Of a stretch of 64,000 nt of DNA, positions 1-64,000 are shown piece by piece. The stretch comes from Streptomyces sp. T12 (GTDB taxonomy: Bacteria > Actinomycetota > Actinomycetes > Streptomycetales > Streptomycetaceae). The stretch is from NCBI RefSeq assembly GCF_028736035.1, contig NZ_CP117866.1, positions 5,518,001-5,582,000 of the forward strand. Reading direction: 5' to 3'. The notes under the pieces are model-generated. The model saw nothing but the letters and a program-made list of their open reading frames with translations, made no database searches and had not been told where the DNA came from. Numbering within the stretch: position 1 is the first letter of the stretch; every line of letters begins with the position of its first letter. Position numbers and translations under genes: made by a program.

Positions 1-900
1 GCGCTCACGGTGCCGGGCAACGTCGCCTTCCGCACCGCCGAGCGCATCGCCTTCCAGGGCAACCGGTTCACCCGACTCGGCGCGCAGGGGCTGGAGTTCT
101 CCGAGAACAGCTCGCGCAACGTGGTGGACGGCAATGTCTTCACCGACATCTCGGACGGCGGCATCGTGCTGGGCGTCCTGCCGCCGGACACGAAGGGAAC
201 CAACCGCGCCAACCGGATCACCGACAACTGGATCCACCACATCGGAGCCGACCACCACGCGGCCTCCGGCATCTGGGACACCGGCGGCAGCGAGACGACC
301 ATCGCGCACAACCAGGTCGACCACGTGCCCTACACCGGCATCCTCTCCGGCCCCAGCGAGGACCTGCGCGGTCTCATGCGCGGCAACCGCATCACCGGCA
401 ACCGCGTCTTCGCCACCAACCGGCTGCTGGTCGACGGCGGCGGCATCTACCTGCGCGGCGAACAGGGCACCTCGCACGCCGACGGCCTGGTCGTCAGCGA
501 CAACGCGGTCACGGACAGCCGGTACGGGGTGTGGAACGTCGGCATCTACACCGACGACAGCAGCAACTGGATGACCGTGCGCCACAACGCCGTCTACAAC
601 TACCGTGCTTCGATCGGCGGTTGCAGCGAGGAGTGGGGCAACCGGCCGGTGCGGAACGTCCGTTACCAGGGCAACTTCTGGGACGACGCCGTCCCCGAAT
701 GGCTGCCCCGCCGGGACTACCCCGGAGCCTGGCCGCCCGCGCCCGACTGCGGCGACCCGCACGATCTCGCGTTCAAGGCCAACACCCGCCTGACCCCGGC
801 CGACCCCGTCGCGGACTGCGGGGCCCGCCCCGCCTGCGCCGCGATCCTGGACCGGGCCGGACCGAAGGCGTCGTACCAGCGCCGGTTGGGCCTGCACTGA
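1..900 (+). CDS. Right-handed parallel beta-helix protein (5' partial)
   Basis: The reading frame is open from base 1, so the start lies outside the window; an internal GTG at base 10 is not taken as the start. The 299 visible residues show stacked short repeats rich in Asn, Gly and Asp (for example NRITDNWIHH, GNRITGNRVF, SDNAVTDSRY), the signature of right-handed beta-helix polysaccharide lyases and hydrolases. Several His residues follow the repeats. The substrate cannot be read from this fragment; a secreted polysaccharide-active enzyme is an inference from the fold and from the pectate lyase nearby. Confidence 0.8.
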   Translation, partial: ALTVPGNVAFRTAERIAFQGNRFTRLGAQGLEFSENSSRNVVDGNVFTDISDGGIVLGVLPPDTKGTNRANRITDNWIHHIGADHHAASGIWDTGGSETTIAHNQVDHVPYTGILSGPSEDLRGLMRGNRITGNRVFATNRLLVDGGGIYLRGEQGTSHADGLVVSDNAVTDSRYGVWNVGIYTDDSSNWMTVRHNAVYNYRASIGGCSEEWGNRPVRNVRYQGNFWDDAVPEWLPRRDYPGAWPPAPDCGDPHDLAFKANTRLTPADPVADCGARPACAAILDRAGPKASYQRRLGLH

Positions 901-910
901 AACAGGCGTT

Positions 911-936
911 GGGCGGCGGCCGACCGGCCGCCGCCC
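911..936. terminator. Bidirectional hairpin between convergent genes
   Basis: Perfect 11-bp inverted repeat, GGGCGGCGGCC (911-921) and its complement (926-936), with a 4-base loop. It lies between the stops of the beta-helix gene and the DUF305 gene, so it probably ends transcription from both sides. There is no T-run, as is usual in Streptomyces. Confidence 0.6.
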
Positions 937-945
937 GCCGGAGCG

Positions 946-1614
946 TCAGCTCCCGCTCTTGCCGAGCAGCTTGCTCATCTCCGCGATCTCGGCGGTCTGG
1001 GCGGTGACGACGTCGCCGGCCAGCTTCGTCGCGGGGCCGTACTGCCCCTTCGTCTTCTCGGCCGTCGCCATCTCCACCGCGCCCTCGTGGTGCTCGACCA
1101 TCATGGTCAGGAACAGGGTGTCGAAGGCCTTGCCGGACGCCTTCATCAGCTCGTCCATGTCCTTCTGGTCCATCATCCCGGCCATGTCGCCGGAGCCACC
1201 GGAGCCACCGGAGTGACCGCCGGAGTGGTCCATGCCGGGCATCGCCGACGGCACGTCCTCACCCCAGGCCTTCAGCCATCCCGACATGGTCCGGATCTCC
1301 GGGTCCTGGGCCTTCTGGATGCGCGAGGCCAGGTCCTTGACCGCGGCGGAGGAGGCCCGCCCGGCGGCCATGTCCGCCATCTGCACGGCCTGCTGGTGGT
1401 GCGGGATCATGCCCTGCGCGAAGGAGACGTCCTGGTCGTTGTGGGCGCCGGCCGCGGCGTCGGCAGTGGCGCCGGCGCTCGCCGAGGGCGACGTGTGGCC
1501 GCCGGAGGCGGTGTCCGAGTGGTCGGTACCGCCGCACGCGGCGAGGACGAGAGCGGCGGTGACGGCCGTCGTGGCCAGGGCGGCGCGACGGGTCAGGGTA
1601 CGGGTGTTGGTCAT
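946..1614 (-). CDS. DUF305 family lipoprotein
   Basis: 222 residues. The N terminus MTNTRTLTRRAAL is followed by a hydrophobic stretch ending in VLAACGG, a lipoprotein signal with the lipidated Cys near residue 27. The DUF305 core has two His/Met-rich helices, FAQGMIPHHQQAVQMADMA and MMVEHHEGAVEMATAEK, linked by a Gly/Met-rich loop (GMDHSGGHSGGSGG). Members are exported four-helix ferritin-like proteins often linked to copper or other metal handling; the exact role is not established. An AGGAG sits 8 bases before the ATG. It is followed upstream on the same strand by a DUF6153-like gene, a frequent pairing, so the two probably act together. Confidence 0.85.
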   Translation of the reverse strand: MTNTRTLTRRAALATTAVTAALVLAACGGTDHSDTASGGHTSPSASAGATADAAAGAHNDQDVSFAQGMIPHHQQAVQMADMAAGRASSAAVKDLASRIQKAQDPEIRTMSGWLKAWGEDVPSAMPGMDHSGGHSGGSGGSGDMAGMMDQKDMDELMKASGKAFDTLFLTMMVEHHEGAVEMATAEKTKGQYGPATKLAGDVVTAQTAEIAEMSKLLGKSGS

Positions 1615-1722
1615 GCTGAGAACTCCTGCGACGTACGTGAGGTGCTGCGCCCTCGGGGCGCGGCATGGGCATGGCTGTCTGCCGTACGCCCGTAACAGCG
1701 ACGGGGACGGCTCGGCCTTGTC

Positions 1723-2175
1723 CTAGGTCCGCAGGATCTGCAGTTCGGCCAGTGAGGGAGGCGCGCGCCCGCCCTCGGGAGCGGCGGCCAGGGAACGACC
1801 GTCGAGGTCGTCCGCGACAGCGGTTCCGGACGGATCGGGCATCGGTGCCGGCAGCACGGGGCCCGCACCGACGGCACCGGAGGCGCAGGTCGGGTCGGCG
1901 TGCTGGGCATGCCCGCCACCGGAATCGGCGCCGTGGCAGACGGATTCGTCGGTCATCGCTGTCATCGCTGTCATCGCCGTCATGGGGGCGCTCACGGCGC
2001 GCCCGTGCGGGTGATGAGGCGAGGGATGAGAGGAGACGGCGACCGCGTTGCCGGGTCCGAGCGCATGCATCCCGAACACCCCGGCGAGCAGCCCGAGCAG
2101 CAGAAGCATGCGCCACGGCCCCCGCATCGGGAGCCGCAGCGCACGGTGCTGCTGTGCGCGGGCTGTCACGCCCAC
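1723..2175 (-). CDS. DUF6153-like His/Met-rich membrane or secreted protein
   Basis: 150 residues from a GTG start; an internal ATG at residue 17 (MRGPWRMLLLLG) is an alternative start. A hydrophobic segment follows (MLLLLGLLAGVFGMHAL), then a His-rich patch (SHPSPHHPHG), a repeated Met-Thr-Ala motif (APMTAMTAMTAMTDE) and a Cys/His pair region (VCHGADSGGGHAQHADPTC). The pattern fits small actinobacterial DUF6153 proteins found beside DUF305 genes. Metal binding is inferred from the His, Met and Cys content. It starts 34 bases after the pectate lyase stop, and the DUF305 gene follows about 110 bases later. Confidence 0.65.
   Translation of the reverse strand: MGVTARAQQHRALRLPMRGPWRMLLLLGLLAGVFGMHALGPGNAVAVSSHPSPHHPHGRAVSAPMTAMTAMTAMTDESVCHGADSGGGHAQHADPTCASGAVGAGPVLPAPMPDPSGTAVADDLDGRSLAAAPEGGRAPPSLAELQILRT
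1948..1986. repeat. Tandem 9-bp repeats inside the DUF6153-like gene
   Basis: The motif GTCATCGCT occurs as about four tandem 9-bp units, encoding the repeated Met-Thr-Ala motif on the minus strand. In-frame slippage would lengthen or shorten the Met-rich loop. Confidence 0.6.
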
Positions 2176-2209
2176 ATGGTACGTATGCCGCCCGCGGCCG
2201 ACTCACCGG

Positions 2210-3838
2210 TCACGGTGTGACCTGGGTGCCGCCGAAGGTCACGACGAGCCGCCCGTCCGAGGCGAAGGACCAGCCCAGGGCACCGCCGTACGACGAGCAC
2301 CGGGAGCCGTTCGTGCCTGACCAGAACTGGTTCGAGCTGTCGGAGTCGCCGATGATCCGGTCGTTCGTGCCGCTGCTGCTGCGGCAGGAGGTGTCGTTGC
2401 GGAACACCGAGGTGCCGGCGTCGAAGTTGTAGTTGCGCTGGACGTTGTCGATGCTGACGTTGTCCGACACCGTCATCGTGCCCGGGTTGCTGTTGTAGGT
2501 GAACCCGTGCTTGCCGTTCTTGTAGGCGATGCTGCGCTTGATGACGTGGTTGACGGGGATGTCCTCGCCGCCGAGCTTGTAGCCGTTGCGGTCGCCGTTG
2601 CCGGCCTGGGAGCCGTCGCTGAGGGTGCCGTTGTTGTACGCGAGGGAGTCCTCGATGGTCACCGGGCCGATGGCGCCGGTGTCGGACTTGGTGTAGAGGT
2701 CCCAGCCGTCGTCGATGTTGTTGTGGGCCACGGCGTAGCGGAAGACGTTCCCGGTGCCGGTGGTGAGCTTCGCGGCGAAGCCGTCGGCGTCCTCGCCGTC
2801 GGAGTCGGCGTTGTCGTGCGACTCGGCACTCAGGATGAGGTTGTTGGACGGCCACTGCTCCTTGGGGGTGGTGGAGGCGATCCGCCCCAGCTGCAGTCCC
2901 GTGTCCCGGTTGAAGCGCGTCACCGTGCGCTCGATGACGTTGTTGCTGCCGCCGACGTAGATGCCGTTGTCCCCGGCCCGCTCGACGACGATGCCGTTGA
3001 CGTGCCAGTACGACCCCATCACCTGCAGCCCGCGGTTGGACGAACTCTCGCTCTGTGCCGAGAAGTTCAGCACCGGCCGCTCACCCGGGTAGGCGGACAG
3101 CTTGGTCCGGGCGCTCGACGTGCCGTTGGTCCCCGCGGGGATGGTGACCGTCGAGGAGTAGGTGTACGTCCCTCCGCGCATGTAGATCGTGCCGCCGGCG
3201 GAGATACGGCCGATCGCCGAGGTGAGCGTGGTGGGCGCCGACTCCGTGCCGGCCGCGCCGTCGGTGCCGTTCGGCGCCACGTACAGGACGGGGCCCGTCG
3301 GCGCGGGGGTGCTGCCGCTGGTCTCGACGTCCAGGTAGTCGAGGTTGGGCAGGCCGGCGGAGGTGGTCGGGTTGAGGCGGATGGTGTTGCTGCCGGCGTT
3401 GACGGGGACGGTGAGCGTCTTCGTCGTCCACGTCGTCCATGCGCCGGTGCCTTCGAAGGACGGTGTCTGGACGGTGGTCCCGTTGACGACCAGGGAGGCG
3501 GGGCGGGCGGTGGTGGTGCCGTTGGCGAAGCGGACGTTGAGCGTCGCCGTGCCTGCTGCGGGGGCGTTCACGGTGAACTGGGCATAGCCGCCGGTGGCGT
3601 TGGTGCCGTTGCAGAACCCGGTGCCGGAGTAGCCGGCCCAGTCGGAGTCGATGGTGCCGGTGCAGATCGCCGGGGAGCTCTCGGCCTCGTAGCGGGTGGT
3701 GGCGGCCTCGGCGGTGGTGCCGGTGAGCGCGACGAGGGTGGTGGCGAGGAGGGCGGTGGAGGCCAGGGCGGGGGTGACGCGTCTGACCGGGCTGGGGTGC
3801 GGACGCGGTCTCGGGTGCGCGTGCGGGTGCGGGTGCAT
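2210..3838 (-). CDS. Secreted pectate lyase, PL9 type, with N-terminal CBM35
   Basis: 542 residues. A His/Arg/Pro-rich N terminus leads into a signal peptide ending near AEA-ATTRYEAES. Residues ~48-175 look like a carbohydrate-binding module of family 35 (YEAESSPA, YAQFTVNAPAAGTATLNVRF, the C-terminal LDYLDVE). The rest is a right-handed beta-helix with the PL9 calcium/catalytic pattern: DADGFAAK, NIDDGWDLY, RNGYKLGGE. PL9 enzymes cleave polygalacturonate by beta-elimination outside the cell. A palindrome GAAAGCGCTTTC lies about 33 bases before the start, suggesting LacI-family control. Substrate and family rest on motif recall, not a search. Confidence 0.85.
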   Translation of the reverse strand: MHPHPHAHPRPRPHPSPVRRVTPALASTALLATTLVALTGTTAEAATTRYEAESSPAICTGTIDSDWAGYSGTGFCNGTNATGGYAQFTVNAPAAGTATLNVRFANGTTTARPASLVVNGTTVQTPSFEGTGAWTTWTTKTLTVPVNAGSNTIRLNPTTSAGLPNLDYLDVETSGSTPAPTGPVLYVAPNGTDGAAGTESAPTTLTSAIGRISAGGTIYMRGGTYTYSSTVTIPAGTNGTSSARTKLSAYPGERPVLNFSAQSESSSNRGLQVMGSYWHVNGIVVERAGDNGIYVGGSNNVIERTVTRFNRDTGLQLGRIASTTPKEQWPSNNLILSAESHDNADSDGEDADGFAAKLTTGTGNVFRYAVAHNNIDDGWDLYTKSDTGAIGPVTIEDSLAYNNGTLSDGSQAGNGDRNGYKLGGEDIPVNHVIKRSIAYKNGKHGFTYNSNPGTMTVSDNVSIDNVQRNYNFDAGTSVFRNDTSCRSSSGTNDRIIGDSDSSNQFWSGTNGSRCSSYGGALGWSFASDGRLVVTFGGTQVTP

Positions 3839-3870
3839 GGGGCTGAACCCTTTCTGTTTGGGCAGACAGG

Positions 3871-3882
3871 GAAAGCGCTTTC
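3871..3882. promoter_or_regulatory. Palindrome GAAAGCGCTTTC, likely LacI-family operator
   Basis: Perfect 12-bp palindrome in the leader of the pectate lyase gene. A central GCGC flanked by A/T-rich arms is typical of LacI-family operators for plant-polysaccharide genes in actinobacteria. The regulator is not adjacent. Confidence 0.5.
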
Positions 3883-4102
3883 TCGATGCTTCTCGGGACC
3901 GTAAGGGCCTGTCACATACGCGTCAATAGATGTGTACGTGATTCAGGTTCATGACCATGAACGACCGGGGCCCGACCGGAGCCCGACTGGGCCTGACCGG
4001 GATCCGACTGGGATCCGACTGGGCCCCTCGTATGACTTTGCCTTCTCTTTACAACCCGCCCCCCTGCCGCGTCGTCTCTCCGCTCGACCGTCACCCAGCC
4101 CG

Positions 4103-4139
4103 CCGCGTACCGGAGTACCGGAGTACCGGAGTACCGGCC
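4103..4139. repeat. Tandem 9-bp GTACCGGAG repeats
   Basis: About four tandem units of GTACCGGAG lie 27 bases before the start of the putative sortase substrate. Just upstream (3965-4025) is a second short array of degenerate 11-bp units around GATCCGACTGG. No function is known; it may affect the leader RNA. Nothing else is seen between 3940 and 4165. Confidence 0.6.
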
Positions 4140-4165
4140 GGGCCGATGAAAGAGAGAGCGACTCG

Positions 4166-4585
4166 ATGCGCCGAACCGTCCTCAGCGCCATGGCACTCAC
4201 CTGCACCGCCCTGCTGGCGGGCATCACGCCCGCGTTCGCCGACAGCACGTCCCCGACCTCGGTCCCCAGCCCGACCGCCACCGCCCCCGCGGTGACGGCC
4301 GTCCCGACGCCCAGCGCCGCCGAACCGACCACCGCGCCGAGCAGCGAGCCGCCCCGGGAGGCGACCCCCGTCCCCTCGGCGCCGTCGGCCGAGCCGACCC
4401 GCGCGCCGGACGGCGGCCAGGTCTCCGTCGTACCGTCGGGAGCGCCCGACACCGGAGTCACGGCGCCGACTTCGGGTGCCGGGGGCGGACAGGGCGGGCT
4501 GATCGGCGGGGGAGCCGCCGCGCTGCTCGTCGCCGGAGGCGCGACGGCCTTCGTCGTACGGCGTCGGCGGACGAACGGCGCATGA
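4166..4585 (+). CDS. Secreted Pro/Thr/Ser-rich protein with sortase-like C-terminal signal
   Basis: 139 residues from ATG 4166, preceded by GAGAGAG. An N-terminal signal peptide ends around TPAFA-DS. Residues 27-90 are low-complexity Pro/Ser/Thr/Ala, like a cell-wall spacer. The C terminus has a sorting-signal layout: APDTG at 93-97, a hydrophobic segment at ~112-131, then RRRR at 132-135. The pentapeptide differs from LPXTG and from the LAXTG of Streptomyces class E. The next gene, a sortase, overlaps it by ATGA, so this is the likely substrate, though anchoring is an inference. Confidence 0.75.
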   Translation: MRRTVLSAMALTCTALLAGITPAFADSTSPTSVPSPTATAPAVTAVPTPSAAEPTTAPSSEPPREATPVPSAPSAEPTRAPDGGQVSVVPSGAPDTGVTAPTSGAGGGQGGLIGGGAAALLVAGGATAFVVRRRRTNGA

Positions 4586-5217
4586 TGCCGCTGTCCAGGC
4601 GCGCGTTCGCCACGGCGGCGATGGCGTCGGTGCTGGTGGGGTGCGGTGGCCAGGGAGCGGAGGAGCGCGCGAACGCGGGCTCCCGGAGGAGGAGGGGCGC
4701 GCAGACGCCCGAGGAGGGCCCGCCTCCCTCACCATCCGCGAACTCGGCGCGCACGCTGGGCCGTTCGGCCCCGGTCCGCCTGCGGATCCCGGCGATCGAG
4801 GTCGACACCCCGCTCATCCGGCTGGGGCTGGCGCCGGACGGCACCGTGCAGGTGCCGCCGATCACGGCCGACGACCGGGCGGGCTGGTACCGGCACTCGC
4901 CGACGCCGGGACAGGTCGGCCCGTCGGTCATCCTCGGCCATGTCACGGTGGGCGCCTACGGCGACGGGGTGTTCCGTCACCTCGCCCGGCTGCACCGGGG
5001 CGACCGGATCGTGGCGCGCAGGGAGGACGGCACGACGGCGGAGTTCGCGGTCAGCGCCGTACGGACGGTCGCCAAGGCGGACTTTCCGGCGGACGACGTC
5101 TACGGGGACGTGGGCCGCCCGGAGCTGCGGCTGATCACGTGCGGAGGGCCGCGGGCCGGGGACGAGTACCGCGACAACGTGATCGTGTTCGCGGAGTTGA
5201 GCGCTACGTCCCCTTGA
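4582..5217 (+). CDS. Class F sortase
   Basis: 211 residues, start overlapping the previous stop (ATGA). A short N-terminal signal has a possible lipobox LVGC (Cys21), followed by a Ser/Pro/Arg linker and the sortase beta-barrel. The catalytic triad is visible: His120 in VILGHV, Cys187 in LITCGG, Arg197 in EYRDNVIV. Class F sortases are the small actinobacterial transpeptidases with an N-terminal anchor. The gene pair suggests a dedicated sortase and substrate. A possible lipid anchor instead of a transmembrane helix is worth noting but unproven. Confidence 0.9.
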   Translation: MMPLSRRAFATAAMASVLVGCGGQGAEERANAGSRRRRGAQTPEEGPPPSPSANSARTLGRSAPVRLRIPAIEVDTPLIRLGLAPDGTVQVPPITADDRAGWYRHSPTPGQVGPSVILGHVTVGAYGDGVFRHLARLHRGDRIVARREDGTTAEFAVSAVRTVAKADFPADDVYGDVGRPELRLITCGGPRAGDEYRDNVIVFAELSATSP

Positions 5218-5268
5218 CCACCCACCCAGGGAACGTACGCCGCCGGTCCGGCATCCCCACCAGTAAGC

Positions 5269-5799
5269 GTGCAAGCTTCCGCACGACCATGGAGAGCGTT
5301 GAAACGGTCCCGAGACAAGGCAGCGTCCGAGCTGTTCGCCGCCCTCTACCCGCGCCTCGCCGGCTGGTGCCGCCGTCTTGTCGACGACGACGAGACGGCC
5401 CACGAGATCGCCTCCGAGGCCTTCACCCGGCTCTGGGCCCGCTGGAGCCGGGTGGAGGAGCCGCGCGGTTTCCTCTACGTCACGGCGGCGAACCTGGTCC
5501 GGGACCACTGGCGCAAGCTGGAGCGGGAGCGGCGGGCGATGCGCCGGGCCACGACGGAGGCGGCGGTCAACTCGCAGACGGAGCAGACGGAGCCGGCGGA
5601 CCCGTCCATACGCCTGCTGGTCCAGTCCCTCCCCGAACGCCTCCGCACCCCGATCCTCCTCCACTACTACGCTGACATGCCGATCCGGGAGGTGTCCGTG
5701 CTGACCGGGCGCAAGGAAGGAACCGTCAAGGCCGACCTCCACGCGGCCCGCGAACTGCTCCGCGTCCATCTGAGGAGAAGCCTTGACCACACGCTTTGA
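5269..5799 (+). CDS. ECF-type RNA polymerase sigma factor
   Basis: 176 residues from GTG 5269; a TTG at 5299 (LKRSRDKAA) is an alternative. The region 2 helices are clear: LFAALYPRLAGWCRRLVDDDETAHEIASEAFTRLW, then the -10 recognition part ending in NLVRDHWRKLERER. Region 4 is LPERLRTPILLHYYADMPIREVSVLTGRKEGTVKADLHAARELL. Length and layout match an ECF sigma-70 factor. The next gene overlaps by 17 bases and looks like a membrane partner, so the pair probably forms a sigma/anti-sigma unit sensing an extracytoplasmic signal. Confidence 0.9.
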   Translation: MQASARPWRALKRSRDKAASELFAALYPRLAGWCRRLVDDDETAHEIASEAFTRLWARWSRVEEPRGFLYVTAANLVRDHWRKLERERRAMRRATTEAAVNSQTEQTEPADPSIRLLVQSLPERLRTPILLHYYADMPIREVSVLTGRKEGTVKADLHAARELLRVHLRRSLDHTL

Positions 5800-6259
5800 C
5801 GACGAGGCGGACGGCCCGGAACTGTCTCCCGGCGACCCTCTCGCGGTGATCCTCCGCCCGTCCTCGGACTACCTCGCGCCACCCCCCGGCAGCTACGAGA
5901 CGATCCGCCGCAGGGCGTCCCGCCGACGACTGGTGCGTACGGCCGTCGGGGCGGGCGTGGCCTGCGCCGTCGCGGTGCTCGTCGCGCTGCCGCTCCACTT
6001 CGGAACCTCCGAGGCGCCGACGTCTCCCGCGCCCCCTCTCGCACCCCCGCCCGCGAGCGGCCGTACGACGCCTCCCGCCCCGTCGGCGATCCCGAGCCCG
6101 TCGGCGTCGTCGCCCCGATCGGCATCGCCGACGCCGACGGCGCCGTCCGAGGCCGCGACGTCCGAGCCGACCACGAATCCCCGGCCCGGCGAGTCCCGTA
6201 CGCCGAGCAGTGCGGCGGTCCCGACCAGCGTGCCGTCGACGACACCGCCTCGGTCGTAG
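5783..6259 (+). CDS. Single-pass membrane protein, likely anti-sigma partner
   Basis: 158 residues from TTG 5783, chosen because GAGGAG lies just upstream; it overlaps the sigma gene. The cytoplasmic part (1-50) is short and ends in RRRASRRRLVR; one transmembrane helix follows (TAVGAGVACAVAVLVALPLHF), then a Pro/Ser/Thr-rich outside tail to the end. No zinc-binding HxxxCxxC motif of classical ZAS anti-sigma factors is present. Its position and topology suggest regulation of the preceding sigma factor; direct sequence support for that is lacking. Confidence 0.7.
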   Translation: MTTRFDDEADGPELSPGDPLAVILRPSSDYLAPPPGSYETIRRRASRRRLVRTAVGAGVACAVAVLVALPLHFGTSEAPTSPAPPLAPPPASGRTTPPAPSAIPSPSASSPRSASPTPTAPSEAATSEPTTNPRPGESRTPSSAAVPTSVPSTTPPRS

Positions 6260-6289
6260 GCCCGCCTGCCCTCCCACGGCCCCCGTGGA

Positions 6290-6514
6290 TCAGAGGTGTT
6301 GAGGCACGATGGTCACGGCGCGGTAGTCGTACCCGTCCTGTGGGAAGCCGGGGGCCTCCCACGTGAGGTCCACCTTCTGTCCGGGGGACAGTGCGGCGAA
6401 CCCGTCCGTCTGGATGGCGGAGAAGTGCCCCCAGCAACCGCCGGGGGTCTCGGGAGAGTCGAGCACCCCCCACCCTTCCTCGTCGCGCCACTCGCGGACC
6501 GTCGCAGTCACCAT
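6290..6514 (-). CDS. Cold-shock-domain-like small protein
   Basis: 74 residues. The sequence follows the cold-shock OB fold: TATVREWRDEEGWGVLDSPETPGGCWGHFSAIQ, then LSPGQKVDLTWEAPGFPQDGYDYRAVTI. The EEGWGVL and CWGHFSAI stretches correspond to the RNP1 and RNP2 strands but are diverged from CspA (KGFGFI, VFAHYS). It probably binds nucleic acid. It lies 18 bases beyond the DEAD-box helicase stop on the same strand and is probably co-transcribed with it. Confidence 0.8.
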   Translation of the reverse strand: MVTATVREWRDEEGWGVLDSPETPGGCWGHFSAIQTDGFAALSPGQKVDLTWEAPGFPQDGYDYRAVTIVPQHL

Positions 6515-6532
6515 GCACCCGACCCTACGGTG

Positions 6533-8056
6533 TCAGCGCCCCTGGCTCTTCCCCTTGGCGGAGGAGCGGCGGCGGTCCTGGGCGGGGCGGCTGCGCCGTC
6601 CGCGAGAGGAGGAACCCGTACGCGCGGGGCGGGTTTCGGTGACCGGCGGAGTGAGGACGACGGGCACGCCCGAGGGCGCCTGGGCACCGGTGATGCGGCT
6701 CAGTTCGGCCTGGCCCGAACGGACCCTGGTGGTCTGCGGGGTGATGCCGGCGTCGGCCATCAGGCGGGTCATTTCGCGGCGTTGGTGGGGCAGGACCAGC
6801 GTGACGACGGTGCCGGACTCGCCGGCGCGGGCGGTACGGCCGCCGCGGTGCAGATAGTCCTTGTGGTCGCTGGGCGGGTCGACGTTGACGACAAGGTCGA
6901 GGTTGTCGACGTGGATACCGCGGGCGGCGACATTGGTGGCCACCAGCACCGTGACGTGGCCGTCCTTGAACTGGGCCAGGGTCCGGGTGCGTTGGGACTG
7001 GGACTTTCCGCCGTGCAGGGCCGAGGCGCGCACGCCGACGGCCAGGAGCTTCTTGGCCAGCCGGTCCGCGGCGTGCTTGGTGTCCAGGAACATGATCACG
7101 CGTCCGTCGCGGGCGGCGATCTCCGTCGTGGTGGCGTGCTTGTCGTCGTCCTCCACATGCAGCAGGTGATGCTCCATCGTGGTGACCGCGCCCGCGGAGG
7201 GATCGACCGAGTGGACCACGGGGTCGTGGAGGTAGTTGCGCACCAGACGGTCGACGTTACGGTCCAAAGTGGCCGAGAACAGCAGCCGCTGGCCGTCGGG
7301 GCGGACCTGGTCGAGGAGCGCGGTCACCTGCGGCATGAAGCCCATGTCGGCCATCTGGTCGGCCTCGTCCAGGACGGTGATGGCGACGCGGTCCAGGCGG
7401 CAGTCGCCCCGGTCTATGAGGTCCTTGAGCCGGCCGGGTGTCGCGACGACGACCTCGGCACCGCCCCGCAGCGCGCTCGCCTGCCGGCCGATGGACAGGC
7501 CGCCGACCACGGTGGTGAGCCGCAGGCTCAGCGCGCGGGCGTAGGGGGTGAGGGCGTCGGTCACCTGCTGGGCCAGCTCGCGGGTGGGGACGAGGACGAG
7601 GGCCAGCGGCTGCCGGGGCTCGGCCCGCTGCCCGGCGGTACGGGCCAGCAGGGCGAGGCCGAAGGCGAGCGTCTTGCCCGATCCCGTGCGTCCGCGGCCC
7701 AGGACGTCCCGGCCGGCCAGCGAGTTCGGCAGCGTCGCCGCCTGGATCGGGAACGGCACGGTCACGCCTTCGGCGCCGAGCGCGGTCAGCAGCCGCTCGG
7801 GCAGGTCGAGATCGGCGAACGCCTCGGCGGCCGGTAGCGCCGGGGTGATGGTGACCGGCAGCGCGAACTCTCCGCCGGGCCTGCTGGGACGACCTCCGCC
7901 TCCGTGGCCGCCGCGGCCGGTTTTGGCCGAACGGGAAGGACTGCCTTCGCCGCCCGCCTTCCGGGAGTGGGAGCGGTTGCGTCCGGACGAACCGGCGGAA
8001 CCGCCGTTCTTACGGGAGTGGGCGGAGCCGTTGTTCCTGCGAGCTGTGCGGTCCAT
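6533..8056 (-). CDS. DEAD-box ATP-dependent RNA helicase
   Basis: 507 residues from ATG 8056 (MDRTARRNNG), chosen because GAGGAAGG precedes it; the frame is open further upstream. A basic, Ser/Arg/Gly-rich N-terminal tail precedes a DEAD-box core: RTGSGKT (motif I), PTRELA (Ia), VLDEADQM (II), FSATL (III), then helicase C with ATNVAARGIHVDNLD and HRGGRTARAG (VI). The C terminus is again Arg/Ser-rich, typical of RNA chaperone helicases. It follows a cspA gene, so it probably unwinds RNA in the cold-shock response. A long pyrimidine-rich leader precedes it. Confidence 0.93.
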   Translation of the reverse strand: MDRTARRNNGSAHSRKNGGSAGSSGRNRSHSRKAGGEGSPSRSAKTGRGGHGGGGRPSRPGGEFALPVTITPALPAAEAFADLDLPERLLTALGAEGVTVPFPIQAATLPNSLAGRDVLGRGRTGSGKTLAFGLALLARTAGQRAEPRQPLALVLVPTRELAQQVTDALTPYARALSLRLTTVVGGLSIGRQASALRGGAEVVVATPGRLKDLIDRGDCRLDRVAITVLDEADQMADMGFMPQVTALLDQVRPDGQRLLFSATLDRNVDRLVRNYLHDPVVHSVDPSAGAVTTMEHHLLHVEDDDKHATTTEIAARDGRVIMFLDTKHAADRLAKKLLAVGVRASALHGGKSQSQRTRTLAQFKDGHVTVLVATNVAARGIHVDNLDLVVNVDPPSDHKDYLHRGGRTARAGESGTVVTLVLPHQRREMTRLMADAGITPQTTRVRSGQAELSRITGAQAPSGVPVVLTPPVTETRPARTGSSSRGRRSRPAQDRRRSSAKGKSQGR

Positions 8057-8221
8057 GGGGAACCTTCCTCGATGCGGCACGTATCGGGGAATTCCCAGCA
8101 GCGACGAGAGGCCGCATCAGGATTCGCAGAATGAGCCGAATAAAAGTGAGAAAAAGAAAGGTGAGGCAAAGAAAGGTGTGGCAGATTCAAGAAGCGGGGT
8201 GCAACGCGAAAAAGCCAATGA
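8057..8221 (-). promoter_or_regulatory. Pyrimidine-rich leader before the helicase gene
   Basis: Read on the minus strand, this 165-base stretch is unusually rich in T and C for the window (repeats of CTTTCTTT around 8140-8185). It lies between the cspA terminator and the helicase start. A promoter or an unstructured cold-responsive leader is an inference; no clear -35/-10 pair was identified. Confidence 0.35.
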
Positions 8222-8253
8222 GCTGGGCCCGCACCTCAGCGTGCGGGCCCAGC
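8222..8253 (-). terminator. Terminator of the first cspA gene
   Basis: Perfect 13-bp stem GCTGGGCCCGCAC (8222-8234) and its complement (8241-8253) with a 6-base loop, 19 bases beyond the cspA stop. A near-identical hairpin follows the second cspA gene at 36117-36151. Confidence 0.75.
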
Positions 8254-8272
8254 CATGTCATGTGCGTCAGCG

Positions 8273-8476
8273 TCAGGCGGGAACGATGTTCTCGGCCTGG
8301 GGGCCCTTCTGGCCCTGCGTGACGTCGAAGGTCACCTTCTGGCCTTCCTGGAGCTCACGGAAGCCGGAGGTGGCGATGTTCGAGTAGTGGGCGAACACGT
8401 CGGGGCCGCCACCGTCCTGCTCGATGAAGCCGAAGCCCTTTTCCGCGTTGAACCACTTCACAGTGCCGGATGCCAT
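8273..8476 (-). CDS. Cold-shock protein CspA family (copy 1)
   Basis: 67 residues from ATG 8476 with GGAGA upstream. The protein is a single cold-shock domain: [20 protein letters not shown] with RNP1 KGFGFI, then DVFAHYSNI (RNP2) and [17 protein letters not shown]. These bind single-stranded RNA or DNA and act as RNA chaperones. It differs from copy 2 at only one residue (DGGGPDVF against DGGGADVF). The leader is about 160 bases and is conserved in copy 2. Its own terminator lies before the helicase gene. Confidence 0.95.
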
Positions 8477-8670
8477 AACGTATCTCCCTGGGAGCAATAT
8501 CCGGAATCCGCACTTCGCGGTCCCGGAGTCGCCGTAATGATTACCCATCCGGAATGATCCGGAATTCCTCGGAAATGAAAAGAGTGCCCGTCGACGGAGG
8601 TCGAAAGAGCACTCAAAGTTTCACTCAAAGTTTCTGGGAACCAAAACCGCAACACCTATCACGATAGCAT
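8477..8670 (-). promoter_or_regulatory. cspA copy 1 promoter and long conserved leader
   Basis: On the minus strand a possible -10 (TATCGT) near 8660 is followed by a block at 8628-8653 and a second block near 8500-8560 that both recur before cspA copy 2. The shared core is GTTTTGGTT with CCAGA a base later. Long structured leaders are known for cold-shock genes in bacteria. The region 8670-8960 beyond it shows no convincing gene. Confidence 0.55.
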
Positions 8671-8967
8671 GGGTGGACGCTCTGGACCCAGGAATTTCCG
8701 CCGCTCTCAGTTGCGTCCCCGCGCTCGTCCCGCGCTCGTCCCGGGCTGAGCGTCCCGACCGGCGCACGCGGACGCGGTACGCGCCCACCGGCTCGCCGTC
8801 GCGGCAGGACGGCCGACCAGGTGTCCGTGCCCGCCTCGGGGCGCGTCATCTCGTTCGCCGGTGCGGAAAATCGTTGGCGGCTCGAAGCGGGCAGCGTTAC
8901 GCTCGCCGGCGATGACGACTCATTCTGTTGCCAGATTGGGGGTCCCGTCCGCGCAAGGTGAGTGCTG

Positions 8968-10461
8968 ATGGGCACCCAGATCGCGAACGGGGACTCCCGG
9001 CTTTCCGAGCTTTCCTTCTGGCCGCGCGTGCGCGAGTTCGCCGTGCCGGCCTCCATGATCGAGACCGCGACCGCCCGTCGGCTCGCCGGGGACTGGGCGG
9101 GGGCGTGTGCCGCCGCGGGGATCGATGTCGATCTCCATCTGCGTTCCGTGGCGCGTGATCACGGCCGGGACGTCGCCGCGCGAGTCCGGGCCGATCTTCG
9201 GCATCTCGCTCCCGACCTGTTGCGCTGGCACATGCCGAGGATCGCTCCCGACGGGCTGCTGCGCCCGGGGCTGACCCTCGCTCTGGCCCGGTACGACGGG
9301 GTGGGGCGGGACACCGGACGGCCGCTGCAGTTCGTGGCGCGGACCCCGCCGGCTTGGGCGGATGCCGGTCAGCGGATCAGCCTTGCGTTGTGGGGCGGGT
9401 CCCGGGCCGGAGCAGCCGTAGGAGGCGAGGACGGTGCCGGTCGGCATCCGCATCCCCGCCCGAACCGGCGATTCCGCCTCGATCTGCACCGCCACCTGTG
9501 GGATGCCGGCAGGGCCGGTGAGCTGCGGATCCGGTCCGGGGCATCCGGAGGCGGCCCTCCCGCACGTGACCGACCTGGGCTGGACCCGGAGCTGCTCGGG
9601 AGGACGCTGCCGTACGGGCGCCGCTGTGCCGTTGACCGGTGGGCGGACGAGGCGCGGATACTGCTGCGCGCCGAAGGGCGGTCTGAGGGTGCCCTGGTCG
9701 TGCGGTTGGGGGGACGGCGGCGGCTCGTACTGGAGTTGCTCGGGGATGGGGATGGGGACGGGGACGGGGACGCGGGCGGCGACGGTCGTAGCGGTGGATC
9801 GCCCGTACTGCGGATCTCGGCGGCCACCAAGGGCCGTGCCTCCGCGCTGCCGGTGCTGCCCGACGCGGCGACCTGGGTGCTGCCCGACCTGGAGTTGCTC
9901 CGGGCCGGTGCGATCGAGGCCGGTCGGCTGCATCCGCTGGTCGCCTCTGCCCTCGTACCGGATCAGGCCCCGCCGTCTCGGTCGTCTCGCCCCTCCCTGA
10001 CGACGGACCCGGCAGGGCAGCCACGCCTCGTCGAGTGCCGGGGGGCCCAGCACCGGATCGGGCTGGTCGACGGCGTACTGGCACCGTTGGACCACGACCC
10101 GGCCGAGATCCGGCGGGAGGAGCTGCTGGCCGCCCTCACCGGCACGCCGCTCCCCTGCCTCCAGGCCATCGACGTGGCGCACCGGCATCCGTCCTGTCTG
10201 CCCGACGTTCGCGAACGCCTCTGCCACGGCGACACCGCCGGTGCGCTGGCCGTCGTCGAGGGGCTGCTGGGACCGGACGCGGTGCTGCGCGACGGTGCGC
10301 TGCGGGACGAACTGGAGGCGGCGGCGCGGCAGCGCATCACGTACGGGCTGTTCAGGGCCGGGTTGGCCGGCCCGGCACCGGGCCGCAGGCACATCGACGC
10401 CGACGAGCGCGGTCGTCCCCGCGACCACCGCGCGCGCCCTCGCCACGCGACGTTTCCCTGA
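8968..10461 (+). CDS. Uncharacterised protein of a MoxR/VWA module
   Basis: 497 residues from ATG 8968; GTG 8962 is an alternative. I do not recognise a catalytic motif. The N-terminal half is helical (FWPRVREFAVPASMIETATARRLAGDWAGACAAAGIDVD), the middle has a hydrophobic beta-rich segment (LVVRLGGRRRLVLELLG) and a Gly/Asp repeat (GDGDGDGDAGGDG), and the C terminus is Arg-rich. Genes of this kind commonly precede a MoxR ATPase and a VWA protein in Streptomyces. It may be the substrate or effector of that ATPase/VWA pair, but this is inferred from position only. Confidence 0.75.
   Translation: MGTQIANGDSRLSELSFWPRVREFAVPASMIETATARRLAGDWAGACAAAGIDVDLHLRSVARDHGRDVAARVRADLRHLAPDLLRWHMPRIAPDGLLRPGLTLALARYDGVGRDTGRPLQFVARTPPAWADAGQRISLALWGGSRAGAAVGGEDGAGRHPHPRPNRRFRLDLHRHLWDAGRAGELRIRSGASGGGPPARDRPGLDPELLGRTLPYGRRCAVDRWADEARILLRAEGRSEGALVVRLGGRRRLVLELLGDGDGDGDGDAGGDGRSGGSPVLRISAATKGRASALPVLPDAATWVLPDLELLRAGAIEAGRLHPLVASALVPDQAPPSRSSRPSLTTDPAGQPRLVECRGAQHRIGLVDGVLAPLDHDPAEIRREELLAALTGTPLPCLQAIDVAHRHPSCLPDVRERLCHGDTAGALAVVEGLLGPDAVLRDGALRDELEAAARQRITYGLFRAGLAGPAPGRRHIDADERGRPRDHRARPRHATFP
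9748..9780 (+). repeat. GGGGAY hexanucleotide repeat
   Basis: Five tandem GGGGAT/GGGGAC units encode alternating Gly-Asp within the unknown protein. The G-runs could form a G-quadruplex on the coding strand, and copy number could change without a frameshift. Confidence 0.65.
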
Positions 10462-10530
10462 CCTGAGCCTCCATGCACGCCCCGCCCATGCACGCTCCGC
10501 CCTGCCCTCTGCCCATCCCGAAACCCACAG

Positions 10531-11781
10531 GTGACCCACATGCCCACATGCACCCAGACCCAGCCCGCCACCCCTCAACTCGACGTCGCCGCCGACCTGT
10601 TGAGCCTCCTCCGCGACACCACCACCGAACCCCGCCCCGACACACAACTGGAGGCCCTCACCCTGGCCGTCGCCGCCGACCTGCCCGTGCTGCTCTGGGG
10701 GGAGCCGGGGATCGGCAAGACCGCCGCACTGACGCAGCTCGCCGCCGCTCTGGACCTTCCGTTGACCACGGTGATCGCGAGCGTCCACGAGCCGTCCGAT
10801 TTCTCCGGGTTGCCCGTCGTCGGCGACGACCCCGCGGAACAGGGCGTGCCGATGGCCCCGCCGGACTGGGCCGTACGGCTGGTGAAGGCCGGGCGGGGGC
10901 TGTTGTTCCTGGACGAGTTGTCCACCGCGCCGCCGGCCGTGCAGGCCGCGCTGCTGCGGCTTGTGCTGGAGCGGCGGGTCGGGGCGTTGCGGCTGCCGCC
11001 GGGTGTGCGGATCGTGGCCGCCGCCAACCCGCGGTCCTCGGCGGCGGACGGCTGGGAGCTGAGCGCGCCGCTGGCCAACCGGTTCGTCCATCTGCAGTGG
11101 GCCCACGACCACGAGGTCGTCGTACGCGGACTCGGCGGGACCTGGCCGCAGGCGACCTTGCCGCGGCTCGACCCGGAGAGGCTGCCGGAGGCGGTGGACT
11201 TCGCGCGGCGCGCGGTGTGCGGGCTGCTCTCCGGGCGGCCGGGTCTCGTGCACCGGTTGCCCAGCAGCGAGACGCGTCGGGGTGGGCCGTGGCCCTCCCC
11301 GCGGAGCTGGGAGATGACGCAGTGTCTGATCGCCTTCGCGACCGCCGCCGGTTCCTCGCGGGACGTGCTCTCGCTGCTGGTCAGGGGCACGGTGGGGGAC
11401 GGGCCGGGGCTGGAGCTGCTGGCGAGCGTGGACCGGATGGACCTGCCGGACCCCGAGGTGCTGCTCGCCGACCCGGCGGGTGCCGAGCTGCCCGAACGGG
11501 GGGATCTGCGGCAGGCCGCGCTCGACGGTGTGGTGGAGGCGGTGCGGGCGCGCCCGGAGCGGGCCCGTTGGGATGCGGCGTGGGCGCTGCTCGTGCGGGC
11601 GGTGGAGACCGGGGCTCCGGACCTGGTCGTCGTCCCCGCGTCGACGCTGGCCTCGCTGCGCCAGGAGGACTGGGACGTACCGCCGTCGATCGAGCAGCTC
11701 GCCGGAGTGGTGTCCCTGTCCCGGCGAGCCGATCACGCGGCGGTCCGGACGACGGCGGCCGCCGCGAAGGCGGTCCGATGA
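10531..11781 (+). CDS. MoxR-type AAA+ ATPase
   Basis: 416 residues from GTG 10531; ATG 10540 is a possible alternative and neither has a strong ribosome site. Walker A is GEPGIGKT (57-64), Walker B LLFLDEL (near 124-130), and sensor residues follow in IVAAANPRSSA. The length and ANRFVHLQW region fit MoxR ATPases, which remodel partner proteins in concert with VWA-domain proteins. Its stop overlaps the start of the VWA gene (ATGA), supporting a shared complex. The target is unknown. Confidence 0.88.
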   Translation: MTHMPTCTQTQPATPQLDVAADLLSLLRDTTTEPRPDTQLEALTLAVAADLPVLLWGEPGIGKTAALTQLAAALDLPLTTVIASVHEPSDFSGLPVVGDDPAEQGVPMAPPDWAVRLVKAGRGLLFLDELSTAPPAVQAALLRLVLERRVGALRLPPGVRIVAAANPRSSAADGWELSAPLANRFVHLQWAHDHEVVVRGLGGTWPQATLPRLDPERLPEAVDFARRAVCGLLSGRPGLVHRLPSSETRRGGPWPSPRSWEMTQCLIAFATAAGSSRDVLSLLVRGTVGDGPGLELLASVDRMDLPDPEVLLADPAGAELPERGDLRQAALDGVVEAVRARPERARWDAAWALLVRAVETGAPDLVVVPASTLASLRQEDWDVPPSIEQLAGVVSLSRRADHAAVRTTAAAAKAVR

Positions 11782-13316
11782 GCGCGTCCGCACCGGGGAC
11801 GCCCCAAGGCACCCCTGGGTTCGCGAAGGCGGGGCCGATGAGCGAGGCCGCATCGGGGACGCCCCAGGACTCGCCGCGGGGTGCGCCTCAGGTCCCGTTG
11901 CGGGACGCGCCCCGGCCCTCGTCGGGAGCCGCGTCCCACCTCCCGTTGCGGGGCGTGCCTCAGGACTTGTCGCGGGGTGTGCCCCAGGTCCCGTCGCGGG
12001 GTGCGCCTCACGACTCGCCGCGGGACGCGCCCCAGCCCCCGTCAGGAGCCCCGCCCCACCCCCCGTCCCGAGCCACCCCCCAACCCCCGCCCCGCCCCTT
12101 GGACCGCGACAAGCTCTTCGCTGCTCGGCTGCATGCTGCCCGTGTTCGTCCCTACCTGGCGACCGCGCTGTTCGCTCTGCATGTCGTGGAGTCGCGGCGG
12201 GTGCCGACGATGGCTGTCGACCGGTACTGGCGGTGCTACGTCTCGCCGGGGTTCGTAGAGCGGACGCCGGTGGAGGAGTTGGCCGGTGTGTGGGTGCACG
12301 AGGTGTCCCATCTGCTGCGCGACCATCACGGGCGCGGCGACCGGGTGGCGCGTGAGCGCGGGCTGACCGGGCCCGGGGAGCGGCTGCGGATGAACATCGC
12401 CGCGGACTGCGAGATCAACGACGATGTGTACGGGGACGGGCTGGCCCGGCCCGAGGGTGCCGTCGAGCCGGCGACCTTGATGCTGCCCGAGGGCGAGCTG
12501 ATGGAGGACTATCTGCGCCAGTTCCGGCTGGGCCCGCGGATGCAGGAGCTGGCCTGGCTGGACTGCGGCAGCGGCGCCGACGGCCTGGAACGGGAGTGGG
12601 ATCTGGGGGCCGGCGGCGGGCACGGGCTCAGTGCGCAGGAACGGGACGCGGTCCGGTTCCGGGTGGCGCAGGGCATCACCGGGCGTCCGGGGCACGCCCC
12701 GGAAGGGTGGCAGCGGTGGGCGGAGAAGGCGTTCCATCCGCCGCAGCCCTGGCGGGAGTTGCTGGGGGCGGCGGTCCGCTCGGCGGCCTCGGGGCCGGGC
12801 GCCGGTGAGGACTACACGTACGGCCGCCCGTCGCGCCGGTCCGCCTCGGTGCCCGGCGCCGTTCTGCCCAGCCTGCGCCGCAGACCGCCCCGCGTCAGCG
12901 TCGTCATCGACACCTCCGGCTCGGTCAGCGACGCCGAACTGGGCAGCGCGCTGCTGGAGGTCGCCGCGATCTCCCGTGCCGTGGGCGGCCGGCGCGACCT
13001 GGTCAGTGTGGTGCCGTGCGACGCGGCGGCCCAGGGCGTGCACCGGCTGTGCCGTGCCGAGGGGATCCCGCTGGTCGGGGGCGGGGGGACGGATCTGCGC
13101 GCGGGGTTCGACAGGGCGCTGCGGGCGCGGCCGAGGCCCGATGTGATCGTGGCCCTGACGGACGGTCAGACGCCATGGCCGAGCACGCGACCGCCGTGCC
13201 GGACGGTGGTGGGGCTGTTTCCTCGACGGCACGGTTTCCGGCCGTACGACGAGGACAACCCCGAGTACGTGCCGGACTCACCGCCCGTGTGGGCACGGGT
13301 CGTTGACATCGGGTAG
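11778..13316 (+). CDS. Metallopeptidase-like (DUF2201) and VWA-like domain protein
   Basis: 512 residues, starting at the ATG that overlaps the MoxR stop. Residues 29-108 are ten octapeptide repeats. A zincin-like motif HEVSH occurs at 174-178, followed by DHH and NIAADCEINDD, matching the putative metallopeptidase domain of DUF2201. The C-terminal third is VWA-like, with a MIDAS-type start VVIDTSGSVSD near residue 376 and GGGGTDLRAGFD later. VWA proteins pair with MoxR ATPases. The repeat tail is unusual and probably a flexible linker. Confidence 0.85.
   Translation: MSASAPGTPQGTPGFAKAGPMSEAASGTPQDSPRGAPQVPLRDAPRPSSGAASHLPLRGVPQDLSRGVPQVPSRGAPHDSPRDAPQPPSGAPPHPPSRATPQPPPRPLDRDKLFAARLHAARVRPYLATALFALHVVESRRVPTMAVDRYWRCYVSPGFVERTPVEELAGVWVHEVSHLLRDHHGRGDRVARERGLTGPGERLRMNIAADCEINDDVYGDGLARPEGAVEPATLMLPEGELMEDYLRQFRLGPRMQELAWLDCGSGADGLEREWDLGAGGGHGLSAQERDAVRFRVAQGITGRPGHAPEGWQRWAEKAFHPPQPWRELLGAAVRSAASGPGAGEDYTYGRPSRRSASVPGAVLPSLRRRPPRVSVVIDTSGSVSDAELGSALLEVAAISRAVGGRRDLVSVVPCDAAAQGVHRLCRAEGIPLVGGGGTDLRAGFDRALRARPRPDVIVALTDGQTPWPSTRPPCRTVVGLFPRRHGFRPYDEDNPEYVPDSPPVWARVVDIG
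11862..12101 (+). repeat. Ten tandem 24-bp repeats encoding octapeptides
   Basis: Ten degenerate 24-bp units encode octapeptides such as PQDSPRGA, PQVPLRDA, PQDLSRGV, PQVPSRGA and PHDSPRDA. Units 1, 5 and 7 and units 2 and 6 resemble each other most, which suggests duplication of blocks larger than one unit. Confidence 0.85.
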
Positions 13317-13452
13317 GCCTCGCGGCCCCTGCCGCCTGCCGAGCCGGACCTGAACCGGCCTGCGTAGTCTGGGTGATGTCTCTGGCGGCAGCCACGGACG
13401 GGGGGAACATCATTCACCGAGTCACCCGAGCGAATCCGAAGGATCAGCGAAC

Positions 13453-13968
13453 GTGTCGTTGAAGAACAGCCGCCCCAGGGTCGCCGCCCTGGCCCTCATG
13501 GTGGCGCTCGCCGGCCTGGCCGCGGCAGGACCGGCCGCAGCAGCCGCACCCCAGACGCAGACCACCACCGCGACGTCGGCCCCGACCAGCCCGACGCCCG
13601 CCATACCCACCGAGTTCGTCGACCTGCCCACGAGCACCCTCGTCGCCGACAACGCCGGTCACGAGGTCACGCTCACCTACCGCAACGAATCGTCGGCGGA
13701 TCGCACCGTCGCCCCGCAGCTCCTGGTGGAGTCGCCGGACGCCGGGCCGTTCCTGAATCCGACGGACATCCGGGTCGAGCGGCGCACCGCCACCGGCTGC
13801 TGGGAGGCCGTGAACCTCGGCACCCAGACCGGCACCCTGTTCACCGACCTCACCACCGCACAGCGCACGCTGCACGCGGGGGACACCCTCACCGAGGTCT
13901 ACCGGGTCACCGCCCTCGACCCGGCGGCCGAGGGCACGGTCCACCCGAGGGTGGCACTCTTCGGCTGA
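13453..13968 (+). CDS. Secreted protein with immunoglobulin-like fold (hypothetical)
   Basis: 171 residues from GTG 13453. A signal peptide (ALALMVALAGLAAAGPAAAAA) is followed by a Thr/Pro-rich linker (TQTTTATSAPTSPTP) and a beta-rich domain (GHEVTLTYRNESSADRTVAPQLLVESP, DTLTEVYRVTALDPAAEGTVHPRVALFG). The spacing of strands suggests an Ig-like domain. I do not recognise the family. It stands alone and is followed by a strong hairpin. Nothing in the 130 bases upstream resembles another gene. Confidence 0.75.
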   Translation: MSLKNSRPRVAALALMVALAGLAAAGPAAAAAPQTQTTTATSAPTSPTPAIPTEFVDLPTSTLVADNAGHEVTLTYRNESSADRTVAPQLLVESPDAGPFLNPTDIRVERRTATGCWEAVNLGTQTGTLFTDLTTAQRTLHAGDTLTEVYRVTALDPAAEGTVHPRVALFG

Positions 13969-13974
13969 GCCACC

Positions 13975-14050
13975 ACCCGCACCACGCCATGACACCGCCG
14001 GCTCCGGGGCCCTCGCCTCGGGGCCGGCGGTGTCATGACGTGGTGCGGGT
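13975..14050. terminator. Very long terminator-like inverted repeat
   Basis: Two 28-base arms (13975-14002 and 14023-14050) are complementary at 27 of 28 positions, with a 20-base GC-rich loop. It lies 7 bases after the stop of the secreted-protein gene. The stem is about twice the usual terminator length and reaches into the leader of the MMPL gene. Confidence 0.75.
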
Positions 14051-14223
14051 CCCTGGTGTACCGCGCGCCCCGGTCCCCGCCCTGGTCCCCGCGGGGGACC
14101 CGCACCCCGGTCCGTACTGCGTTCTCAGTAGCCGGGATTGACGGCAGCCGCACGACGACACGGCACCCCTGCACCGGACAGCCTGGGCAGACGTTCGAGT
14201 CCCAGATGTGGAGACCCCCTGCC

Positions 14224-16434
14224 GTGGCTACTTTCCTGTATCGAGTGGGCCGTCTGGCCTTCCGGCGGCGCTGGTACGTCGCCCTGGTCTGGGCGGCCGT
14301 CCTGGCCGCCGTCGGCCTGGGTGCCCTGAAGGCCCCGGGAGCCTCCGACGAGGAGTTCTCCATGCCGGGCATCGAGTCGCAGAAGGCGTTCGACCTGATG
14401 GAGGAGCGCTTCCCGGGTGCGACGGCCGACGGCGCGACCGCGCGGGTCGTCTTCGTCGCGCCGGGCGGTGAGAAGGTGACCGCCACCGAGAACAGGAAGG
14501 CCGTCGAGGAGGCCGTGGCCGAGCTGGGCGACGGCACGCAGGTCGCGGGCGTCGCCGACCCGTTCCAGGCGAAGGCGGTCAGCAAGGACGGGACGACGGC
14601 GTACGCGACCGTCACCTACAAGGTCGCGGCCAACGAACTCACCGATGCCGGCAAGGCCCACCTGGAGCGGGCGATCGACGGGGCCCGGGACGCGGGGCTG
14701 ACCGTCGAGGCCGGCGGCAGCGCGATGGACGACGGAGGCGGTGCGGGCGGGATGGCCGAGGTCATCGGCATCGCGATCGCCGCGGTCGTCCTTCTCGTCA
14801 CCTTCGGTTCGCTGGCCGCCGCCGGACTGCCCCTGCTGACCGCCGTCATCGGCGTCGGCGTCAGCATGGCCACGATCCTGACCCTGTCCAGCGCCCTCGG
14901 CCTGTCCACCACGACCGGCACCCTCGCCATGATGCTGGGCCTCGCGGTCGGCATCGACTACGCCCTGTTCGTCGTCTCGCGGTACCGGGAGGAGCGCGCC
15001 AGGGGCCGTACGCCGCAGGAGGCGACCGGACTCGCGGTCGGTACGGCCGGCTCCGCGGTCGTCTTCGCCGGGCTCACCGTCGTCATCGCGCTCGCCGGGC
15101 TCTCGGTCGTCGGCATTCCGATGCTCACCAAGATGGGCCTGGCAGCGGCGGGCGCGGTCGTCGTCGCCGTACTGATCGCGCTGACGCTGGTCCCGGCGTT
15201 CCTCGGCTTCTGGCCGAACGCCGTGCTCTCGTGGCGGGCCCGCAAGAGCGGCCGTATCGAGGAGGGCGGCGAGAACAACGGCGGTACGCGCTGGGCCCGG
15301 TTCGTGCTGCGCCGTCCGCTGCCGGTACTGCTCCTCGGTGTCGTGGGCCTCGGCGCGCTCGCGGTGCCGATGACGGAGCTTCAGCTGGGCATGCCCGGCG
15401 ACGAGGCCAAGTCGGCCTCCACCACCGAACGCCGGGCCTACGACGCGCTCGCCGAGGCCTTCGGGCCGGGCTTCAACGGGCCGTTGACCGTCGTCGTGGA
15501 CGCCAAGGGCGACGCGGATCCGAAGGGTGCGGTCACCACCATCTCCGAGGAGATCGGCGCCACGAAGGGGGTCGTGTCCGTCTCCCCGGCCCGCTTCAAC
15601 GACGCCGGTGACACCGCGGTCTTCTCGGTCGTGCCGTCCACCGCGCCGACCGACGAGAAGACGAAGGACCTGGTGACGGTCATCCGGGACGAGCGTCCGG
15701 GGGTCGAGGCCGAGACCGGGGCGACTTTCGAGGTCACCGGCACCACCGCGATGAACATCGACATCGCCGGCAAGGTGCAGTCCGCACTGGTCCCGTACCT
15801 GATCGTCGTGGTCGGACTGGCGATCGTCCTGCTGCTGGTGGTCTTCCGGTCCCTGCTCGTCCCGCTGAAGGCGGCCCTCGGCTTCCTGCTGTCGGTGCTG
15901 GCCTCCCTCGGCGCGGTCGTCGTGGTCTTCCAGCAGGGGCACGGCGCCGAGCTGCTGGGTGTGGAGCAGACCGGGCCGATCATGAGCCTGATGCCGATCT
16001 TCCTGGTGGGCATCGTCTTCGGGCTCGCCATGGACTACGAGGTCTTCCTGGTCTCGCGGATGCGGGAGGCGTACGTCCACGGCGAGCCGGCCCAGCAGGC
16101 GGTCACGTCCGGTTTCCGGCACAGTGCCCGCGTGGTCGTGGCCGCCGCTCTGATCATGATCGCCGTGTTCGCCGGGTTCATCGGGGAGAGCGACTCCATG
16201 ATCAAGATGATCGGGTTCGGCCTCGCCGCCGCGGTGCTCCTCGACGCCTTCGTCGTACGGATGGCGATCGTGCCGGCCGTCCTCGCCCTGCTCGGGGACA
16301 AGGCCTGGTGGCTGCCGAAGTGGCTGGACCGGATCCTGCCCCGTGTCGACGTGGAGGGCGAGGCGCTCAGCCGCCGGTCCGATACGGAGCCGGCCCCGGC
16401 CGAGGCGGCCGACCTGGAAGTGGCGCGCACCTGA
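14224..16434 (+). CDS. MMPL family membrane exporter
   Basis: 736 residues from GTG 14224 (MATFLYRVGRLAFRRRWYVAL), chosen because GGAG lies about 10 bases upstream; ATG 14206 is the alternative. Two halves of five to six transmembrane segments alternate with large external loops, as in RND/MMPL proteins such as ActII-3. Key segments include GLAVGIDYALFVVSRYREE and GLAMDYEVFLVSRMREA with the central Asp proton-relay residues. Such proteins export lipids or antibiotics. A hairpin ends the unit and a histidine kinase gene follows. Confidence 0.92.
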   Translation: MATFLYRVGRLAFRRRWYVALVWAAVLAAVGLGALKAPGASDEEFSMPGIESQKAFDLMEERFPGATADGATARVVFVAPGGEKVTATENRKAVEEAVAELGDGTQVAGVADPFQAKAVSKDGTTAYATVTYKVAANELTDAGKAHLERAIDGARDAGLTVEAGGSAMDDGGGAGGMAEVIGIAIAAVVLLVTFGSLAAAGLPLLTAVIGVGVSMATILTLSSALGLSTTTGTLAMMLGLAVGIDYALFVVSRYREERARGRTPQEATGLAVGTAGSAVVFAGLTVVIALAGLSVVGIPMLTKMGLAAAGAVVVAVLIALTLVPAFLGFWPNAVLSWRARKSGRIEEGGENNGGTRWARFVLRRPLPVLLLGVVGLGALAVPMTELQLGMPGDEAKSASTTERRAYDALAEAFGPGFNGPLTVVVDAKGDADPKGAVTTISEEIGATKGVVSVSPARFNDAGDTAVFSVVPSTAPTDEKTKDLVTVIRDERPGVEAETGATFEVTGTTAMNIDIAGKVQSALVPYLIVVVGLAIVLLLVVFRSLLVPLKAALGFLLSVLASLGAVVVVFQQGHGAELLGVEQTGPIMSLMPIFLVGIVFGLAMDYEVFLVSRMREAYVHGEPAQQAVTSGFRHSARVVVAAALIMIAVFAGFIGESDSMIKMIGFGLAAAVLLDAFVVRMAIVPAVLALLGDKAWWLPKWLDRILPRVDVEGEALSRRSDTEPAPAEAADLEVART

Positions 16435-16460
16435 TCCGACCCCGTCCCACCCCCCACCAG

Positions 16461-16492
16461 GGGCCGCCCGTGACACAGGACACGGGCGGCCC
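16461..16492 (+). terminator. Terminator after the MMPL gene
   Basis: 12-bp perfect stem GGGCCGCCCGTG (16461-16472) and its complement (16481-16492) with an 8-base loop, 26 bases after the MMPL stop. Confidence 0.6.
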
Positions 16493-16554
16493 CGTCGGCC
16501 GTTCGTCACCGGCGTCGTCCACCATGGCCCCACCCGCACCGACCGGAGAACCCG

Positions 16555-17802
16555 ATGACCACCCACCTGGAGCGCCGCTACGCAGACCGCATCGAGGAAT
16601 TCGCGGACCGCCACCCCTTCGTCGTCGACCTGGTCCTGGTCGCGGCGCTGATGGGCAGCGCGACCCTCGGCAGCCTGCTCACCCTGCCCGGCGCCGATCC
16701 GCCGGACCAGGACAGGACCAGCGCCGTCCTCATGGGGGTGTCCTGCCTCGCCCTGCTGAAGCACCGCACCCACCCGCGCACCGCCCTCGTCGTGACCGCG
16801 CTCTGCACGGTCGCCGTCGTAGCGATGGGATACCTGGTCACCCCGCTGCTGCTGGCACCGATCATGGCGGCGCTCTACTGGCTGGCCACCCACACCGACC
16901 GCAGGACCACCCGCGCCTACGGCATCCCCACCACCGTGGCGTTGATCCTCGCGGCCGTGTTCTCCGACTCCATGGACCACCTCTCGCTGCTGCTCAGGAC
17001 GATCGGCCCGTTCTTCTGGCTGATGCTGCCCCTCGCCGCCGGCAAGATGACCCAGCTGCGGCGCGCCTACCTGAGTTCGATGCGGGCCCGCGCCGAACAC
17101 GCCGAGCGCACCCGGGAGGAGGAGGCACGCCTGCGCGTCACCGAGGAGCGGATGCGCATCGCCCGTGAGCTGCACGACGTCGTCGCCCACCACCTGGCCC
17201 TGGCCAACGCCCAGGCCGGCACGGCCGCGCACCTGGCGCTGACCAGGCCGGAGCAGACGCAGAAGATCCTCACCGACCTGACCGGCACCACCTCCTCCGC
17301 GCTGCGCGAGCTGAAGGCCACGCTGGGGCTGCTGCGGCAGAACGGAGAACCGGACTCCCCGCCCCTGGAGCCGTCGCCCGGGCTCGCCCGCCTGCCCGAG
17401 CTGGTCTCGGCGTGCGCGTCGGCGGGAGTCACCGTCACGGTGACCACGCAGGGGGAGCCTCAGCCGCTGTCCCCCGGCGTGGACCTGACCGCGTTCCGTA
17501 TCGTGCAGGAGGCGCTCACCAACGTCACCAAGCACGCCGCCGCGGAAGCCGCGCACGTACGGCTCGACTACTCCGCCTCCCGCCTGATGATCACGGTCAG
17601 CAACGACGGCCCCGCGTCCCCCGCGGCCTCCGAGGGCGCGCGGAGCCGCGGCTTCGGCGTCATGGGCATGCGCGAACGCGCCCGCTCCATCGGCGGCGAA
17701 CTGTGCGCCGGTCACCGCCCCGAAGGCGGCTTCGAAGTCTCCACGGCACTCCCCCTGCACCCGCATGCTCCGGACCATGAAGGAAACGGTCCCGGAGCCT
17801 GA
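16555..17802 (+). CDS. Sensor histidine kinase (NarL/DesK type)
   Basis: 415 residues. The N-terminal half has several transmembrane helices (ADRHPFVVDLVLVAALMGSATLGSLL and following). The HisKA_3 dimerisation helix has the phosphoacceptor His in RIARELHDVVAHHLALANAQAG. The ATPase part shows FRIVQEALTNVTKHA (N box) and RGFGVMGMRERARSIGGEL (G box). This subfamily normally pairs with an adjacent LuxR-type response regulator, but none follows; the next gene faces the other way. The partner must be encoded elsewhere. Confidence 0.9.
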   Translation: MTTHLERRYADRIEEFADRHPFVVDLVLVAALMGSATLGSLLTLPGADPPDQDRTSAVLMGVSCLALLKHRTHPRTALVVTALCTVAVVAMGYLVTPLLLAPIMAALYWLATHTDRRTTRAYGIPTTVALILAAVFSDSMDHLSLLLRTIGPFFWLMLPLAAGKMTQLRRAYLSSMRARAEHAERTREEEARLRVTEERMRIARELHDVVAHHLALANAQAGTAAHLALTRPEQTQKILTDLTGTTSSALRELKATLGLLRQNGEPDSPPLEPSPGLARLPELVSACASAGVTVTVTTQGEPQPLSPGVDLTAFRIVQEALTNVTKHAAAEAAHVRLDYSASRLMITVSNDGPASPAASEGARSRGFGVMGMRERARSIGGELCAGHRPEGGFEVSTALPLHPHAPDHEGNGPGA

Positions 17803-17836
17803 GCCGGGGGCGGGGGGAGTGCCGTGGCCGTACGGG

Positions 17837-19855
17837 CTACTTCGTGGCCGTCACCCGCAGGGAGTCGAGGTCCGGGCTCGGCGCCGACCCGGTCCCGGCG
17901 GACTGCGGCTGAGCGGTCGTGGTCGTCGGGGTCTGCGGCGCCACGCCCTTGTAGTACGGCGTGTAGACGTAGTGGGTACCCACGCCGATGGCCGCACCGA
18001 TCTTGGGAAGGACGGAGGCGTCGACCGATCCGTTGCCGCCGAAGACGGCCACGTGGTGCAGGCTCGACGACATCCCCATCAGGTACCGCTTGGTGTCGTA
18101 CGGCAGCGAGGTCACGTCCGTCCACAGCAGCGGACCGTAGGTGGTCATCGCCGACGCCGCGGAGACGCCGCCGCGCCAGCTGCTCACGGAGGCCACCGCG
18201 GCGTCCGACGGCAGCGACCACCACAGCCGGGCGAGTTGTATGGCGTTCGACTGCGGTGTGCCGCCGGCGACCCGGTAATAGGTGTACTTGCTGGGCCAGT
18301 TCGGCATCTTGCCGGCGTTGTACGCCTTGCTCAGCGCCGACTCCGCGTCGGTCCCCACCGTGATGATCTTCGTCGTGCTCGGGCTGTACCTGTTGAGGTA
18401 GCCGTAGACCGACGCGGTCATGGTCGACCCCTCGGTCAGCAGGACGACGGCGGTCCCCGAACTGCCCAGGGAACCGGCGGCGGAGCTCGCCGCGAGGGCG
18501 TTGTGGTAGTCGGTGCCGGTCGCCAGGAAGACGTACTTCGGTGTGCCGGTGACGGCCTTGGCCACGGCCACCGAGGTGGAGTAGCGCGAGACGTCGGACA
18601 GCCGCTTGGCGACGTACCCGAGCGAGGTCACCTTGGAGGCCACCGCGCTGCTGAGGATCTTGGTGCCGCCGATCAGATAGACGGTCTTCCCCTTCGGCAG
18701 CATGCGCTTGAGCTCCGTCTGCACGGGGGAGTCCACCGCCGTGCCGGAGGTCATCAGCACCGGCCCCCGCTTCTTGCCGGCCAGCGAGGTCGCCGTGGTG
18801 GCGTACGCCGCGTCGGACTTGCTGATGAGCACGGCCGCGTTGGCATTGCTCAGGCCGGGCGTGGTGGTGCCCACCTTGTTCCAGGTCCACTTGGACGCGG
18901 CGATGTTGGTGTCGTACGTGTCCGAGCCCCAGACGCGGGAGATCGCGTTGTCACGCAGCGGCTGCCAGGCCACGTCGGTGCCGCCGGCCATGGGCACCTG
19001 CGTCTGCTCTCCCGAGCCGATCGTGTGCAGCCACACCTGCGGGCCTCCGACGACGTCCGGGCTGCCGGGGACGTTGATGTCGTACGCGATCCTGTCGCCC
19101 AGCGGCGACCAGGCGGGCCGGTTGTGGTCGATGGCGTCGGTGGTGAGCTGGGTCAGCCCGGTGCCGTCGGTCCTGACGCTGAAGAGCTGCTTGTGACCGT
19201 CGACCGAGCGGGTGAAGGCCACCGACAGCCCGTCGGGGGAGACGCTCGGCTCCCGCGCGTTGTCGGCGAGCTTGGTGAACGCCTTGGTCCGGCCGTTGTA
19301 GGCCCAGACGGCCGGCGTGCCCGCGCCGGCGCAGTCGGCCCCTGTCCGTACGAAGGCGAGCGTGCCGTCGACCGCGCCGCTGGGCTGCGAGTCGCAGCCG
19401 TCGACGTCGGTGCCGAACAGCGACTTCGGTGTGCGGGTGCCGTCGGCCGCGGTCAGCCGGAGCCGCCCGGCGGCGGTGAAGACGATGTCCCCGCCGCCGT
19501 ACCAGAAGGTCGGGTCGGCCGGATGCCAGCCGCTGCCCGACGGCATGCCGATGTCGTTGCCGGTGGTCTCGGAGTCGGCCCATGCCGTGCGGATCTGGTC
19601 GCCGTTCACGAAGGCGATCTGGCTGCCGTCGGCGGACCAGGCGCCCTGGTTTCCGGACGAGCCGAAGGAGTCGGACGAGGACCCGTCGGTGTTGATCATG
19701 TTCATCCAGCCGCCGCCGTCGGTGTACAGCAGCTTCCCGTCGGTGGCCGGCCAGCCGCCGGAGGCGGCCACCGCCGGCCCGGGAACCGCCGCGACGAGGC
19801 CCGCCGCGAGCGCGGCGACGCCGGTGAGCGCCGCGAGTGTGCGGCGCGTACGCAT
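17837..19855 (-). CDS. Secreted beta-propeller protein with CWB2 cell-wall-binding repeats
   Basis: 672 residues from ATG 19855; a TTG two codons earlier is an alternative. A signal peptide ends at AVAAS. Residues ~35-330 carry TolB/WD40-like blades (GAWSADGSQIAFV, REPSVSPDGLSVAFTRS, RPAWSPLGDRIAYD). The C-terminal half holds CWB2-type repeats: LISKSDAAYATTATSLAGKKRGPVLMTS, KTVYLIGGTKILSSAV and VFLATGTDYHNALAASSAAG. CWB2 modules anchor proteins to the cell wall. The ligand of the propeller is unknown. The last residues are Pro/Gln/Thr-rich. Confidence 0.85.
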   Translation of the reverse strand: MRTRRTLAALTGVAALAAGLVAAVPGPAVAASGGWPATDGKLLYTDGGGWMNMINTDGSSSDSFGSSGNQGAWSADGSQIAFVNGDQIRTAWADSETTGNDIGMPSGSGWHPADPTFWYGGGDIVFTAAGRLRLTAADGTRTPKSLFGTDVDGCDSQPSGAVDGTLAFVRTGADCAGAGTPAVWAYNGRTKAFTKLADNAREPSVSPDGLSVAFTRSVDGHKQLFSVRTDGTGLTQLTTDAIDHNRPAWSPLGDRIAYDINVPGSPDVVGGPQVWLHTIGSGEQTQVPMAGGTDVAWQPLRDNAISRVWGSDTYDTNIAASKWTWNKVGTTTPGLSNANAAVLISKSDAAYATTATSLAGKKRGPVLMTSGTAVDSPVQTELKRMLPKGKTVYLIGGTKILSSAVASKVTSLGYVAKRLSDVSRYSTSVAVAKAVTGTPKYVFLATGTDYHNALAASSAAGSLGSSGTAVVLLTEGSTMTASVYGYLNRYSPSTTKIITVGTDAESALSKAYNAGKMPNWPSKYTYYRVAGGTPQSNAIQLARLWWSLPSDAAVASVSSWRGGVSAASAMTTYGPLLWTDVTSLPYDTKRYLMGMSSSLHHVAVFGGNGSVDASVLPKIGAAIGVGTHYVYTPYYKGVAPQTPTTTTAQPQSAGTGSAPSPDLDSLRVTATK

Positions 19856-20043
19856 GTTCAATGTGCCCCCACAAGTGAATGGATGGCCGCCGGACCTCTC
19901 CCCCGAGGTGAACGGACGGCGTCATCACTCATCCACACGGCAGCGACGAAACATTAGTGCTGGGCGGGACGGCTGTGAAGACAGGGCCGCTCGTTCCGTG
20001 TGACAGCTGACCTGGTCCGATGTCACCGTCGGGGGGCGGCCGC

Positions 20044-21660
20044 TCAGGCGACGCCCGCGGGCTTCTCCTGCGGCTGCCCGGTCTCCCGTGCGTCCTCCTG
20101 GCGGGGCTGTTCGGTCTTGCGCCGGCCGGGCAGGACCGCGAGGACGATCAGCGTTCCGGCGGCCATGATGATGCCGCCGATCAGGCTGGTGTGGGCGATG
20201 CTCTGGGCGAACGCCTCGTGGACGGCGTCGACCAGGGCCTGTGCCTGCTGCGCCCCGCCGGCGGGGTTCTTCGCGACCTCCTCGGCGACCGCGAGTCCGC
20301 CGCCCACCGAGTCCTTGGCCGTCTCCAGCGCGGCGGCCGGGAGGTGGCCGCCGATCAGGTCGGTCAGCTCGTCCCGGTACGTCGTGCCGAGCAGGGAGCC
20401 CAGCAGCGCGATGCCGAGGGAGCCGCCCAGCTCCATCGAGGTGTCGTTGGCGCCGCCGCCGACGCCCAGCTCGGACTCGGGGAAGGAGCCCATCACGGTG
20501 TCGGTGGCCGGGGAGACGCTCAGGCCGATCGCGAAGCCCAGCATCATCATGGGGGCCAGGAAGCCGGTGTACGCCGAGCCCTTGTCGATCTGGGTGAGCA
20601 GGAAGACGCCGGCGGTACCGATGACCATGCCGGCCACCACCATCGCCTTCACCCCGAGCCTCGGGGTCAGCTTCCCGGTGACCGCGGCACCGAGGAAGAC
20701 CGCTCCGGCCAGCGGCAGCAGCCGTATGCCGGTCTCCAGGGCGTCGTAGCCGAGGACGAACTGCAGGAACTGGGTGGAGTAGTAGATCGCGCCGAAGGTG
20801 CCGAAGAAGAAGAACAGCACCGCGATCATCGAGCCCGTGAAGGGGCGCAGCTTGAACTTGCGCACGTCCAGCATCGGGTGCGGGTGCCTCAGTTCCCAGG
20901 CCACGAAGGCCACGAGACCGACACCCGCGACGACGGCCGCGGCGATCGGGCCGGTGCCCCACCCGAAGTGCGGGCCCTCGATGGTCGCGTAGACCAGGGA
21001 GCCGATGGAGGCGATCGACAGCAGTCCGCCGACGTAGTCGATCCGGCCCATGCCCTCCGCCCTGGACGGCGGTACGAGGGCGAGCGCGCCGACCACGGCG
21101 AGGGCGGCGATGGGCACGTTGATCAGGAAGGTCGAGCCCCAGGCGTGGTCCTCCAGCAGCCAGCCGGCGACCAGCGGGCCGACGGCGATGGCGAGGCCGG
21201 AGGTGGCGCTCCAGGCGGTGATGGCCTTGCCGCGCTCGGCCTTCGGGAAGGTCGCGACCAGCAGGGACAGGGTGGCCGGCATGACAACGGCGGCACCGAC
21301 GCCCATGATCGCGCGGGCCGCGATGACGAGCTCGGTCCGGTCGACCAGGCTGCCCGTCACCGACCCGGCCGCGAAGATCAGCAGGCCGGCGACGAGGGCG
21401 CCGCGGCGGCTGTACTTGTCGCCGATCGCGCCCAGGACGAGCATCAGCGCGGCGTACGGGACGGTGTAGCCGTCGATGACCCACTGCAGGTCGCTGCTGC
21501 TGAGCTCCAGATCCCGGGTCATGTCCGGCGCGGCCACGATCAGCGACGTGTTCGCCATGACGACGATCAGCAGGCTCAGGCAGAGCACGAGCAGCGCCCA
21601 CCAACGCCGTGCGTACGGCCCGGTCATCTTCTCCACGGGTGTGTTGGCAAGGAAGGGCAC
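20044..21660 (-). CDS. MFS drug transporter, DHA2 (14-TM) type
   Basis: 538 residues from GTG 21660, chosen because GGGAG lies 5 bases upstream; ATG 21627 (MTGPYARRWW) is the alternative. Fourteen predicted helices; motif A-like LGAIGDKYSRRGAL, and the helix-5 antiporter region WSATSGLAIAVGPLVAGWLL. These are proton-driven multidrug exporters. A TetR gene lies divergently upstream, and a perfect inverted repeat overlaps the promoter, so the exporter is probably repressed until a drug binds TetR. Confidence 0.92.
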   Translation of the reverse strand: MPFLANTPVEKMTGPYARRWWALLVLCLSLLIVVMANTSLIVAAPDMTRDLELSSSDLQWVIDGYTVPYAALMLVLGAIGDKYSRRGALVAGLLIFAAGSVTGSLVDRTELVIAARAIMGVGAAVVMPATLSLLVATFPKAERGKAITAWSATSGLAIAVGPLVAGWLLEDHAWGSTFLINVPIAALAVVGALALVPPSRAEGMGRIDYVGGLLSIASIGSLVYATIEGPHFGWGTGPIAAAVVAGVGLVAFVAWELRHPHPMLDVRKFKLRPFTGSMIAVLFFFFGTFGAIYYSTQFLQFVLGYDALETGIRLLPLAGAVFLGAAVTGKLTPRLGVKAMVVAGMVIGTAGVFLLTQIDKGSAYTGFLAPMMMLGFAIGLSVSPATDTVMGSFPESELGVGGGANDTSMELGGSLGIALLGSLLGTTYRDELTDLIGGHLPAAALETAKDSVGGGLAVAEEVAKNPAGGAQQAQALVDAVHEAFAQSIAHTSLIGGIIMAAGTLIVLAVLPGRRKTEQPRQEDARETGQPQEKPAGVA

Positions 21661-21687
21661 GAGGACTCCCAGGGGCAGGGGACGAGT

Positions 21688-21738
21688 TATTTGCACACTG
21701 GTGAGCAGGCTAGGTTCTTGCCCGTCGATGTGCAAATA
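21688..21738. promoter_or_regulatory. Operator/promoter between MFS and TetR genes
   Basis: TATTTGCACA (21688-21697) and its exact complement TGTGCAAATA (21729-21738) form a 10-bp inverted repeat 31 bases apart. For the transporter (minus strand) a -35 TTGCAC (21735-21730) and -10 TAGCCT (21712-21707) are spaced 17 bases. One repeat arm covers the -35. This is the likely TetR binding region. Confidence 0.65.
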
Positions 21739-21802
21739 TCGAGGGGACCCCATCCCTCGCCCCATCCCCCAGGCCTCAAATCCCCCGCACCGAGGTGCCG
21801 AC

Positions 21803-22501
21803 GTGAGCAGCCAGACAGCCCCACCACCCGGACGGCAGCGCCGTGCGACGCGTGCCACGCGCGCCCGCATCCTGCGAGCGGCCCGACGGGAACTGGGCCG
21901 CAACCCCGACAGCAGCCTCGGCGACATCGCCGAAGCCGCCGGCGTGGCACGGCGCACGCTCTACACGCACTTCGCCGGCCGCGCGGCGCTGGTGGAGGGC
22001 CTCGCCGAGGAGGCAGCGGAGGCGGTGCGCCTCGCCATCGCCGCCACGAGCACCTCGGGCCCCGGCCCGGTGAGCAGCTCGGGCCCCGGCCCCGCGAGTG
22101 CCCTTGCGCGGTTCGTTCTCACCCTCTGGCCGGTCGGCGACTGCTACCGCACCCTGATCGACCTGGCCGGCCGGGATCTCGGCCCCGGCCAGGTGCGCGA
22201 AGTCCTCGCCCCGGCCCGCGAGACGGTGGCCGGCATCCTCGCCGAGGGCCAGCGCCAGGGCGTCTTCCACGCCGCCGTCCCGCCCGGCCCCCTCAGCGGC
22301 GCCATCGAGGCCCACCTGCTGACACTCCTCGCCGCCGTCAACTCCGGGATCTGGGCCGACGACGGCACCGGCGCCGCCACCGCCGCCCTGATCGCCGCCG
22401 GAGTCGACGGCGACACCGCCGCTGCCACGGTCCGCCGTCTGCACGGCGCCGAGCGGCTCCCGTCGCCCGACCGGACCCACCGACCCCACCGGCCCCACTG
22501 A
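21803..22501 (+). CDS. TetR family regulator of the adjacent exporter
   Basis: 232 residues from GTG 21803. The N-terminal HTH is ATRARILRAARRELGRNPDSSLGDIAEAAGVARRTLYTHFAGRAALVEGL. The C-terminal ligand domain is Ala/Gly-rich. Divergent orientation with an MFS gene and the shared inverted repeat indicate local repression. The last codons lie inside a 22-bp tandem duplication that also duplicates the TGA stop. Confidence 0.9.
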   Translation: MSSQTAPPPGRQRRATRATRARILRAARRELGRNPDSSLGDIAEAAGVARRTLYTHFAGRAALVEGLAEEAAEAVRLAIAATSTSGPGPVSSSGPGPASALARFVLTLWPVGDCYRTLIDLAGRDLGPGQVREVLAPARETVAGILAEGQRQGVFHAAVPPGPLSGAIEAHLLTLLAAVNSGIWADDGTGAATAALIAAGVDGDTAAATVRRLHGAERLPSPDRTHRPHRPH

Positions 22502-22523
22502 CCGACCCCACCGGCCCCACTGA
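22480..22523 (+). repeat. 22-bp tandem duplication across the TetR stop codon
   Basis: Two exact copies of a 22-bp unit (22480-22501 and 22502-22523) each end in TGA. The first TGA is the TetR stop. The unit is not a multiple of three, so the second TGA is out of frame. Confidence 0.8.
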
Positions 22524-22538
22524 AGGAGGGCCCCGCCC

Positions 22539-23351
22539 ATGCGCCAGACCCAGTACCAGCACCAGTCCGAGCACCAGTCCCAGCACGGGTGCGACGACGA
22601 CTCGCCATACGAGCCCCGCCGGACCAGGCGACGACGTATGGCCGTCGCCGCCGCCCTGGTCGCGCTGGTCCTCCTGCCCGTGGCGGTCGACCGGGCCGTC
22701 GCGGCCCGCATCGAGTCACGCACGGCCAAGGCATTCCAGGAGGGCATGGGCACACCGCTGCCGCCGGAGGTCCACGTCCGCGGCTTCCCCGTAGTGACCC
22801 AGGCGGCCTCCGGCCCCTTGCGTCAGGTGGACATCACCGCGCACGACATACCGGCCCGTGGCACCACCCGCCCGCTGCCGGTGAGCGAACTCTCCCTGCG
22901 GCTCCACGGGTTGACGAAGTCCGACGACGACAGCGAGGCGCGGGCCCGCAGCGCGGAGGCGACCGCCTTCCTGTCGTACGAGGACGTGTCGAACGCCCTC
23001 GGTCTGGAGATCTCCCAGGGTGGCCGCCCGGGTCAGGTGAGCGCGGCCGTCCTGCTGCCTCTGGGGAAGGAGGCCACCGTGACGACGACCGTCTCGGCGG
23101 CCTCCGGCAACCGCATCGCGTTCAAGGACTTCCAGGTCACGGGTGGTGCGCTGCCCGGCGCGGGGAACATGCTGCTCGACAAGGTCTTCGAGCGGCCGAT
23201 CCAGTTGCGGAACATCCCCGACGGCCTGCAGCTGCGCTCGGTCGCCACCACGGCCGACGGCCTCACCGCCCGTTTCTCGGGCCGGTCGGTCACCTTCCGG
23301 CCCGACGGCGGGTCCGACGGCGGGTCCGAGCGCGGGTCCGAGGGCGCGTGA
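22539..23351 (+). CDS. DUF2993 family membrane-anchored protein
   Basis: 270 residues from ATG 22539 with GAAGGAGG upstream. The N terminus is Gln/His-rich (QTQYQHQSEHQSQHG), then one membrane helix (RMAVAAALVALVLLPVAVDRAVAARIE). The rest fits DUF2993 (LmeA-like): GFPVVTQAASGPLRQVDITAHDI, LSYEDVSNALGLEIS, IPDGLQLRSVATTADGLTARFSGRSVTF. LmeA-like proteins are linked to mannan-lipid metabolism in mycobacteria; the role here is unknown. The C terminus ends in a Gly/Ser/Asp repeat. Confidence 0.85.
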   Translation: MRQTQYQHQSEHQSQHGCDDDSPYEPRRTRRRRMAVAAALVALVLLPVAVDRAVAARIESRTAKAFQEGMGTPLPPEVHVRGFPVVTQAASGPLRQVDITAHDIPARGTTRPLPVSELSLRLHGLTKSDDDSEARARSAEATAFLSYEDVSNALGLEISQGGRPGQVSAAVLLPLGKEATVTTTVSAASGNRIAFKDFQVTGGALPGAGNMLLDKVFERPIQLRNIPDGLQLRSVATTADGLTARFSGRSVTFRPDGGSDGGSERGSEGA

Positions 23352-23369
23352 AACCTGGCGTACTGCTGG

Positions 23370-24005
23370 TCAGTTCAGGTCGGGCAACGGCCGCCGGGCC
23401 ACCTCGCGGGCGTCGTCCGGTGGGACGCCCAGCATGCGCAGGACCATCTCGGCCAGGTTCGTGGCAGCCTCGTCGCCGTCCAGGTCGGGGCGGGCGAACC
23501 GCAGCTCCACCAGGGACAGCAGGGTGCCGCCCAGCGCGGACAGGGCGACGACCGGCTCCATGGCGCTGAAGCGGCCGGAGGCGATGCCGACCTGGAGGTC
23601 GCGCAGGGCCCGGACGACCAGGCCGTTGTCCGAGTGGAGGTGGCCGAGGCCACGGCGGCGCAGGACCTGCATGAGCTCCGGGTGGGACTCGGCCATCCGG
23701 GCGCTGAGCCGGAAGCCGGCCGCGACGAGTTCCGCGGGGTCGTCGATCCCGGTCAGCCGCTCGTCGAAGGTCTGGCCGAACTCCTCCAGCGCGTCCACCA
23801 CGGCCGCCTCGAACAGCTCGGTCTTCGACTCGAAGTGGTTGTAGAAGGACCCGAAGCCGACGTCCGCGCGCTCGGCGATCGCCTGGATGCTGGCGCTGGT
23901 GTCCCCGGTCTCGGCGAGTATCTGCCGGGCCGCGCGGACGAGCGCCCGGCGGGTCTCGGCACGGCGCCGCTCGAACCGGTTGCTGGGCGGGGCTGACGTA
24001 GGCAT
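23370..24005 (-). CDS. TetR family regulator of the aromatic-catabolism operon
   Basis: 211 residues. HTH: RRAETRRALVRAARQILAETGDTSASIQAIAERADVGFGSFYNHFESKTELFEAAV. The C-terminal domain resembles regulators of degradation operons. It is transcribed away from the VOC-FAH-hydroxylase-ligase operon, with repeated sequences in the 136-base gap, so it probably represses that operon and itself. Confidence 0.9.
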   Translation of the reverse strand: MPTSAPPSNRFERRRAETRRALVRAARQILAETGDTSASIQAIAERADVGFGSFYNHFESKTELFEAAVVDALEEFGQTFDERLTGIDDPAELVAAGFRLSARMAESHPELMQVLRRRGLGHLHSDNGLVVRALRDLQVGIASGRFSAMEPVVALSALGGTLLSLVELRFARPDLDGDEAATNLAEMVLRMLGVPPDDAREVARRPLPDLN

Positions 24006-24043
24006 GGGCCGAGTCTAACCGCGCGGACGAAGGTCATCGCAAT

Positions 24044-24116
24044 TTTGATGGATTCCTCATTTTAAGGTGGCCGGCATATTGACGAGGCTTCCATCAAAGC
24101 TGATGATTTCCTCATT
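24044..24116. promoter_or_regulatory. Repeated operator elements between TetR and VOC genes
   Basis: Two 16-bp direct repeats, TGATGGATTCCTCATT (24046-24061) and TGATGATTTCCTCATT (24101-24116), match at 14 positions. TTTGATGGA (24044-24052) is also inverted at 24090-24098. The gap is AT-rich compared with its surroundings. These are the likely TetR sites. Confidence 0.6.
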
Positions 24117-24141
24117 ACGGCGATGTTGCTCGGAGGGCACC

Positions 24142-25287
24142 ATGTCTGAAACCCACGTGGCCGGAGCCGCCGTCGCGACTCCCCACCAGGACCTTCACAG
24201 CGAGCAGGGCGCCCTGCGCGGCGAACACCCCGGCCGCTCCCGGAACCCCGTGATCAAGGTGGCGGACCTGGCCTGGCTGGAGTTCGAGAAGCCGGACCTG
24301 GACCGGGCCGAGGTCTTCGCCCGTGACTTCGGCTTCCAGATCGCCGCGCGCACCGCGGGCGAGCTGTGGCTGCGGGGCACCTTCTCCGGCTCGCCCTGCA
24401 TGGTGATCCGGCGCGGTCGTACGTCCCGTTTCATCGGACCGGCGTTCCGCGCGGCCGAGCGGGCCGACCTGGACCGGCTGGCGCGGGCGACCGGGGCGGC
24501 CGTGCGGGACGCGGACGTGCCCGGCGGCGGCAAGGCCGTGAACCTGCTCGACCCGTCCGGCGTCCCGGTGCGGGTCGTGCACTGCGCCGAACCACTCCCC
24601 GAGCTGCCGGGACAGCGGCCGCTGCTCCTCAACTTCGGCGCCGAGCACCGGCGTACGAACGCCACGCAGCGCCCGCCCCGCGAGCCGTCCCGCATCCAGC
24701 GCCTGGGCCATGTCGTCCTGGAGACACGGGTGTTCGCCCGTGCCCTGGACTGGTACCTGGACACCCTCGGGATGATCGTGTCCGACTTCCTGTTCCTGGA
24801 CGGGCAGCGCGGACGCGGCCCGACGATGGCCTTCATCCGCTGTGACCTGGGCAGCGTGCCGGCCGACCATCACACGCTGGCCATGCACCTGGGGCCGGGG
24901 ACGGGGTACGTCCACTCCGCCTACCAGGTCACCGACCTGGACTCGATCGCGGCGGGCGGCGAGTACCTGAACGAGCGTGGCTACCGGCGCAGTTGGGGCA
25001 TCGGACGGCACATCCAGGGCAGCCAGCTCTTCGACTACTGGCGCGACCCCGACCACTTCATGCTGGAGCACTTCGCCGACGGCGACCTGTTCTCCTGCGA
25101 CGTCGAGCCCGGCTGGGCGCCCATGTCGGCGAGCGGGCTGGCCCAGTGGGGGCCGCCGGTCACCCGGGACTTCCTGGGCGCGAGCCCGTCCCCCGCCAAG
25201 GTCCGCGAGGTGCTGCATGCCCTGCGCGGTGACAACGAACTCGACCCCGCGCGTCTGCTGGGCCTGATGAAAGCGATGAACTCATGA
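24142..25287 (+). CDS. VOC family protein, extradiol dioxygenase type
   Basis: 381 residues from ATG 24142 with GGAGGG upstream. Two glyoxalase-fold halves: residues ~30-150 (KVADLAWLEFEKPDLDRAEVFARDFGF) and ~185-330. The C-terminal half shows the 2-His-1-Glu pattern: RLGHVVLETRVF, HHTLAMHLGP and FMLEHFADGD. Such enzymes cleave catechol rings with Fe(II) and O2. Neighbours (FAH hydrolase, FAD hydroxylase, CoA ligase) support aromatic-ring degradation. The native substrate cannot be read. Confidence 0.85.
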   Translation: MSETHVAGAAVATPHQDLHSEQGALRGEHPGRSRNPVIKVADLAWLEFEKPDLDRAEVFARDFGFQIAARTAGELWLRGTFSGSPCMVIRRGRTSRFIGPAFRAAERADLDRLARATGAAVRDADVPGGGKAVNLLDPSGVPVRVVHCAEPLPELPGQRPLLLNFGAEHRRTNATQRPPREPSRIQRLGHVVLETRVFARALDWYLDTLGMIVSDFLFLDGQRGRGPTMAFIRCDLGSVPADHHTLAMHLGPGTGYVHSAYQVTDLDSIAAGGEYLNERGYRRSWGIGRHIQGSQLFDYWRDPDHFMLEHFADGDLFSCDVEPGWAPMSASGLAQWGPPVTRDFLGASPSPAKVREVLHALRGDNELDPARLLGLMKAMNS

Positions 25288-26222
25288 GCACCAACGTCCT
25301 GCGCACCGCCGACGGTTGGTGGGCCGTCCTCGGCGACCGCGCCGTCCGCGTCGACACCAAGGCCGTCACCACCGCCGAGCTGCTGGCTGACCGGGCCGCC
25401 GTGCGAGAGGCAGCTCATTCAGGCGAGGCGGGCACGCCCGTCGCCGACCTGGTGGCGCTCTCCCCGGTCACCACCCCCTGCCGGGTGGTCGCCCAGATGG
25501 TCAACTACCGCAGCCACGCCCGTGATTCGGGCTTCACCGGCGACATCCCGCCCGCCTTCTTCCGCAAGGCGTCCGGCTCGGTCAGCGGCCCGGGCGAGGC
25601 CATCGTCCGGCCCTCGCACGTGCGATTCCTGGACTACGAGGTCGAGCTCGGCCTGGTCATGGGGGCACCGCTGCCGGTGGGCACCGTGGTCGAGGAGCGG
25701 GACCTGCCGTCGTACGTCGCCGGGCTCGTGATCACCAACGACGTCAGTGCCCGCGAGGTACAGCTGACCAAGACACAGTTCTACGAGAGCAAGTCGTACC
25801 CGACCTTCACACCGACCGGCCCCTACCTGGCGCTGCTGGAGCCGGAGGACTTCGTCCATCTCCTCGACCTGCGGCTGAAGTTGAGCGTCAACGGTGATCT
25901 GCGTCAGGACCGCACCCTCGCCGACATGATCGTCCGCCCGGCACAGGCCCTCACACTGCTGGCCCGCTTCCAGACCCTCGACCCCGGAGACCTCTTGCTG
26001 ACCGGTACCCCCGGCGGCACGGCGCTCAAGGCCCCTCCCAAGGCCATCGAGAAGATCGGCACGCTGCTGCCGCCGGCGGTGAAGTGGAAGGCGTTCTTCA
26101 AGTCGCAGGCCAAGAACCCCCACTACCTGCACCACGGCGACGTCGTCACGGCCGCCATCGCCACCCCGGACGGCCGGATCGATCTGGGCGAGCAGCGCAC
26201 GCCCGTGGCCGACGACCACTGA
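25284..26222 (+). CDS. Fumarylacetoacetate hydrolase family protein
   Basis: 312 residues, ATGA overlap with the VOC gene. The FAH fold is shown by VAQMVNYRSHARDSGF, RPSHVRFLDYEVELGLVMG with metal-binding acids, ITNDVSAREVQLTKTQF, and LLTGTPGGTALK. Members hydrolyse C-C bonds in ring-cleavage products or hydrate 2-hydroxypentadienoates using Mg2+. Here it probably processes the product of the preceding dioxygenase. Confidence 0.9.
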   Translation: MSTNVLRTADGWWAVLGDRAVRVDTKAVTTAELLADRAAVREAAHSGEAGTPVADLVALSPVTTPCRVVAQMVNYRSHARDSGFTGDIPPAFFRKASGSVSGPGEAIVRPSHVRFLDYEVELGLVMGAPLPVGTVVEERDLPSYVAGLVITNDVSAREVQLTKTQFYESKSYPTFTPTGPYLALLEPEDFVHLLDLRLKLSVNGDLRQDRTLADMIVRPAQALTLLARFQTLDPGDLLLTGTPGGTALKAPPKAIEKIGTLLPPAVKWKAFFKSQAKNPHYLHHGDVVTAAIATPDGRIDLGEQRTPVADDH

Positions 26223-26240
26223 GACCGAAGTGAGCCGCAC

Positions 26241-27827
26241 ATGACAGTCGAGCACGACTCGGCCGACGTTCCCGTGGTGATCGTCGGCGCCGGCCCCGTG
26301 GGCGTGACCGCCGCCCTGCTGCTGGCCCGGCGTGGGGTGAGGACCGTCGTCCTCGAACGCCACCACGACGTCTACCCCCTGCCCCGTGCCGTCGCCACCG
26401 ACGACGAGGTCCGCCGGATCCTCCAGGCCGCGGGTATCCACCAGGAGTTCGCCGCCGTCGCCCGCCCCGCGCGCGGACTGCGGCTGCTGGACGCCCGCCA
26501 CCGCGTGATCGCCGAATTCCGGCGCTCACCGCAAGGCCACCACGGCTTCCCGCAGACCAGCATGTTCGACCAGCCCGAACTGGAACGGCTGCTGCGGGCC
26601 GCGCTGGCCCGCCATGCGGAGTGCGAGCTGCGGGGCGGGGCGGAGGTGACAGCGGTCGAGCAGGACGCGGACGGCCCGGCCCGTGTGACCTACCGCGACG
26701 ACGAGGGCGAACACGTGCTGCTCGCCGAGGCCGTGCTCGGCTGCGACGGCGCGGGCAGCCTCACCCGCGACGCCATCGGGGCGGGTTGGGAGGACCTGCG
26801 CTTCGAGGAGCACTGGACCGTCATCGACGTGACGACGAAGGCCGCCGTCCGCTGCTGGGAGGGCGTCGACCAGGTCTGCGACCCGCACCGTCCGGCGACC
26901 TTCATGCGCATCGGTGAGGACCGCTACCGCTGGGAGTTCCGGCTGCGTGAGGGGGAGGTCCTCGACGCCGAGCGGCTACGAGAGCTGGTCGCCCCCTGGG
27001 TGGACATCTCCCGCATCGACGATTTCCACGTCATCCGGCAGGCGCAGTACACCTTCCGGGCGCGGATCGCCGACCGCTGGCGCCGGGGCCGGGTCTTCCT
27101 GCTCGGGGACGCCGCCCACCTCACCCCGCCGTTCGTCGGGCAGGGCCTGTGCTCGGGCCTGCGGGACGCCTACAACCTGACCTGGAAGCTCGCCCGCGTC
27201 CTTCAACAGGGCGGTGACGAAGGCCTGTTGGACACCTATGAGCGGGAGCGCAAGCCGCACGCCCGCCATGTCATCCGCCTGGCGGTCGCCACCGGCTGGG
27301 CCATGACCGGCGGCCAGGACCGCGCGGCCGCACTGCGCCGCACCGCCGTCGCCGCGGCCTGCCGTGTCCCCGGGGTGACCAGCAGGGCCGGCCGGGACCT
27401 CAGCCGCCCGCTGCCCGCCGGTCCGCTGATACGCCGCAGTCGACTCGGCGGCACCTACTGCCCGCAACCCCGGGTGACGAGCGAGGACGGACAACAGGTC
27501 CGCCTCGACGACCTCCTCGGGGACTCCTTCGCCGTGCTGACCGCGGTGCCCCTGCCGCCCTCGCTGCGCGCGCTCACCGACGGACTGGGCGCCCGGGTCG
27601 TCGACGTACACGAGTCCGGCGACGACGGCACCCTCGCCGCCTGGCTGCGCGCCGGCCGTGCCGACGCCGTCCTGCTGCGCCCCGACCGCGTCGTCCTGGA
27701 CGTCGTGCCGGCGGGCGGCACCGACTTCACCGACACCGCCGCCTGGGCGCCCCTGCTCTGCACCACCCGTCGGCCCGCCGAACAGCCCGTATCCGCACTG
27801 CCCCTGTCGAGGAGTTCCGCGCGATGA
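26241..27827 (+). CDS. FAD-dependent aromatic hydroxylase (MhpA-like)
   Basis: 528 residues. Rossmann motif VVIVGAGPVGVTAALLLARRGVRTVVLER, the DG motif LGCDGAGSLTRDAIG, and the GD motif RGRVFLLGDAAHLTPPFVGQGLCSGLRDAYNLTWKLA mark a PHBH-type monooxygenase. Length and DEVRRILQAAG, PQTSMFDQPELERLL resemble 3-(3-hydroxyphenyl)propionate hydroxylases, with a C-terminal thioredoxin-like part. It would add a hydroxyl to the ring before extradiol cleavage. Its stop overlaps the next gene by ATGA. Confidence 0.88.
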   Translation: MTVEHDSADVPVVIVGAGPVGVTAALLLARRGVRTVVLERHHDVYPLPRAVATDDEVRRILQAAGIHQEFAAVARPARGLRLLDARHRVIAEFRRSPQGHHGFPQTSMFDQPELERLLRAALARHAECELRGGAEVTAVEQDADGPARVTYRDDEGEHVLLAEAVLGCDGAGSLTRDAIGAGWEDLRFEEHWTVIDVTTKAAVRCWEGVDQVCDPHRPATFMRIGEDRYRWEFRLREGEVLDAERLRELVAPWVDISRIDDFHVIRQAQYTFRARIADRWRRGRVFLLGDAAHLTPPFVGQGLCSGLRDAYNLTWKLARVLQQGGDEGLLDTYERERKPHARHVIRLAVATGWAMTGGQDRAAALRRTAVAAACRVPGVTSRAGRDLSRPLPAGPLIRRSRLGGTYCPQPRVTSEDGQQVRLDDLLGDSFAVLTAVPLPPSLRALTDGLGARVVDVHESGDDGTLAAWLRAGRADAVLLRPDRVVLDVVPAGGTDFTDTAAWAPLLCTTRRPAEQPVSALPLSRSSAR

Positions 27828-29812
27828 CCACGCCGTACGCAGACCCCTTCTGGACCCCGGACCCGGAGTCCGCCGCGCGCAGCCGGATCGCCGACTTCGG
27901 CCGCTGGGCCGCACAACACCGGGGAGTGGCGGCGGACGCCGACTACGACGTCCTGCACCGCTGGTCGGTCACCGACCTGGCGGGCTTCTGGAGCGCGGTG
28001 TGGGAGTACTTCGACGTCGACGCGCAGACCCCGTACGAGAAGGTGCTCGCCGAGGAGACCATGCCAGGGGCCCGCTGGTTCACCGGAGCCACCCTCAACT
28101 ACACCCACCACGCCCTGCGCAACCTCACCGACGACGACCCGGCGATCATCGCCCTGGACGAGACCGGCCCCGGCTACGAATTGACCGGCGGCCGGCTGCG
28201 CGCCCAGGTCGCCTCCGTCGCCGCGACCCTGCGCGACCTGGGCGTCGGGGAGGGCGACCGTGTCGTCGGCTACCTGCCCAACACGCCGCACGCGATCGTC
28301 GCGTTCCTCGCCGCGGCGAGCCTGGGGGCCGTGTGGTCGGTGTGCGGGCAGGACTACGCCCCGAAGGCCGCCGCCGACCGGTTCGCCCAGCTGGAACCCA
28401 CGGTCCTGGTCGCCGCCGACGGCTACCTCTTCAACGGCGCCACCCACGACCGCCGCGAGGCCGTCCTCGAACTGGCCCGCGCGCTGCCGACGTTGAAGGC
28501 CACCGTGCTCGTGGACCACGTGGGCCTGCCCGGGCTCGGGCCGAACCACCCGTCGCTGGTCCTCACCTGGGAGGACGCGGCGACCCGCACCGAGGAACTC
28601 ACCTGCGCGCCCGTGCCGTTCGACCACCCCCTGTGGGTCGTCTTCTCCTCCGGCACCACCGGCCTGCCCAAGGGCATCGTGCACGGCCACGGCGGCGTCC
28701 TGCTGGAGCACCTCAAGACCCTCGGTCTCCAGTCCGACCTGGGCCCCGGCGACCGCCTCCTGTGGTACACCACCACCCACTGGATGATGTGGAACCTGGT
28801 CGTCTCCACCCTCCTGACCGGCGCCACCACCTGCACCTACGACGGCAGCCCGGCCCTGCTCACCCAACCCGACATCCTCTGGGAACTGGCGGCCCGGCAC
28901 CGCGTCACCCTGTTCGGCACCAGCCCCCAGTACCTGCTGGGCATGGCCAAGTTCGGCATCGACCCGTCGGTGCACGACCTGTCCTCGATCCGCGCGGTCG
29001 GCTGCACCGGCTCCGCCCTGCCCGCCTCCGCCTACCCCTGGGTCGGCGAGCACCTCGGCGCACACGTCCAGCTCGCCTCCATCAGCGGCGGCACCGACGT
29101 CGTCTCCGGCTTCGCCGGCGGCGCACCCACCGTGCCCGTGCGGGCCGGCGAGCTGTCCGCCCCCTACCTGGGCGTGGCGCTGGCCGCGTACGACGAGGAG
29201 GGCTTCCCGGTCACCGACCAGGTGGGCGAGCTGGTCGTCACCCGGCCCATGCCCTCCATGCCGCTGTACTTCTGGAACGACCCCGACGGCAGCCGCTACC
29301 GCGCCGCCTACTTCTCGGCGTACCCCGGCGTGTGGCGGCACGGCGACTGGATCACGGTCACGGGGCACGGCTCGGTGATCGTGCACGGCCGCTCCGACAG
29401 CACGCTGAACCGCAACGGCGTACGGCTGGGCAGCGCCGACATCCACGACGTGGTCGAACGCCTCCCGGAGATCACGGAGGCCCTGGTCATCGGGGCGGAG
29501 GAGCCGGACGGCGGCTACTGGATGCCGCTGTTCGTGGTCCTCGCGGCCGGCGTCGAGCTGGACGACGCGCTGCGCGACCGCATCCGCGAGGCCGTCCGCA
29601 CCGGCGCCTCACCCCGCCACGTCCCCGACGAGATCATCGAAGTGCCGGCCGTCCCGCACACCCGCACCGGCAAGAAGCTCGAAGTCCCGGTCAAACGGCT
29701 GCTCCAGGGCGCCCCCGTCGAGCAGGTTGTGAACCCCGCCGTCGTGGACAATCCCGGCCTGATCGACCACTACGCCCGCCTCGGCGAGGCGCGCCGCGCG
29801 CAGCGCCGCTGA
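27824..29812 (+). CDS. Acetoacetate-CoA ligase family enzyme
   Basis: 662 residues. The N-terminal cap includes ARSRIADFGRWAAQHRG and FWSAVWEYFDV; the AMP-binding motif is VVFSSGTTGLPKGIVHGHGG, then the hinge around HGRSDSTLNRNGVRLGSADIHDVVE and the catalytic Lys region HTRTGKKLEVPVKRLLQG. These form acyl-CoA through an acyl-adenylate. In acetoacetyl-CoA synthetases the substrate is acetoacetate; in this operon it may activate an acid released by ring cleavage. It is the last gene of the operon. Confidence 0.9.
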   Translation: MTTPYADPFWTPDPESAARSRIADFGRWAAQHRGVAADADYDVLHRWSVTDLAGFWSAVWEYFDVDAQTPYEKVLAEETMPGARWFTGATLNYTHHALRNLTDDDPAIIALDETGPGYELTGGRLRAQVASVAATLRDLGVGEGDRVVGYLPNTPHAIVAFLAAASLGAVWSVCGQDYAPKAAADRFAQLEPTVLVAADGYLFNGATHDRREAVLELARALPTLKATVLVDHVGLPGLGPNHPSLVLTWEDAATRTEELTCAPVPFDHPLWVVFSSGTTGLPKGIVHGHGGVLLEHLKTLGLQSDLGPGDRLLWYTTTHWMMWNLVVSTLLTGATTCTYDGSPALLTQPDILWELAARHRVTLFGTSPQYLLGMAKFGIDPSVHDLSSIRAVGCTGSALPASAYPWVGEHLGAHVQLASISGGTDVVSGFAGGAPTVPVRAGELSAPYLGVALAAYDEEGFPVTDQVGELVVTRPMPSMPLYFWNDPDGSRYRAAYFSAYPGVWRHGDWITVTGHGSVIVHGRSDSTLNRNGVRLGSADIHDVVERLPEITEALVIGAEEPDGGYWMPLFVVLAAGVELDDALRDRIREAVRTGASPRHVPDEIIEVPAVPHTRTGKKLEVPVKRLLQGAPVEQVVNPAVVDNPGLIDHYARLGEARRAQRR

Positions 29813-29940
29813 CCGCCCGGCCGCGGGCGTGAACGGGACTTCCAGGGGCGTACCGTCGGTGGTGTGGAGTTCACCGCGGACACCCTGGTGTCCCGTGCCG
29901 CACATGAGCCCGGCCCGAGAGCGACCAGCTGATCCACGAC

Positions 29941-31038
29941 GTGGAGCGGTGCCTGCGGCGTGAGGTTCCCGAGCTGTGGGACGACCCGGGCCTCGCGCAG
30001 ATGGCGTTGGACAACATCACCGAGCACGTCATGGCCGGCCTGTTCGGCCTTGAGCAGGGAATCGAGCCGAGCCTGATCGAACCGCCGCCCGCCGACGTGG
30101 AGCGCGCCCGTCGGCTGGCCCGGCGCGGGAAGCCCGTCAGCGATCTGCTGCGGGCCTTCCGCCTCGGGCAGGGGGTGATCCTCGACCGGATGCTCGAGGA
30201 GATGCCCCGGCTCACCAGCGATGCCGCACTGGTCGGCGCGGCGGCCCGCAAGCTGATCGCGGCGGTGATCGAGTACGTGGACCGCACCTCGGAGCAGGCC
30301 GTCCTGGCGTTCCAGGAGGAACGGGACCGCAGGCTGCGGTGGCGGCTGTCCGTGGTGAACGAGGCGGGCATGCGCATCGGGACCACCCTGGACATCGCCC
30401 GCACCACCCAGGAGCTGGCGGACCTGGCCACCGAGCACTGCGCCGACCGGGTCACCGTCGACCTGCTCGACTCCGCGTTCCACGAACCCGGCACCGCGGC
30501 CGAGAGCCCGCTCGTGCTGCGCCGGATCGCCCAGCGCTCGGTGGGCGAGCAGACCCCGGAACCGACGATCGAGACGCAGCACCTCCACACCTACCCGGCC
30601 GGCTCTCCACCGGAGCGCGCCCTGACCCTCGGGCAGGCTTCCCGGCACCGGGCCGACGCGGCCCGCTCCCCGGAGCACTCGCTGCACTCGCTGGTCGTAC
30701 CGCTGCGTGCCCGTGGCGCCACCCTGGGCGTCGCGCAGTTCTTCCGGCACCGGGGCCGCGATCCCTTCGACGACGAGGATCTGCTCCTCGCCCAGGAGAT
30801 CGCCGCCCGGGCGGCCGTGGCCGTGGACAACGCCCGCCGCTACACGCACGCCCGCGCCACCGCCCTGGCCCTGCAGCGCAGCCTGCTCCCGCGGAACACG
30901 CCGGAGCAGTCGGCCGCCGAGGTCGCCTGCCGCTACCTGCCCGCCGGCGCCGGGGCCGGTGTGGGCGGTGACTGGTACGACGTCATCCGTGGGGCACACG
31001 CCACGCCCGGCACGGCAAGACGGTCTGGGCCGAGCTGA
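29941..31038 (+). pseudogene. Truncated SpoIIE-type PP2C phosphatase (pseudogene)
   Basis: The frame encodes a sensor part (ERCLRREVPELWDDPGLAQMALDNITEHV, LLRAFRLGQGVILDRMLEEMPRL), a GAF-like domain (DEDLLLAQEIAARAAVAVDNARRY) and the first turn of a PP2C/SpoIIE domain (LQRSLLPRNTPEQSA, CRYLPAGAGAGVGGDWYDVI). It then changes to unrelated residues and stops after 365, losing the phosphatase metal site. The start is also uncertain: similarity extends upstream of GTG 29941 (ESDQLIHD) to a stop at 29905, with no start codon. It is best read as a remnant. Confidence 0.75.
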
Positions 31039-31098
31039 ACGACGCCACAGCTTCTCGGCGGTGATCAGGCTCCGGCGAAGAGCGGGGAACTCGGGTGG

Positions 31099-31656
31099 TC
31101 AGAGGCCGAACTCCTGGGGGGACAGGTTGAGCACCGAGCACGCCTCGCGCAGGACCTGCTCCTCCGCCGGCGCGACGTACCCGTCCGCACCCGCGACGAC
31201 GAACCCGGTCTGTACGACCGCCCTGGCCTCCGTCGGCTTCTTCGCGGCCTTGGCGATCTCCTGCAGCGCCTCGGCCTTGCCCTGCTGGAAGTTGAACGCC
31301 AGCTGGTCGACGTGCTTGTTGAAGCGCTGGCGCAGCTGTTCGGACGGGAAGTTCTGCAGGACGTCGTTGTTCAGGATCAGCGACTCCACATGCTGCCGCT
31401 CGGCCGGGTCGACATGCCCGTCGGCCGCGGCGACCAGGGCGCACATGGCCATGCTGGCGTCGCGGTAGGCACCGCTCTTCAGCTCCGTCTTCAGCGAGGT
31501 GAGCTGGGACTTGAGCGTGTTCACCAGCTGCGCCTTCGATCCGCCGGAGGACCCCGAACGCGGCCGGCCGGGTCCACCGGCGGATGCGCCGCGCGCCCCC
31601 TGTGCCTGCTGCTGCAGACCCTTGGCCTGGTCCTTGATCCGATCCCACATCGCCAT
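31099..31656 (-). CDS. TerB family (tellurite resistance) protein
   Basis: 185 residues from ATG 31656 with GAGGTGG upstream. After a short N-terminal helix and Gly/Ser linker, the TerB helical domain shows FKTELKSGAYRDASMAMCALVAAADGHVDPAERQHVESLI and VVAGADGYVAPAEEQVLREACSVLNLSPQEFGL, with two acidic ADGHVDPAE/ADGYVAPAE metal-site repeats. TerB binds Ca2+ in stress-response complexes in other bacteria. It stands alone here. Confidence 0.9.
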   Translation of the reverse strand: MAMWDRIKDQAKGLQQQAQGARGASAGGPGRPRSGSSGGSKAQLVNTLKSQLTSLKTELKSGAYRDASMAMCALVAAADGHVDPAERQHVESLILNNDVLQNFPSEQLRQRFNKHVDQLAFNFQQGKAEALQEIAKAAKKPTEARAVVQTGFVVAGADGYVAPAEEQVLREACSVLNLSPQEFGL

Positions 31657-31754
31657 CCGTGCCACCTCGGCTTCAGCCGTGTCGTTCCGGTCGTCCGCGT
31701 GAGTTCCGCGCGTCCCCCTGCCAACTCCTGCGAGCCCGCCGAAGTTCCAGCCAC

Positions 31755-31781
31755 CCGATCACCGATCACCGATCACCGATC
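31755..31781. repeat. 7-bp CCGATCA tandem repeat
   Basis: Almost four copies of CCGATCA in tandem in the 200-base gap between the terB and lacI genes. No gene or terminator was recognised there. Confidence 0.6.
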
Positions 31782-31856
31782 GACGACCGGCCGGGTGGTG
31801 CGGTTGCGGTGATCGTCCCCCGAGCCAAGCCTGCGGGTAGGTGAACGCGAGGCGTC

Positions 31857-32942
31857 CTAGCCGCCCGGGCGCTCGGGCCGCGGTGCCGTGCTCCGGCGTG
31901 GCACGAGCCGGGTCGGGACGAGGGTGGTGCCGTGTGCGGTGTCGTGGGGTGTGTGGTCGTGCCGCATCTTGCCGATGACGCCCTCGACGCAGAGGCGGCC
32001 CACTTCGGCGAAGTCCTGGTGGATGGTGGTGAGCGGGGGCAGGAAGGACGCGGACTCGGGGATGTCGTCGAAGCCGATGACGCTGACGTCGTCGGGCACC
32101 TTGCGGCCGCGTTCGTGCAGGGCGCGCAGCAGGCCCAGGGCCATCTGGTCGTTGGCGGCGAACACCGCCGTGCAGTCCCGCTCCTCGGCGAGCCGCAGAC
32201 CGGCCAGATAACCGGACTCCGCCGACCAGTCGCCGCGCACCAGGGGCGGCGGGACCGCGCCTGCCTCCGTGAGGGTGGAGCGCCAGGCGTTGGCACGGCG
32301 CTGGGCGGCGAAGGAGTCCTCCGGCCCGGCCAGGTGCCACACCGTGTCATGGCCGAGGTCCAGCAGATGCCGTACGGCGTCGCGGGCGCCGCCCGCCTGG
32401 TCGGTGTCGACCACGGTGTAGCGGTCGCCGGCGTCCGAGTCGGCCACCACGACCTGGACGCCGGGCGGCAGCGAGACCGTCGCCGCGTCGAGCAGATGGA
32501 TCTCCATGATGACGATGACCGCGTCCACGGCGAGTTCCCCGAGCCGGGAGAAGGCGCCGTTCACCTCGTCCTGGGTGGGGACGGCGACGGGCAGCAGCGT
32601 GACGGCGTAACCGTGCTGCGCGGCGGAGGTAGCGATCGCTTCCAGGGTGCGGATGTTGCCCATGGTGGAGAGGGAGAAGGTGATCACGCCGAGGGTGCGG
32701 AACTCACCGCGGCGCAGCGCCCGCGCGGCGCTGTTGGGCCGGTAGCCCAGCTCCCGCATGGCGGCGAGGACCTGTCGGCGGGTCTCCTCGTTCACGCCCG
32801 GGAAGCCGTTGGAGACGCGGGAGACCGTCTGGGAGGAGACGCCGGCGATCCGCGCGACGTCGGCCATGGAGGCGCCCTGGCGGGGGCGGGCGGCACGTTT
32901 TCTCGCGCCCACCGCTGTGCTGTCACCGTCCGCAGTGCCCAC
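31857..32942 (-). CDS. LacI family transcriptional regulator
   Basis: 361 residues from GTG 32942, chosen because GAGGGG lies 5 bases upstream; the frame also has an ATG at 33023, which would add 27 residues. The HTH is MADVARIAGVSSQTVSRVSNGFPGVNEETRRQVLAAMRELGYRPNSAARALRRG. The sugar-binding domain follows (TLGVITFSLSTMGNIRTLEAIA, DVSVIGFDDIPESASFLPPLTTIHQDF). It faces a secreted galactanase gene across a perfect 16-bp palindrome and probably represses it until a galacto-oligosaccharide binds. Confidence 0.92.
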   Translation of the reverse strand: MGTADGDSTAVGARKRAARPRQGASMADVARIAGVSSQTVSRVSNGFPGVNEETRRQVLAAMRELGYRPNSAARALRRGEFRTLGVITFSLSTMGNIRTLEAIATSAAQHGYAVTLLPVAVPTQDEVNGAFSRLGELAVDAVIVIMEIHLLDAATVSLPPGVQVVVADSDAGDRYTVVDTDQAGGARDAVRHLLDLGHDTVWHLAGPEDSFAAQRRANAWRSTLTEAGAVPPPLVRGDWSAESGYLAGLRLAEERDCTAVFAANDQMALGLLRALHERGRKVPDDVSVIGFDDIPESASFLPPLTTIHQDFAEVGRLCVEGVIGKMRHDHTPHDTAHGTTLVPTRLVPRRSTAPRPERPGG

Positions 32943-33034
32943 TTCGTCCCCTCGCTCCCCGGGCCGCGCAACTTTCGGCCCGGAACGACTCCTTGACCCC
33001 TGAGATTCGGACAGTGTAGACATCCCGCCAGTGC

Positions 33035-33050
33035 ATGTTTACGTAAACAT
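33035..33050. promoter_or_regulatory. 16-bp palindrome, LacI operator for galactanase
   Basis: ATGTTTACGTAAACAT is a perfect palindrome with the central CG typical of LacI-family sites. It lies between the divergent regulator and GH30 genes, 80 bases before the galactanase start. Confidence 0.8.
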
Positions 33051-33130
33051 TACGAGCCAGAACCATACGAGAACGCACCGAATCGCACCGAACCGCACCC
33101 CTGCGGTCCCGAAGAGCTGGAGTACTCGAG

Positions 33131-35194
33131 ATGGCACACCGCACCCGTAAGAGAAGCCTCCTGGGGATCGGCGTCACGGCCCTCGCGACCGGGACCGTTC
33201 TGGCCGCCACCGCACTGCCCGCCGCGCCCGCGGACACGACCGCGACCACTGCGGTCACCGTCCAGCCCGACCCCTCCTACAAGCACGAGAAGTTCGAGGG
33301 CTGGGGCACCAGCCTGGTCTGGTTCGCCAACGCCACCGGCGACTACCCGCCCGCGATACGCGAGAAGCTCGCGGAGCTCCTCTTCGGGGACGACGGCCTC
33401 GCCCTGAACATCGCCCGCTACAACATCGGCGGCGGCAACGCCCCGGACGTCAAGGACTACCTGCGCGCCGGCGGCGCGGTCGAGGGCTGGTGGAAGGCCC
33501 CGGCGGGCACCACCCGCGAGGACGTCGACTGGTGGGACGCCGACGACCCCGCCGACTGGAACAACAAGGCCGACAAGACGCAGCGCTGGTGGGTCGACCG
33601 CATCAAGAAGGACATCACCCACTGGGAGACCTTCAGCAACTCCCCGCCGTGGTTCATGACCGAGAGCGGCTACGTCTCCGGCAACTTCGACGCCGGCAAG
33701 GACCAGCTCAAGACCGAGTCCGTGGACGACTTCGCCAAGTACCTGGTGGGGGCCACCGAACGCCTGGAGAAGGCGCACGGCATCAAGGTCGACACCCTGG
33801 ACCCGTTCAACGAGCCGAACACCAACTACTGGGGCACCAAGCTCGGCGCGGACGGCGAGCCCGTAGGCGGCCGTCAGGAGGGGGCCCACATCGGCCCCGA
33901 ACTCCAGCAGAAGGTGATCCGCGCGCTGGCCCCGACCCTGGAGAAGTCCAGGACCGGCGCGGAGATCTCCGCGATGGACGAGACCAACCCCGGCACCTTC
34001 GCCACCAACTGGAACTCCTACCCGCAGGACGTCCGCGACCTCGTCGGCCAGATGAACGTCCACACCTACGGCACCAGCCAGCGCACCACCGTGCGCGACC
34101 TGGCCAAGGCGGCGGACAAGCCGCTGTGGATGAGCGAGGTCGAGGGCGACTGGGGCGACGGCCAGAGCTTCACGGACATGCGGCCCGGTCTGGGTCTCGC
34201 CCAGCGCATGGTCGACGACCTGCGCGAACTGGAGCCCAAGGCCTGGGTGTTCTGGCAGCCCGTCGAGGACTACGACAACATGAAGCCGGGCGGCGAGTCC
34301 GCGAAGGGCGGCAACTGGGGCGAGATCCAGCTCTCCTTCAGCTGCACCTCGAAGGACACGCTCGAGAGCTGCCCGATCTACACCAACACGAAGTTCGACA
34401 CCGCCCGGAACTTCACCCACTACATCAAGCCCGGCGACCGGCTGATCAAGACGAACGACACCGCCAGCACCGCGGCGGTCTCCCGCAAGGGCGACGCGGC
34501 GACCGTCGTCCACGTCAACAGCGCCACCGAGGCACGCGAGGTCACCCTCGACCTGTCGAAGTTCGGCCGCATCTCCTCCCGCGCCACCGTCACCCCGGTG
34601 GTGACCAGCGCCGGCGGCAAGCTGGAGCGGCAGAAGGCGGTCCGGGTCACCGGCAAGCAGGCCACGATCACCGTGCCGGCCCAGTCCGTGACGTCCTTCC
34701 TGGTCAAGGGCGTGACCGGCGTCGCCGAGGACGCGGCCGAGCTGCAGAAGGGCCACACCTACCGGCTGACCGGCGCCCAGAGCGGCAAGGACCTCACCAT
34801 CGCCGACAACGGCACCGGCCTGGTCATCAAAAGCGCCGACGCCGCCGACCCGAGCGGTCAGCAGTGGCGCCTCGAGCAGATCAGCGGCACCGACAACCGC
34901 AAGCGCTACGCCTTCACCGAGGCGACCGCTGGAAAGCGCCTGGCGGTGCGCGACGGCGCCCTGGTGGCGGAGCCCGACGAGGGCACCTGCGACAGCGCCG
35001 CCCAGTGGATCATGTCGTCGACCGGGGACGGCACCTGGACCCTCGTCAACGCCGCCACCGGCCGGCTCGCGGACGTCGGGGGCCAGTCCACGAACGACGG
35101 TGCCTCCGTCGGCGTGTGGCTCGCGAACTCCGGCGCCAACCAGCGCTGGACGGTGACCGATGTGACGGGTGACGACGCCGCGCGAACCGAGTAG
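33131..35194 (+). CDS. Secreted GH30 endo-beta-1,6-galactanase with ricin-type CBM
   Basis: 687 residues. A signal peptide (GVTALATGTVLAATALPAAPA) precedes a GH30 barrel: KFEGWGTSLVWFANATG, NIARYNIGGGNAPDVKDYL, acid/base Glu in FNEPNTNYW (~residue 227), and nucleophile Glu in MSEVEGDW (~residue 336). The pattern fits subfamily 5 endo-1,6-galactanases acting on arabinogalactan side chains. A beta-sandwich follows, then a ricin/CBM13-like lectin domain (GHTYRLTGAQSGKDLTIAD, QQWRLEQI, ANQRWTV). LacI control is likely. Confidence 0.9.
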   Translation: MAHRTRKRSLLGIGVTALATGTVLAATALPAAPADTTATTAVTVQPDPSYKHEKFEGWGTSLVWFANATGDYPPAIREKLAELLFGDDGLALNIARYNIGGGNAPDVKDYLRAGGAVEGWWKAPAGTTREDVDWWDADDPADWNNKADKTQRWWVDRIKKDITHWETFSNSPPWFMTESGYVSGNFDAGKDQLKTESVDDFAKYLVGATERLEKAHGIKVDTLDPFNEPNTNYWGTKLGADGEPVGGRQEGAHIGPELQQKVIRALAPTLEKSRTGAEISAMDETNPGTFATNWNSYPQDVRDLVGQMNVHTYGTSQRTTVRDLAKAADKPLWMSEVEGDWGDGQSFTDMRPGLGLAQRMVDDLRELEPKAWVFWQPVEDYDNMKPGGESAKGGNWGEIQLSFSCTSKDTLESCPIYTNTKFDTARNFTHYIKPGDRLIKTNDTASTAAVSRKGDAATVVHVNSATEAREVTLDLSKFGRISSRATVTPVVTSAGGKLERQKAVRVTGKQATITVPAQSVTSFLVKGVTGVAEDAAELQKGHTYRLTGAQSGKDLTIADNGTGLVIKSADAADPSGQQWRLEQISGTDNRKRYAFTEATAGKRLAVRDGALVAEPDEGTCDSAAQWIMSSTGDGTWTLVNAATGRLADVGGQSTNDGASVGVWLANSGANQRWTVTDVTGDDAARTE

Positions 35195-35211
35195 CGAGTA
35201 GCGCGTCAGTC

Positions 35212-35258
35212 AGCCCCCGGCCCCTCCCCACGCGTAGAAGGAGGAGGGGCCGGGGGCT
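35212..35258. terminator. Bidirectional terminator after the galactanase
   Basis: Perfect 16-bp stem (35212-35227 with 35243-35258), 15-base loop, between the galactanase stop and the stop of the opposing small gene at 35260. A short T-run follows on the plus strand. Confidence 0.75.
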
Positions 35259-35259
35259 T

Positions 35260-35640
35260 TCACTGGTCCGAGTAGCCGATGTCCCCGATGGTCCAGGCGC
35301 TCACGTCCTCCAGCGCGACGCGGTACATGCCTCCCGTGTCGGGGATGCCGAAGCTGCCCTGGAGAATCCGGGCGACGTGGAAGTGCAGGTGGGTGGGCCT
35401 GTCACCGTGCTCCGGCCGGTGGTCGCCGCCTGCCTGGAGCGAGGTGAACGCGGCGGCGAACCGCCCCAGGTGCTCGGAGTCCTGCAGGACTTCGGCCACC
35501 CGCTCCTTCCACAGGGCTTCCGGGGCCAGCCGTCCCGTGATGACGGCTCCCGGAATCACCACGGTGAGGGACATCTGGCTGCTGTGCCGCGACTCCACCA
35601 TCGCGGCGATCGCGACGAGCAGGTCGTCAGGGTGCGTCAT
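35260..35640 (-). CDS. GvpU-like (gas vesicle accessory) protein
   Basis: 126 residues. The layout resembles GvpU: a core MSLTVVIPGAVITGRLAPEALWKERVAEVL followed by THLHFHVARILQG and a C-terminal MYRVALEDVSAWTIGDIGYS. GvpU proteins occur with gas vesicle genes in some bacilli. No gvp structural gene is seen in this window, so the name is tentative; a generic small protein of this fold is possible. It lies next to stress genes. Confidence 0.5.
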   Translation of the reverse strand: MTHPDDLLVAIAAMVESRHSSQMSLTVVIPGAVITGRLAPEALWKERVAEVLQDSEHLGRFAAAFTSLQAGGDHRPEHGDRPTHLHFHVARILQGSFGIPDTGGMYRVALEDVSAWTIGDIGYSDQ

Positions 35641-35694
35641 GCCTCAGGAGCCTAGCCCGACCACGGGCGCCGCGGCGTGCCGGGAACCGAGACG

Positions 35695-35982
35695 TCACCA
35701 GCCGAGCGCACCTTCGTCAGCCCGCACGTCCTGGGCCGGCCTGGCGGGGGGCGCGTCGTGGCAGGTGAAGCCGAGTCGGGTCAGCGCCCGGCGCATCTCA
35801 CCCGTGGTGAAGTCGCGGCGGTTCTGCCTGGTGATCACTTCCCCGACCTGCATGACGGGGTAGACGCGGTGGTCGATGGTCACGGCCACGCCGGTGACGG
35901 GTTCGGGCGTGATGCCGCTCATCGAGTGCTCGACCTCACTCTTGGTCAGGTCGAAGGGGAATCGGGCGATGACACAGCGCAT
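35695..35982 (-). CDS. SCO5918 family small protein
   Basis: 95 residues from ATG 35982, chosen because GGAGG lies 5 bases upstream. MRCVIARFPFDLTKSEVEHSM and VMQVGEVITRQNRRDFTTGEMRRALTRLGFTC match the Streptomyces family named after SCO5918. Its function is unknown. It follows cspA copy 2, an association also seen in other Streptomyces, so a link to cold shock or RNA is plausible. Confidence 0.8.
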   Translation of the reverse strand: MRCVIARFPFDLTKSEVEHSMSGITPEPVTGVAVTIDHRVYPVMQVGEVITRQNRRDFTTGEMRRALTRLGFTCHDAPPARPAQDVRADEGALGW

Positions 35983-36116
35983 GGATGCCTCCACAGACGC
36001 GAGAATGAGCCGAAGACAATTCGAAAATCCCGGCCTCTCGGCGCTGAATCCGAGGCGGTCAACAATCCGGGAACTCGGGAGACGCAGGGGGTTCGTGGAA
36101 CTGGGGGAACACAAGA

Positions 36117-36151
36117 GCTGGGGCCCGCACCCCAAGAGTGCGGGCCCCAGC
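36117..36151 (-). terminator. Terminator of the second cspA gene
   Basis: Perfect 14-bp stem GCTGGGGCCCGCAC (36117-36130) with its complement at 36138-36151 and a 7-base loop. It closely matches the hairpin after cspA copy 1, suggesting the two genes arose by duplication with their flanks. Confidence 0.75.
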
Positions 36152-36170
36152 CACATGGTTCGTGTCAGCG

Positions 36171-36374
36171 TCAGGCGGGAACGATGTTCTCGGCCTGCGG
36201 GCCCTTCTGGCCCTGCGTGACGTCGAAGGTAACCTTCTGGCCTTCCTGAAGCTCGCGGAAGCCGCTGGTGGCGATGTTCGAGTAGTGGGCGAACACGTCA
36301 GCGCCGCCGCCGTCCTGCTCGATGAAGCCGAAGCCCTTTTCCGCGTTGAACCACTTCACGGTGCCAGATGCCAT
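36171..36374 (-). CDS. Cold-shock protein CspA family (copy 2)
   Basis: 67 residues from ATG 36374 with GGGAGA upstream. RNP1 KGFGFI and RNP2 VFAHYS are intact. It differs from copy 1 (8273-8476) by one residue (Ala for Pro near residue 29). The leader and terminator are also conserved. The two copies face different partners: helicase at copy 1, SCO5918-family gene at copy 2. Confidence 0.95.
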
Positions 36375-36530
36375 ATTGAATCTCCCTTGGGGGGCAGTGC
36401 CGGAGTCCGCACTTTACGGATCCGAGTCGCCGCGATGATCACCCCTCCGGAAGAATCCGGAAAGCTCTGCAAAGAAACAAGTCTCTGGCAACCAAAACTG
36501 CAACTGGTATCACGCTAACACGGGTCGGGC
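36375..36530 (-). promoter_or_regulatory. cspA copy 2 promoter and conserved leader
   Basis: On the minus strand a possible -10 (TAGCGT) near 36518 precedes the block 36479-36504, which matches 8628-8653 at most positions. A second conserved stretch with repeated TCCGGA palindromes lies near 36400-36465. Confidence 0.55.
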
Positions 36531-36571
36531 CGAAACTCCCACGTTTTTTCGGCCCCGTACAGGAATTCTTA

Positions 36572-36605
36572 TCCCGCCGCGGTAGGTAATTCTGTACCGG
36601 CGGGA
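36572..36605 (-). terminator. Terminator after the MerR gene
   Basis: Arms TCCCGCCGCGGTA (36572-36584) and TACCGGCGGGA (36595-36605) pair with a 2-base bulge. It begins directly after the MerR stop codon and is followed by an AT-rich stretch. Confidence 0.5.
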
Positions 36606-36944
36606 CTAGGTATCCGCGCCGTGCTCGTCCAGCTCCCGGCGCATTTCCCGGTTCCGGCGGAGGGCGTCCTCGAGCTGGTCCTCGAGCGAGACGATGCGGC
36701 AGGCGGCCTCGACGGGGGTGCCCTGGTCGACGAGCTCACGGGCGCGGGCGGCGGTGCGCAACTGGCGGCGGGAGTACCGGCGGTGGCCGCCCTCCGAACG
36801 CAGGGGAGTGATCAGCGCGGCTTCGCCGATGGCCCTGAGGAAGGCGGGGGTGATGCCGAGGACATCGGCCGCTCGTCCCATGGTGTAGGCGGGATAGTCG
36901 TCGTCGTCGAGGTTCCCGGCGGCGGGGGCGTTCTCAGCGGGCAT
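36606..36944 (-). CDS. MerR family transcriptional regulator (small)
   Basis: 112 residues. The MerR winged helix is YTMGRAADVLGITPAFLRAIGEAALITPLRSEGGHRRYSRRQLRTAARARELVDQG, with a coiled-coil-like tail (VSLEDQLEDALRRNREMRRELDEHG). It lacks a ligand domain, like the short heat-shock or stress-type MerR (HspR-like) proteins. Its targets are unknown. Confidence 0.88.
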   Translation of the reverse strand: MPAENAPAAGNLDDDDYPAYTMGRAADVLGITPAFLRAIGEAALITPLRSEGGHRRYSRRQLRTAARARELVDQGTPVEAACRIVSLEDQLEDALRRNREMRRELDEHGADT

Positions 36945-37049
36945 GGCACCTTCGTTTCGCGGACGCGGGACAACCCTAACTCCGGCGGGCGGAGAATATG
37001 GTCCCGCTGCGACAGACTTTCTCCCACCGTGCGGGGCGGGCCCGCGGGG

Positions 37050-37217
37050 TCAGCGCAGGGGACGCCGGACGCGCCGGGACCCCACCACCGCGAAGAACGC
37101 CACGTCGGCCACGAAGAGCACCACACCGATGGCCAGCAGATAGCCCAGCCCGTCCGCCGCCGCACCGATGATCCCCAGGATCACGGCCACCAGCAGGAGC
37201 AGCAGAAACGTCACCAT
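37050..37217 (-). CDS. Small two-helix membrane protein
   Basis: 55 residues from ATG 37217, chosen for the excellent AGGAGGTGATC upstream. Two hydrophobic helices (MVTFLLLLLVAVILGIIGAAADGLGYLLAIGVVLFVADVAFFAVVG) are followed by a basic tail SRRVRRPLR. No family function is known; similar proteins sit near stress genes in Streptomyces. Confidence 0.75.
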   Translation of the reverse strand: MVTFLLLLLVAVILGIIGAAADGLGYLLAIGVVLFVADVAFFAVVGSRRVRRPLR

Positions 37218-37239
37218 CGACCCGATCACCTCCTGGCGG

Positions 37240-37596
37240 TCAGCGGCGCGCGAGTTGCCGTTCGCCATGGACACCCGGCTGGTAGGCGAGGTCGTAGTAG
37301 CGGAAGATCGTCTCCTCCTGCTCGGCGGGCAGCACGTCGTCCGTCCCGATCGAAGGCGCCTTCCGCACGGTCCCCTTGGCGTGGGGGACCTTCACGTAGT
37401 CGGGCCCCAGGACCGCCTCGTCGAGCGGGACGAAGACCAGACGCTGACGGGTGGGCAGCCCCGTACGGACCGTGGCCATGGCCGGTTCGTCCGTGGCCGT
37501 GTCCACGTAGACGGCTTCGAGAGTGCCGATCTTGTGACCCTTGGGGTCGACCACGTCGTGCTCGCGCCACTCCCGCACATCGGCCGCGTGGATCAT
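37240..37596 (-). CDS. PRC-barrel domain protein
   Basis: 118 residues. VREWREHDVVDPKGHKIGTLEAVYVDTATDEPAMATVRTG is a PRC-barrel, followed by LVFVPLDEAVLGPDYVKVPHAKGTVRKAP and a C-terminal ETIFRYYDLAYQPG. PRC-barrel proteins occur in RNA processing and stress roles; this type is a common Streptomyces general-stress protein. It overlaps the upstream gene by ATGA. Confidence 0.88.
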   Translation of the reverse strand: MIHAADVREWREHDVVDPKGHKIGTLEAVYVDTATDEPAMATVRTGLPTRQRLVFVPLDEAVLGPDYVKVPHAKGTVRKAPSIGTDDVLPAEQEETIFRYYDLAYQPGVHGERQLARR

Positions 37597-38102
37597 GGCT
37601 GCCTCGTGTCCTGGCTGCTGAAGGTGTCGACGAGGATCTGCTCGGCCCCTTTGAGGTTGTCGGCGCGCACCGCCTGGGCCATCGCCGCCCGCGCCGCGTC
37701 GGGCGGGCTGTCCGGCGGTACGACGAGCAGGGAGAAGAGGTCCTGATCGCCCCGGGTGACCAGGACGGTGTTGTCGCCGACGGACGACGCGTCGATGTGC
37801 ACGACCCGGCCCTCGACGACCAGGCGCGTCGGCAGTCCGTCCCAGGAGGCGGAGTCCAGGCCGATCCGGGCGATCGGCCCGAGGTGTTCGGTCAGGGCCC
37901 CGACCAGGCCGGGCAGTTCGACGGCGATGTCACGGGAGCGCGGCCACCACGCGCCGTCGAGGACGCCCTGGCGGTCATGTGTCGTCTCCAGCCGAAGAAG
38001 GGCTGTCCCGGGGCGTATGGACTCGTGGACGCCGTCCGAGAGCAGTCCTGTGGCGACGGGGGGATCGGTACCGGGCACTGTGCTCACCTTGTCCGTGCTC
38101 AC
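37593..38102 (-). CDS. DUF5994 family protein
   Basis: 169 residues. The family signature includes RPGTALLRLETTHDRQGVLDGAWWPRSRDIAVELPGLVGALTEHLGPIARIGLDSASWDGLPTRL. The function is unknown. It is translationally coupled to the PRC-barrel gene and part of the stress group here. Confidence 0.8.
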   Translation of the reverse strand: MSTDKVSTVPGTDPPVATGLLSDGVHESIRPGTALLRLETTHDRQGVLDGAWWPRSRDIAVELPGLVGALTEHLGPIARIGLDSASWDGLPTRLVVEGRVVHIDASSVGDNTVLVTRGDQDLFSLLVVPPDSPPDAARAAMAQAVRADNLKGAEQILVDTFSSQDTRQP

Positions 38103-38270
38103 CTGTCCTGGACTTCTCGTTCCACGCTACTCCTGCGCGGGGCCCGGGAACGGCCGGGAGTACGGTGAAAGTGCCGAGGGCTCTTCGTGCGCCCGCTGCC
38201 CCGCGGTGCCGTCCTCGGCGAACCATGACGCCGGGCCGGCCTTGTCCGGACCCGGGGCAGGAACCGCCTC

Positions 38271-38975
38271 ATGGCCGTGAACGTGCCCGACCGGAGGGGC
38301 AGGCAAGCGCCGTCGCCCCTGGAAGGGGAACGTATCCGCCCGCTGTCGCGATGGCAGATCGAGGACCGGCAGAAGGAACTCGGTGACCTGTACGCGGAGC
38401 TCTCCGGGGGCGATCCGCGGGCGTGGAACCAGGCCCGCGAGCTGTTCCTGCGCCGACTCGCGGTCGAGGTGCAGCGACCGGGTTTCGCCCTGCTGGTCGC
38501 GGAGCGGGGCGTGCTCCAGGTGCCGGGGACGGCCGAGGTGGGCGGGGCGGGCGGTGCCGAGGACCTCGCTCGCCGTGGGGAGGGCGTCGTACTGACGGGA
38601 TGTGCCTACGGCTTTCCGGTGCCCGCGCAGGGGCCCTGGTGGCGAGGTCTGGACGGGTATCTCCCGCGGGATCTGCTCCGGCTCGCCGCCGCCGGGAGGC
38701 TCTTCGCGATCTCCGGGCTGCTGGTCCCCTCCCGCGTGCGCACCCAGTACCCCGGCCGTGAGTGGAACCTCGCCCGGCGCCTGCAGCGGCGGTTGCTCGC
38801 CGACCGCACCGCCGGACTCGCCGGCCGTCCCGTGGTGCTCGGCGTCACGCTGGTGGACCGCGGCGACACCGCGACCCTGCGGGCCTTGCGGGCCTGGGGC
38901 TGGCGTTCGGTGCGGGCCGACGCCCGGGACAGGGCCCGCACGGCGCCGTGCCGCGCCCTGGTCATCGGGCCGTGA
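38271..38975 (+). CDS. Hypothetical protein, 234 residues
   Basis: The family is not recognised. The sequence is Arg-rich with an N-terminal IRPLSRWQIEDRQKELGDLYAELSGGDP, a middle ARELFLRRLAVEVQRPGFALLVAE, and a C-terminal RTQYPGREWNLARRLQRRLLADRTAGLAGRPVVLGVTLVDRG. There are no membrane helices. It is divergent from the DUF5994 gene across 168 bases in which no clear site is seen. Confidence 0.65.
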   Translation: MAVNVPDRRGRQAPSPLEGERIRPLSRWQIEDRQKELGDLYAELSGGDPRAWNQARELFLRRLAVEVQRPGFALLVAERGVLQVPGTAEVGGAGGAEDLARRGEGVVLTGCAYGFPVPAQGPWWRGLDGYLPRDLLRLAAAGRLFAISGLLVPSRVRTQYPGREWNLARRLQRRLLADRTAGLAGRPVVLGVTLVDRGDTATLRALRAWGWRSVRADARDRARTAPCRALVIGP

Positions 38976-38996
38976 CGGCCGTTCGCGGAATCAGCC

Positions 38997-39689
38997 TCAC
39001 CAGGCAGCTCCCGAGCCGGTGTCCCCCGGCTTCACCAGGCCGGCCTCGTACGCGACGATCACCGCCTGGGCGCGGTCGCGCAGGCCGAGTTTGGTGAAGA
39101 GCCGGTTGATGTGGGTCTTGACGGTGTGGTCGGTGATGGTCAGGCGTTCGGCGATGTCGGTGTTGGACAGCCCCTGGGCGATCAGCAGCAGCACCTCCGA
39201 CTCGCGCGCGGTGAGCCGGTCGAGGAGCGCCTCGGGCACCTCGGGCGGGCGCCGCTGGGCGAACTCGGCGATCAGCCGTCGCGTGATGCCGGGCGCCAGC
39301 ATCGCGTCACCGGCCGCCACGACCCGTACCGCGTGCAGCAGTTCCGGAAAGGTGGCGTCCTTCAGCAGGAAGCCGCTGGCCCCGGCCGCGAGCGCGTCGA
39401 AGACGTACCGGTCGAGGTCGAAGGTGGTGAGCATCAGCGCCCTGGTGCGCCCGTCGGTCTCCCGGAGGATGGCGCGCGCGGCCTGGATGCCGTCCAGCTT
39501 CGGCATGCGGATGTCCAGCAGCGCCACGTCGGGCCGGTGTTCCAGGGCCAGGGCGATGGCCTGTTCGCCGTTCTCCGCCTCGCCGACGATGTCGATGTCG
39601 TCCTGGGTGGACAGCAGGTTCACGAAGGCGGTCCGCACCACCGTCTGGTCGTCGGCGACTATCGCCCGGATCGGTTCCGTCACCGTCAC
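38997..39689 (-). CDS. NarL/LuxR-type response regulator
   Basis: 230 residues. The receiver has IRAIVADDQTVVRTAF (acidic pair), the phosphoacceptor in PDVALLDIRMPKLDG, and Lys in GFLLKDATF. The C-terminal LuxR HTH is LTARESEVLLLIAQGLSNTDIAERLTITDHTVKTHINRLFTKLGLRDRAQAV. It overlaps the preceding kinase gene by 4 bases; the pair is a complete two-component system. The signal is unknown. Confidence 0.94.
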   Translation of the reverse strand: MTVTEPIRAIVADDQTVVRTAFVNLLSTQDDIDIVGEAENGEQAIALALEHRPDVALLDIRMPKLDGIQAARAILRETDGRTRALMLTTFDLDRYVFDALAAGASGFLLKDATFPELLHAVRVVAAGDAMLAPGITRRLIAEFAQRRPPEVPEALLDRLTARESEVLLLIAQGLSNTDIAERLTITDHTVKTHINRLFTKLGLRDRAQAVIVAYEAGLVKPGDTGSGAAW

Positions 39690-40939
39690 TCGCCCACACC
39701 CTCCGCAAGACTCCTGGCGCTCGCCCGTGCCGGGAGTTCGGCGTCGACCAGGAAGCCGCCCCCGGGACCGGCCGCCCCGCAGGTCAGCCGTCCACCGAGC
39801 AGGCTCGCACGCTCCCGCATACCGCTCAACCCGTGCCCCCCGGAGCCCGGTTCGGCGGGCTTCGGCTCCGGATCCGGCCCTGGTCCGTCGTCCACGACGC
39901 GCAACCGCACCTGGGACGGGCTGAATTCCAGCCGTACCCGGACCTTGGCGCCCGGGGCGTGCCGGCGGGCGTTGGTCAGGGCTTCCTGCACGATCCGGTA
40001 CACGGTCAGTTCGACCGACGGCGGCAGAGCTGCCGGGCGCGTCCCCTCGGTGTGCAGTTCGACCTCGCCGCCCCCGGAGCGGTGTGCGTCCAGCAGGGCG
40101 TCGAGGGAGTCGAGCGTCGGCTGCGGCGCGATCGGCGCCGACTCCTCGCCCCCGGGGTCGTTCGCGCGCAACACGCTGAGCAGTTGGCGCAGTTCGGCCA
40201 TCGCCGACCGGGCGGACCCGGCGATCTGCTGAAAACCCTCGCGGGCGGCCGGGGACAGATCGGGCGTGGTGTAGGTCGCGCTCTCCGCCTGGACGGCGAT
40301 CACGGACACCGCGTGGGCCACCACGTCGTGCAACTCCCGTGCTATGGCGGCCCGTTCGGCTGCGGCGGCGTGCCGGCGCTCCATGGCGATCAGCTCGCGC
40401 TGAGCTGCCTCACGCGCCTGCAGGGTCTCCTCCCGGCTGCGGAAGGCGTCCGCCACGCCGACGGTGGCCACCACACCCACGGCCAGGACGAACGACTCGG
40501 TGAAGTACGACATCGAGCCGTCGGCGCCGACAGCGGGCGCCCTGCCCCCGAGGTCGTACACGCCCGTCACCACATGGCCCACGTTGACCAGCACCGATCC
40601 GGTGATGCCGGCCGTGATGAGCAGGGCGGGATGCAGGACGCGGTGCCGCGCGAGCGTGTAGAGGCCCATGACGCCGGCCACCGCAACCGCCAGCAGCAGT
40701 TCCGGGCGGAAGAGGAAGTTCAGCAGGGCGGCGGGCACGACCAGGAGCCCGGTGCGGGGTTCCAGCCGCCGCCACAGCAGCGGCAGCACCACGAAGGGCA
40801 GCGTGGCCAGGACGGTGGCGGAGGTGATCCGGCCGTTCAGGACCTCGGCGGCGGCCAGCAGGGCCAGCAGCCCGCCGCTGACGTACGGGTAGCGGGGGGA
40901 GCGGGGCCAGGCGGTGGGCCGGAGCGACGACTGACGCAT
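39686..40939 (-). CDS. Sensor histidine kinase partner of the response regulator
   Basis: 417 residues from ATG 40939. Several N-terminal helices (YPYVSGGLLALLAAAEVLNG and later segments) precede HisKA_3 with IARELHDVVAHAVSVIAVQAES. The N box is YRIVQEALTNARRHAPG and the G box region GGHGLSGMRERASLLGG. This fits a DesK-like kinase. It is coupled to the response regulator downstream. Confidence 0.93.
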   Translation of the reverse strand: MRQSSLRPTAWPRSPRYPYVSGGLLALLAAAEVLNGRITSATVLATLPFVVLPLLWRRLEPRTGLLVVPAALLNFLFRPELLLAVAVAGVMGLYTLARHRVLHPALLITAGITGSVLVNVGHVVTGVYDLGGRAPAVGADGSMSYFTESFVLAVGVVATVGVADAFRSREETLQAREAAQRELIAMERRHAAAAERAAIARELHDVVAHAVSVIAVQAESATYTTPDLSPAAREGFQQIAGSARSAMAELRQLLSVLRANDPGGEESAPIAPQPTLDSLDALLDAHRSGGGEVELHTEGTRPAALPPSVELTVYRIVQEALTNARRHAPGAKVRVRLEFSPSQVRLRVVDDGPGPDPEPKPAEPGSGGHGLSGMRERASLLGGRLTCGAAGPGGGFLVDAELPARASARSLAEGVGE

Positions 40940-41108
40940 CCCCACATTGTCGGCCGGACCGGCCCGGACCGCGTCACCGTACGGGTTGACCCAACGGCCG
41001 GACGAGTACCACGGGTTGACGCCGAGGATCGCATTCCGGTGTGACGATTGCGGGCCGCCCCTTGCGAAGACTTGACCGCCAGGACACGTCGCTGACCAGG
41101 GGGTAGGG

Positions 41109-43190
41109 ATGCACGGGCTGTCGCGGGGAACGGTGGTGTCGCAGGCGTCCTTGCCGGTGTCCGTACGGCCCGCGGTACCGGCTCCGCCGGCGCCACGCAC
41201 GGCTGCTGCCCCGTCGGCCCCATCGGTCTCAACGGCCCCAACGGCCTCATCGGCGTCCGCCGTCCGCTGGGAGACGGTTTTGTGGGCGCTCTGCTGCGGG
41301 TTCGCGCTGCTGCTCTGGCTGCGCTCGGACCTGGCTCCCCATCAGGTGTGGGGTGCCTGCGCGGCCGTCGGGTACGGCACGGCCGCGATCGTCGCCCATC
41401 GGGCCTCGCGACCCTGGGGCCGGCCGAGTGCGGCCGCCGCGGTGACCGGGTCGGTCCTCGTGCCTGTGCTGTTCCTGGTCGCCCACGGGGCGCGCCAGAT
41501 GGAGGTCGAGGTCGTCGAACGCTCCGGCGCCCTGCTGCTGGACTCCGGCAGCCCTTACGTGCCGGATCCAGCGGAACTGCGGGACTACAACCCGTACTTG
41601 CCCGGTACGGCACTCTTCGGACTGCCGCGAGCCGTTCTCGGCGAGAGCCCGCTCGGGGACGCCCGGCTCTGGTTCGCCGCCGTGTTCCTCGGCGCCATGG
41701 CGCTCGCCGCCGTGGTGGCCCTCGGCCCTCGCGGCGTGCGCGCAGGCGCCGTCCCCGCCGCAAACGCCCTGCTGTGGCTCGCCGCCGCGCCCGTGGTCGC
41801 GTTGCCGCTTGCCGTCGGTGGTGTTGATCTGCCGGTCATCGGGCTGATGTGCCTTGCCCTTGCCCTCGCCGGGCGAGGTGGCTCGGGGGTGGGCGCGGGG
41901 CTCGCGCTGGGCGCGGCGGCGGCGTTGAAGTGGACCGCCTGGCCGCTGCTGCCCGTGGGGCTGGCCCTGCTCGCGGTCACCGCCGGGCGCCGGGCCGTGC
42001 TGCGCGCCGCCGCGACGGCACTGACGCTGGCCGCGCTCGCGGTGCTCCCCATCGCCCTGGCCGACCCGCGGACCTTCGCCGAGCATCTGCTCCTGTTCCC
42101 GCTCGGCGAGGGCGGGACCGGCTCCCCGGCGACCAGCCCGCTGCCCGGTCACCTCCTGGCCCGTCATGTGCCGGGGGGCTTCGTCCTCGCGGTCGTGGCG
42201 CTCGTGGTGAGCGCGGCCGCGGTGGCCGTGTCGCTCGCCACCCGGCCGCCGCGCACCACCGTCGCCGCGGCGGACCGGCTCGCGCTGGGGCTCGGTCTCG
42301 CCATGTGCCTGATCCCGGCGACCCGCTTCGGATACCTCGTCTACCCGCTGGTGCTGCTCGGCTGGTTCCGCCTCGTGTCGGCCGGCCGGCGCCCGGCCCC
42401 GTCAGGAGCCGCCATGCCCACCCGACTCGCCCCGCCCCGGCCCGCCGAACGCCGCGTAGGCCGGACCTACTCCCTGCTGCGCACCCTCAGCCGCCGCTTC
42501 TCCTTCGTGGAGGACGAGATCGACGGTCTCCACAAGGTGGTGGGCGAGGGCGACATCTGCCTCGACGTCGGCGCGGAGTACGGGCTCTACACCTACGCCC
42601 TGTCGTGCGTGGCCGGCCCGAAGGGCAGCGTGCACAGCTTCGAGCCGCTGCCCGGCCCGTACCGCGTTCTCGGCGCCGGTATCCGCCTGCTGAGCCGCGG
42701 CCGGGCGCGTGCGCACCGCGTCGCGCTCGGCGCCCACCCGAAGGACAGGGCGGTCATGAGCCTGCCATACCGCCGTGGACTTCCCGTGCACGGGCGGGCG
42801 TTCGTCACCGACGGGGCCCAAGGGCTCGGCCCCAACAGCGAGTTCGCGGGGGAGCGGCGGCTGAACGTGCGCGTCAGCACCGTGGACGCGATGGTGACGG
42901 CGGCCGCCCTGCCCCGCGTCGACTTCATCAAGGCGGACGTCGAGGGGGCGGAACCGCTGGTGCTGGCCGGGGCGGCCCGGACGCTGCTGCGCGACCGTCC
43001 CACGCTGCTGCTGGAGATCGAGCAGCGGCACCTGGCCAAGTACGGCGCCGACGCCGACGCACTGGCCGACGAGCTGCGCCGCGCGGGCTACTCGATGTTC
43101 CTGTGGCGGGACGGCGACTGGCGCCCCGTGGACCGGGTCACCACGGCACACCGCAACTACCTGTTCACCGTGAAGCCGCTGGAGGACTGA
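41109..43190 (+). CDS. GT87-type membrane glycosyltransferase fused to FkbM methyltransferase
   Basis: 693 residues. Residues 1-435 have about ten transmembrane segments, with a loop DYNPYLPGTALFGLPRAVLG after the first ones, like polyprenol-phosphate-mannose-dependent GT87 enzymes. Residues ~436-693 form an FkbM methyltransferase: DICLDVGAEYGLYTYALS (SAM motif), VHSFEPLPGPYRVL, and FIKADVEGAEPLVL. An internal ATG at 42414 has AGGAG 5 bases upstream, so the second domain may also be made separately. Similar proteins are often separate genes. Confidence 0.75.
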   Translation: MHGLSRGTVVSQASLPVSVRPAVPAPPAPRTAAAPSAPSVSTAPTASSASAVRWETVLWALCCGFALLLWLRSDLAPHQVWGACAAVGYGTAAIVAHRASRPWGRPSAAAAVTGSVLVPVLFLVAHGARQMEVEVVERSGALLLDSGSPYVPDPAELRDYNPYLPGTALFGLPRAVLGESPLGDARLWFAAVFLGAMALAAVVALGPRGVRAGAVPAANALLWLAAAPVVALPLAVGGVDLPVIGLMCLALALAGRGGSGVGAGLALGAAAALKWTAWPLLPVGLALLAVTAGRRAVLRAAATALTLAALAVLPIALADPRTFAEHLLLFPLGEGGTGSPATSPLPGHLLARHVPGGFVLAVVALVVSAAAVAVSLATRPPRTTVAAADRLALGLGLAMCLIPATRFGYLVYPLVLLGWFRLVSAGRRPAPSGAAMPTRLAPPRPAERRVGRTYSLLRTLSRRFSFVEDEIDGLHKVVGEGDICLDVGAEYGLYTYALSCVAGPKGSVHSFEPLPGPYRVLGAGIRLLSRGRARAHRVALGAHPKDRAVMSLPYRRGLPVHGRAFVTDGAQGLGPNSEFAGERRLNVRVSTVDAMVTAAALPRVDFIKADVEGAEPLVLAGAARTLLRDRPTLLLEIEQRHLAKYGADADALADELRRAGYSMFLWRDGDWRPVDRVTTAHRNYLFTVKPLED
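42404..42416 (+). promoter_or_regulatory. Internal ribosome site and ATG before the FkbM domain
   Basis: AGGAG (42404-42408) precedes an in-frame ATG (42414-42416) inside the fusion, exactly at the domain junction. It would give a 258-residue FkbM protein. Confidence 0.6.
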
Positions 43191-43196
43191 CCGACC

Positions 43197-44333
43197 ATGC
43201 CGCGCACGCTCGTCGTCACCAACGACTTCCCACCCCGCCAGGGCGGTATCGAGACCTTCGTCCACGCCATGACGGTCCGCTTCCCGCCCGACCGCGTCGT
43301 CGTCTACACCTCCTCCACCCCGGGCCACCTCGCCCACGACGCCCGGCTGCCGTTCCCCGTGATCCGGGACCGCACCCGCATGCTGCTGCCGACCCGGCGG
43401 ATCACGACCCGGGCGGTGGGGCTGGCCCGCCAGTTCGACTGCGACAGCGTCTGGTTCGGGGCCGCGGCCCCGCTCGGGCTGATGGCCGACGAGCTGCGCC
43501 GCCGTACGGACGTCGAGCGGCTGGTCGCCACGACACACGGGCACGAGGTGTGGTGGGCGCGCACACCCGGCGCCCGGGGGATGCTGCGCCGCATCGGTGC
43601 CAGGGTGGACTGCGTCACCCACCTCGGCGCGTACACCAGGGCGCGGATCGCCGCCGCCGTCGGCCCCGAGGCGGCGGCACGCATGCGGCGACTGGCCCCC
43701 GGCGTCGACCCGGACGCCTTCCACGGCTCCGCGGACGGCGCGGCCCGGGTGCGCCAGGCGTACGGTCTCGGCAGCCGGCCCGTCGTGCTGTGCGCGGCAC
43801 GGCTGATCCCCCGCAAGGGCCAGGACACCCTCGTACGTGCGCTGCGCCTGGTGCACCGCACCGTCCCCGACGCGGCCCTGCTCCTGGTCGGCGACGGCCC
43901 GTACGACCGTGCCCTGCGCCGGCTCGTGGCCGAGCAGGGGCTGACCGGCTCCGTGCTCTTCGCGGGCGGACATCCGCACGAGGAGATGCCCGACTTCTAC
44001 GCCGCCGCCCAGGTGTTCGCCATGCCGTGCCGTACCCGCCGGGCGGGCATGGAGGTGGAGGGTCTCGGGATCGTCTTCCTGGAGGCCGCCGCGGCGGGAC
44101 TGCCGATCGTCGTCGGCGACTCGGGCGGCGCACCGGACACGGTGCGGGACGGGGAGACGGGGTTCCTGGTCGACGGCCATGACGTACGAGTGCTCGCGGA
44201 CCGGCTGACGGCGCTCCTGGACGACGCCTCACTCGCCCAGGAGATGGGCCGCAAGGGGCGCGAACGGGTGCGTCAGGAGTGGGGCTGGGACCAGGGCTAC
44301 GGGCAGCTGGCGAGCTTGCTGGGCGTGAGCTGA
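43197..44333 (+). CDS. GT4 family glycosyltransferase (PimB-like)
   Basis: 378 residues. PRTLVVTNDFPPRQGGIETFVHAM at the start, VVLCAARLIPRKGQDTLVRALRL in the middle and GLGIVFLEAAAAGLPIVVGDSGGAPDTVRDGETGFLV in the C-terminal half are typical of GT-B retaining enzymes related to phosphatidylinositol mannosyltransferases. It begins 6 bases after the fusion gene, so the two probably build one glycan or glycolipid. Confidence 0.92.
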   Translation: MPRTLVVTNDFPPRQGGIETFVHAMTVRFPPDRVVVYTSSTPGHLAHDARLPFPVIRDRTRMLLPTRRITTRAVGLARQFDCDSVWFGAAAPLGLMADELRRRTDVERLVATTHGHEVWWARTPGARGMLRRIGARVDCVTHLGAYTRARIAAAVGPEAAARMRRLAPGVDPDAFHGSADGAARVRQAYGLGSRPVVLCAARLIPRKGQDTLVRALRLVHRTVPDAALLLVGDGPYDRALRRLVAEQGLTGSVLFAGGHPHEEMPDFYAAAQVFAMPCRTRRAGMEVEGLGIVFLEAAAAGLPIVVGDSGGAPDTVRDGETGFLVDGHDVRVLADRLTALLDDASLAQEMGRKGRERVRQEWGWDQGYGQLASLLGVS

Positions 44334-44341
44334 ACGGGGCT

Positions 44342-44370
44342 CGGCGGGACGGGCACGGCCCGCCCCGCCG
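44342..44370. terminator. Hairpin between convergent GT4 and LuxR genes
   Basis: 13-base arms (44342-44354 and 44358-44370) pair with one mismatch and a 3-base loop. Confidence 0.55.
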
Positions 44371-44382
44371 ACGCCGGTGCTG

Positions 44383-44622
44383 CTACGCGCAGTTCGTCAG
44401 CCACTTGGCGACGATGCCCGCGCGGCTGCGGACGCCGTATCGGTCGAAGAGACGCTGCATGTGGGATTCCACAGTCTTGGGCGACATCCGGAGGATCCGG
44501 GCGATCTCCTTTCCGGAGTAGCCCTCGGCGACGAGGGCGACGATCTCGGCCTGCCGTCTGCTGAGTCGCATGGTGTCGTTCTGCCGGCCAGGTCCTCCGT
44601 GCTGTGCTGCTGGCGTGCTCAA
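44383..44622 (-). CDS. Small LuxR-type DNA-binding protein
   Basis: 79 residues from TTG 44622, which has GGAGAGG 9 bases upstream; ATG 44571 would give a bare 62-residue HTH. The HTH is MRLSRRQAEIVALVAEGYSGKEIARILRMSPKTVESHMQRLFDRYGVRSRAGIVAKWL. There is no receiver or ligand domain. It is divergent from the large LuxR/ATPase regulator and may belong to the lasso cluster regulation. Confidence 0.8.
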   Translation of the reverse strand: MSTPAAQHGGPGRQNDTMRLSRRQAEIVALVAEGYSGKEIARILRMSPKTVESHMQRLFDRYGVRSRAGIVAKWLTNCA

Positions 44623-44724
44623 CGTGATCTGCCTCTCCGGTTTCGGTGGGGCTGCACATGCAAGGCCCAAACTGCGAAGTTGCGGCCGCACAAGATCCTG
44701 ACGTGTATCGGGCCGTCGCGCGCC

Positions 44725-44781
44725 GGGGGAGTCCCGGGGGGACCCAGGCCGCCGAGGGGCGTTTTGGGGGGAAGCCGGGGG
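44725..44781 (+). other. G-run cluster, possible G-quadruplex
   Basis: Five runs of four to six G lie within 57 bases (44725, 44736, 44756, 44766, 44777) on the plus strand, between the divergent LuxR genes. An AT-rich stretch at 44790-44830 follows. This could form a G-quadruplex near the regulator promoter. No gene is seen in 44623-44921. Confidence 0.5.
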
Positions 44782-44921
44782 TCGAATTGCCGTGAATAAA
44801 CCGCTATTTAATGCTTCGGAAAAGGATGAAGTGCGACGGGTGACAGGTGAACGAAAGGCGAAGTGCGTGGTGCGCTCACACACGAAATGATCAATGAACG
44901 GGGATCGGAACGGGGGAGCGT

Positions 44922-47831
44922 GTGCAAAGCGGCTGGTTCGGCCTTGCGGAGAGACAACGGGAAGGAGAACGGATACGGAGCGCCCTGGCAGACGTCGTGT
45001 CAGGGCGCGGACGGGTGCTGCTCGTCGAGGGAGAACCCGGATCCGGCCGGTCCGCCGTGCTCGGCGGCGTGGGCGAGAGCGCGCGGGACGCCGGACTGCG
45101 GGTCCTGACCGCCCGCGGAAGCACCGAGGAACGCGGTGTGCCGTACGGACTGTGCCTGCAGCTCTTCGAGGCGCTGCTCGACGAGACCGAGCAGCCGGGA
45201 ACCGACGAGGCCCGGCCCCTGCTCGATCCGCTCAGGAAGCCGCCCACGCAGGCGGAGGGCCGGGCGATGGCCCGGATACTGCACCGGCTCGCGGTCCGGC
45301 TCGCCGCACGGGCCCCGCTGGCCCTGCTGGTCGACGACATGCAGTGGGCCGACGAGCCCTCGCTGCAGTTCCTGTCCCACCTCGCCAACCGCCTGGACGA
45401 CCGGCCCGTGCTGCTCGCCGTCACCACGACCGCACCCGACCAGGACGGACCGGCCAGACGGACCGCCGACCTGCTGGCACGACTGGGCTCCACCGTCCCG
45501 CTGTGGCTGGCGCCGCTGACCGAGGCGGCGACCGGGGCCGTCGTGCGCAGCCACTGGGCCGGGGCGGCGGAGGACGGCTTCACGGCCGTCTGCCACGAAC
45601 TGACCGGGGGCAATCCGTTCCTGCTCCACGCACTGTGCGCCGAAGCCGTCGACCAGGGGCTGCGGCCCAACGCGGCGCGCATCGGCGACCTCCGTACGAC
45701 CCTGCCCCGCAGCGTCGTACGGCAGAGCCGGCTCAGACTGGCGAGCCTCACCCCGGAGGCGGCCCGCACGGTCGAGGCAGTGGCGGTCTTCGACGCGACC
45801 GGCGCCACCGTCGACGAGGCCGCCCAGGCCGCGGACCTCACGGCAGAAGCGGCACACGAAGCCGCCACGGAAGCCGTCGCCGCCGGCCTGCTGCGGGACG
45901 GGGAGCACCTGCGGCTCGCCCAGCCCCTGTTGCGCACCGCGGTGGCCGCCCTGACCTCGCCGGCCTCGCGGGAGCGCGCCCACCGGGCCGCCGCCGGGGC
46001 GCTCGCGGCCCGCAACGCCCCCGTCTCCGCGGTCGCCGAGCACCTCCTGCACACCCCGCCCGCGGCCGACGCGTGGGCCGAGTCGGTGCTGCGCGGCGCC
46101 GCGCGCCAGACCCTGGCGGACGGCCGCGCGGACAAGTCGGTCCAGCTGCTCAGGCGCGCTCTGCGCGAACAGGCCCCCACCACAAGGGAGTACGACCTGC
46201 TCACCGAACTCGGAGCCGCGGCACTGGCCGCCGAGAGCCCCGAGGCGCTCCCCCATCTGCGCCAGGCCATGGAGAAGGCGCCCACCGCCACGACACGGGT
46301 GGCCACGGGCCTGCACTATGCGCGAGCCCTGACCCGGGAGCACCGGCATCCGGCCGCGCTTGCCCTGCTCAGAGAGCTGTCGTGCTCGCTGCCCAGCGGC
46401 GAGGAGCGGCTGCGCACCCGGCTCGACGCCATCACGGCCCTGGTCTCGCTGGCCAGCGTGGGCACCCGTGCCGACGCCCGCGCCCTCGTCCACTCCCGGT
46501 ACCCCGCGCGCACCGCCGGCGGACCGGAGGCGACGCTGCTGCGGGCCCTGCGCCTGGTGGTCGACCGGGACCACGGAGCCACCGCGAGCACCCTGGTCCG
46601 GCAGATCAACAGCATGCTGCGGATCACCGAGTTCGCGCCCGACGGGCTGACCGGACTCCCCGCCGTCCACCTCGTTGTCTGCGTCCTGGCGTGCACCGGC
46701 CGGCTCTCCGAGGCGCGCGGCCTGCTCCTGGACACCCTGCCCCACAGCACCGACACCCGCGCAGCGGAACACCAGTCGGACTCCGTGGGGCTGCAGGCCA
46801 TGCTGGCGTACGGGCTGGGCGAACTGGACGACGCGGAGCGATACGCCCGTGCCGTGCTCGACTTACGGGCCGATGACCGGCCGCCCGGACTGGGGGTCCC
46901 GCTGGCCGCGTCCGTGCTGGGGCACGTCCTGCTGGAGCGGGGCGACCGGGAGGCGGCGGGGCGGGTGCTGCGGGACAGCGTGCCGTCGGGGAAGCCGCCC
47001 GAGCAGCTGCTCTTCGCCCCGCTGTGGGAGGCGCGGGCCCGGCTCTGTGCCGAACTGGGGCGGCTCGACGAGGCGCTGGACATCTGGCGGCACGCCCGCT
47101 GGCTGACGTCCGACGGGCGGCTGGGGCTGCGGGTGACCGGAGCGTGGCACCATGTCGCGCTGGCCCTGATCGTGGCGGGCCGCGAGGACGAGGCACGGGC
47201 CATGATCCGGCGGGAGACGGAGTCCGCGCAGGAACTCGGCGCGCCCGTGCCGTTGGCGCTGGTCCACCGGGTGGACGGCGCGCTCGGCGGCGGCAGTCAC
47301 GGGCTGGAGGAACTGCAGCGAGCCGTGGCGCTGCTGTCGCCCTCCGAGCAGCCGCTCCAACTGGCGGCTGCCCTGGTGCAGTTGGGCTCGGTGCAGCGCC
47401 GCTCGCGTCAGCGTGCCGCGGCCCGGCGCTCCCTGACCCAGGGGCGGGAGATCGCCCGGGAGTGCGGTGCGCGGGCACTGGTGGAGCTGGCCGAGGCGGA
47501 GATGCGGGTGCTCGGGGCGCGGCCCGTGCGCGGCGGCATCAACCGGCTGACGCCCAGCGAGCAGCGGGTGGCGGAGCTGGCGCGGGCCGGGGTGCCCAAC
47601 CGGGAGATCGCGCGCGGTCTGTTCGTGTCCGTCAAGACCGTGGAATGGCACCTCAGCCACGTGTACCGCAAGCTCGGTGTCCGGTCCCGGCACGAGCTGC
47701 CCTCGGTACTGCCCCAGGAGACCGATGCGCCGGCCCCCGCGTCAGCCCACCAACGGCCGCCGGAACCCCCGCACCGCCAGCAGGATGCCGAGCGCCGCGA
47801 CTCCGGCACTCGCGGCCAGGGCGCCCCCTAG
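44922..47831 (+). CDS. LuxR-family ATPase regulator (LAL type) with TTA codon
   Basis: 969 residues from GTG 44922. Walker A is GEPGSGRS (37-44), Walker B near LALLVDDMQWAD, followed by long helical repeats; the C-terminal HTH is LTPSEQRVAELARAGVPNREIARGLFVSVKTVEWHLSHVYRKLGVRSRHEL. This is a typical pathway activator of Streptomyces biosynthetic clusters. A rare TTA leucine codon at 46863-46865 (residue 648) makes it dependent on the bldA tRNA. It is convergent with, and overlaps by 90 bases, the exporter permease of the lasso cluster. Confidence 0.92.
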   Translation: MQSGWFGLAERQREGERIRSALADVVSGRGRVLLVEGEPGSGRSAVLGGVGESARDAGLRVLTARGSTEERGVPYGLCLQLFEALLDETEQPGTDEARPLLDPLRKPPTQAEGRAMARILHRLAVRLAARAPLALLVDDMQWADEPSLQFLSHLANRLDDRPVLLAVTTTAPDQDGPARRTADLLARLGSTVPLWLAPLTEAATGAVVRSHWAGAAEDGFTAVCHELTGGNPFLLHALCAEAVDQGLRPNAARIGDLRTTLPRSVVRQSRLRLASLTPEAARTVEAVAVFDATGATVDEAAQAADLTAEAAHEAATEAVAAGLLRDGEHLRLAQPLLRTAVAALTSPASRERAHRAAAGALAARNAPVSAVAEHLLHTPPAADAWAESVLRGAARQTLADGRADKSVQLLRRALREQAPTTREYDLLTELGAAALAAESPEALPHLRQAMEKAPTATTRVATGLHYARALTREHRHPAALALLRELSCSLPSGEERLRTRLDAITALVSLASVGTRADARALVHSRYPARTAGGPEATLLRALRLVVDRDHGATASTLVRQINSMLRITEFAPDGLTGLPAVHLVVCVLACTGRLSEARGLLLDTLPHSTDTRAAEHQSDSVGLQAMLAYGLGELDDAERYARAVLDLRADDRPPGLGVPLAASVLGHVLLERGDREAAGRVLRDSVPSGKPPEQLLFAPLWEARARLCAELGRLDEALDIWRHARWLTSDGRLGLRVTGAWHHVALALIVAGREDEARAMIRRETESAQELGAPVPLALVHRVDGALGGGSHGLEELQRAVALLSPSEQPLQLAAALVQLGSVQRRSRQRAAARRSLTQGREIARECGARALVELAEAEMRVLGARPVRGGINRLTPSEQRVAELARAGVPNREIARGLFVSVKTVEWHLSHVYRKLGVRSRHELPSVLPQETDAPAPASAHQRPPEPPHRQQDAERRDSGTRGQGAP
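46863..46865 (+). promoter_or_regulatory. TTA codon (bldA-dependent control)
   Basis: In-frame TTA at codon 648 of the LAL regulator. TTA is rare in Streptomyces and is read by the developmentally regulated bldA tRNA, so translation of the regulator may wait for development. Confidence 0.75.
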
Positions 47832-48617
47832 CCCGCCGAGGTCGGGCGTGCCCAGGCAGAGGCTTCGCGAGGCGTCGACGGCGTAACTGAGCGGGTTGGC
47901 ACGGGCGATCACCTGGAGCCAGAACGGCATGCCGTCCACCGGGGCGAACGCGCTCGACCCGAACATCAGCGGGAACGTGGCCACCCCGGCGATGCTCTGC
48001 ATGGCGTCGAGGCTGCGCAGCCAACAGCTCAGGGCCAGGAAGACCCAGGTCAGCGCCCAGATGACAAAGCCGGCCAGGGCGACGGCGGCCGCGGTGCCGA
48101 GGATCCCGCCGGGCGGCGAGTAGCCGAACAGCGCCCACGCGAACACCGTCATGATCACCATCTGGACGCAGCAGCGCAGCAGATCGGCGAAGCCGCGGGC
48201 GAACAGGACCGAGGACAGGCCGATGGGCAGCGAACGCAGCCGCGCCATCACGCCGTTCTCCATGTCCCGGCTGAGAATGGCACCCGAGGCGGCCGCCGAA
48301 CCGATCCCGCTCGTCACCAGCAACGCCGGCAGCAGAAACTCCATGTACGGCACCCCGCTCGGCAGCAGCGCGGGATCGACCATGCTGCCGAAGAGCTGGC
48401 CGAGCACCACGAGCAGCAGCAGCGGCTGGAGGAGTTTGATCACCAGCACCCGGCGGTCGGCGAACTGGGACCACAGCGCGCGCTTGGTGAGGACGAGGAC
48501 TTGCGTGACCGGACCGCTGCCGCGCCAGCGCTCCCCGCAGCCGCGCAGCCCGGCCGCGGCGTGGGCGCGGCCGGGGGCACTCGCCGACGCCGACGAGCTG
48601 TCGACCAGGGCTTTCAT
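47742..48617 (-). CDS. ABC-2 type transporter permease (DrrB-like)
   Basis: 291 residues from ATG 48617. After an Ala/Ser-rich tail there are six hydrophobic segments typical of DrrB-like ABC-2 permeases (RRVLVIKLLQPLLLLVVLGQLFGSM, VIWALTWVFLALSCWLRS, ANPLSYAVDASRSL). It pairs with the ATPase gene upstream; between them is an array of SD-ATG repeats. The pair probably exports the lasso peptide. Confidence 0.9.
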   Translation of the reverse strand: MKALVDSSSASASAPGRAHAAAGLRGCGERWRGSGPVTQVLVLTKRALWSQFADRRVLVIKLLQPLLLLVVLGQLFGSMVDPALLPSGVPYMEFLLPALLVTSGIGSAAASGAILSRDMENGVMARLRSLPIGLSSVLFARGFADLLRCCVQMVIMTVFAWALFGYSPPGGILGTAAAVALAGFVIWALTWVFLALSCWLRSLDAMQSIAGVATFPLMFGSSAFAPVDGMPFWLQVIARANPLSYAVDASRSLCLGTPDLGGLGGALAASAGVAALGILLAVRGFRRPLVG

Positions 48618-48673
48618 GGGCGCTCCTTCATGGACGCTCCTTCATGGGCGCTCCTTCATCGACGCTCCTTCAT
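48614..48673 (-). repeat. Four 14-nt repeats forming coupled 5-codon reading frames
   Basis: On the minus strand, ATGAAGGAGCGnCC (n = C or T; the first unit ends CG) recurs every 14 bases. Each unit is a frame of five codons and a stop (MKERR or MKERP), at 48673-48656, 48659-48642, 48645-48628 and 48631-48614. Each stop overlaps the next start by ATGA, and each AAGGAG is 5 bases before the next ATG. The last one overlaps the permease start. The first starts in the ATPase stop. Confidence 0.85.
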
Positions 48674-49638
48674 GGCCGCTCCTGCGCTGCCGCCTCCGAG
48701 GAGCGGTGCCCGCTCCCGGTGAGCGCCAGGTACACGTCGTCGAGGGTGGGAGAGCTCAACTCCAGCCCGGCCAGGGCGACACCGGCCGTGTCCAGTGCCC
48801 GGACCACGGCCGGCACCTCGGCGGACGACTCCACGGGTACGCCGACGGCCGACCCGTCGGCGCCCGGTGCCGGGCGCAGGCCCGAGCGGCGCAGCGCGTC
48901 CTCGGCGGCCGCCCGCTGTCCGGGCCCGGCGAAGGACAGCTGCACCGTGAGCGTGCCGACGCGCGCCTTGAGTTCGCGGGCCGTGCCCGTCGCGGCCACC
49001 TCACCGGAGTCGAGCACCACGATGCTGTCCGCGAGCCGGTCGGCCTCCTCCAGATACTGGGTCGTCAGCAGGACGGCCACACCGTCCGCGGCCAGTGCCT
49101 CGACGATCTCCCACAACTGGACACGGCTCGCCGGGTCGAGGCCGGTGGTCGGCTCGTCCAGGAACAGCACATCCGGCCGGCCCACCAGCCCGATGGCCAG
49201 ATCGAGGCGCCGGCGCATACCGCCGGAGTAGGTGCGGGCCGGCCGCCGGGCCGCGTGCTCGAGCCCGAAGGCGGCGAGGAGTTCCTCGCTGCGCCGCCGT
49301 GCCGCACGGGGGCTCGCCCCCAGCAGCCGTGCCACGAGCAGCAGGTTGGCGTGGCCGGTCAGCCGGTCGTCGACGGCGGCGAACTGCCCGGTCAGACCGA
49401 TCCGGCGGCGTACCTGACGCCCCTGGCGGACCACGTCGTGGCCCGCCACCACGGCCGAGCCCGAGGTGGGCGGCAGCGCGGTGGTGAGGACGTTGATCAG
49501 TGTCGTCTTGCCCGCACCGTTGTGCCCCAGCAGCCCCAGCACGGACCCGGCGCGCACCCGGAGGCTGACATCGTGCAGGGCGCGCACCTCGCCGAACGTG
49601 CGCCCGACCCGCCGGGCCTCGATCATGGTGGCGCTCAT
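48670..49638 (-). CDS. ABC transporter ATP-binding protein (DrrA-like)
   Basis: 322 residues. Walker A GHNGAGKTT, signature SGGMRRRLDLA, Walker B VLFLDEPTTGLD, and the Q-loop TGQFAAVDDRLTG are all present, plus a C-terminal extension of DrrA type. It overlaps the dioxygenase stop by ATGA and precedes the permease via the tandem repeats. It is the likely lasso-peptide exporter ATPase. Confidence 0.94.
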   Translation of the reverse strand: MSATMIEARRVGRTFGEVRALHDVSLRVRAGSVLGLLGHNGAGKTTLINVLTTALPPTSGSAVVAGHDVVRQGRQVRRRIGLTGQFAAVDDRLTGHANLLLVARLLGASPRAARRRSEELLAAFGLEHAARRPARTYSGGMRRRLDLAIGLVGRPDVLFLDEPTTGLDPASRVQLWEIVEALAADGVAVLLTTQYLEEADRLADSIVVLDSGEVAATGTARELKARVGTLTVQLSFAGPGQRAAAEDALRRSGLRPAPGADGSAVGVPVESSAEVPAVVRALDTAGVALAGLELSSPTLDDVYLALTGSGHRSSEAAAQERP

Positions 49639-50522
49639 GCGCGGGAGTACGGCGTGACGTCCATGCCCGGGTACAGCTCCGCCAGCCCGGCCACGGTCTC
49701 CCGGTTCCAGTACGGCGAGCCGGGCGCGGGGAAGCCCAGCAGCTCACGCTGGCGTGGGGAGGCCTGCGCCATGAACCGGCACAGGGCGGGACCGTCGGCC
49801 GAGGCGGGGGAGCCCACCCAGGTCTGCTTGTCCAGCCAGATCGAGTCCGCGGCATGGAAGTTGAGGTACAGGGCGAAGCGGTGGCCGCTCTCGTCGCGCA
49901 CCGCGGAGCACCGGTGCACGGTGGTCCCCGTGAGCAGCAGCACCGAGCCGGCACGGGCGGGGACCGGCTCCTCCAGCTCGTACAGCCAGGGGAACTCGGC
50001 GCGGCTGTAGGCGGAGTATCCCGAGGAGAGCAGGGGCACGTCGGCGGTGTGCTTCCTGGGCACCACACAGGTGGGCCCGAGCTCCTCGGTGACGTCGGAG
50101 AGGTAGACGATCGCGAGGACGCGCTGGTACACGCCGTCCCCCCGGGGCGGGACCAGCGTGTTGCGGCCCCAGGCCTCGTTGTGCAGCTGCTGGGTGTGGG
50201 CGGGCGCGATCCGGCTGCCGTACTTGGCCTGCATGATCGAGTCACCCAGCCGGACGTCCCGGGTGCCGAGCACGCGCTCCACGCCCGAGATCAACTCCGG
50301 GTGGAGCGACAGGTGGTTGAGCGCGGGCGGCTCGTACGGGAATCCGGCCGACCTCTTCAGGGTCGCGTACCGCTCGGGCGTGCGCAGCCGTTCGGCGCTG
50401 TCCGGGAAATAACGCAGCGTTGCCTCCCGCGCCTTTTCCAGATCCGCCCCGGAAACGAAGTCGTCCACCAGGACATAGCCGTCGCGGTGCAGTTTTTCCA
50501 CCTGCTCGTCAGTGATACGCAT
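49635..50522 (-). CDS. Phytanoyl-CoA dioxygenase family (Fe/2-oxoglutarate) protein
   Basis: 295 residues from ATG 50522 with GGGAGG upstream; the frame is open a little further. The fold is shown by YVLVDDFVSGADLEKARE, a first metal motif HNEAW (HxE type), a later HRCSAVR with the distal His, and RFALYLNFHAADSIW with the 2-oxoglutarate Arg. PhyH enzymes hydroxylate small molecules and some RiPPs. The divergent position next to the precursor gene and coupling to the exporter genes suggest a tailoring hydroxylase. Confidence 0.85.
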   Translation of the reverse strand: MRITDEQVEKLHRDGYVLVDDFVSGADLEKAREATLRYFPDSAERLRTPERYATLKRSAGFPYEPPALNHLSLHPELISGVERVLGTRDVRLGDSIMQAKYGSRIAPAHTQQLHNEAWGRNTLVPPRGDGVYQRVLAIVYLSDVTEELGPTCVVPRKHTADVPLLSSGYSAYSRAEFPWLYELEEPVPARAGSVLLLTGTTVHRCSAVRDESGHRFALYLNFHAADSIWLDKQTWVGSPASADGPALCRFMAQASPRQRELLGFPAPGSPYWNRETVAGLAELYPGMDVTPYSRA

Positions 50523-50590
50523 ATCCGCCTCCCGGCCGCCATCTCCTTTGCTCACAGTAACCGCCGGGGCGGCCATCCGACTGTAGGTGA

Positions 50591-50644
50591 TTTCCCCTCA
50601 GGGAAATTCAGCAGGGGAAAGAAACCAGGTGAAAGGGACCTGGT
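50591..50644. promoter_or_regulatory. Inverted repeats in the divergent lasso promoter region
   Basis: TTTCCC-CTCA-GGGAAA (50591-50606) and ACCAGGT-n7-ACCTGGT (50624-50644) lie in the 236-base gap between the dioxygenase and precursor genes. They are candidate sites for the cluster regulator. No certain -35/-10 pair was found. Confidence 0.45.
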
Positions 50645-50758
50645 GATTCTTCGGAATGTCGCCGACGGCTCTCCGTACGCCAGAGTGGAGGCACGGAAAC
50701 GGTCCTGCCGGTCCGGATCCGATGTTCACGTCCACAAGTTATTGAGGAGGTGCTCGAC

Positions 50759-50878
50759 ATGCAGGAGAAGATCGAGATCACGGTCGACGACTTCGAGTTC
50801 GTCGGCGAGCTCGACGAGGTCACCATGGGCTGGAGCGGTCCGACCGACGACACGTTCGACGGCGACTGGACCCCGTGA
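50759..50878 (+). CDS. Lasso peptide precursor (A), 39 residues
   Basis: ATG 50759 with GAGGAGG upstream. The 39 residues divide into a 23-residue acidic leader ending EVTM, with Thr at position -2 as lasso peptidases require, and a 16-residue core GWSGPTDDTFDGDWTP. Gly1 and an Asp at 7 or 8 could form the macrolactam. The core has four Asp and no basic residue. No YxxP leader motif is seen. B2, cyclase and B1 genes follow on the same strand, which strongly supports the call. The frame is short and easily missed. Confidence 0.88.
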   Translation: MQEKIEITVDDFEFVGELDEVTMGWSGPTDDTFDGDWTP

Positions 50879-50926
50879 GCGACCTCGCTCCTTGGGTGGC
50901 GGAAGTGATTCCGTCCCGGTGAAACC

Positions 50927-50966
50927 CCAGGCGTGGCCTTTCCTTCGGTGGAAAGGCCACGCCTGG
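50927..50966 (+). terminator. Intercistronic hairpin after the precursor gene
   Basis: Perfect 17-bp stem (50927-50943 with 50950-50966) and a 6-base TTCGGT loop, extended by outer GTGAAACCC/GGGTTTCAT arms. It lies 48 bases after the precursor stop and 63 before the B2 start. It probably acts as a partial terminator that keeps the precursor transcript abundant, or protects its 3' end. Confidence 0.75.
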
Positions 50967-51029
50967 CCCCTTCCGGGTTTCATCTGTAGCGAAACGAATT
51001 GCAGCCCGCCGAGCGAGAAAGAGGAGACC

Positions 51030-51578
51030 GTGCTTTCCGCCATTCCAGCTCTCCGGTCGGCCGCCGGATCTCCCCGCGAGACCCGGCGCGATCTGCGAAG
51101 TCGCCTGGTCCGTTCCGCACTCGGTGGCGTACGCGTGCCCGCGGAGATTCCGGTGCGCGGCCGTGAGCTGCCCCGGGCGGTCGCGGACTACCTGCGGATC
51201 GGCCGTGCCTTCCGCGGCGGTGGCCTGGCGGCCGCCCTGCCGCTGCTGCCCGAGGCCGACCCGCGCCGGCCGTGGCGAGGCGGCCGGGACGAGGCGACCG
51301 CCTTCTGCGCCCGCGCGGCCGCCTGGCAGATCCAGGGCCTCGCCCGCACCGTCGCGGGAGCCCATCTGTGCCTGCACGAATCGCTCGGTGTCTGCGCGGC
51401 GCTGCGCGGGCTCGGGTTCGACGCGGAGGTCGTCATCGGCTACCCGGTCATCGAGCACTCCGACGGCAGCGAGGAACTGCACGCCTGGCCGGCCCTGGGC
51501 GACCTGCCGCTCGTCGGCCGCGGCGGGGAGCGGCCCCTCGGCTACGTCGAACTGCTCCGCTACCCGCAGGAGGGCTGA
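51030..51578 (+). CDS. Lasso peptide biosynthesis B2 protein (leader peptidase)
   Basis: 182 residues from GTG 51030 with GAGGAG upstream. It has a transglutaminase-like fold with the catalytic set Cys114 (CLHESLGVCAAL), His151 (ELHAW) and Asp158 (GD). B2 cuts the leader after the residue following the conserved Thr. N-terminal residues 1-60 are an extra helical part compared with the usual ~150-residue B2. The gene precedes the cyclase, an unusual order. Confidence 0.9.
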   Translation: MLSAIPALRSAAGSPRETRRDLRSRLVRSALGGVRVPAEIPVRGRELPRAVADYLRIGRAFRGGGLAAALPLLPEADPRRPWRGGRDEATAFCARAAAWQIQGLARTVAGAHLCLHESLGVCAALRGLGFDAEVVIGYPVIEHSDGSEELHAWPALGDLPLVGRGGERPLGYVELLRYPQEG

Positions 51579-51580
51579 TC

Positions 51581-53527
51581 ATGCTGCTCACCGCATTCGG
51601 CATGGCGGGCCGGGTCCACGTGCCCGGCGGCGCCCTCCTGGACGCGACCACGACGTACGGCGTTCCCGGCACGGTCCGCGCCGCAGCCGCCGACAGCCGC
51701 CCCCTGCTGTGCCAGGGCCCCGTGTACGACAACGGCGCCCCCCTGGACGCGGCCCGCGTGGAGCGCGCCGACCGGCTGCAGGTCACCGGCTGGCTCGACC
51801 TCTCCGCGCTGCCGGAGTTCCTGCTGCTCGACGCGGACCGCGAGCCCGGTGCCGCCCTCGCCGCGCTGCAGCGGTTGCTCGACCTGCGCGGCCCCGAAGC
51901 GGTGCGCCGGCTGCGCGGTGACTTCGTACTCGCCCATGTCGCCCCGGACGGCGGGCGGTTGAGCCTGTACCGCGCGGTGAACGCCCTGACGCCGCTGTTC
52001 TGGCGGCAGGACGGCGGCAGTCTGCTGTGGGCCGCCGACCCGGCCCAACTGCTGGGCGACCGCCCGCCCCGGCTCTCCGACGTCGACACCGACGTACTGC
52101 CCATGCTCATCGCCGAGCGCGGCATGCCCGACGACCGCTCGTGGTTCGCCGGGGTCCGCAGGCTGCCGCCCGGCAGCACGCTCGTACTGGAGCACGGCCG
52201 GGGCGCCCGGGTCGAGACGTTCGACGAGTTCCGGCCGTACGACAGCCCGCCCCGCACCATCGACGAGGCGGCCGACGGCCTGCGGGAGCGCATCGCCCAG
52301 GCCTGCGACCGGATGCTCGCCCACGAGTCCGACGCGGTGCTCATGCTCAGCGGCGGCATCGACTCGGCCGCCGTCGCCCACGAGATCGGCTCGGGGCCGG
52401 GCCGGGGCATGGGGCTGCACTTCACCCTGGAGGGCTTTCCCGGCTTCGACGCCGACCGGGAGGCGGCCGAGTCGGTGGCCCGCGCCTGCGGTCTGACGTG
52501 GATGCCGTACGAGATGTCCAAGCACACCCGGGCCGGCGGCGACTACGTCGACATCCCCGCCACCGGCGCGCTGCCGCAGACCCATGTGCCCCTGCAGGGC
52601 ATCGCGGCGGCCGTGGACCAGGCGGAGGCGGCCGGGGCGCGGTTCGTCCTGTCCGGGCTGCTGGCGGACCAGATCTTCGCCCATGATCTGCAACGCGGCC
52701 TGTTCTCGGTGGCGGGCCCCGCGATGCTCGACCCGCGGGTGGCCGGCGAGCCCGTCTGGCAGACGCTCGCGGCCGCCGCGAGGACGTCGTTCGCGGCGGG
52801 CGCCCCGGAAGCGACCGGGAGCGTCACTCGGCGGGGCACCAAGGCCGTGGCCACCGCCCGCTATCTCTACCGGCTGCTCAGCGGCGACCCCACGACCGCC
52901 CTGCCGGACCGCAACGCCATCGTGCACCCCGTCGGCTTCACCGAGGAAGCCGGCGCCCGCGTCACCCTGGCGCTGCGCGACGCCGCCGACCGGGCCCGCG
53001 ACAGCCTGCACTCGGCGATGCGACGAGGCGGCTGGTCCCCGCGCCGGCTGCCGCAGGGCATCACCTCGCTCTTCATGCTCGGCCAGTCGCTGAGCACGGC
53101 CAACCTCCAGGCGGCCTGGATCAACTACGCCCTGCCCAAACACCGGTTGATCAGTACGCCCTTCGCGGACCGGGACGTCGTGGAGTACGCCCTGGCCCTG
53201 CCCGCCCGGCACCGCATCGGCTTCGGACACGGGCTCACCGTCGACAAGTTCGCCCTGCGGCTCGCCTACGCCGACCGGGCGGTACCCGCCGGGATCGGCC
53301 ATCGCATGCAACAGGCCCGCATCGACTCGATGTCCGCGGTGTTCGTCAACCAGAACTTCGAGCTGTGCCGTTCGCTGCTGACCCCCGACTCCCTGCTCTG
53401 CCGGACGGGCGTGCTGAGCCGGACGTTCATCGACGGCCTCACCCGGGCCCGGGTGCACCGCAACGGCGAGGAGATCGCCCGCCTGTGCGTGATCGAGCGC
53501 TGGCTGGAAGGACTGGACGATGCGTGA
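51581..53527 (+). CDS. Lasso macrolactam synthetase (asparagine-synthetase-like, C protein)
   Basis: 648 residues. The N-terminal glutaminase-like part lacks a catalytic Cys at position 2 (MLLTAFG). The PP-loop SGGIDS at 257-262 begins the synthetase domain; later FVLSGLLADQIFAHDL and the C-terminal STPFADRDVVEYALALPARHRIGFGHGLTVDKF follow. It activates the Asp side chain as an acyl-AMP to close the ring on Gly1. It starts 2 bases after the B2 stop. Confidence 0.93.
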   Translation: MLLTAFGMAGRVHVPGGALLDATTTYGVPGTVRAAAADSRPLLCQGPVYDNGAPLDAARVERADRLQVTGWLDLSALPEFLLLDADREPGAALAALQRLLDLRGPEAVRRLRGDFVLAHVAPDGGRLSLYRAVNALTPLFWRQDGGSLLWAADPAQLLGDRPPRLSDVDTDVLPMLIAERGMPDDRSWFAGVRRLPPGSTLVLEHGRGARVETFDEFRPYDSPPRTIDEAADGLRERIAQACDRMLAHESDAVLMLSGGIDSAAVAHEIGSGPGRGMGLHFTLEGFPGFDADREAAESVARACGLTWMPYEMSKHTRAGGDYVDIPATGALPQTHVPLQGIAAAVDQAEAAGARFVLSGLLADQIFAHDLQRGLFSVAGPAMLDPRVAGEPVWQTLAAAARTSFAAGAPEATGSVTRRGTKAVATARYLYRLLSGDPTTALPDRNAIVHPVGFTEEAGARVTLALRDAADRARDSLHSAMRRGGWSPRRLPQGITSLFMLGQSLSTANLQAAWINYALPKHRLISTPFADRDVVEYALALPARHRIGFGHGLTVDKFALRLAYADRAVPAGIGHRMQQARIDSMSAVFVNQNFELCRSLLTPDSLLCRTGVLSRTFIDGLTRARVHRNGEEIARLCVIERWLEGLDDA

Positions 53528-53837
53528 CGAGGAACGCGACCAGGAACGCGACGAAGAACGCGACGAGATCCGCGAGTTCAGGCTCGCCGACCACATCGTC
53601 TTCCGCGAACTCCCCTTCTGCGGAGTGCTGCTGGACACCAGGAAGTTCACCGTCCACCGTCTCTCCCAGCGCGCCGGCCACGTCCTGCGGACCGCACTGG
53701 AGACGGGCGCCCCGAACCCGTACGCCCCGCTGCTCCCCGACGGCGACGAGGACACGGCGCACCGGCTGCGCCACCAGCTCCTCGACCGTCTCGTTGCGAG
53801 CGGCATGGTGCGCCGGGCCCGGAAGGAGCGTAGGTGA
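53520..53837 (+). CDS. Lasso B1 / PqqD-like leader-recognition (RRE) protein
   Basis: 105 residues, overlapping the cyclase by 8 bases. Residues ~1-18 are a charged repeat (DEERDQERDEERDEIR) from three 12-bp DNA repeats. The rest is a PqqD-like winged helix: FRLADHIVFRELPFCGVLLDTRKFTVHRLSQRAGHVLR and the C-terminal HRLRHQLLDRLVASGMV. B1 binds the leader and brings B2 to the substrate. The charged tail is unusual. Confidence 0.85.
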   Translation: MRDEERDQERDEERDEIREFRLADHIVFRELPFCGVLLDTRKFTVHRLSQRAGHVLRTALETGAPNPYAPLLPDGDEDTAHRLRHQLLDRLVASGMVRRARKERR

Positions 53838-54772
53838 GGCCCGGTCCGACGAGCCGCGCACTGGCATGGGTCGGTGACCGGCTGCCCTCCTTCCTCCCGC
53901 CGTCCGACCCGACCGCCTCGCGCGACCGCCTCAAGCCGCTCAGCGAACTCGCGCTCGTGCACTTCCATCTCGCCGGACGGCTCGGCCCGACCGGGGAACT
54001 CGACGACTGGCGGGAGTTCCTCGTCGCGGCGTGCACCGACGGTCTGGCTGCCAGGGCCGCCACCGCCGCGCCGGCCGACGGCCTCTATCTGATGCAGCCC
54101 TGTCTGTGGCTGCGAGCAGCAGGCCACCGGGACGACGACTGCGAACGCGTCCTGCGCGACCAGGCTCGCGCCGGTCTGCGCCCTGGCTCGCCGGGCGTCC
54201 TCCACGCCCTGCAGGCCGCCGGTCTGCTGCGCACGCCGCCGGACTGGCCGGGGCTGTGCCGGACGCGGGTGCTGCGCCGGGAGTGGACGGACGAGGACCT
54301 CGTCCGCGACGCCTACCGCGTCACCCACGCGGTCTTCTACGCCACCGACATGGGCCGTACGACGCTCGCGCTGTCCCCCGCCGAACAGGACCGGTTCGTC
54401 TCGCTGCTGGAGCGACTGCGTGCCTACGCCCGGGACGCCGGCCGCTGGGACCTGCTGATCGAGACCCTGATCGCCCTGCGCGGCATCGGGGCCGCCGCCC
54501 CGGCCGCCGAGGACGCATGGGCGGTACGACGCGAGGAACTGGCCGTCCACTGCGACGGCGGCACCCCCCTGGACGAGGCGGCGGTCCGCCTGCTCACCCG
54601 CTCCCGGTCCCGGCCGGACGAAGCGGCGCTCTTCCGTTCCTGCTACCACGCGACCCTGGCCGACCTGCTGCTCCAGTCCCTGTCGGTTCCCGCGCCGGAA
54701 GGAGACCCCGCACCATGCCCGAAGCCGTCACACCCCAAGGCGCCGTCCCTGACGCGGACGTCATCGTCGTAG
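53834..54772 (+). CDS. Uncharacterised lasso-cluster protein (DUF6895-like)
   Basis: 312 residues from GTG 53834, overlapping B1 by GTGA. It is helical and Leu/Arg/Asp-rich (SELALVHFHLAGRLGPTGELDDWREFLVAAC, YRVTHAVFYATDMG, LLERLRAYARDAGRWDLLIETLIALRGIG). The pattern resembles an actinobacterial family sometimes named DUF6895, found with peptide clusters. I see no catalytic motif. Its end overlaps the FAD monooxygenase start by 58 bases. A role in maturation or resistance is possible but unproven. Confidence 0.7.
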   Translation: MRPGPTSRALAWVGDRLPSFLPPSDPTASRDRLKPLSELALVHFHLAGRLGPTGELDDWREFLVAACTDGLAARAATAAPADGLYLMQPCLWLRAAGHRDDDCERVLRDQARAGLRPGSPGVLHALQAAGLLRTPPDWPGLCRTRVLRREWTDEDLVRDAYRVTHAVFYATDMGRTTLALSPAEQDRFVSLLERLRAYARDAGRWDLLIETLIALRGIGAAAPAAEDAWAVRREELAVHCDGGTPLDEAAVRLLTRSRSRPDEAALFRSCYHATLADLLLQSLSVPAPEGDPAPCPKPSHPKAPSLTRTSSS

Positions 54773-56298
54773 GCGCAGGCCCCGTGGGGCTGATGCTGGC
54801 CTGCGAACTGGCGCTGGCCGGCACCGACGTCCTGGTTCTCGAGCGGGCGGCCGACTTCGACCGGCGGCTGCGCGCACCCGGCATCACCGCCCGCAGCATC
54901 GAGGCGCTGGACCGGCGCGGCCTGCTGGACCCGCTGATGGAGGCCACCGCCCGGGCCGAACCGGCGTACCGGACCGAGCGCGCCCCGCACGGCAGGGCAC
55001 CCGAGATGCTGCCCGTCCGCGCCGGGATCCTCGAAGAGGTCCTGTACGACTGCCTGGTGCGCCTGGGCGGCAGGCTGGAACGCGGGCTGAGCGTGACCGG
55101 CGTGACCGGCGTGACCGATGCGACGGACACGACGAACACGACGGACGTGACCGACGCGCCTGTCGTGGTGACCGCCACCGACGGCGACGGCCGCGGCCGC
55201 GCTTTCCGCGCCGCGTACGTCGTGGGCTGCGACGGCGGCCGCAGTGCGGTCCGCAAGGCGCTCGGCGTCGGCTTTCCCGGTGGGGGACCCGAGGTGACGG
55301 GCTATCAGGCGGTGGTGACGGTCGAGCCCGAGGGCGCCCTGGAGCGGACCTGGAGCCGAACCCCCCGCGGTATCGCGGCCTACGCGCTCGGCCCCAGCCG
55401 GATCGTCAGCGTCGAGTTCGACACCCCGCCCGTGGACCGGCACCGTGAGGTGACCCTCGACGAGGTCGAAGCCAGCCTGCGCCGCACCAGCGGGGTCGAG
55501 GTCACCCTGAGCGACCCGGTCTCGCTCGCACGGTTCACCGGCAACTGCCGGCTGGCGGAGCGCTACCGGCGCGGGCGGGTGTTCCTGGCGGGCGATGCCG
55601 CCCATGTGCACCCGCCCTTCGGCGGACAGGGCCTCAACCTCGGTCTGCAGGACGCGGTCAACCTCGGTTGGAAGCTCGCCGCGGCCGTCCGCGGTGACGC
55701 TCCGGCGGGGCTGCTCGACAGCTATGAGAGCGAACGCCGACCGGTGGCGGCCCGCGTACTGCGCAACTCGGAGGCCGCGACCCGGCTGCTGCACCCCGGC
55801 GCGCACAACAACGCCCCCTACGAGCTGTTCTTCCGGGAGCTGATGACCGATCCCGCGGTCAAGCAGCGCCTTCACGACGTGTACGCGATGAAGGACCTGA
55901 TCTACCCCATGGGCGGGGACGGCGGGGACGGTGGGGACAGCGAGGAGTCGGATCTCCTCGGCCGTGCCGCCCCGGATCTCCTTCTGGAGCGTCCGCGGCC
56001 GTACGACGGCGCGGGCCAGGTGCGGCTGGCCACGCTGCAACGGGCCGGCCGTGCCGTGCTGGTGCACACCACCGACCACAGCGAGCTCCCGCGGCTGGCG
56101 GAGGGCTGGCGGGACCGGGTCGACGTGGTGGCCGCCGGAGCCGTGTCACCGGAGATACCGACGCCCCTGCTCATCCGGCCCGACGGCTACGTCGCATGGG
56201 CCTGCGGCACGGATCCCGACGGGCTCACCGCAGCGCTGCACCACTGGTTCGGCGAGCCGGCCGGGACCAGCGGCTCCGGGACAGCGCGCGCTGCCTGA
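54715..56298 (+). CDS. FAD-dependent monooxygenase of the lasso cluster
   Basis: 527 residues from ATG 54715 with GGAAGGAG upstream. VIVVGAGPVGLMLACELALAGTDVLVLER, VVGCDGGRSAVRKALG and RGRVFLAGDAAHVHPPFGGQGLNLGLQDAVNLGWKL mark a PHBH-type aromatic hydroxylase. Residues ~126-147 are a low-complexity Thr/Val/Asp insert from 9-bp DNA repeats. Its place at the end of the lasso operon suggests it hydroxylates a core Trp or Phe, or acts on another product. This is an inference. Confidence 0.88.
   Translation: MPEAVTPQGAVPDADVIVVGAGPVGLMLACELALAGTDVLVLERAADFDRRLRAPGITARSIEALDRRGLLDPLMEATARAEPAYRTERAPHGRAPEMLPVRAGILEEVLYDCLVRLGGRLERGLSVTGVTGVTDATDTTNTTDVTDAPVVVTATDGDGRGRAFRAAYVVGCDGGRSAVRKALGVGFPGGGPEVTGYQAVVTVEPEGALERTWSRTPRGIAAYALGPSRIVSVEFDTPPVDRHREVTLDEVEASLRRTSGVEVTLSDPVSLARFTGNCRLAERYRRGRVFLAGDAAHVHPPFGGQGLNLGLQDAVNLGWKLAAAVRGDAPAGLLDSYESERRPVAARVLRNSEAATRLLHPGAHNNAPYELFFRELMTDPAVKQRLHDVYAMKDLIYPMGGDGGDGGDSEESDLLGRAAPDLLLERPRPYDGAGQVRLATLQRAGRAVLVHTTDHSELPRLAEGWRDRVDVVAAGAVSPEIPTPLLIRPDGYVAWACGTDPDGLTAALHHWFGEPAGTSGSGTARAA
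55083..55160 (+). repeat. Repeated 9-bp units inside the monooxygenase gene
   Basis: Tandem GTGACCGGC-like and GACGGACAC-like units encode TGVTGVTDATDTTNTTDVTD. The insert lies in a loop near residues 126-147 and can change length in frame. Confidence 0.7.
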
Positions 56299-56310
56299 GC
56301 CGGCTCAGGC
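56293..56310. terminator. 18-bp palindrome at convergent stops
   Basis: GCCTGAGCCGGCTCAGGC is a perfect palindrome containing the stop codon of the monooxygenase and that of the opposing phosphatase. It may form a small bidirectional terminator. Confidence 0.4.
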
Positions 56311-58467
56311 GGTGACGCGGACGAGGAGCAGGGCGACGTCGTCGCTGCGGTGCGCGTACTCCCGGGCGTCGTGGACGAGGATGTCGGCGAGGGCTTCCGC
56401 CCCCAGGTCGCCGGCCCCGGCCAGTCGGGCGGCGAGCGCGTCGGTGACCTCGTCGAGGTCGACGCCGGGGACCTCGACCAGGCCGTCGGTGTACAGCAGG
56501 AGGACGGCGCCCGGCGGCAGGGCGATCTCGGTGGCCGGGTAGGTGGCGGTGGGGTCGATGCCCAGCAGGAGGCCGGGTGCCGGGCGCAGGACCTCGGTGT
56601 GTCCGTCGGGGTGGCGCAGGACGGGCCAGGGGTGGCCGGCGCTGGCCAGGCACGCGGTGTGCTGGGCCAGGTCCAGATGGGCGTAGAGGCAACTCGTGAA
56701 CAGGCCCGGGTCGAGGTCGGTGAGCAGGCGGTTGGTGCGGGCGAGGACCTCGCCGGGGGGTGAGCCGGCCATGGCGTGCACGGCCGTGCGGACCTGGCCC
56801 ATGAGCGCGGCGGCCTGCACGTTGTGGCCCTGGACGTCACCGATGGCCGCGGCGGCGGTCGTGTCGTCGAGGCGGATGAGGTCGTAGAAGTCACCGCCGA
56901 CCTCCATGCCGCGGCCGGCGGGGAGATAGCGGGCGGCCACGTCCAGCCGGGGCAGGCGGGGCAGGGCGTGGGGCAGCAGGCTCGCCTGCAGGCTGTGGGC
57001 GAGTTCGTGGTTGGCGTCGTAGAGCCGCGCGCGGTCCAGGGCTTGGGCGATCAGGTCGGCCAGGGAGGTGAGGACGGCGCGCTCCTCGGGGGCGAAGGGG
57101 TGCGGGCGGTCGTAGGCGAGGACGAGCGAGCCGACGGGGCGTCCGGAGGTGACCAGCGGCAGGAAGGCCCAGGCGGCCATGTCGTCCTGGCGGACTGCCG
57201 GGGGATAGGCGCGTTTCAGGTCGGCGAAGGTGGCGAAGAAGCTGGGGACGCCGCTGGTCAGGGCGTGCACCGCGGGGGTCCGCGAGGTCAGCGGCGTGGC
57301 GTCGAGACGGCTTATGAGTTGGGCGGTGTAGCCGCGGTGGCCGATGATCCGCAGCCTGCCCTCTTCCGCGGTCATCAGCGCCAGGGCCCGGGCTCCGGTG
57401 CCGTGCGGCACCTGGTCGCCGACCCGGTCGACGACGTCCTGCACGCCGACGGCCTCCGTGAGCGTCGCCGCCAGGTGCATGAAGTGGTACAGCGCGGCGG
57501 CCCGGCCGATCCCGGCGGGCGGCGCGGGGCCCGGCTCCCGCGGGCTGTCCGGGGTACCCGCCGGGGCGGGGACGATCCGCACGCTGATGCCCGAGGCGTC
57601 CGGGTAGAGGCTGAACGACAGCCAGGTGTCCGGTGGGCGCAGCGCGGTGAAGGACGTGGGGTGGCGGCTGAGCACCGCGGCCCGGTAGCGGTCCTCGGCG
57701 ACGGGGTCGTTCAGCCAGGGCAGTACCTCCCACGGCCGGGCACCCAGCAGCTCGGACGTGCCGGCGCCGAGGAGATCGACGGCGGTGTCGGTGACGAAGA
57801 CGATCCGCCCGTCGGTGTCCAACGCGCAGCAGCCACCGGGAAGGCGCGCGGCGAAGGCCGCCGCGACCTGGGCCGGGGACGACTCGGACGCGTCGGCTCC
57901 GGGCGGGGGCACCAGGAGCGGTTCGGTCTCCGGCAGCACGGGGTGGCCGCTGTCGGCGGCGGCCCGCAGCAGCAGGCCCAGGCTCCGGCAGGCGTCGCCG
58001 ATCGCGTCGCGTTCGTGTGGGCGCAGCTCCGTGGGGTGCGAGCCGGGCCACTGGAGCACGAGTCCGCCCCACCGGGTGCCGTCGGTGGTGATCGCGGCGG
58101 CGGCCAGGGTGAAGGGGTACGGCAGTACGAGGGCCAGCTGCGGGTAGCGGCGGGCCAGCTCCTCCTGACCGCCGAGCCACACCAGGCGGTGCTCCCGCAG
58201 GGCGTCCGCCACCGGTGTCGGAGCGCCCAGAGCGGCCCTCGCCCACGGCGCGGCGATCTCCCACGGGACTCCGCTCAACAGGGCCAGCCTCAGCACCCGC
58301 TCGCCCGGCCGCAGCAGGTACACCGCGCCCACACAGGCGCCCGTGTCCCGCATCGCCTCCACCAGGGCGGGCGCCAGCAACCCCGGCCCGCGGCCCGTGC
58401 CGGACACGGAGCGGGCGGTGTCCCGCACGCCCTCACCCCTTGCCGTCGACGACATCCGGGGAGCCAT
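56305..58467 (-). CDS. GAF-PAS-GAF-PP2C (SpoIIE) phosphatase
   Basis: 720 residues from ATG 58467. A GAF-like N terminus (VEAMRDTGACVGAVYLLRPGERVLRLALLSG), a PAS-like part (CCALDTDGRIVFVTDTAVDLLGAG), a second GAF (LADLIAQALDRARLYDANHEL) and a complete SpoIIE phosphatase (LQASLLPHALPRLPRLDVAARYLPAGRGMEVGGDFYDLI, GDVQGHNVQAAALMGQVRTAVH, VLLLYTDGLVE) are seen. Such enzymes dephosphorylate anti-anti-sigma factors. It is divergent from a Ser/Thr kinase gene. Confidence 0.92.
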   Translation of the reverse strand: MAPRMSSTARGEGVRDTARSVSGTGRGPGLLAPALVEAMRDTGACVGAVYLLRPGERVLRLALLSGVPWEIAAPWARAALGAPTPVADALREHRLVWLGGQEELARRYPQLALVLPYPFTLAAAAITTDGTRWGGLVLQWPGSHPTELRPHERDAIGDACRSLGLLLRAAADSGHPVLPETEPLLVPPPGADASESSPAQVAAAFAARLPGGCCALDTDGRIVFVTDTAVDLLGAGTSELLGARPWEVLPWLNDPVAEDRYRAAVLSRHPTSFTALRPPDTWLSFSLYPDASGISVRIVPAPAGTPDSPREPGPAPPAGIGRAAALYHFMHLAATLTEAVGVQDVVDRVGDQVPHGTGARALALMTAEEGRLRIIGHRGYTAQLISRLDATPLTSRTPAVHALTSGVPSFFATFADLKRAYPPAVRQDDMAAWAFLPLVTSGRPVGSLVLAYDRPHPFAPEERAVLTSLADLIAQALDRARLYDANHELAHSLQASLLPHALPRLPRLDVAARYLPAGRGMEVGGDFYDLIRLDDTTAAAAIGDVQGHNVQAAALMGQVRTAVHAMAGSPPGEVLARTNRLLTDLDPGLFTSCLYAHLDLAQHTACLASAGHPWPVLRHPDGHTEVLRPAPGLLLGIDPTATYPATEIALPPGAVLLLYTDGLVEVPGVDLDEVTDALAARLAGAGDLGAEALADILVHDAREYAHRSDDVALLLVRVTA

Positions 58468-58638
58468 AAGCGGACAATACGCCCGCCTGGGTGAGGCGGC
58501 ATCCCTCCCCGCCGGGTCCGTTCGCAGGCGTTGTGGTGGCGCCCGCCGAGGTCGCCCGGCCTCGGGTCTCTCAGCAAGGTCGGTTACTGTGCAGGGCGAA
58601 GTGACATGAAGGGGGCAGAGCGGGCGGAGGGCAGGGCT

Positions 58639-60198
58639 GTGGCGGACGAGGGGCGGCTGGTCGCCGGGCGTTACCGGCTCGTCGAGCCCGTCGGCAGCGG
58701 CGGTATGGGCACCGTGTGGCTGGCCGAGGACGAGGTGCTCGCACGCCGGGTCGCGCTCAAGCGGCTCCACACGCAGCCGCATCTGTCCGACGGCGAGGTC
58801 GCCACGCTCTACGAGCGCACCCGCCGCGAGGCGCGCAGCGCCGCCCGGGTCGTCCATCCCAACGTGGTCGTCGTGCACGACGTCGTCGAGGACGACGGCC
58901 GGCCCTGCATCGTCATGGAGTACGTCCCCGCGCCCACCCTCGGCGACGTCCTCAAGGGCGGACACACCCTGCCGCCCGAGGAGGCCGCCCGCATCGGCCT
59001 CGGCATGATCGCCGCCGTACGGGCCGCGCACGCCGCCGGGGTCCTGCACCGCGACATCAAGCCCGGCAACGTCCTGCTCGGCGCCGGCGGCCGGGTGGTC
59101 CTGACCGACTTCGGCATCGCGCAGACCGCCGGCGCCTCGACGCTCACGCAGACCGGGGAGATGGTCGGCTCCATCGACTTCATGGCCCCGGAGCGGATCC
59201 GCGGCCAGAAGCCCGGCCCCTCCTCCGACCTGTGGTCGCTGGGCGCGACGCTGTACCAGGCGGTCGAGGGCAGGCCGCCGTACCGCCGGGACACCGCCAT
59301 GGAGACGGCGTACGCCATCGCCGTGGACCCACTGGAGCCGATGCGGCAGGCCGGCCCGCTGGAACCGCTCATCGAGATCCTGCTGTCGAAGAACCCCGAG
59401 GACCGGCCCACGGCGGAGCAGACGGAACGGGCCCTGCAGGCCAGCTGGTCCGGCGGCCCGACGACCACGCTGTCGGCCGGGGTCGCCCACGACACCCACC
59501 GCGGCACCCCGGACACGGCACCGACGTCCTCGCCCCGGACGCCCCCGCCGCGGCCGACCCCGCCCGTGCCGCCGGAGCAGGGCGGCCGGGGTGGCCGGGG
59601 CGGCCGCAAGCGAGGGCGGCGCACTCTCGTGGCCGTCGCTGTCGTCCTGGCCGCGGTCGCCGCGGCCGGCACGCTCTTCGTGTCGTCGCGGGGCGACGGC
59701 GACGCGGCCGACACGCACGGGACCAGCAGCGCGCCCACCCCGTCGACCGCCCCCTCGCCCGTCCCCGACGGCTACCACCTGGTCCGCGACCAGCAGCTCG
59801 GCGTCTCCTTCCCCGTGCCGGACGGCTGGACGCGGAAGAAGGGCGAGGCCGACGAGGTCACCTACACCGATCCGACCGGCCTGGCCGGCATCACCATCGG
59901 CATGGTGGACCCGGCCGGCTCGCACCCCATCGAGCACTTCAAGGACATCGAGGCGAACACCAAGGTCAACTACTCCACGTACCGCAGGCTGCGGATGCAG
60001 AAGACCAAGTTCAAGGACAAGCCGGCCGCGGTGTGGGAGTTCACCTTCCACGGCCGCGCCCGCGCCTTCCGCGCCATCGACCTCGGATACGGCACGGCGG
60101 GCGGCCGGGAGTACGACATCTACCTGTCGGCCCCGACCGCCGAATGGGACACCTACCGCCCCGTCTTCAACCACGTGCGCGACGGGTTCGCCGACTAG
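58639..60198 (+). CDS. Membrane Ser/Thr protein kinase (Hanks type)
   Basis: 519 residues from GTG 58639, chosen because GGAGG lies 8 bases upstream; ATG 58606 is the alternative. The kinase domain has the Gly loop VGSGGMGTVW, Lys in VALKRL, HRDIKPGNVLL and DFGIA. A Pro-rich linker, one membrane helix (RTLVAVAVVLAAVAAAGTLFV) and an outside domain (LGVSFPVPDGWTRKKGEADEVTYTDPTG) follow. It lies beside the PP2C phosphatase gene; whether they act on the same target is not known. Confidence 0.93.
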   Translation: MADEGRLVAGRYRLVEPVGSGGMGTVWLAEDEVLARRVALKRLHTQPHLSDGEVATLYERTRREARSAARVVHPNVVVVHDVVEDDGRPCIVMEYVPAPTLGDVLKGGHTLPPEEAARIGLGMIAAVRAAHAAGVLHRDIKPGNVLLGAGGRVVLTDFGIAQTAGASTLTQTGEMVGSIDFMAPERIRGQKPGPSSDLWSLGATLYQAVEGRPPYRRDTAMETAYAIAVDPLEPMRQAGPLEPLIEILLSKNPEDRPTAEQTERALQASWSGGPTTTLSAGVAHDTHRGTPDTAPTSSPRTPPPRPTPPVPPEQGGRGGRGGRKRGRRTLVAVAVVLAAVAAAGTLFVSSRGDGDAADTHGTSSAPTPSTAPSPVPDGYHLVRDQQLGVSFPVPDGWTRKKGEADEVTYTDPTGLAGITIGMVDPAGSHPIEHFKDIEANTKVNYSTYRRLRMQKTKFKDKPAAVWEFTFHGRARAFRAIDLGYGTAGGREYDIYLSAPTAEWDTYRPVFNHVRDGFAD

Positions 60199-60213
60199 CC
60201 CGGCGCATCCACG

Positions 60214-60254
60214 CCCTAGCAACTACTTTTGCACCGCAAAAGTAGTTGCTAGGG
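60214..60254. promoter_or_regulatory. Perfect 19-bp inverted repeat overlapping a promoter
   Basis: CCCTAGCAACTACTTTTGC (60214-60232) and its exact complement (60236-60254) flank a 3-base centre. It is AT-rich in a GC-rich region. TTTGCA (60228) and TAGGGT (60250) could be -35 and -10, 16 bases apart. It lies before a membrane-protein/winged-helix pair and is the probable operator of that regulator. Confidence 0.7.
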
Positions 60255-60295
60255 TGGGTGTACTTGCTCGCCAGAAAAACGAGGGGGACTCCGTC

Positions 60296-60781
60296 GTGTC
60301 TCAAGCCCAGAACCCCGCCGCGGACGCCGCCGCGGCCCTGCGGACCGCCGAGCGGGCCCGCGCTGCCGCCGCCCGTCCGCAGTCGGCGCCCGGATGGTTC
60401 CCGCCGCTTCAGGGGGTGCTCTTCGCGGGATTCACGATCGGGATGTTCGGCTTCTCGGCGCCGGACGATCCCGCCGACGGCCTGTGGGGGAGCGTCGGTG
60501 GTTGCCTGGCCGCCGCCGCCTTCGTCGTCCTGCACCTGCTCGTGGTCCGGCGCTCCGGCGTCGTGCTGTGGCCGGAGCAGGACCGCAGGGCGCGGCTGAA
60601 GGCCCAGCTGGTCCCGCTCGCCGTCTTCGCCGCCGGATGGCTGGCCGCCCTCCCCGGGGGCCGGACCGTGGGTGCCGTGGTCTCCGGACTGCTGGGCGCA
60701 GTCGCGCTGGCCGTGATGACGGCGCGGTACGGCGCCGGTGCGGCGCGGGGTGGCCGCGGAGCAGGTGCGTCCGATGAGTGA
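60296..60781 (+). CDS. Small multi-pass membrane protein (hypothetical)
   Basis: 161 residues from GTG 60296 with GAGGGGG upstream. The N terminus is Ala/Arg-rich; three to four hydrophobic segments follow (LQGVLFAGFTIGMFGFS, SVGGCLAAAAFVVLHLLVV, LVPLAVFAAGWLAALPG, GAVVSGLLGAVALAVMTA). No family is recognised. The regulator gene downstream overlaps it by 8 bases. The pair is a common Streptomyces arrangement. Confidence 0.8.
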   Translation: MSQAQNPAADAAAALRTAERARAAAARPQSAPGWFPPLQGVLFAGFTIGMFGFSAPDDPADGLWGSVGGCLAAAAFVVLHLLVVRRSGVVLWPEQDRRARLKAQLVPLAVFAAGWLAALPGGRTVGAVVSGLLGAVALAVMTARYGAGAARGGRGAGASDE

Positions 60782-61115
60782 CAGAGGACTGCCGGAGCTC
60801 GACGAGGTGATCCACCACCCCACCCGTCTGGCGCTGATGGCGTTTCTGTCGGGCTGCGCCGAGGCCGAGTTCGGGGCCGTGCGGGACTACTGCCAGGTCT
60901 CCGACGCCAGCGTCAGCCGGATCACCTCCGCGCTGGAAGTGGCCGGATATGTACAGGCGCGCAAAGGTTACATTGGCAAACGCCCGCGAACCTGGCTTGC
61001 TCTCACGCCCGCCGGGCGCGAGGCCCTGAGCCGCCATCTCGCGGCGCTGCAGGACCTCGCCACCTCGGCCAGTCAGGCGGGAATGCGCAACTCCGCGCCC
61101 TCGGACAGCGACTGA
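60774..61115 (+). CDS. Winged-helix (MarR-like/HTH_34) transcriptional regulator
   Basis: 113 residues from ATG 60774. The winged helix is ELDEVIHHPTRLALMAFLSGCAEAEFGAVRDYCQVSDASVSRITSALEVAGYVQARKGYIGKRPRTWLALTPAGREALSRHL. It is translationally linked to the membrane protein and probably binds the palindrome upstream, repressing its own operon. Its end overlaps the opposing response regulator by 43 bases. Confidence 0.9.
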   Translation: MSDRGLPELDEVIHHPTRLALMAFLSGCAEAEFGAVRDYCQVSDASVSRITSALEVAGYVQARKGYIGKRPRTWLALTPAGREALSRHLAALQDLATSASQAGMRNSAPSDSD

Positions 61116-61810
61116 GCCGGCACTGCTCGGGAGGCGCGCTTACGGGAATCGCGAGAAGTGCGCGTACGGGAATCGCGGTCGGCGCCCATCCGGTGGGCGA
61201 GAACCGCGGTCTGGACCCGGTTGGTCGTGCCGAGCTTGGTGTAGATGGCGCTGAGGTGGTCCTTGACGGTGGCGGGGCTGAGCAGCAGGGCCCGCCCGAT
61301 CTCGGCGTTGGTCAGCCCCTCTGCCAGCAGGGACAGCACGTCGAGCTCACGGTCGGACAGGTCGGCCACCCGGGAGCGGGCCTCCTTCTGCGGCCGGGCC
61401 TGGAGGTGGCCGACCACGCTGCGGGAGGCCGACGGGGCGAGCGCGCTGCTGCCGGAGGCCAGCAGCCGGACGGCGTTGACCAGGTCGTGCGGGACGGTGT
61501 CACGGAGCAGGAAGCCGGTCGCGCCGGCCAGCAGGGAGTCGACGACGAAGCGTTCGTCGGCGGCCGAGGTGAGGACCGCGACCTCGGGCGGTGCGGACTG
61601 CGCCCGCAGGGCCGTCAGGAGGGAGAGCGTCTCTTTCCTGCGCCGCTCGTCACTGAGCAGTACTACGTCGGGGTCGTGGGCGGTGGTCGTCTCCACCGCG
61701 TCGGCGTAGTCGCAGTCGGCCGGGACCCGTATGTCGTGGGCGTCCTCCAGGATTCTTTGCAGACCGGCACGGAACAGTACGTCATCCCCGACAATGATCA
61801 AGCGGATCAT
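61073..61810 (-). CDS. LuxR-family response regulator with atypical receiver
   Basis: 245 residues. The receiver starts MIRLIIVGDDVLFRAGLQRI, but the phosphoacceptor position reads VVLLSDERR (Ser53 then Asp54 in place of LLD), and the usual Lys is Arg in GFLLRDTVP. The HTH is LSDRELDVLSLLAEGLTNAEIGRALLLSPATVKDHLSAIYTKLGTTNRVQTAV. The C-terminal tail is Arg/Ser-rich. It is divergent from the LxmK-like gene and may regulate the class V lanthipeptide cluster independently of phosphorylation. Confidence 0.85.
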   Translation of the reverse strand: MIRLIIVGDDVLFRAGLQRILEDAHDIRVPADCDYADAVETTTAHDPDVVLLSDERRRKETLSLLTALRAQSAPPEVAVLTSAADERFVVDSLLAGATGFLLRDTVPHDLVNAVRLLASGSSALAPSASRSVVGHLQARPQKEARSRVADLSDRELDVLSLLAEGLTNAEIGRALLLSPATVKDHLSAIYTKLGTTNRVQTAVLAHRMGADRDSRTRTSRDSRKRASRAVPAQSLSEGAELRIPA

Positions 61811-62153
61811 GGTCTGTCTCCCCGTTGATGCTTGTGAACCGGAGGTCAGCCCGGCTCCATGACCCTTGATCCTGCTGGCGAGAAGCGGAACCCGTCAAAT
61901 GCCTGTGCAAAGTTTGAGGTCGATCTGAGCTTCCCTCGAATGGCGGGTTCCGCCCGGCTGAACAAGGGGTTTCGCCACCTGGACGGCGGTTCACACACCC
62001 CCGAACGGCGGGGTCCGAAACCACCGGCCAGCGGATGTGAACGGCTGTCCGAACGCGGCAGGATCGACGACGCCGACGCCGCCGGACTGCCTGGTGTGAC
62101 CGCCAGGCCGTCCGGCCGTCGTCGCCGTAGGACGCACTGCGAACGGGGGGAAG
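61811..62153. other. Gap before the LxmK-like gene, no gene seen
   Basis: This 343-base divergent region was read in both directions for a short precursor and none was convincing. It likely contains promoters for both genes. A GGGGGGAA site lies just before the TTG start of the kinase gene. Confidence 0.5.
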
Positions 62154-63287
62154 TTGAGTTCGGACCGCAGGAGTTATCAGCCGGTCTCGCTGGACCAGGC
62201 ACCGGAGGTGAACGAGTTCCTGGACTCGTTGGGCCTCGGGAAGCTGACCGACAGCGAGGTGACCGCCTACCTCGGGCGCAACGACAACTGGGTGGGCACC
62301 ACCTCCAGCGGCGTCGGGGTGTTCGTCAAGCGGGTGGTGGCGAGCCCCGAGGAGGCCGCGCGCCGCATCCGCCGGTCGGTCGCCCTGGACGAGGTGATCC
62401 GCCGTGCCCAGGCACCCGAGCTGCGCACGCCCCGGCTGCTCGGGCACCACACGCCGCACCACCTGATGGCGCACGAGCTGCTGACCGGGGTGTCGACCGG
62501 CGCCGAGCTGGCCGCCGACAAGGACTTCGACGACGAACTCGCGCACCGCGCAGGGCGGTTGATCGGCCTGCTGCACGGTGCCCCGTACGGCGATGTCGAG
62601 CCGGCCCTGGACGAGGCGCCGCCCGTCCTGCCCGACCTGTCCATGAACGAGGCGCTGCCGCTGCCCATGTTCATGTCCCTCACGTTCGCCGAGGTGAATC
62701 TGTGGGGCATCGTCCAGCAGGACGAGGTGCTCGTCGGCGCGCTGCGGGACCTGCGCGAGCGCGAGCGGCACGTCGAACACCGCCCGGCCCACTGCGATCT
62801 GCGCCTGGACCAGTTCCTGCGGGACGCGGACGGCGGCCTGCACTTGACGGACGGTGAGGAGTTCCGGCTGGCCGACCCCGCGCGTGACGTGGGCGCCTTC
62901 GCCGGGGAGTGGCTCTACCAGGCGGTCATCGGGATCACCGGAGTGGGCACGGACGACTCGGGTGAACAGGCCGCGCAGGACGGCATCCGCGCCGAGCCGA
63001 CCCACGAGGACATCGTGGCCCGCGGCTCCCGCAACCTGGCCGAACTGCGCCCGCGCATCGAGGCGTTCTGGGCCGGCTACCGCGCCGTACGCGACGACGT
63101 CGACGAGGGCCTGGCCGTACGGGCCACCGCGGTCGCGGGCTGGCATCTGATCGACCGGGCGCTGGCGTCGGCGGCGAAGAACACCCGGCTGCTCGCGCTG
63201 ACCCGGGCGGCGATGGGCATCGGAAGGACCGCGCTGGCGGACCCGGAGCGGTTCGTCACGGCGATGGGACTGGGGGAACAGGCATGA
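62154..63287 (+). CDS. LxmK-like kinase of a class V lanthipeptide synthetase
   Basis: 377 residues from TTG 62154 with a GGGGGGAA site. Phosphotransferase-like: VGTTSSGVGVFVKRVVASPEEAARRIRRS, ELRTPRLLGHHTPHHLMAHELLTG, a catalytic loop HCDLRLDQFL near residue 213 and the metal region LADPARDVGAFAGEWLYQ. This matches the kinase subunit of lexapeptide-type (class V) lanthionine synthetases, which phosphorylates Ser/Thr of the precursor. The next gene, LxmY/HopA1-like, overlaps by ATGA. Confidence 0.82.
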   Translation: MSSDRRSYQPVSLDQAPEVNEFLDSLGLGKLTDSEVTAYLGRNDNWVGTTSSGVGVFVKRVVASPEEAARRIRRSVALDEVIRRAQAPELRTPRLLGHHTPHHLMAHELLTGVSTGAELAADKDFDDELAHRAGRLIGLLHGAPYGDVEPALDEAPPVLPDLSMNEALPLPMFMSLTFAEVNLWGIVQQDEVLVGALRDLRERERHVEHRPAHCDLRLDQFLRDADGGLHLTDGEEFRLADPARDVGAFAGEWLYQAVIGITGVGTDDSGEQAAQDGIRAEPTHEDIVARGSRNLAELRPRIEAFWAGYRAVRDDVDEGLAVRATAVAGWHLIDRALASAAKNTRLLALTRAAMGIGRTALADPERFVTAMGLGEQA

Positions 63288-64000
63288 CGGCGACCGCGAC
63301 ACAGCTGATCGGCGCTCACCTGGCGAGCGTGCTGGACGACGTGCACATCGCCGCGGACCTGAGCGAGGCCCGGGTCGGCGACCGGAGCGTCGAGGTGAGC
63401 GAACCCCGCGACCTGGCGAGCGGCCTGGCCATGCTGCTGTACGAGCAGGTCCACTCCGGCCGCCCGGAGCACGACGGCCCGCGGCCGCGCACCCTGCGCG
63501 ACGGGCGGCTGGAGGAGCTGCTCGCCGCCGCCACCCCGCACGAGACCACCACGGTCGTGGCCCGCAAGGTGGGCGAGAGCCCGGACGGCGAACTGCTCGT
63601 GCTCCTCGTCGACGGGGTACGGGTGGCCGTGCCGGCGTCCGCCCGCCTCACCGGCGACGAGCGGGAGCGCGGCGACGAGGTCGTCGTACGGCTCGGCGCC
63701 GTACGGCCCGCCCTGTCGCCCGGGTTCTTCCTCGCCGACGGCTCACGGGGCCGTCCGTCGGGCCGGCCGCTGCTGCGGGTCTACGTCCACATCGAGGACG
63801 TCGCCCACGCCCCCGCCGTGTGGTCCGCGGTCCTCGGGCGGCTGGAGCAGGAGGGCGTGCCCTACCGGGCGAAGGTCAGCTCGTCCCCGCTGCTGTACCC
63901 GCGCCACGACGCCCTGGTCGTCTACCTGGCACCCGGCACCTGGCACGCGGCCGGTGCGGTGGTGGCCGCCACCCGCGGGCTCGCCGGGGTCGGGATGCGG
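63284..64000 (+). CDS. LxmY / HopA1 effector family protein (3' partial)
   Basis: 239 residues are visible and the frame is still open at the window end. The first part, MTATATQLIGAHLASVLDDVHIAADLSE, precedes SPGFFLADGSRGRPSGRPLLRVYVHIEDVAHAPAVWSAVL and LEQEGVPYRAKVSSSPLLYPRHDALVVYLAP, typical of the HopA1-type proteins that act as the lyase subunit of class V lanthipeptide synthetases. It is coupled to the LxmK-like gene. The precursor and remaining subunits probably lie downstream. Confidence 0.82.
   Translation, partial: MTATATQLIGAHLASVLDDVHIAADLSEARVGDRSVEVSEPRDLASGLAMLLYEQVHSGRPEHDGPRPRTLRDGRLEELLAAATPHETTTVVARKVGESPDGELLVLLVDGVRVAVPASARLTGDERERGDEVVVRLGAVRPALSPGFFLADGSRGRPSGRPLLRVYVHIEDVAHAPAVWSAVLGRLEQEGVPYRAKVSSSPLLYPRHDALVVYLAPGTWHAAGAVVAATRGLAGVGMR

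Follow-up and report, generated by a model that had tools for sequence, protein, structure and literature searches.

Does a Streptomyces gene cluster in which the NCBI lasso models for the B2, C and B1 proteins all score below cut-off direct the synthesis of a lasso peptide? The cluster lies in a window of 64 kb, by which we mean the whole stretch of DNA analysed (64,000 nucleotides of Streptomyces sp. T12; 72% GC, from a genome of 11.46 Mb). An open reading frame check of the window, together with Pfam and NCBIfam model scans in which gene families were assigned with cut-offs, placed ten described genes within 44922-56298, on coherent strands and at the coordinates given below. A first-pass annotation had grouped a precursor, B2, cyclase and B1 with an exporter pair, a LAL regulator, a PhyH protein and an FAD monooxygenase, and coordinates, strands and model matches confirmed this arrangement. 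It had also listed an unknown protein; the gene is present, but it belongs to the DUF6895 family (PF21836). This identity was absent from the annotation, as were the leader without YxxP and the sub-cut-off NCBI lasso models.

44922..47831, plus strand: LAL-family regulator; PF13191 (AAA_16) and PF00196 (GerE, LuxR HTH)
47742..48617, minus strand: ABC-2 permease, DrrB type; PF01061, 116 bits
48670..49638, minus strand: DrrA-type ABC ATPase; TIGR01188, 329 bits, cut-off 312
49635..50522, minus strand: PhyH-type Fe(II)/2OG oxygenase, ColD-like; PF05721
50582..50617, no strand: conserved promoter site TGTAGGTgATTTCCCCtcAGGGAAAttcagcaGGGG, common to the S. afghaniensis (L003) and Prauserella (L004) loci
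50759..50827, plus strand: precursor leader MQEKIEITVDDFEFVGELDEVTM; conservation in 45 relatives
50828..50875, plus strand: core peptide GWSGPTDDTFDGDWTP, stop codon 50876-50878; conservation in 45 relatives
51030..51578, plus strand: B2 leader peptidase, transglutaminase-like; PF13471 (Transglut_core3), 29.1 bits, cut-off 26
51581..53527, plus strand: C macrolactam synthetase, Asn-synthetase-like; PF00733, 47.7 bits
53520..53837, plus strand: B1, discrete RiPP recognition element (RRE); NF038044, 60 bits, cut-off 45
53834..54772, plus strand: DUF6895 protein, predicted peptide epimerase; PF21836, 134 bits, cut-off 23.8
54715..56298, plus strand: FAD-dependent aromatic monooxygenase (FMO), predicted Trp2 hydroxylase; PF01494 (FAD_binding_3), 245 bits, and PF21274 (Rng_hyd_C), 84 bits

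The plus-strand genes run in the order A-B2-C-B1-DUF6895-FMO, opposed to a divergent 2OG-oxygenase/DrrAB operon. A spacing of 151 bases separates A from B2, and B2, C, B1, DUF6895 and the FMO are joined by overlaps or a 2-base gap. For the 2OG oxygenase, conservation with L003 placed the start at 50522; the longest open reading frame extends to 50576.

A profile of 26 cyclases (from 48 matches) scanned against GTDB contigs gave eight loci, among them six with true cyclase relatives (44-88% identity): S. afghaniensis, Prauserella, Sorangium So ce26 (L005), Jidongwangia (L006), Spongiactinospora (L007) and a Streptosporangiales MAG (L008). Two further loci, at 25-26% identity, were dropped as distant. 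The cluster thus spans two bacterial phyla, including the myxobacterium Sorangium, and by tblastn the precursor-B2-C-B1 order is found in the window and all six loci (7/7). This upholds the earlier remark that the order is unlike the common A-C-B1-B2, which is that of a canonical cluster of the same genus (L049, below). Of 8000 candidates scored out of 5.8 billion proteins, 38 are close cyclase relatives (the window's own sequence included; 46-100% identity) and ten more show 26-34% identity. The cluster is rare in the sampled genomes: the cyclase occurs in 1/392 genomes of the genus (E<=1e-30) and, at E<=1e-40, in 1/396 of the phylum, 1/200 in the family of Prauserella, 1/108 in that of Sorangium and 1/250 in that of Jidongwangia, the single genome in every scan being the one already known. 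Proteins that carry organism names point to further hosts, for instance S. violaceus and Streptomyces sp. NPDC050546 through DUF6895, and S. purpurascens through the precursor.

The precursor (50759-50878; 39 residues, MQEKIEITVDDFEFVGELDEVTM followed by GWSGPTDDTFDGDWTP) was matched by no Pfam or NCBIfam model. Its ATG is preceded by AGGAGG, a good ribosome-binding site, and eight copies were located before B2 in the window and the six loci, the Jidongwangia locus carrying two. A search with the eight-copy alignment yielded 45 relatives among 327 candidates, all at E <1e-9; three of these (P0058, P0060 and P0066) are identical to query rows. The ribosome-binding site, the database relatives and the copies before B2 together argue that the frame is not a chance one. 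Compared with S. afghaniensis over 38 codons, stop included, it shows two synonymous and no non-synonymous differences, which, the differences being few, is weak evidence alone. Conservation of the frame in related genomes, on which the first-pass annotation had staked its reading, is therefore strongly borne out by the 45 relatives and eight locus copies. Its statement that a standard gene caller would miss the precursor found no support, since 6/45 relatives carry NCBI-given names as annotated proteins. Another of the 45 entries, P0057, seems to represent the cluster containing the window's own precursor.

In lasso cores the first residue is Gly or one of the other residues accepted there, and an Asp or Glu at positions 7-9 serves for the isopeptide bond. 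Here G1 and D8, along with G12 and D13, are invariant in all 45 relatives and in the eight locus copies. W2 (44), T6 (44), P5 (41), G4 (41), D11 (40), W14 (39) and D7 (38) follow, residue 16 is Pro in 34/45, and positions 9-10 are the most variable. The invariance of G1 and D8, with positions 9-10 free to vary, predicts a Gly1-Asp8 macrolactam ring; D8 rather than D7 would be the ring residue because D7 is replaced by Y, Q, P or E in the remaining relatives. The computed monoisotopic mass of the unmodified macrolactam is 1734.680 ([M+2H]2+ 868.347), with 15.995 added per oxygen, and epimerisation is mass-silent. Four acidic and no basic residues are found in 36/45 cores; the window core has no Cys, and Cys occurs in the core of one relative. 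A core nearly identical from Streptomyces to Sorangium, with two variable loop residues, suggests a fixed target, and the 27 distinct natural cores offer a ready set for tests of enzyme tolerance and activity.

In the leader, Thr(-2) is described as the usual recognition element of lasso peptides (PMC10368454, excerpt); it is invariant in the 45 relatives, as is Gly(-8). An excerpt of PMC13381572 gives [Y/W]xxPx[LVIFA] as the predominant, though not universal, motif to which discrete lasso RREs bind, and that of PMC10368454 places the YxxPxL type at -17 to -12. The combination of [Y/W] at -17 and P at -14 occurs in none of the 45 leaders, and an out-of-register [YW]xxP is found in one; we count this as a difference from canonical lasso peptides and not as an excluding character.

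For comparison, we used the canonical cluster L049. The window 2OG oxygenase has a sole PDB sequence match, 8xp6/8xpf (8xp6, 257 bits), of which 8xp6 is ColD and 8xpf is ColD in complex with collinodins. At E<=1e-40, one other genome among 150 of the genus holds a match to it (46% over 284 residues); this protein, a near relative of ColD (627 bits against 8xp6), is located in L049, a cluster of the order A-C-B1-B2-ColD in which C was recognised by Pfam and A, B1 and B2 by eye. Its precursor is MIENEITEYEAPEMLPVGEFSELTM followed by WYGWASNDGEGVAII. Collinodin is known to us by title (Shi J. et al., ACS Catal 2025); the L049 cluster, and the citation of that work in the reference lists of a review centred on lasso peptides and of another lasso article, lead us to take it as a lasso peptide. 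The window resembles L049 in its split B1/B2, Asn-synthetase-like C, ColD-type oxygenase and leader register of G-8, [LF]-6 and T-2 (VGELDEVTM before G1 in the window, VGEFSELTM before W in L049). It differs in that the A-C-B1-B2 order, the YxxP and the core WYGWASNDGEGVAII belong to L049. In the 19.9 kb of L049 examined, there was no match to DUF6895 (best E 0.41) or to the FMO.

The core enzymes combine conserved catalytic motifs with weak model scores. The B2 motifs CLHESL and ELHAW are invariant in an alignment of 7/7 loci, and PF13471 over cut-off identifies a transglutaminase-like Cys peptidase; with the lasso B2 model NF033537 (cut-off 33), scanned over four loci, the window scored 26.6, Prauserella 24.7, Sorangium 27.6 and the Streptosporangiales MAG 34.0. 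In C, PF00733 and the ATP site SGGxDS mark an Asn-synthetase-like enzyme, residues S257, G258, G259, D261 and S262 being invariant in 26/26 cyclase rows; the window protein has no N-terminal Cys. No NCBIfam lasso-cyclase model exceeded its cut-off on this protein (53 bits against 300, and 26 against 525). Against the cyclase of L049, the one canonical cyclase compared, BLAST gave a non-significant E of 0.75 and hhalign a probability of 69% over 259 columns only. B1 is RRE-sized, had no Pfam match and scored 14 bits with the lasso PqqD model NF033530 (cut-off 70); it exceeded the cut-off of NF038044, actinodefensin-associated protein B. A scan of 120 relative genomes with NF038044 gave eight with a match, two of them over cut-off; besides the window, the over-cut-off loci are L044 in the same genome and L045 in genome G043 (84 and 89 bits), called actinodefensin-type from the RRE model plus a Cys-rich open reading frame. 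They share with the window an RRE of the same NCBIfam and, unlike it, hold Cys-rich short frames and S9-peptidase frames. A 643-residue frame of L045 matches the window cyclase weakly (27% over 139 residues, E 6e-4), and neither it nor its L044 counterpart matched a Pfam family. An actinodefensin system calls for a Cys-rich defensin precursor, and the window core has no Cys.

Taken together, these observations point to a divergent pathway that is probably lasso-type in mechanism. As originally proposed, the genes are best read as a complete cluster of lasso type that includes two oxygenases: the cluster is real and probably makes a small ring-shaped peptide. B1 would bind a leader in which the pattern V-9 G-8 x L-6 x x x T-2, the C-terminal half of lasso leaders, is retained; a block E-F-[VIL]-G of acidic and hydrophobic residues presumably takes over the role of the lost YxxP. 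B2 would cleave between residue -1 and Gly1. C would then activate Asp8 with ATP and close the eight-residue ring that conservation predicts, and by analogy the tail TFDGDWTP would be threaded through it. Support comes from the retention of G1, D8, T-2 and G-8 throughout the 45-member family, from the order common to 7/7 loci with invariant B2 Cys/His motifs and cyclase SGGxDS, and from the leader register of L049 and lasso precedents for the ColD-like and DUF6895 enzymes. The sub-cut-off lasso models, the cyclase BLAST result and the absence of YxxP (45/45) weaken it. The leader code, RRE type, cyclase lineage, near-frozen core and three probable tailoring enzymes would be what is new, the collinodin and DUF6895 systems being compared by title; the NCBI lasso models do not name this family in the window, its leader-recognition code is different and its cyclase is far from the canonical one compared.

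The same weak points would fit an unthreaded macrolactam of branched-cyclic type, or an independently recruited Asn-synthetase that forms the ring; such a system would be lasso-like as far as the ring and not a lasso. BLAST could not align the cyclase with the one canonical lasso cyclase compared and hhalign aligned it only locally, the RRE is closest to an actinodefensin-associated model, and the leader has no YxxP. We nevertheless think this unlikely, since T-2, G-8, G1, D8, the ColD-like oxygenase and the partnership of B2 with an RRE are all lasso-type. Unlikely too, in our view, is a separately evolved lasso-forming system, in which an Asn-synthetase-like cyclase lineage outside the known ones and an actinodefensin-type RRE that recognises a leader without YxxP would have converged on the T-2/Gly1/Asp8 logic. 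Speculatively, the near-frozen, anionic core (D7, D11-G12-D13 and perhaps an oxidised Asp) could then coordinate Ca2+ or another metal, which would make the peptide a ribosomal counterpart of the acidic calcium-dependent lipopeptides.

Returning to the divergent lasso pathway, up to three probable tailoring enzymes would act on one 16-residue core. A lasso-peptide epimerase is reported within the DUF6895 family (Shi M. et al., ACS Catal 2026, known by title). The window protein belongs to the same Pfam family and may invert one residue of the peptide. Its AF2 model is confident (pLDDT 88) and all-helical, and the residues invariant in ten rows, one of them a distant paralogue, include H165, D206, E210, C270 and H272. 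By tblastn, the protein was found in the window and the relative loci except Jidongwangia. A dedicated epimerase, here predicted, recalls MS-271, although MslH is described as CapA/metallophosphatase-type (PMC9266682, excerpt).

In the 2OG oxygenase, H114, D/E116, H203 and R215 are conserved in 4/4 sequences; we take the first three to be the Fe(II) triad HX(D/E)...H and R215 the 2OG-binding Arg. The enzyme, which may oxidise an aliphatic position, occurs in the window, S. afghaniensis, Prauserella and Sorangium, all with D7 and D11 in the core, and tblastn gave no match in the Jidongwangia (Y7, W11) or Streptosporangiales (Q7, I11) loci. The pathway is like that of canucin A in pairing a lasso peptide with a 2OG oxygenase, CanE, an Asp beta-hydroxylase (PMC9266682 and PMC8498205, excerpts). 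CanE, compared by description, targets a C-terminal Asp, whereas residue 16 here is mostly Pro.

The FMO is present in these four loci and in Jidongwangia, all with core Trp2; no match was found by tblastn in the Streptosporangiales locus, where residue 2 is Pro and the core has no Trp. The Spongiactinospora contig stops within DUF6895 and was left out of this comparison. Across six complete loci, two nearly identical, the apparent tracking of the FMO with Trp2 is suggestive, and that number limits the assignment of tailoring residues. Most likely, the FMO would hydroxylate the indole of Trp2; among proteins of known structure, it is closest to polyketide oxygenases and rifampin monooxygenase. 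A modified Trp also fits the Trp halogenase genes near the Prauserella and Jidongwangia loci. Oxidised or halogenated Trp is described in lasso peptides: RES-701-2/-4 carry 7-hydroxy-Trp, for which ResE, a protein lacking conserved domains, was proposed without proof (PMC8498205, excerpt), and in chlorolassin Trp is reported, again in excerpt, to be halogenated by ChlH. The window differs from RES-701 in having an FAD_binding_3/Rng_hyd_C monooxygenase. According to an excerpt of PMC9266682, B1 assists both CanE in hydroxylating the C-terminal Asp and MslH in epimerising the C-terminal Trp, each enzyme acting on the linear precursor. Tailoring is therefore likely to precede folding here; the mature peptide could also serve as substrate, given the crystal structure of ColD in complex with collinodins.

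Could the three enzymes be neighbours of a lasso peptide on which they do not act? Their tblastn matches vary between loci, with no oxygenase in Jidongwangia or the Streptosporangiales MAG, no FMO in the latter and no DUF6895 in the former. Moreover, DUF6895 occurs in 72/150 genus genomes, with two or more copies in 50 of the 72; it is common without the cyclase (71/150 over cut-off, against 1/392). We hold this to be very unlikely all the same: their positions are the same across two phyla, stop/start overlaps link B1, DUF6895 and the FMO in the window, and, as far as titles and excerpts tell, lasso precedents exist for the ColD-like and DUF6895 enzymes. An ordinary canonical lasso cluster with shuffled gene order would account for the matching set of activities, but we give it scarcely any credence given the order common to 7/7 loci, the sub-cut-off NCBI lasso models, the different leader motif and the near-frozen core.

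In the divergent lasso pathway, DrrAB would export the product, and the LAL regulator with the promoter site would control expression. By tblastn of the six relative loci, LAL and DrrAB are not constant parts of the cluster. Within 10 kb of the Sorangium cyclase, neither DrrA nor DrrB had a match; the permease is 91% identical in S. afghaniensis and 49% in Prauserella, and the DrrA ATPase 87% and 61%, respectively. The permease may act in export or self-protection. A full-length LAL match is adjacent only in S. afghaniensis, there split over frames, and in Prauserella, Jidongwangia and the Streptosporangiales MAG only the HTH of about 50 residues matched; LAL is a probable pathway regulator. 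The 36-base site was not seen upstream in the Sorangium, Jidongwangia, Spongiactinospora or Streptosporangiales loci. In the window, it lies in the promoter region from which the oxygenase and precursor genes diverge, and is a candidate operator.

One promoter site is common to the window cluster and its copies in S. afghaniensis and Prauserella. In the window it has the following position:

50582-50617: conserved site with a palindrome, TGTAGGTgATTTCCCCtcAGGGAAAttcagcaGGGG, in the divergent promoter

In Jidongwangia, a weaker version of this site, GGTAGGTAATTTCAC, is found upstream of the precursors.

Members of the DUF6895 family were matched in 72 of the 150 genus genomes sampled, with at least two copies, often neighbours, in 50 of the matching genomes. 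In T12 itself, two DUF6895 genes lie in tandem at L024 7466-9395 (C1 ~10.006 Mb).

A possible distant cousin of the window cyclase is encoded at L045, where an ORF of 643 aa (5910-7841) adjoins an NF038044-type RRE. Comparison of the cyclase with this ORF gave weak similarity (E 6e-4), and the ORF has no Pfam match. At L044 in the T12 genome (C1 7.942-7.960 Mb) lies a cluster, probably of the actinodefensin type, in which an NF038044 RRE is accompanied by an S9-peptidase ORF and a short Cys-rich ORF. As a by-product of the analysis, we also recovered an apparent collinodin-like canonical lasso cluster, L049 (G062:C113), which includes a ColD homologue.

Tryptophan halogenase genes are located close to two family members, those of Prauserella (L004 3875-5674) and Jidongwangia (L006 15456-17168), the latter additionally with an FMN reductase gene. 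Adjoining the lasso-type cluster in Jidongwangia is a RamC-like/LanC-like protein (L006 5884-8769), by its architecture a class III lanthipeptide synthetase. In the window, a single ORF of 693 aa (41109-43190) combines a GT87 glycosyltransferase region with an FkbM methyltransferase domain and adjoins a glycosyltransferase.
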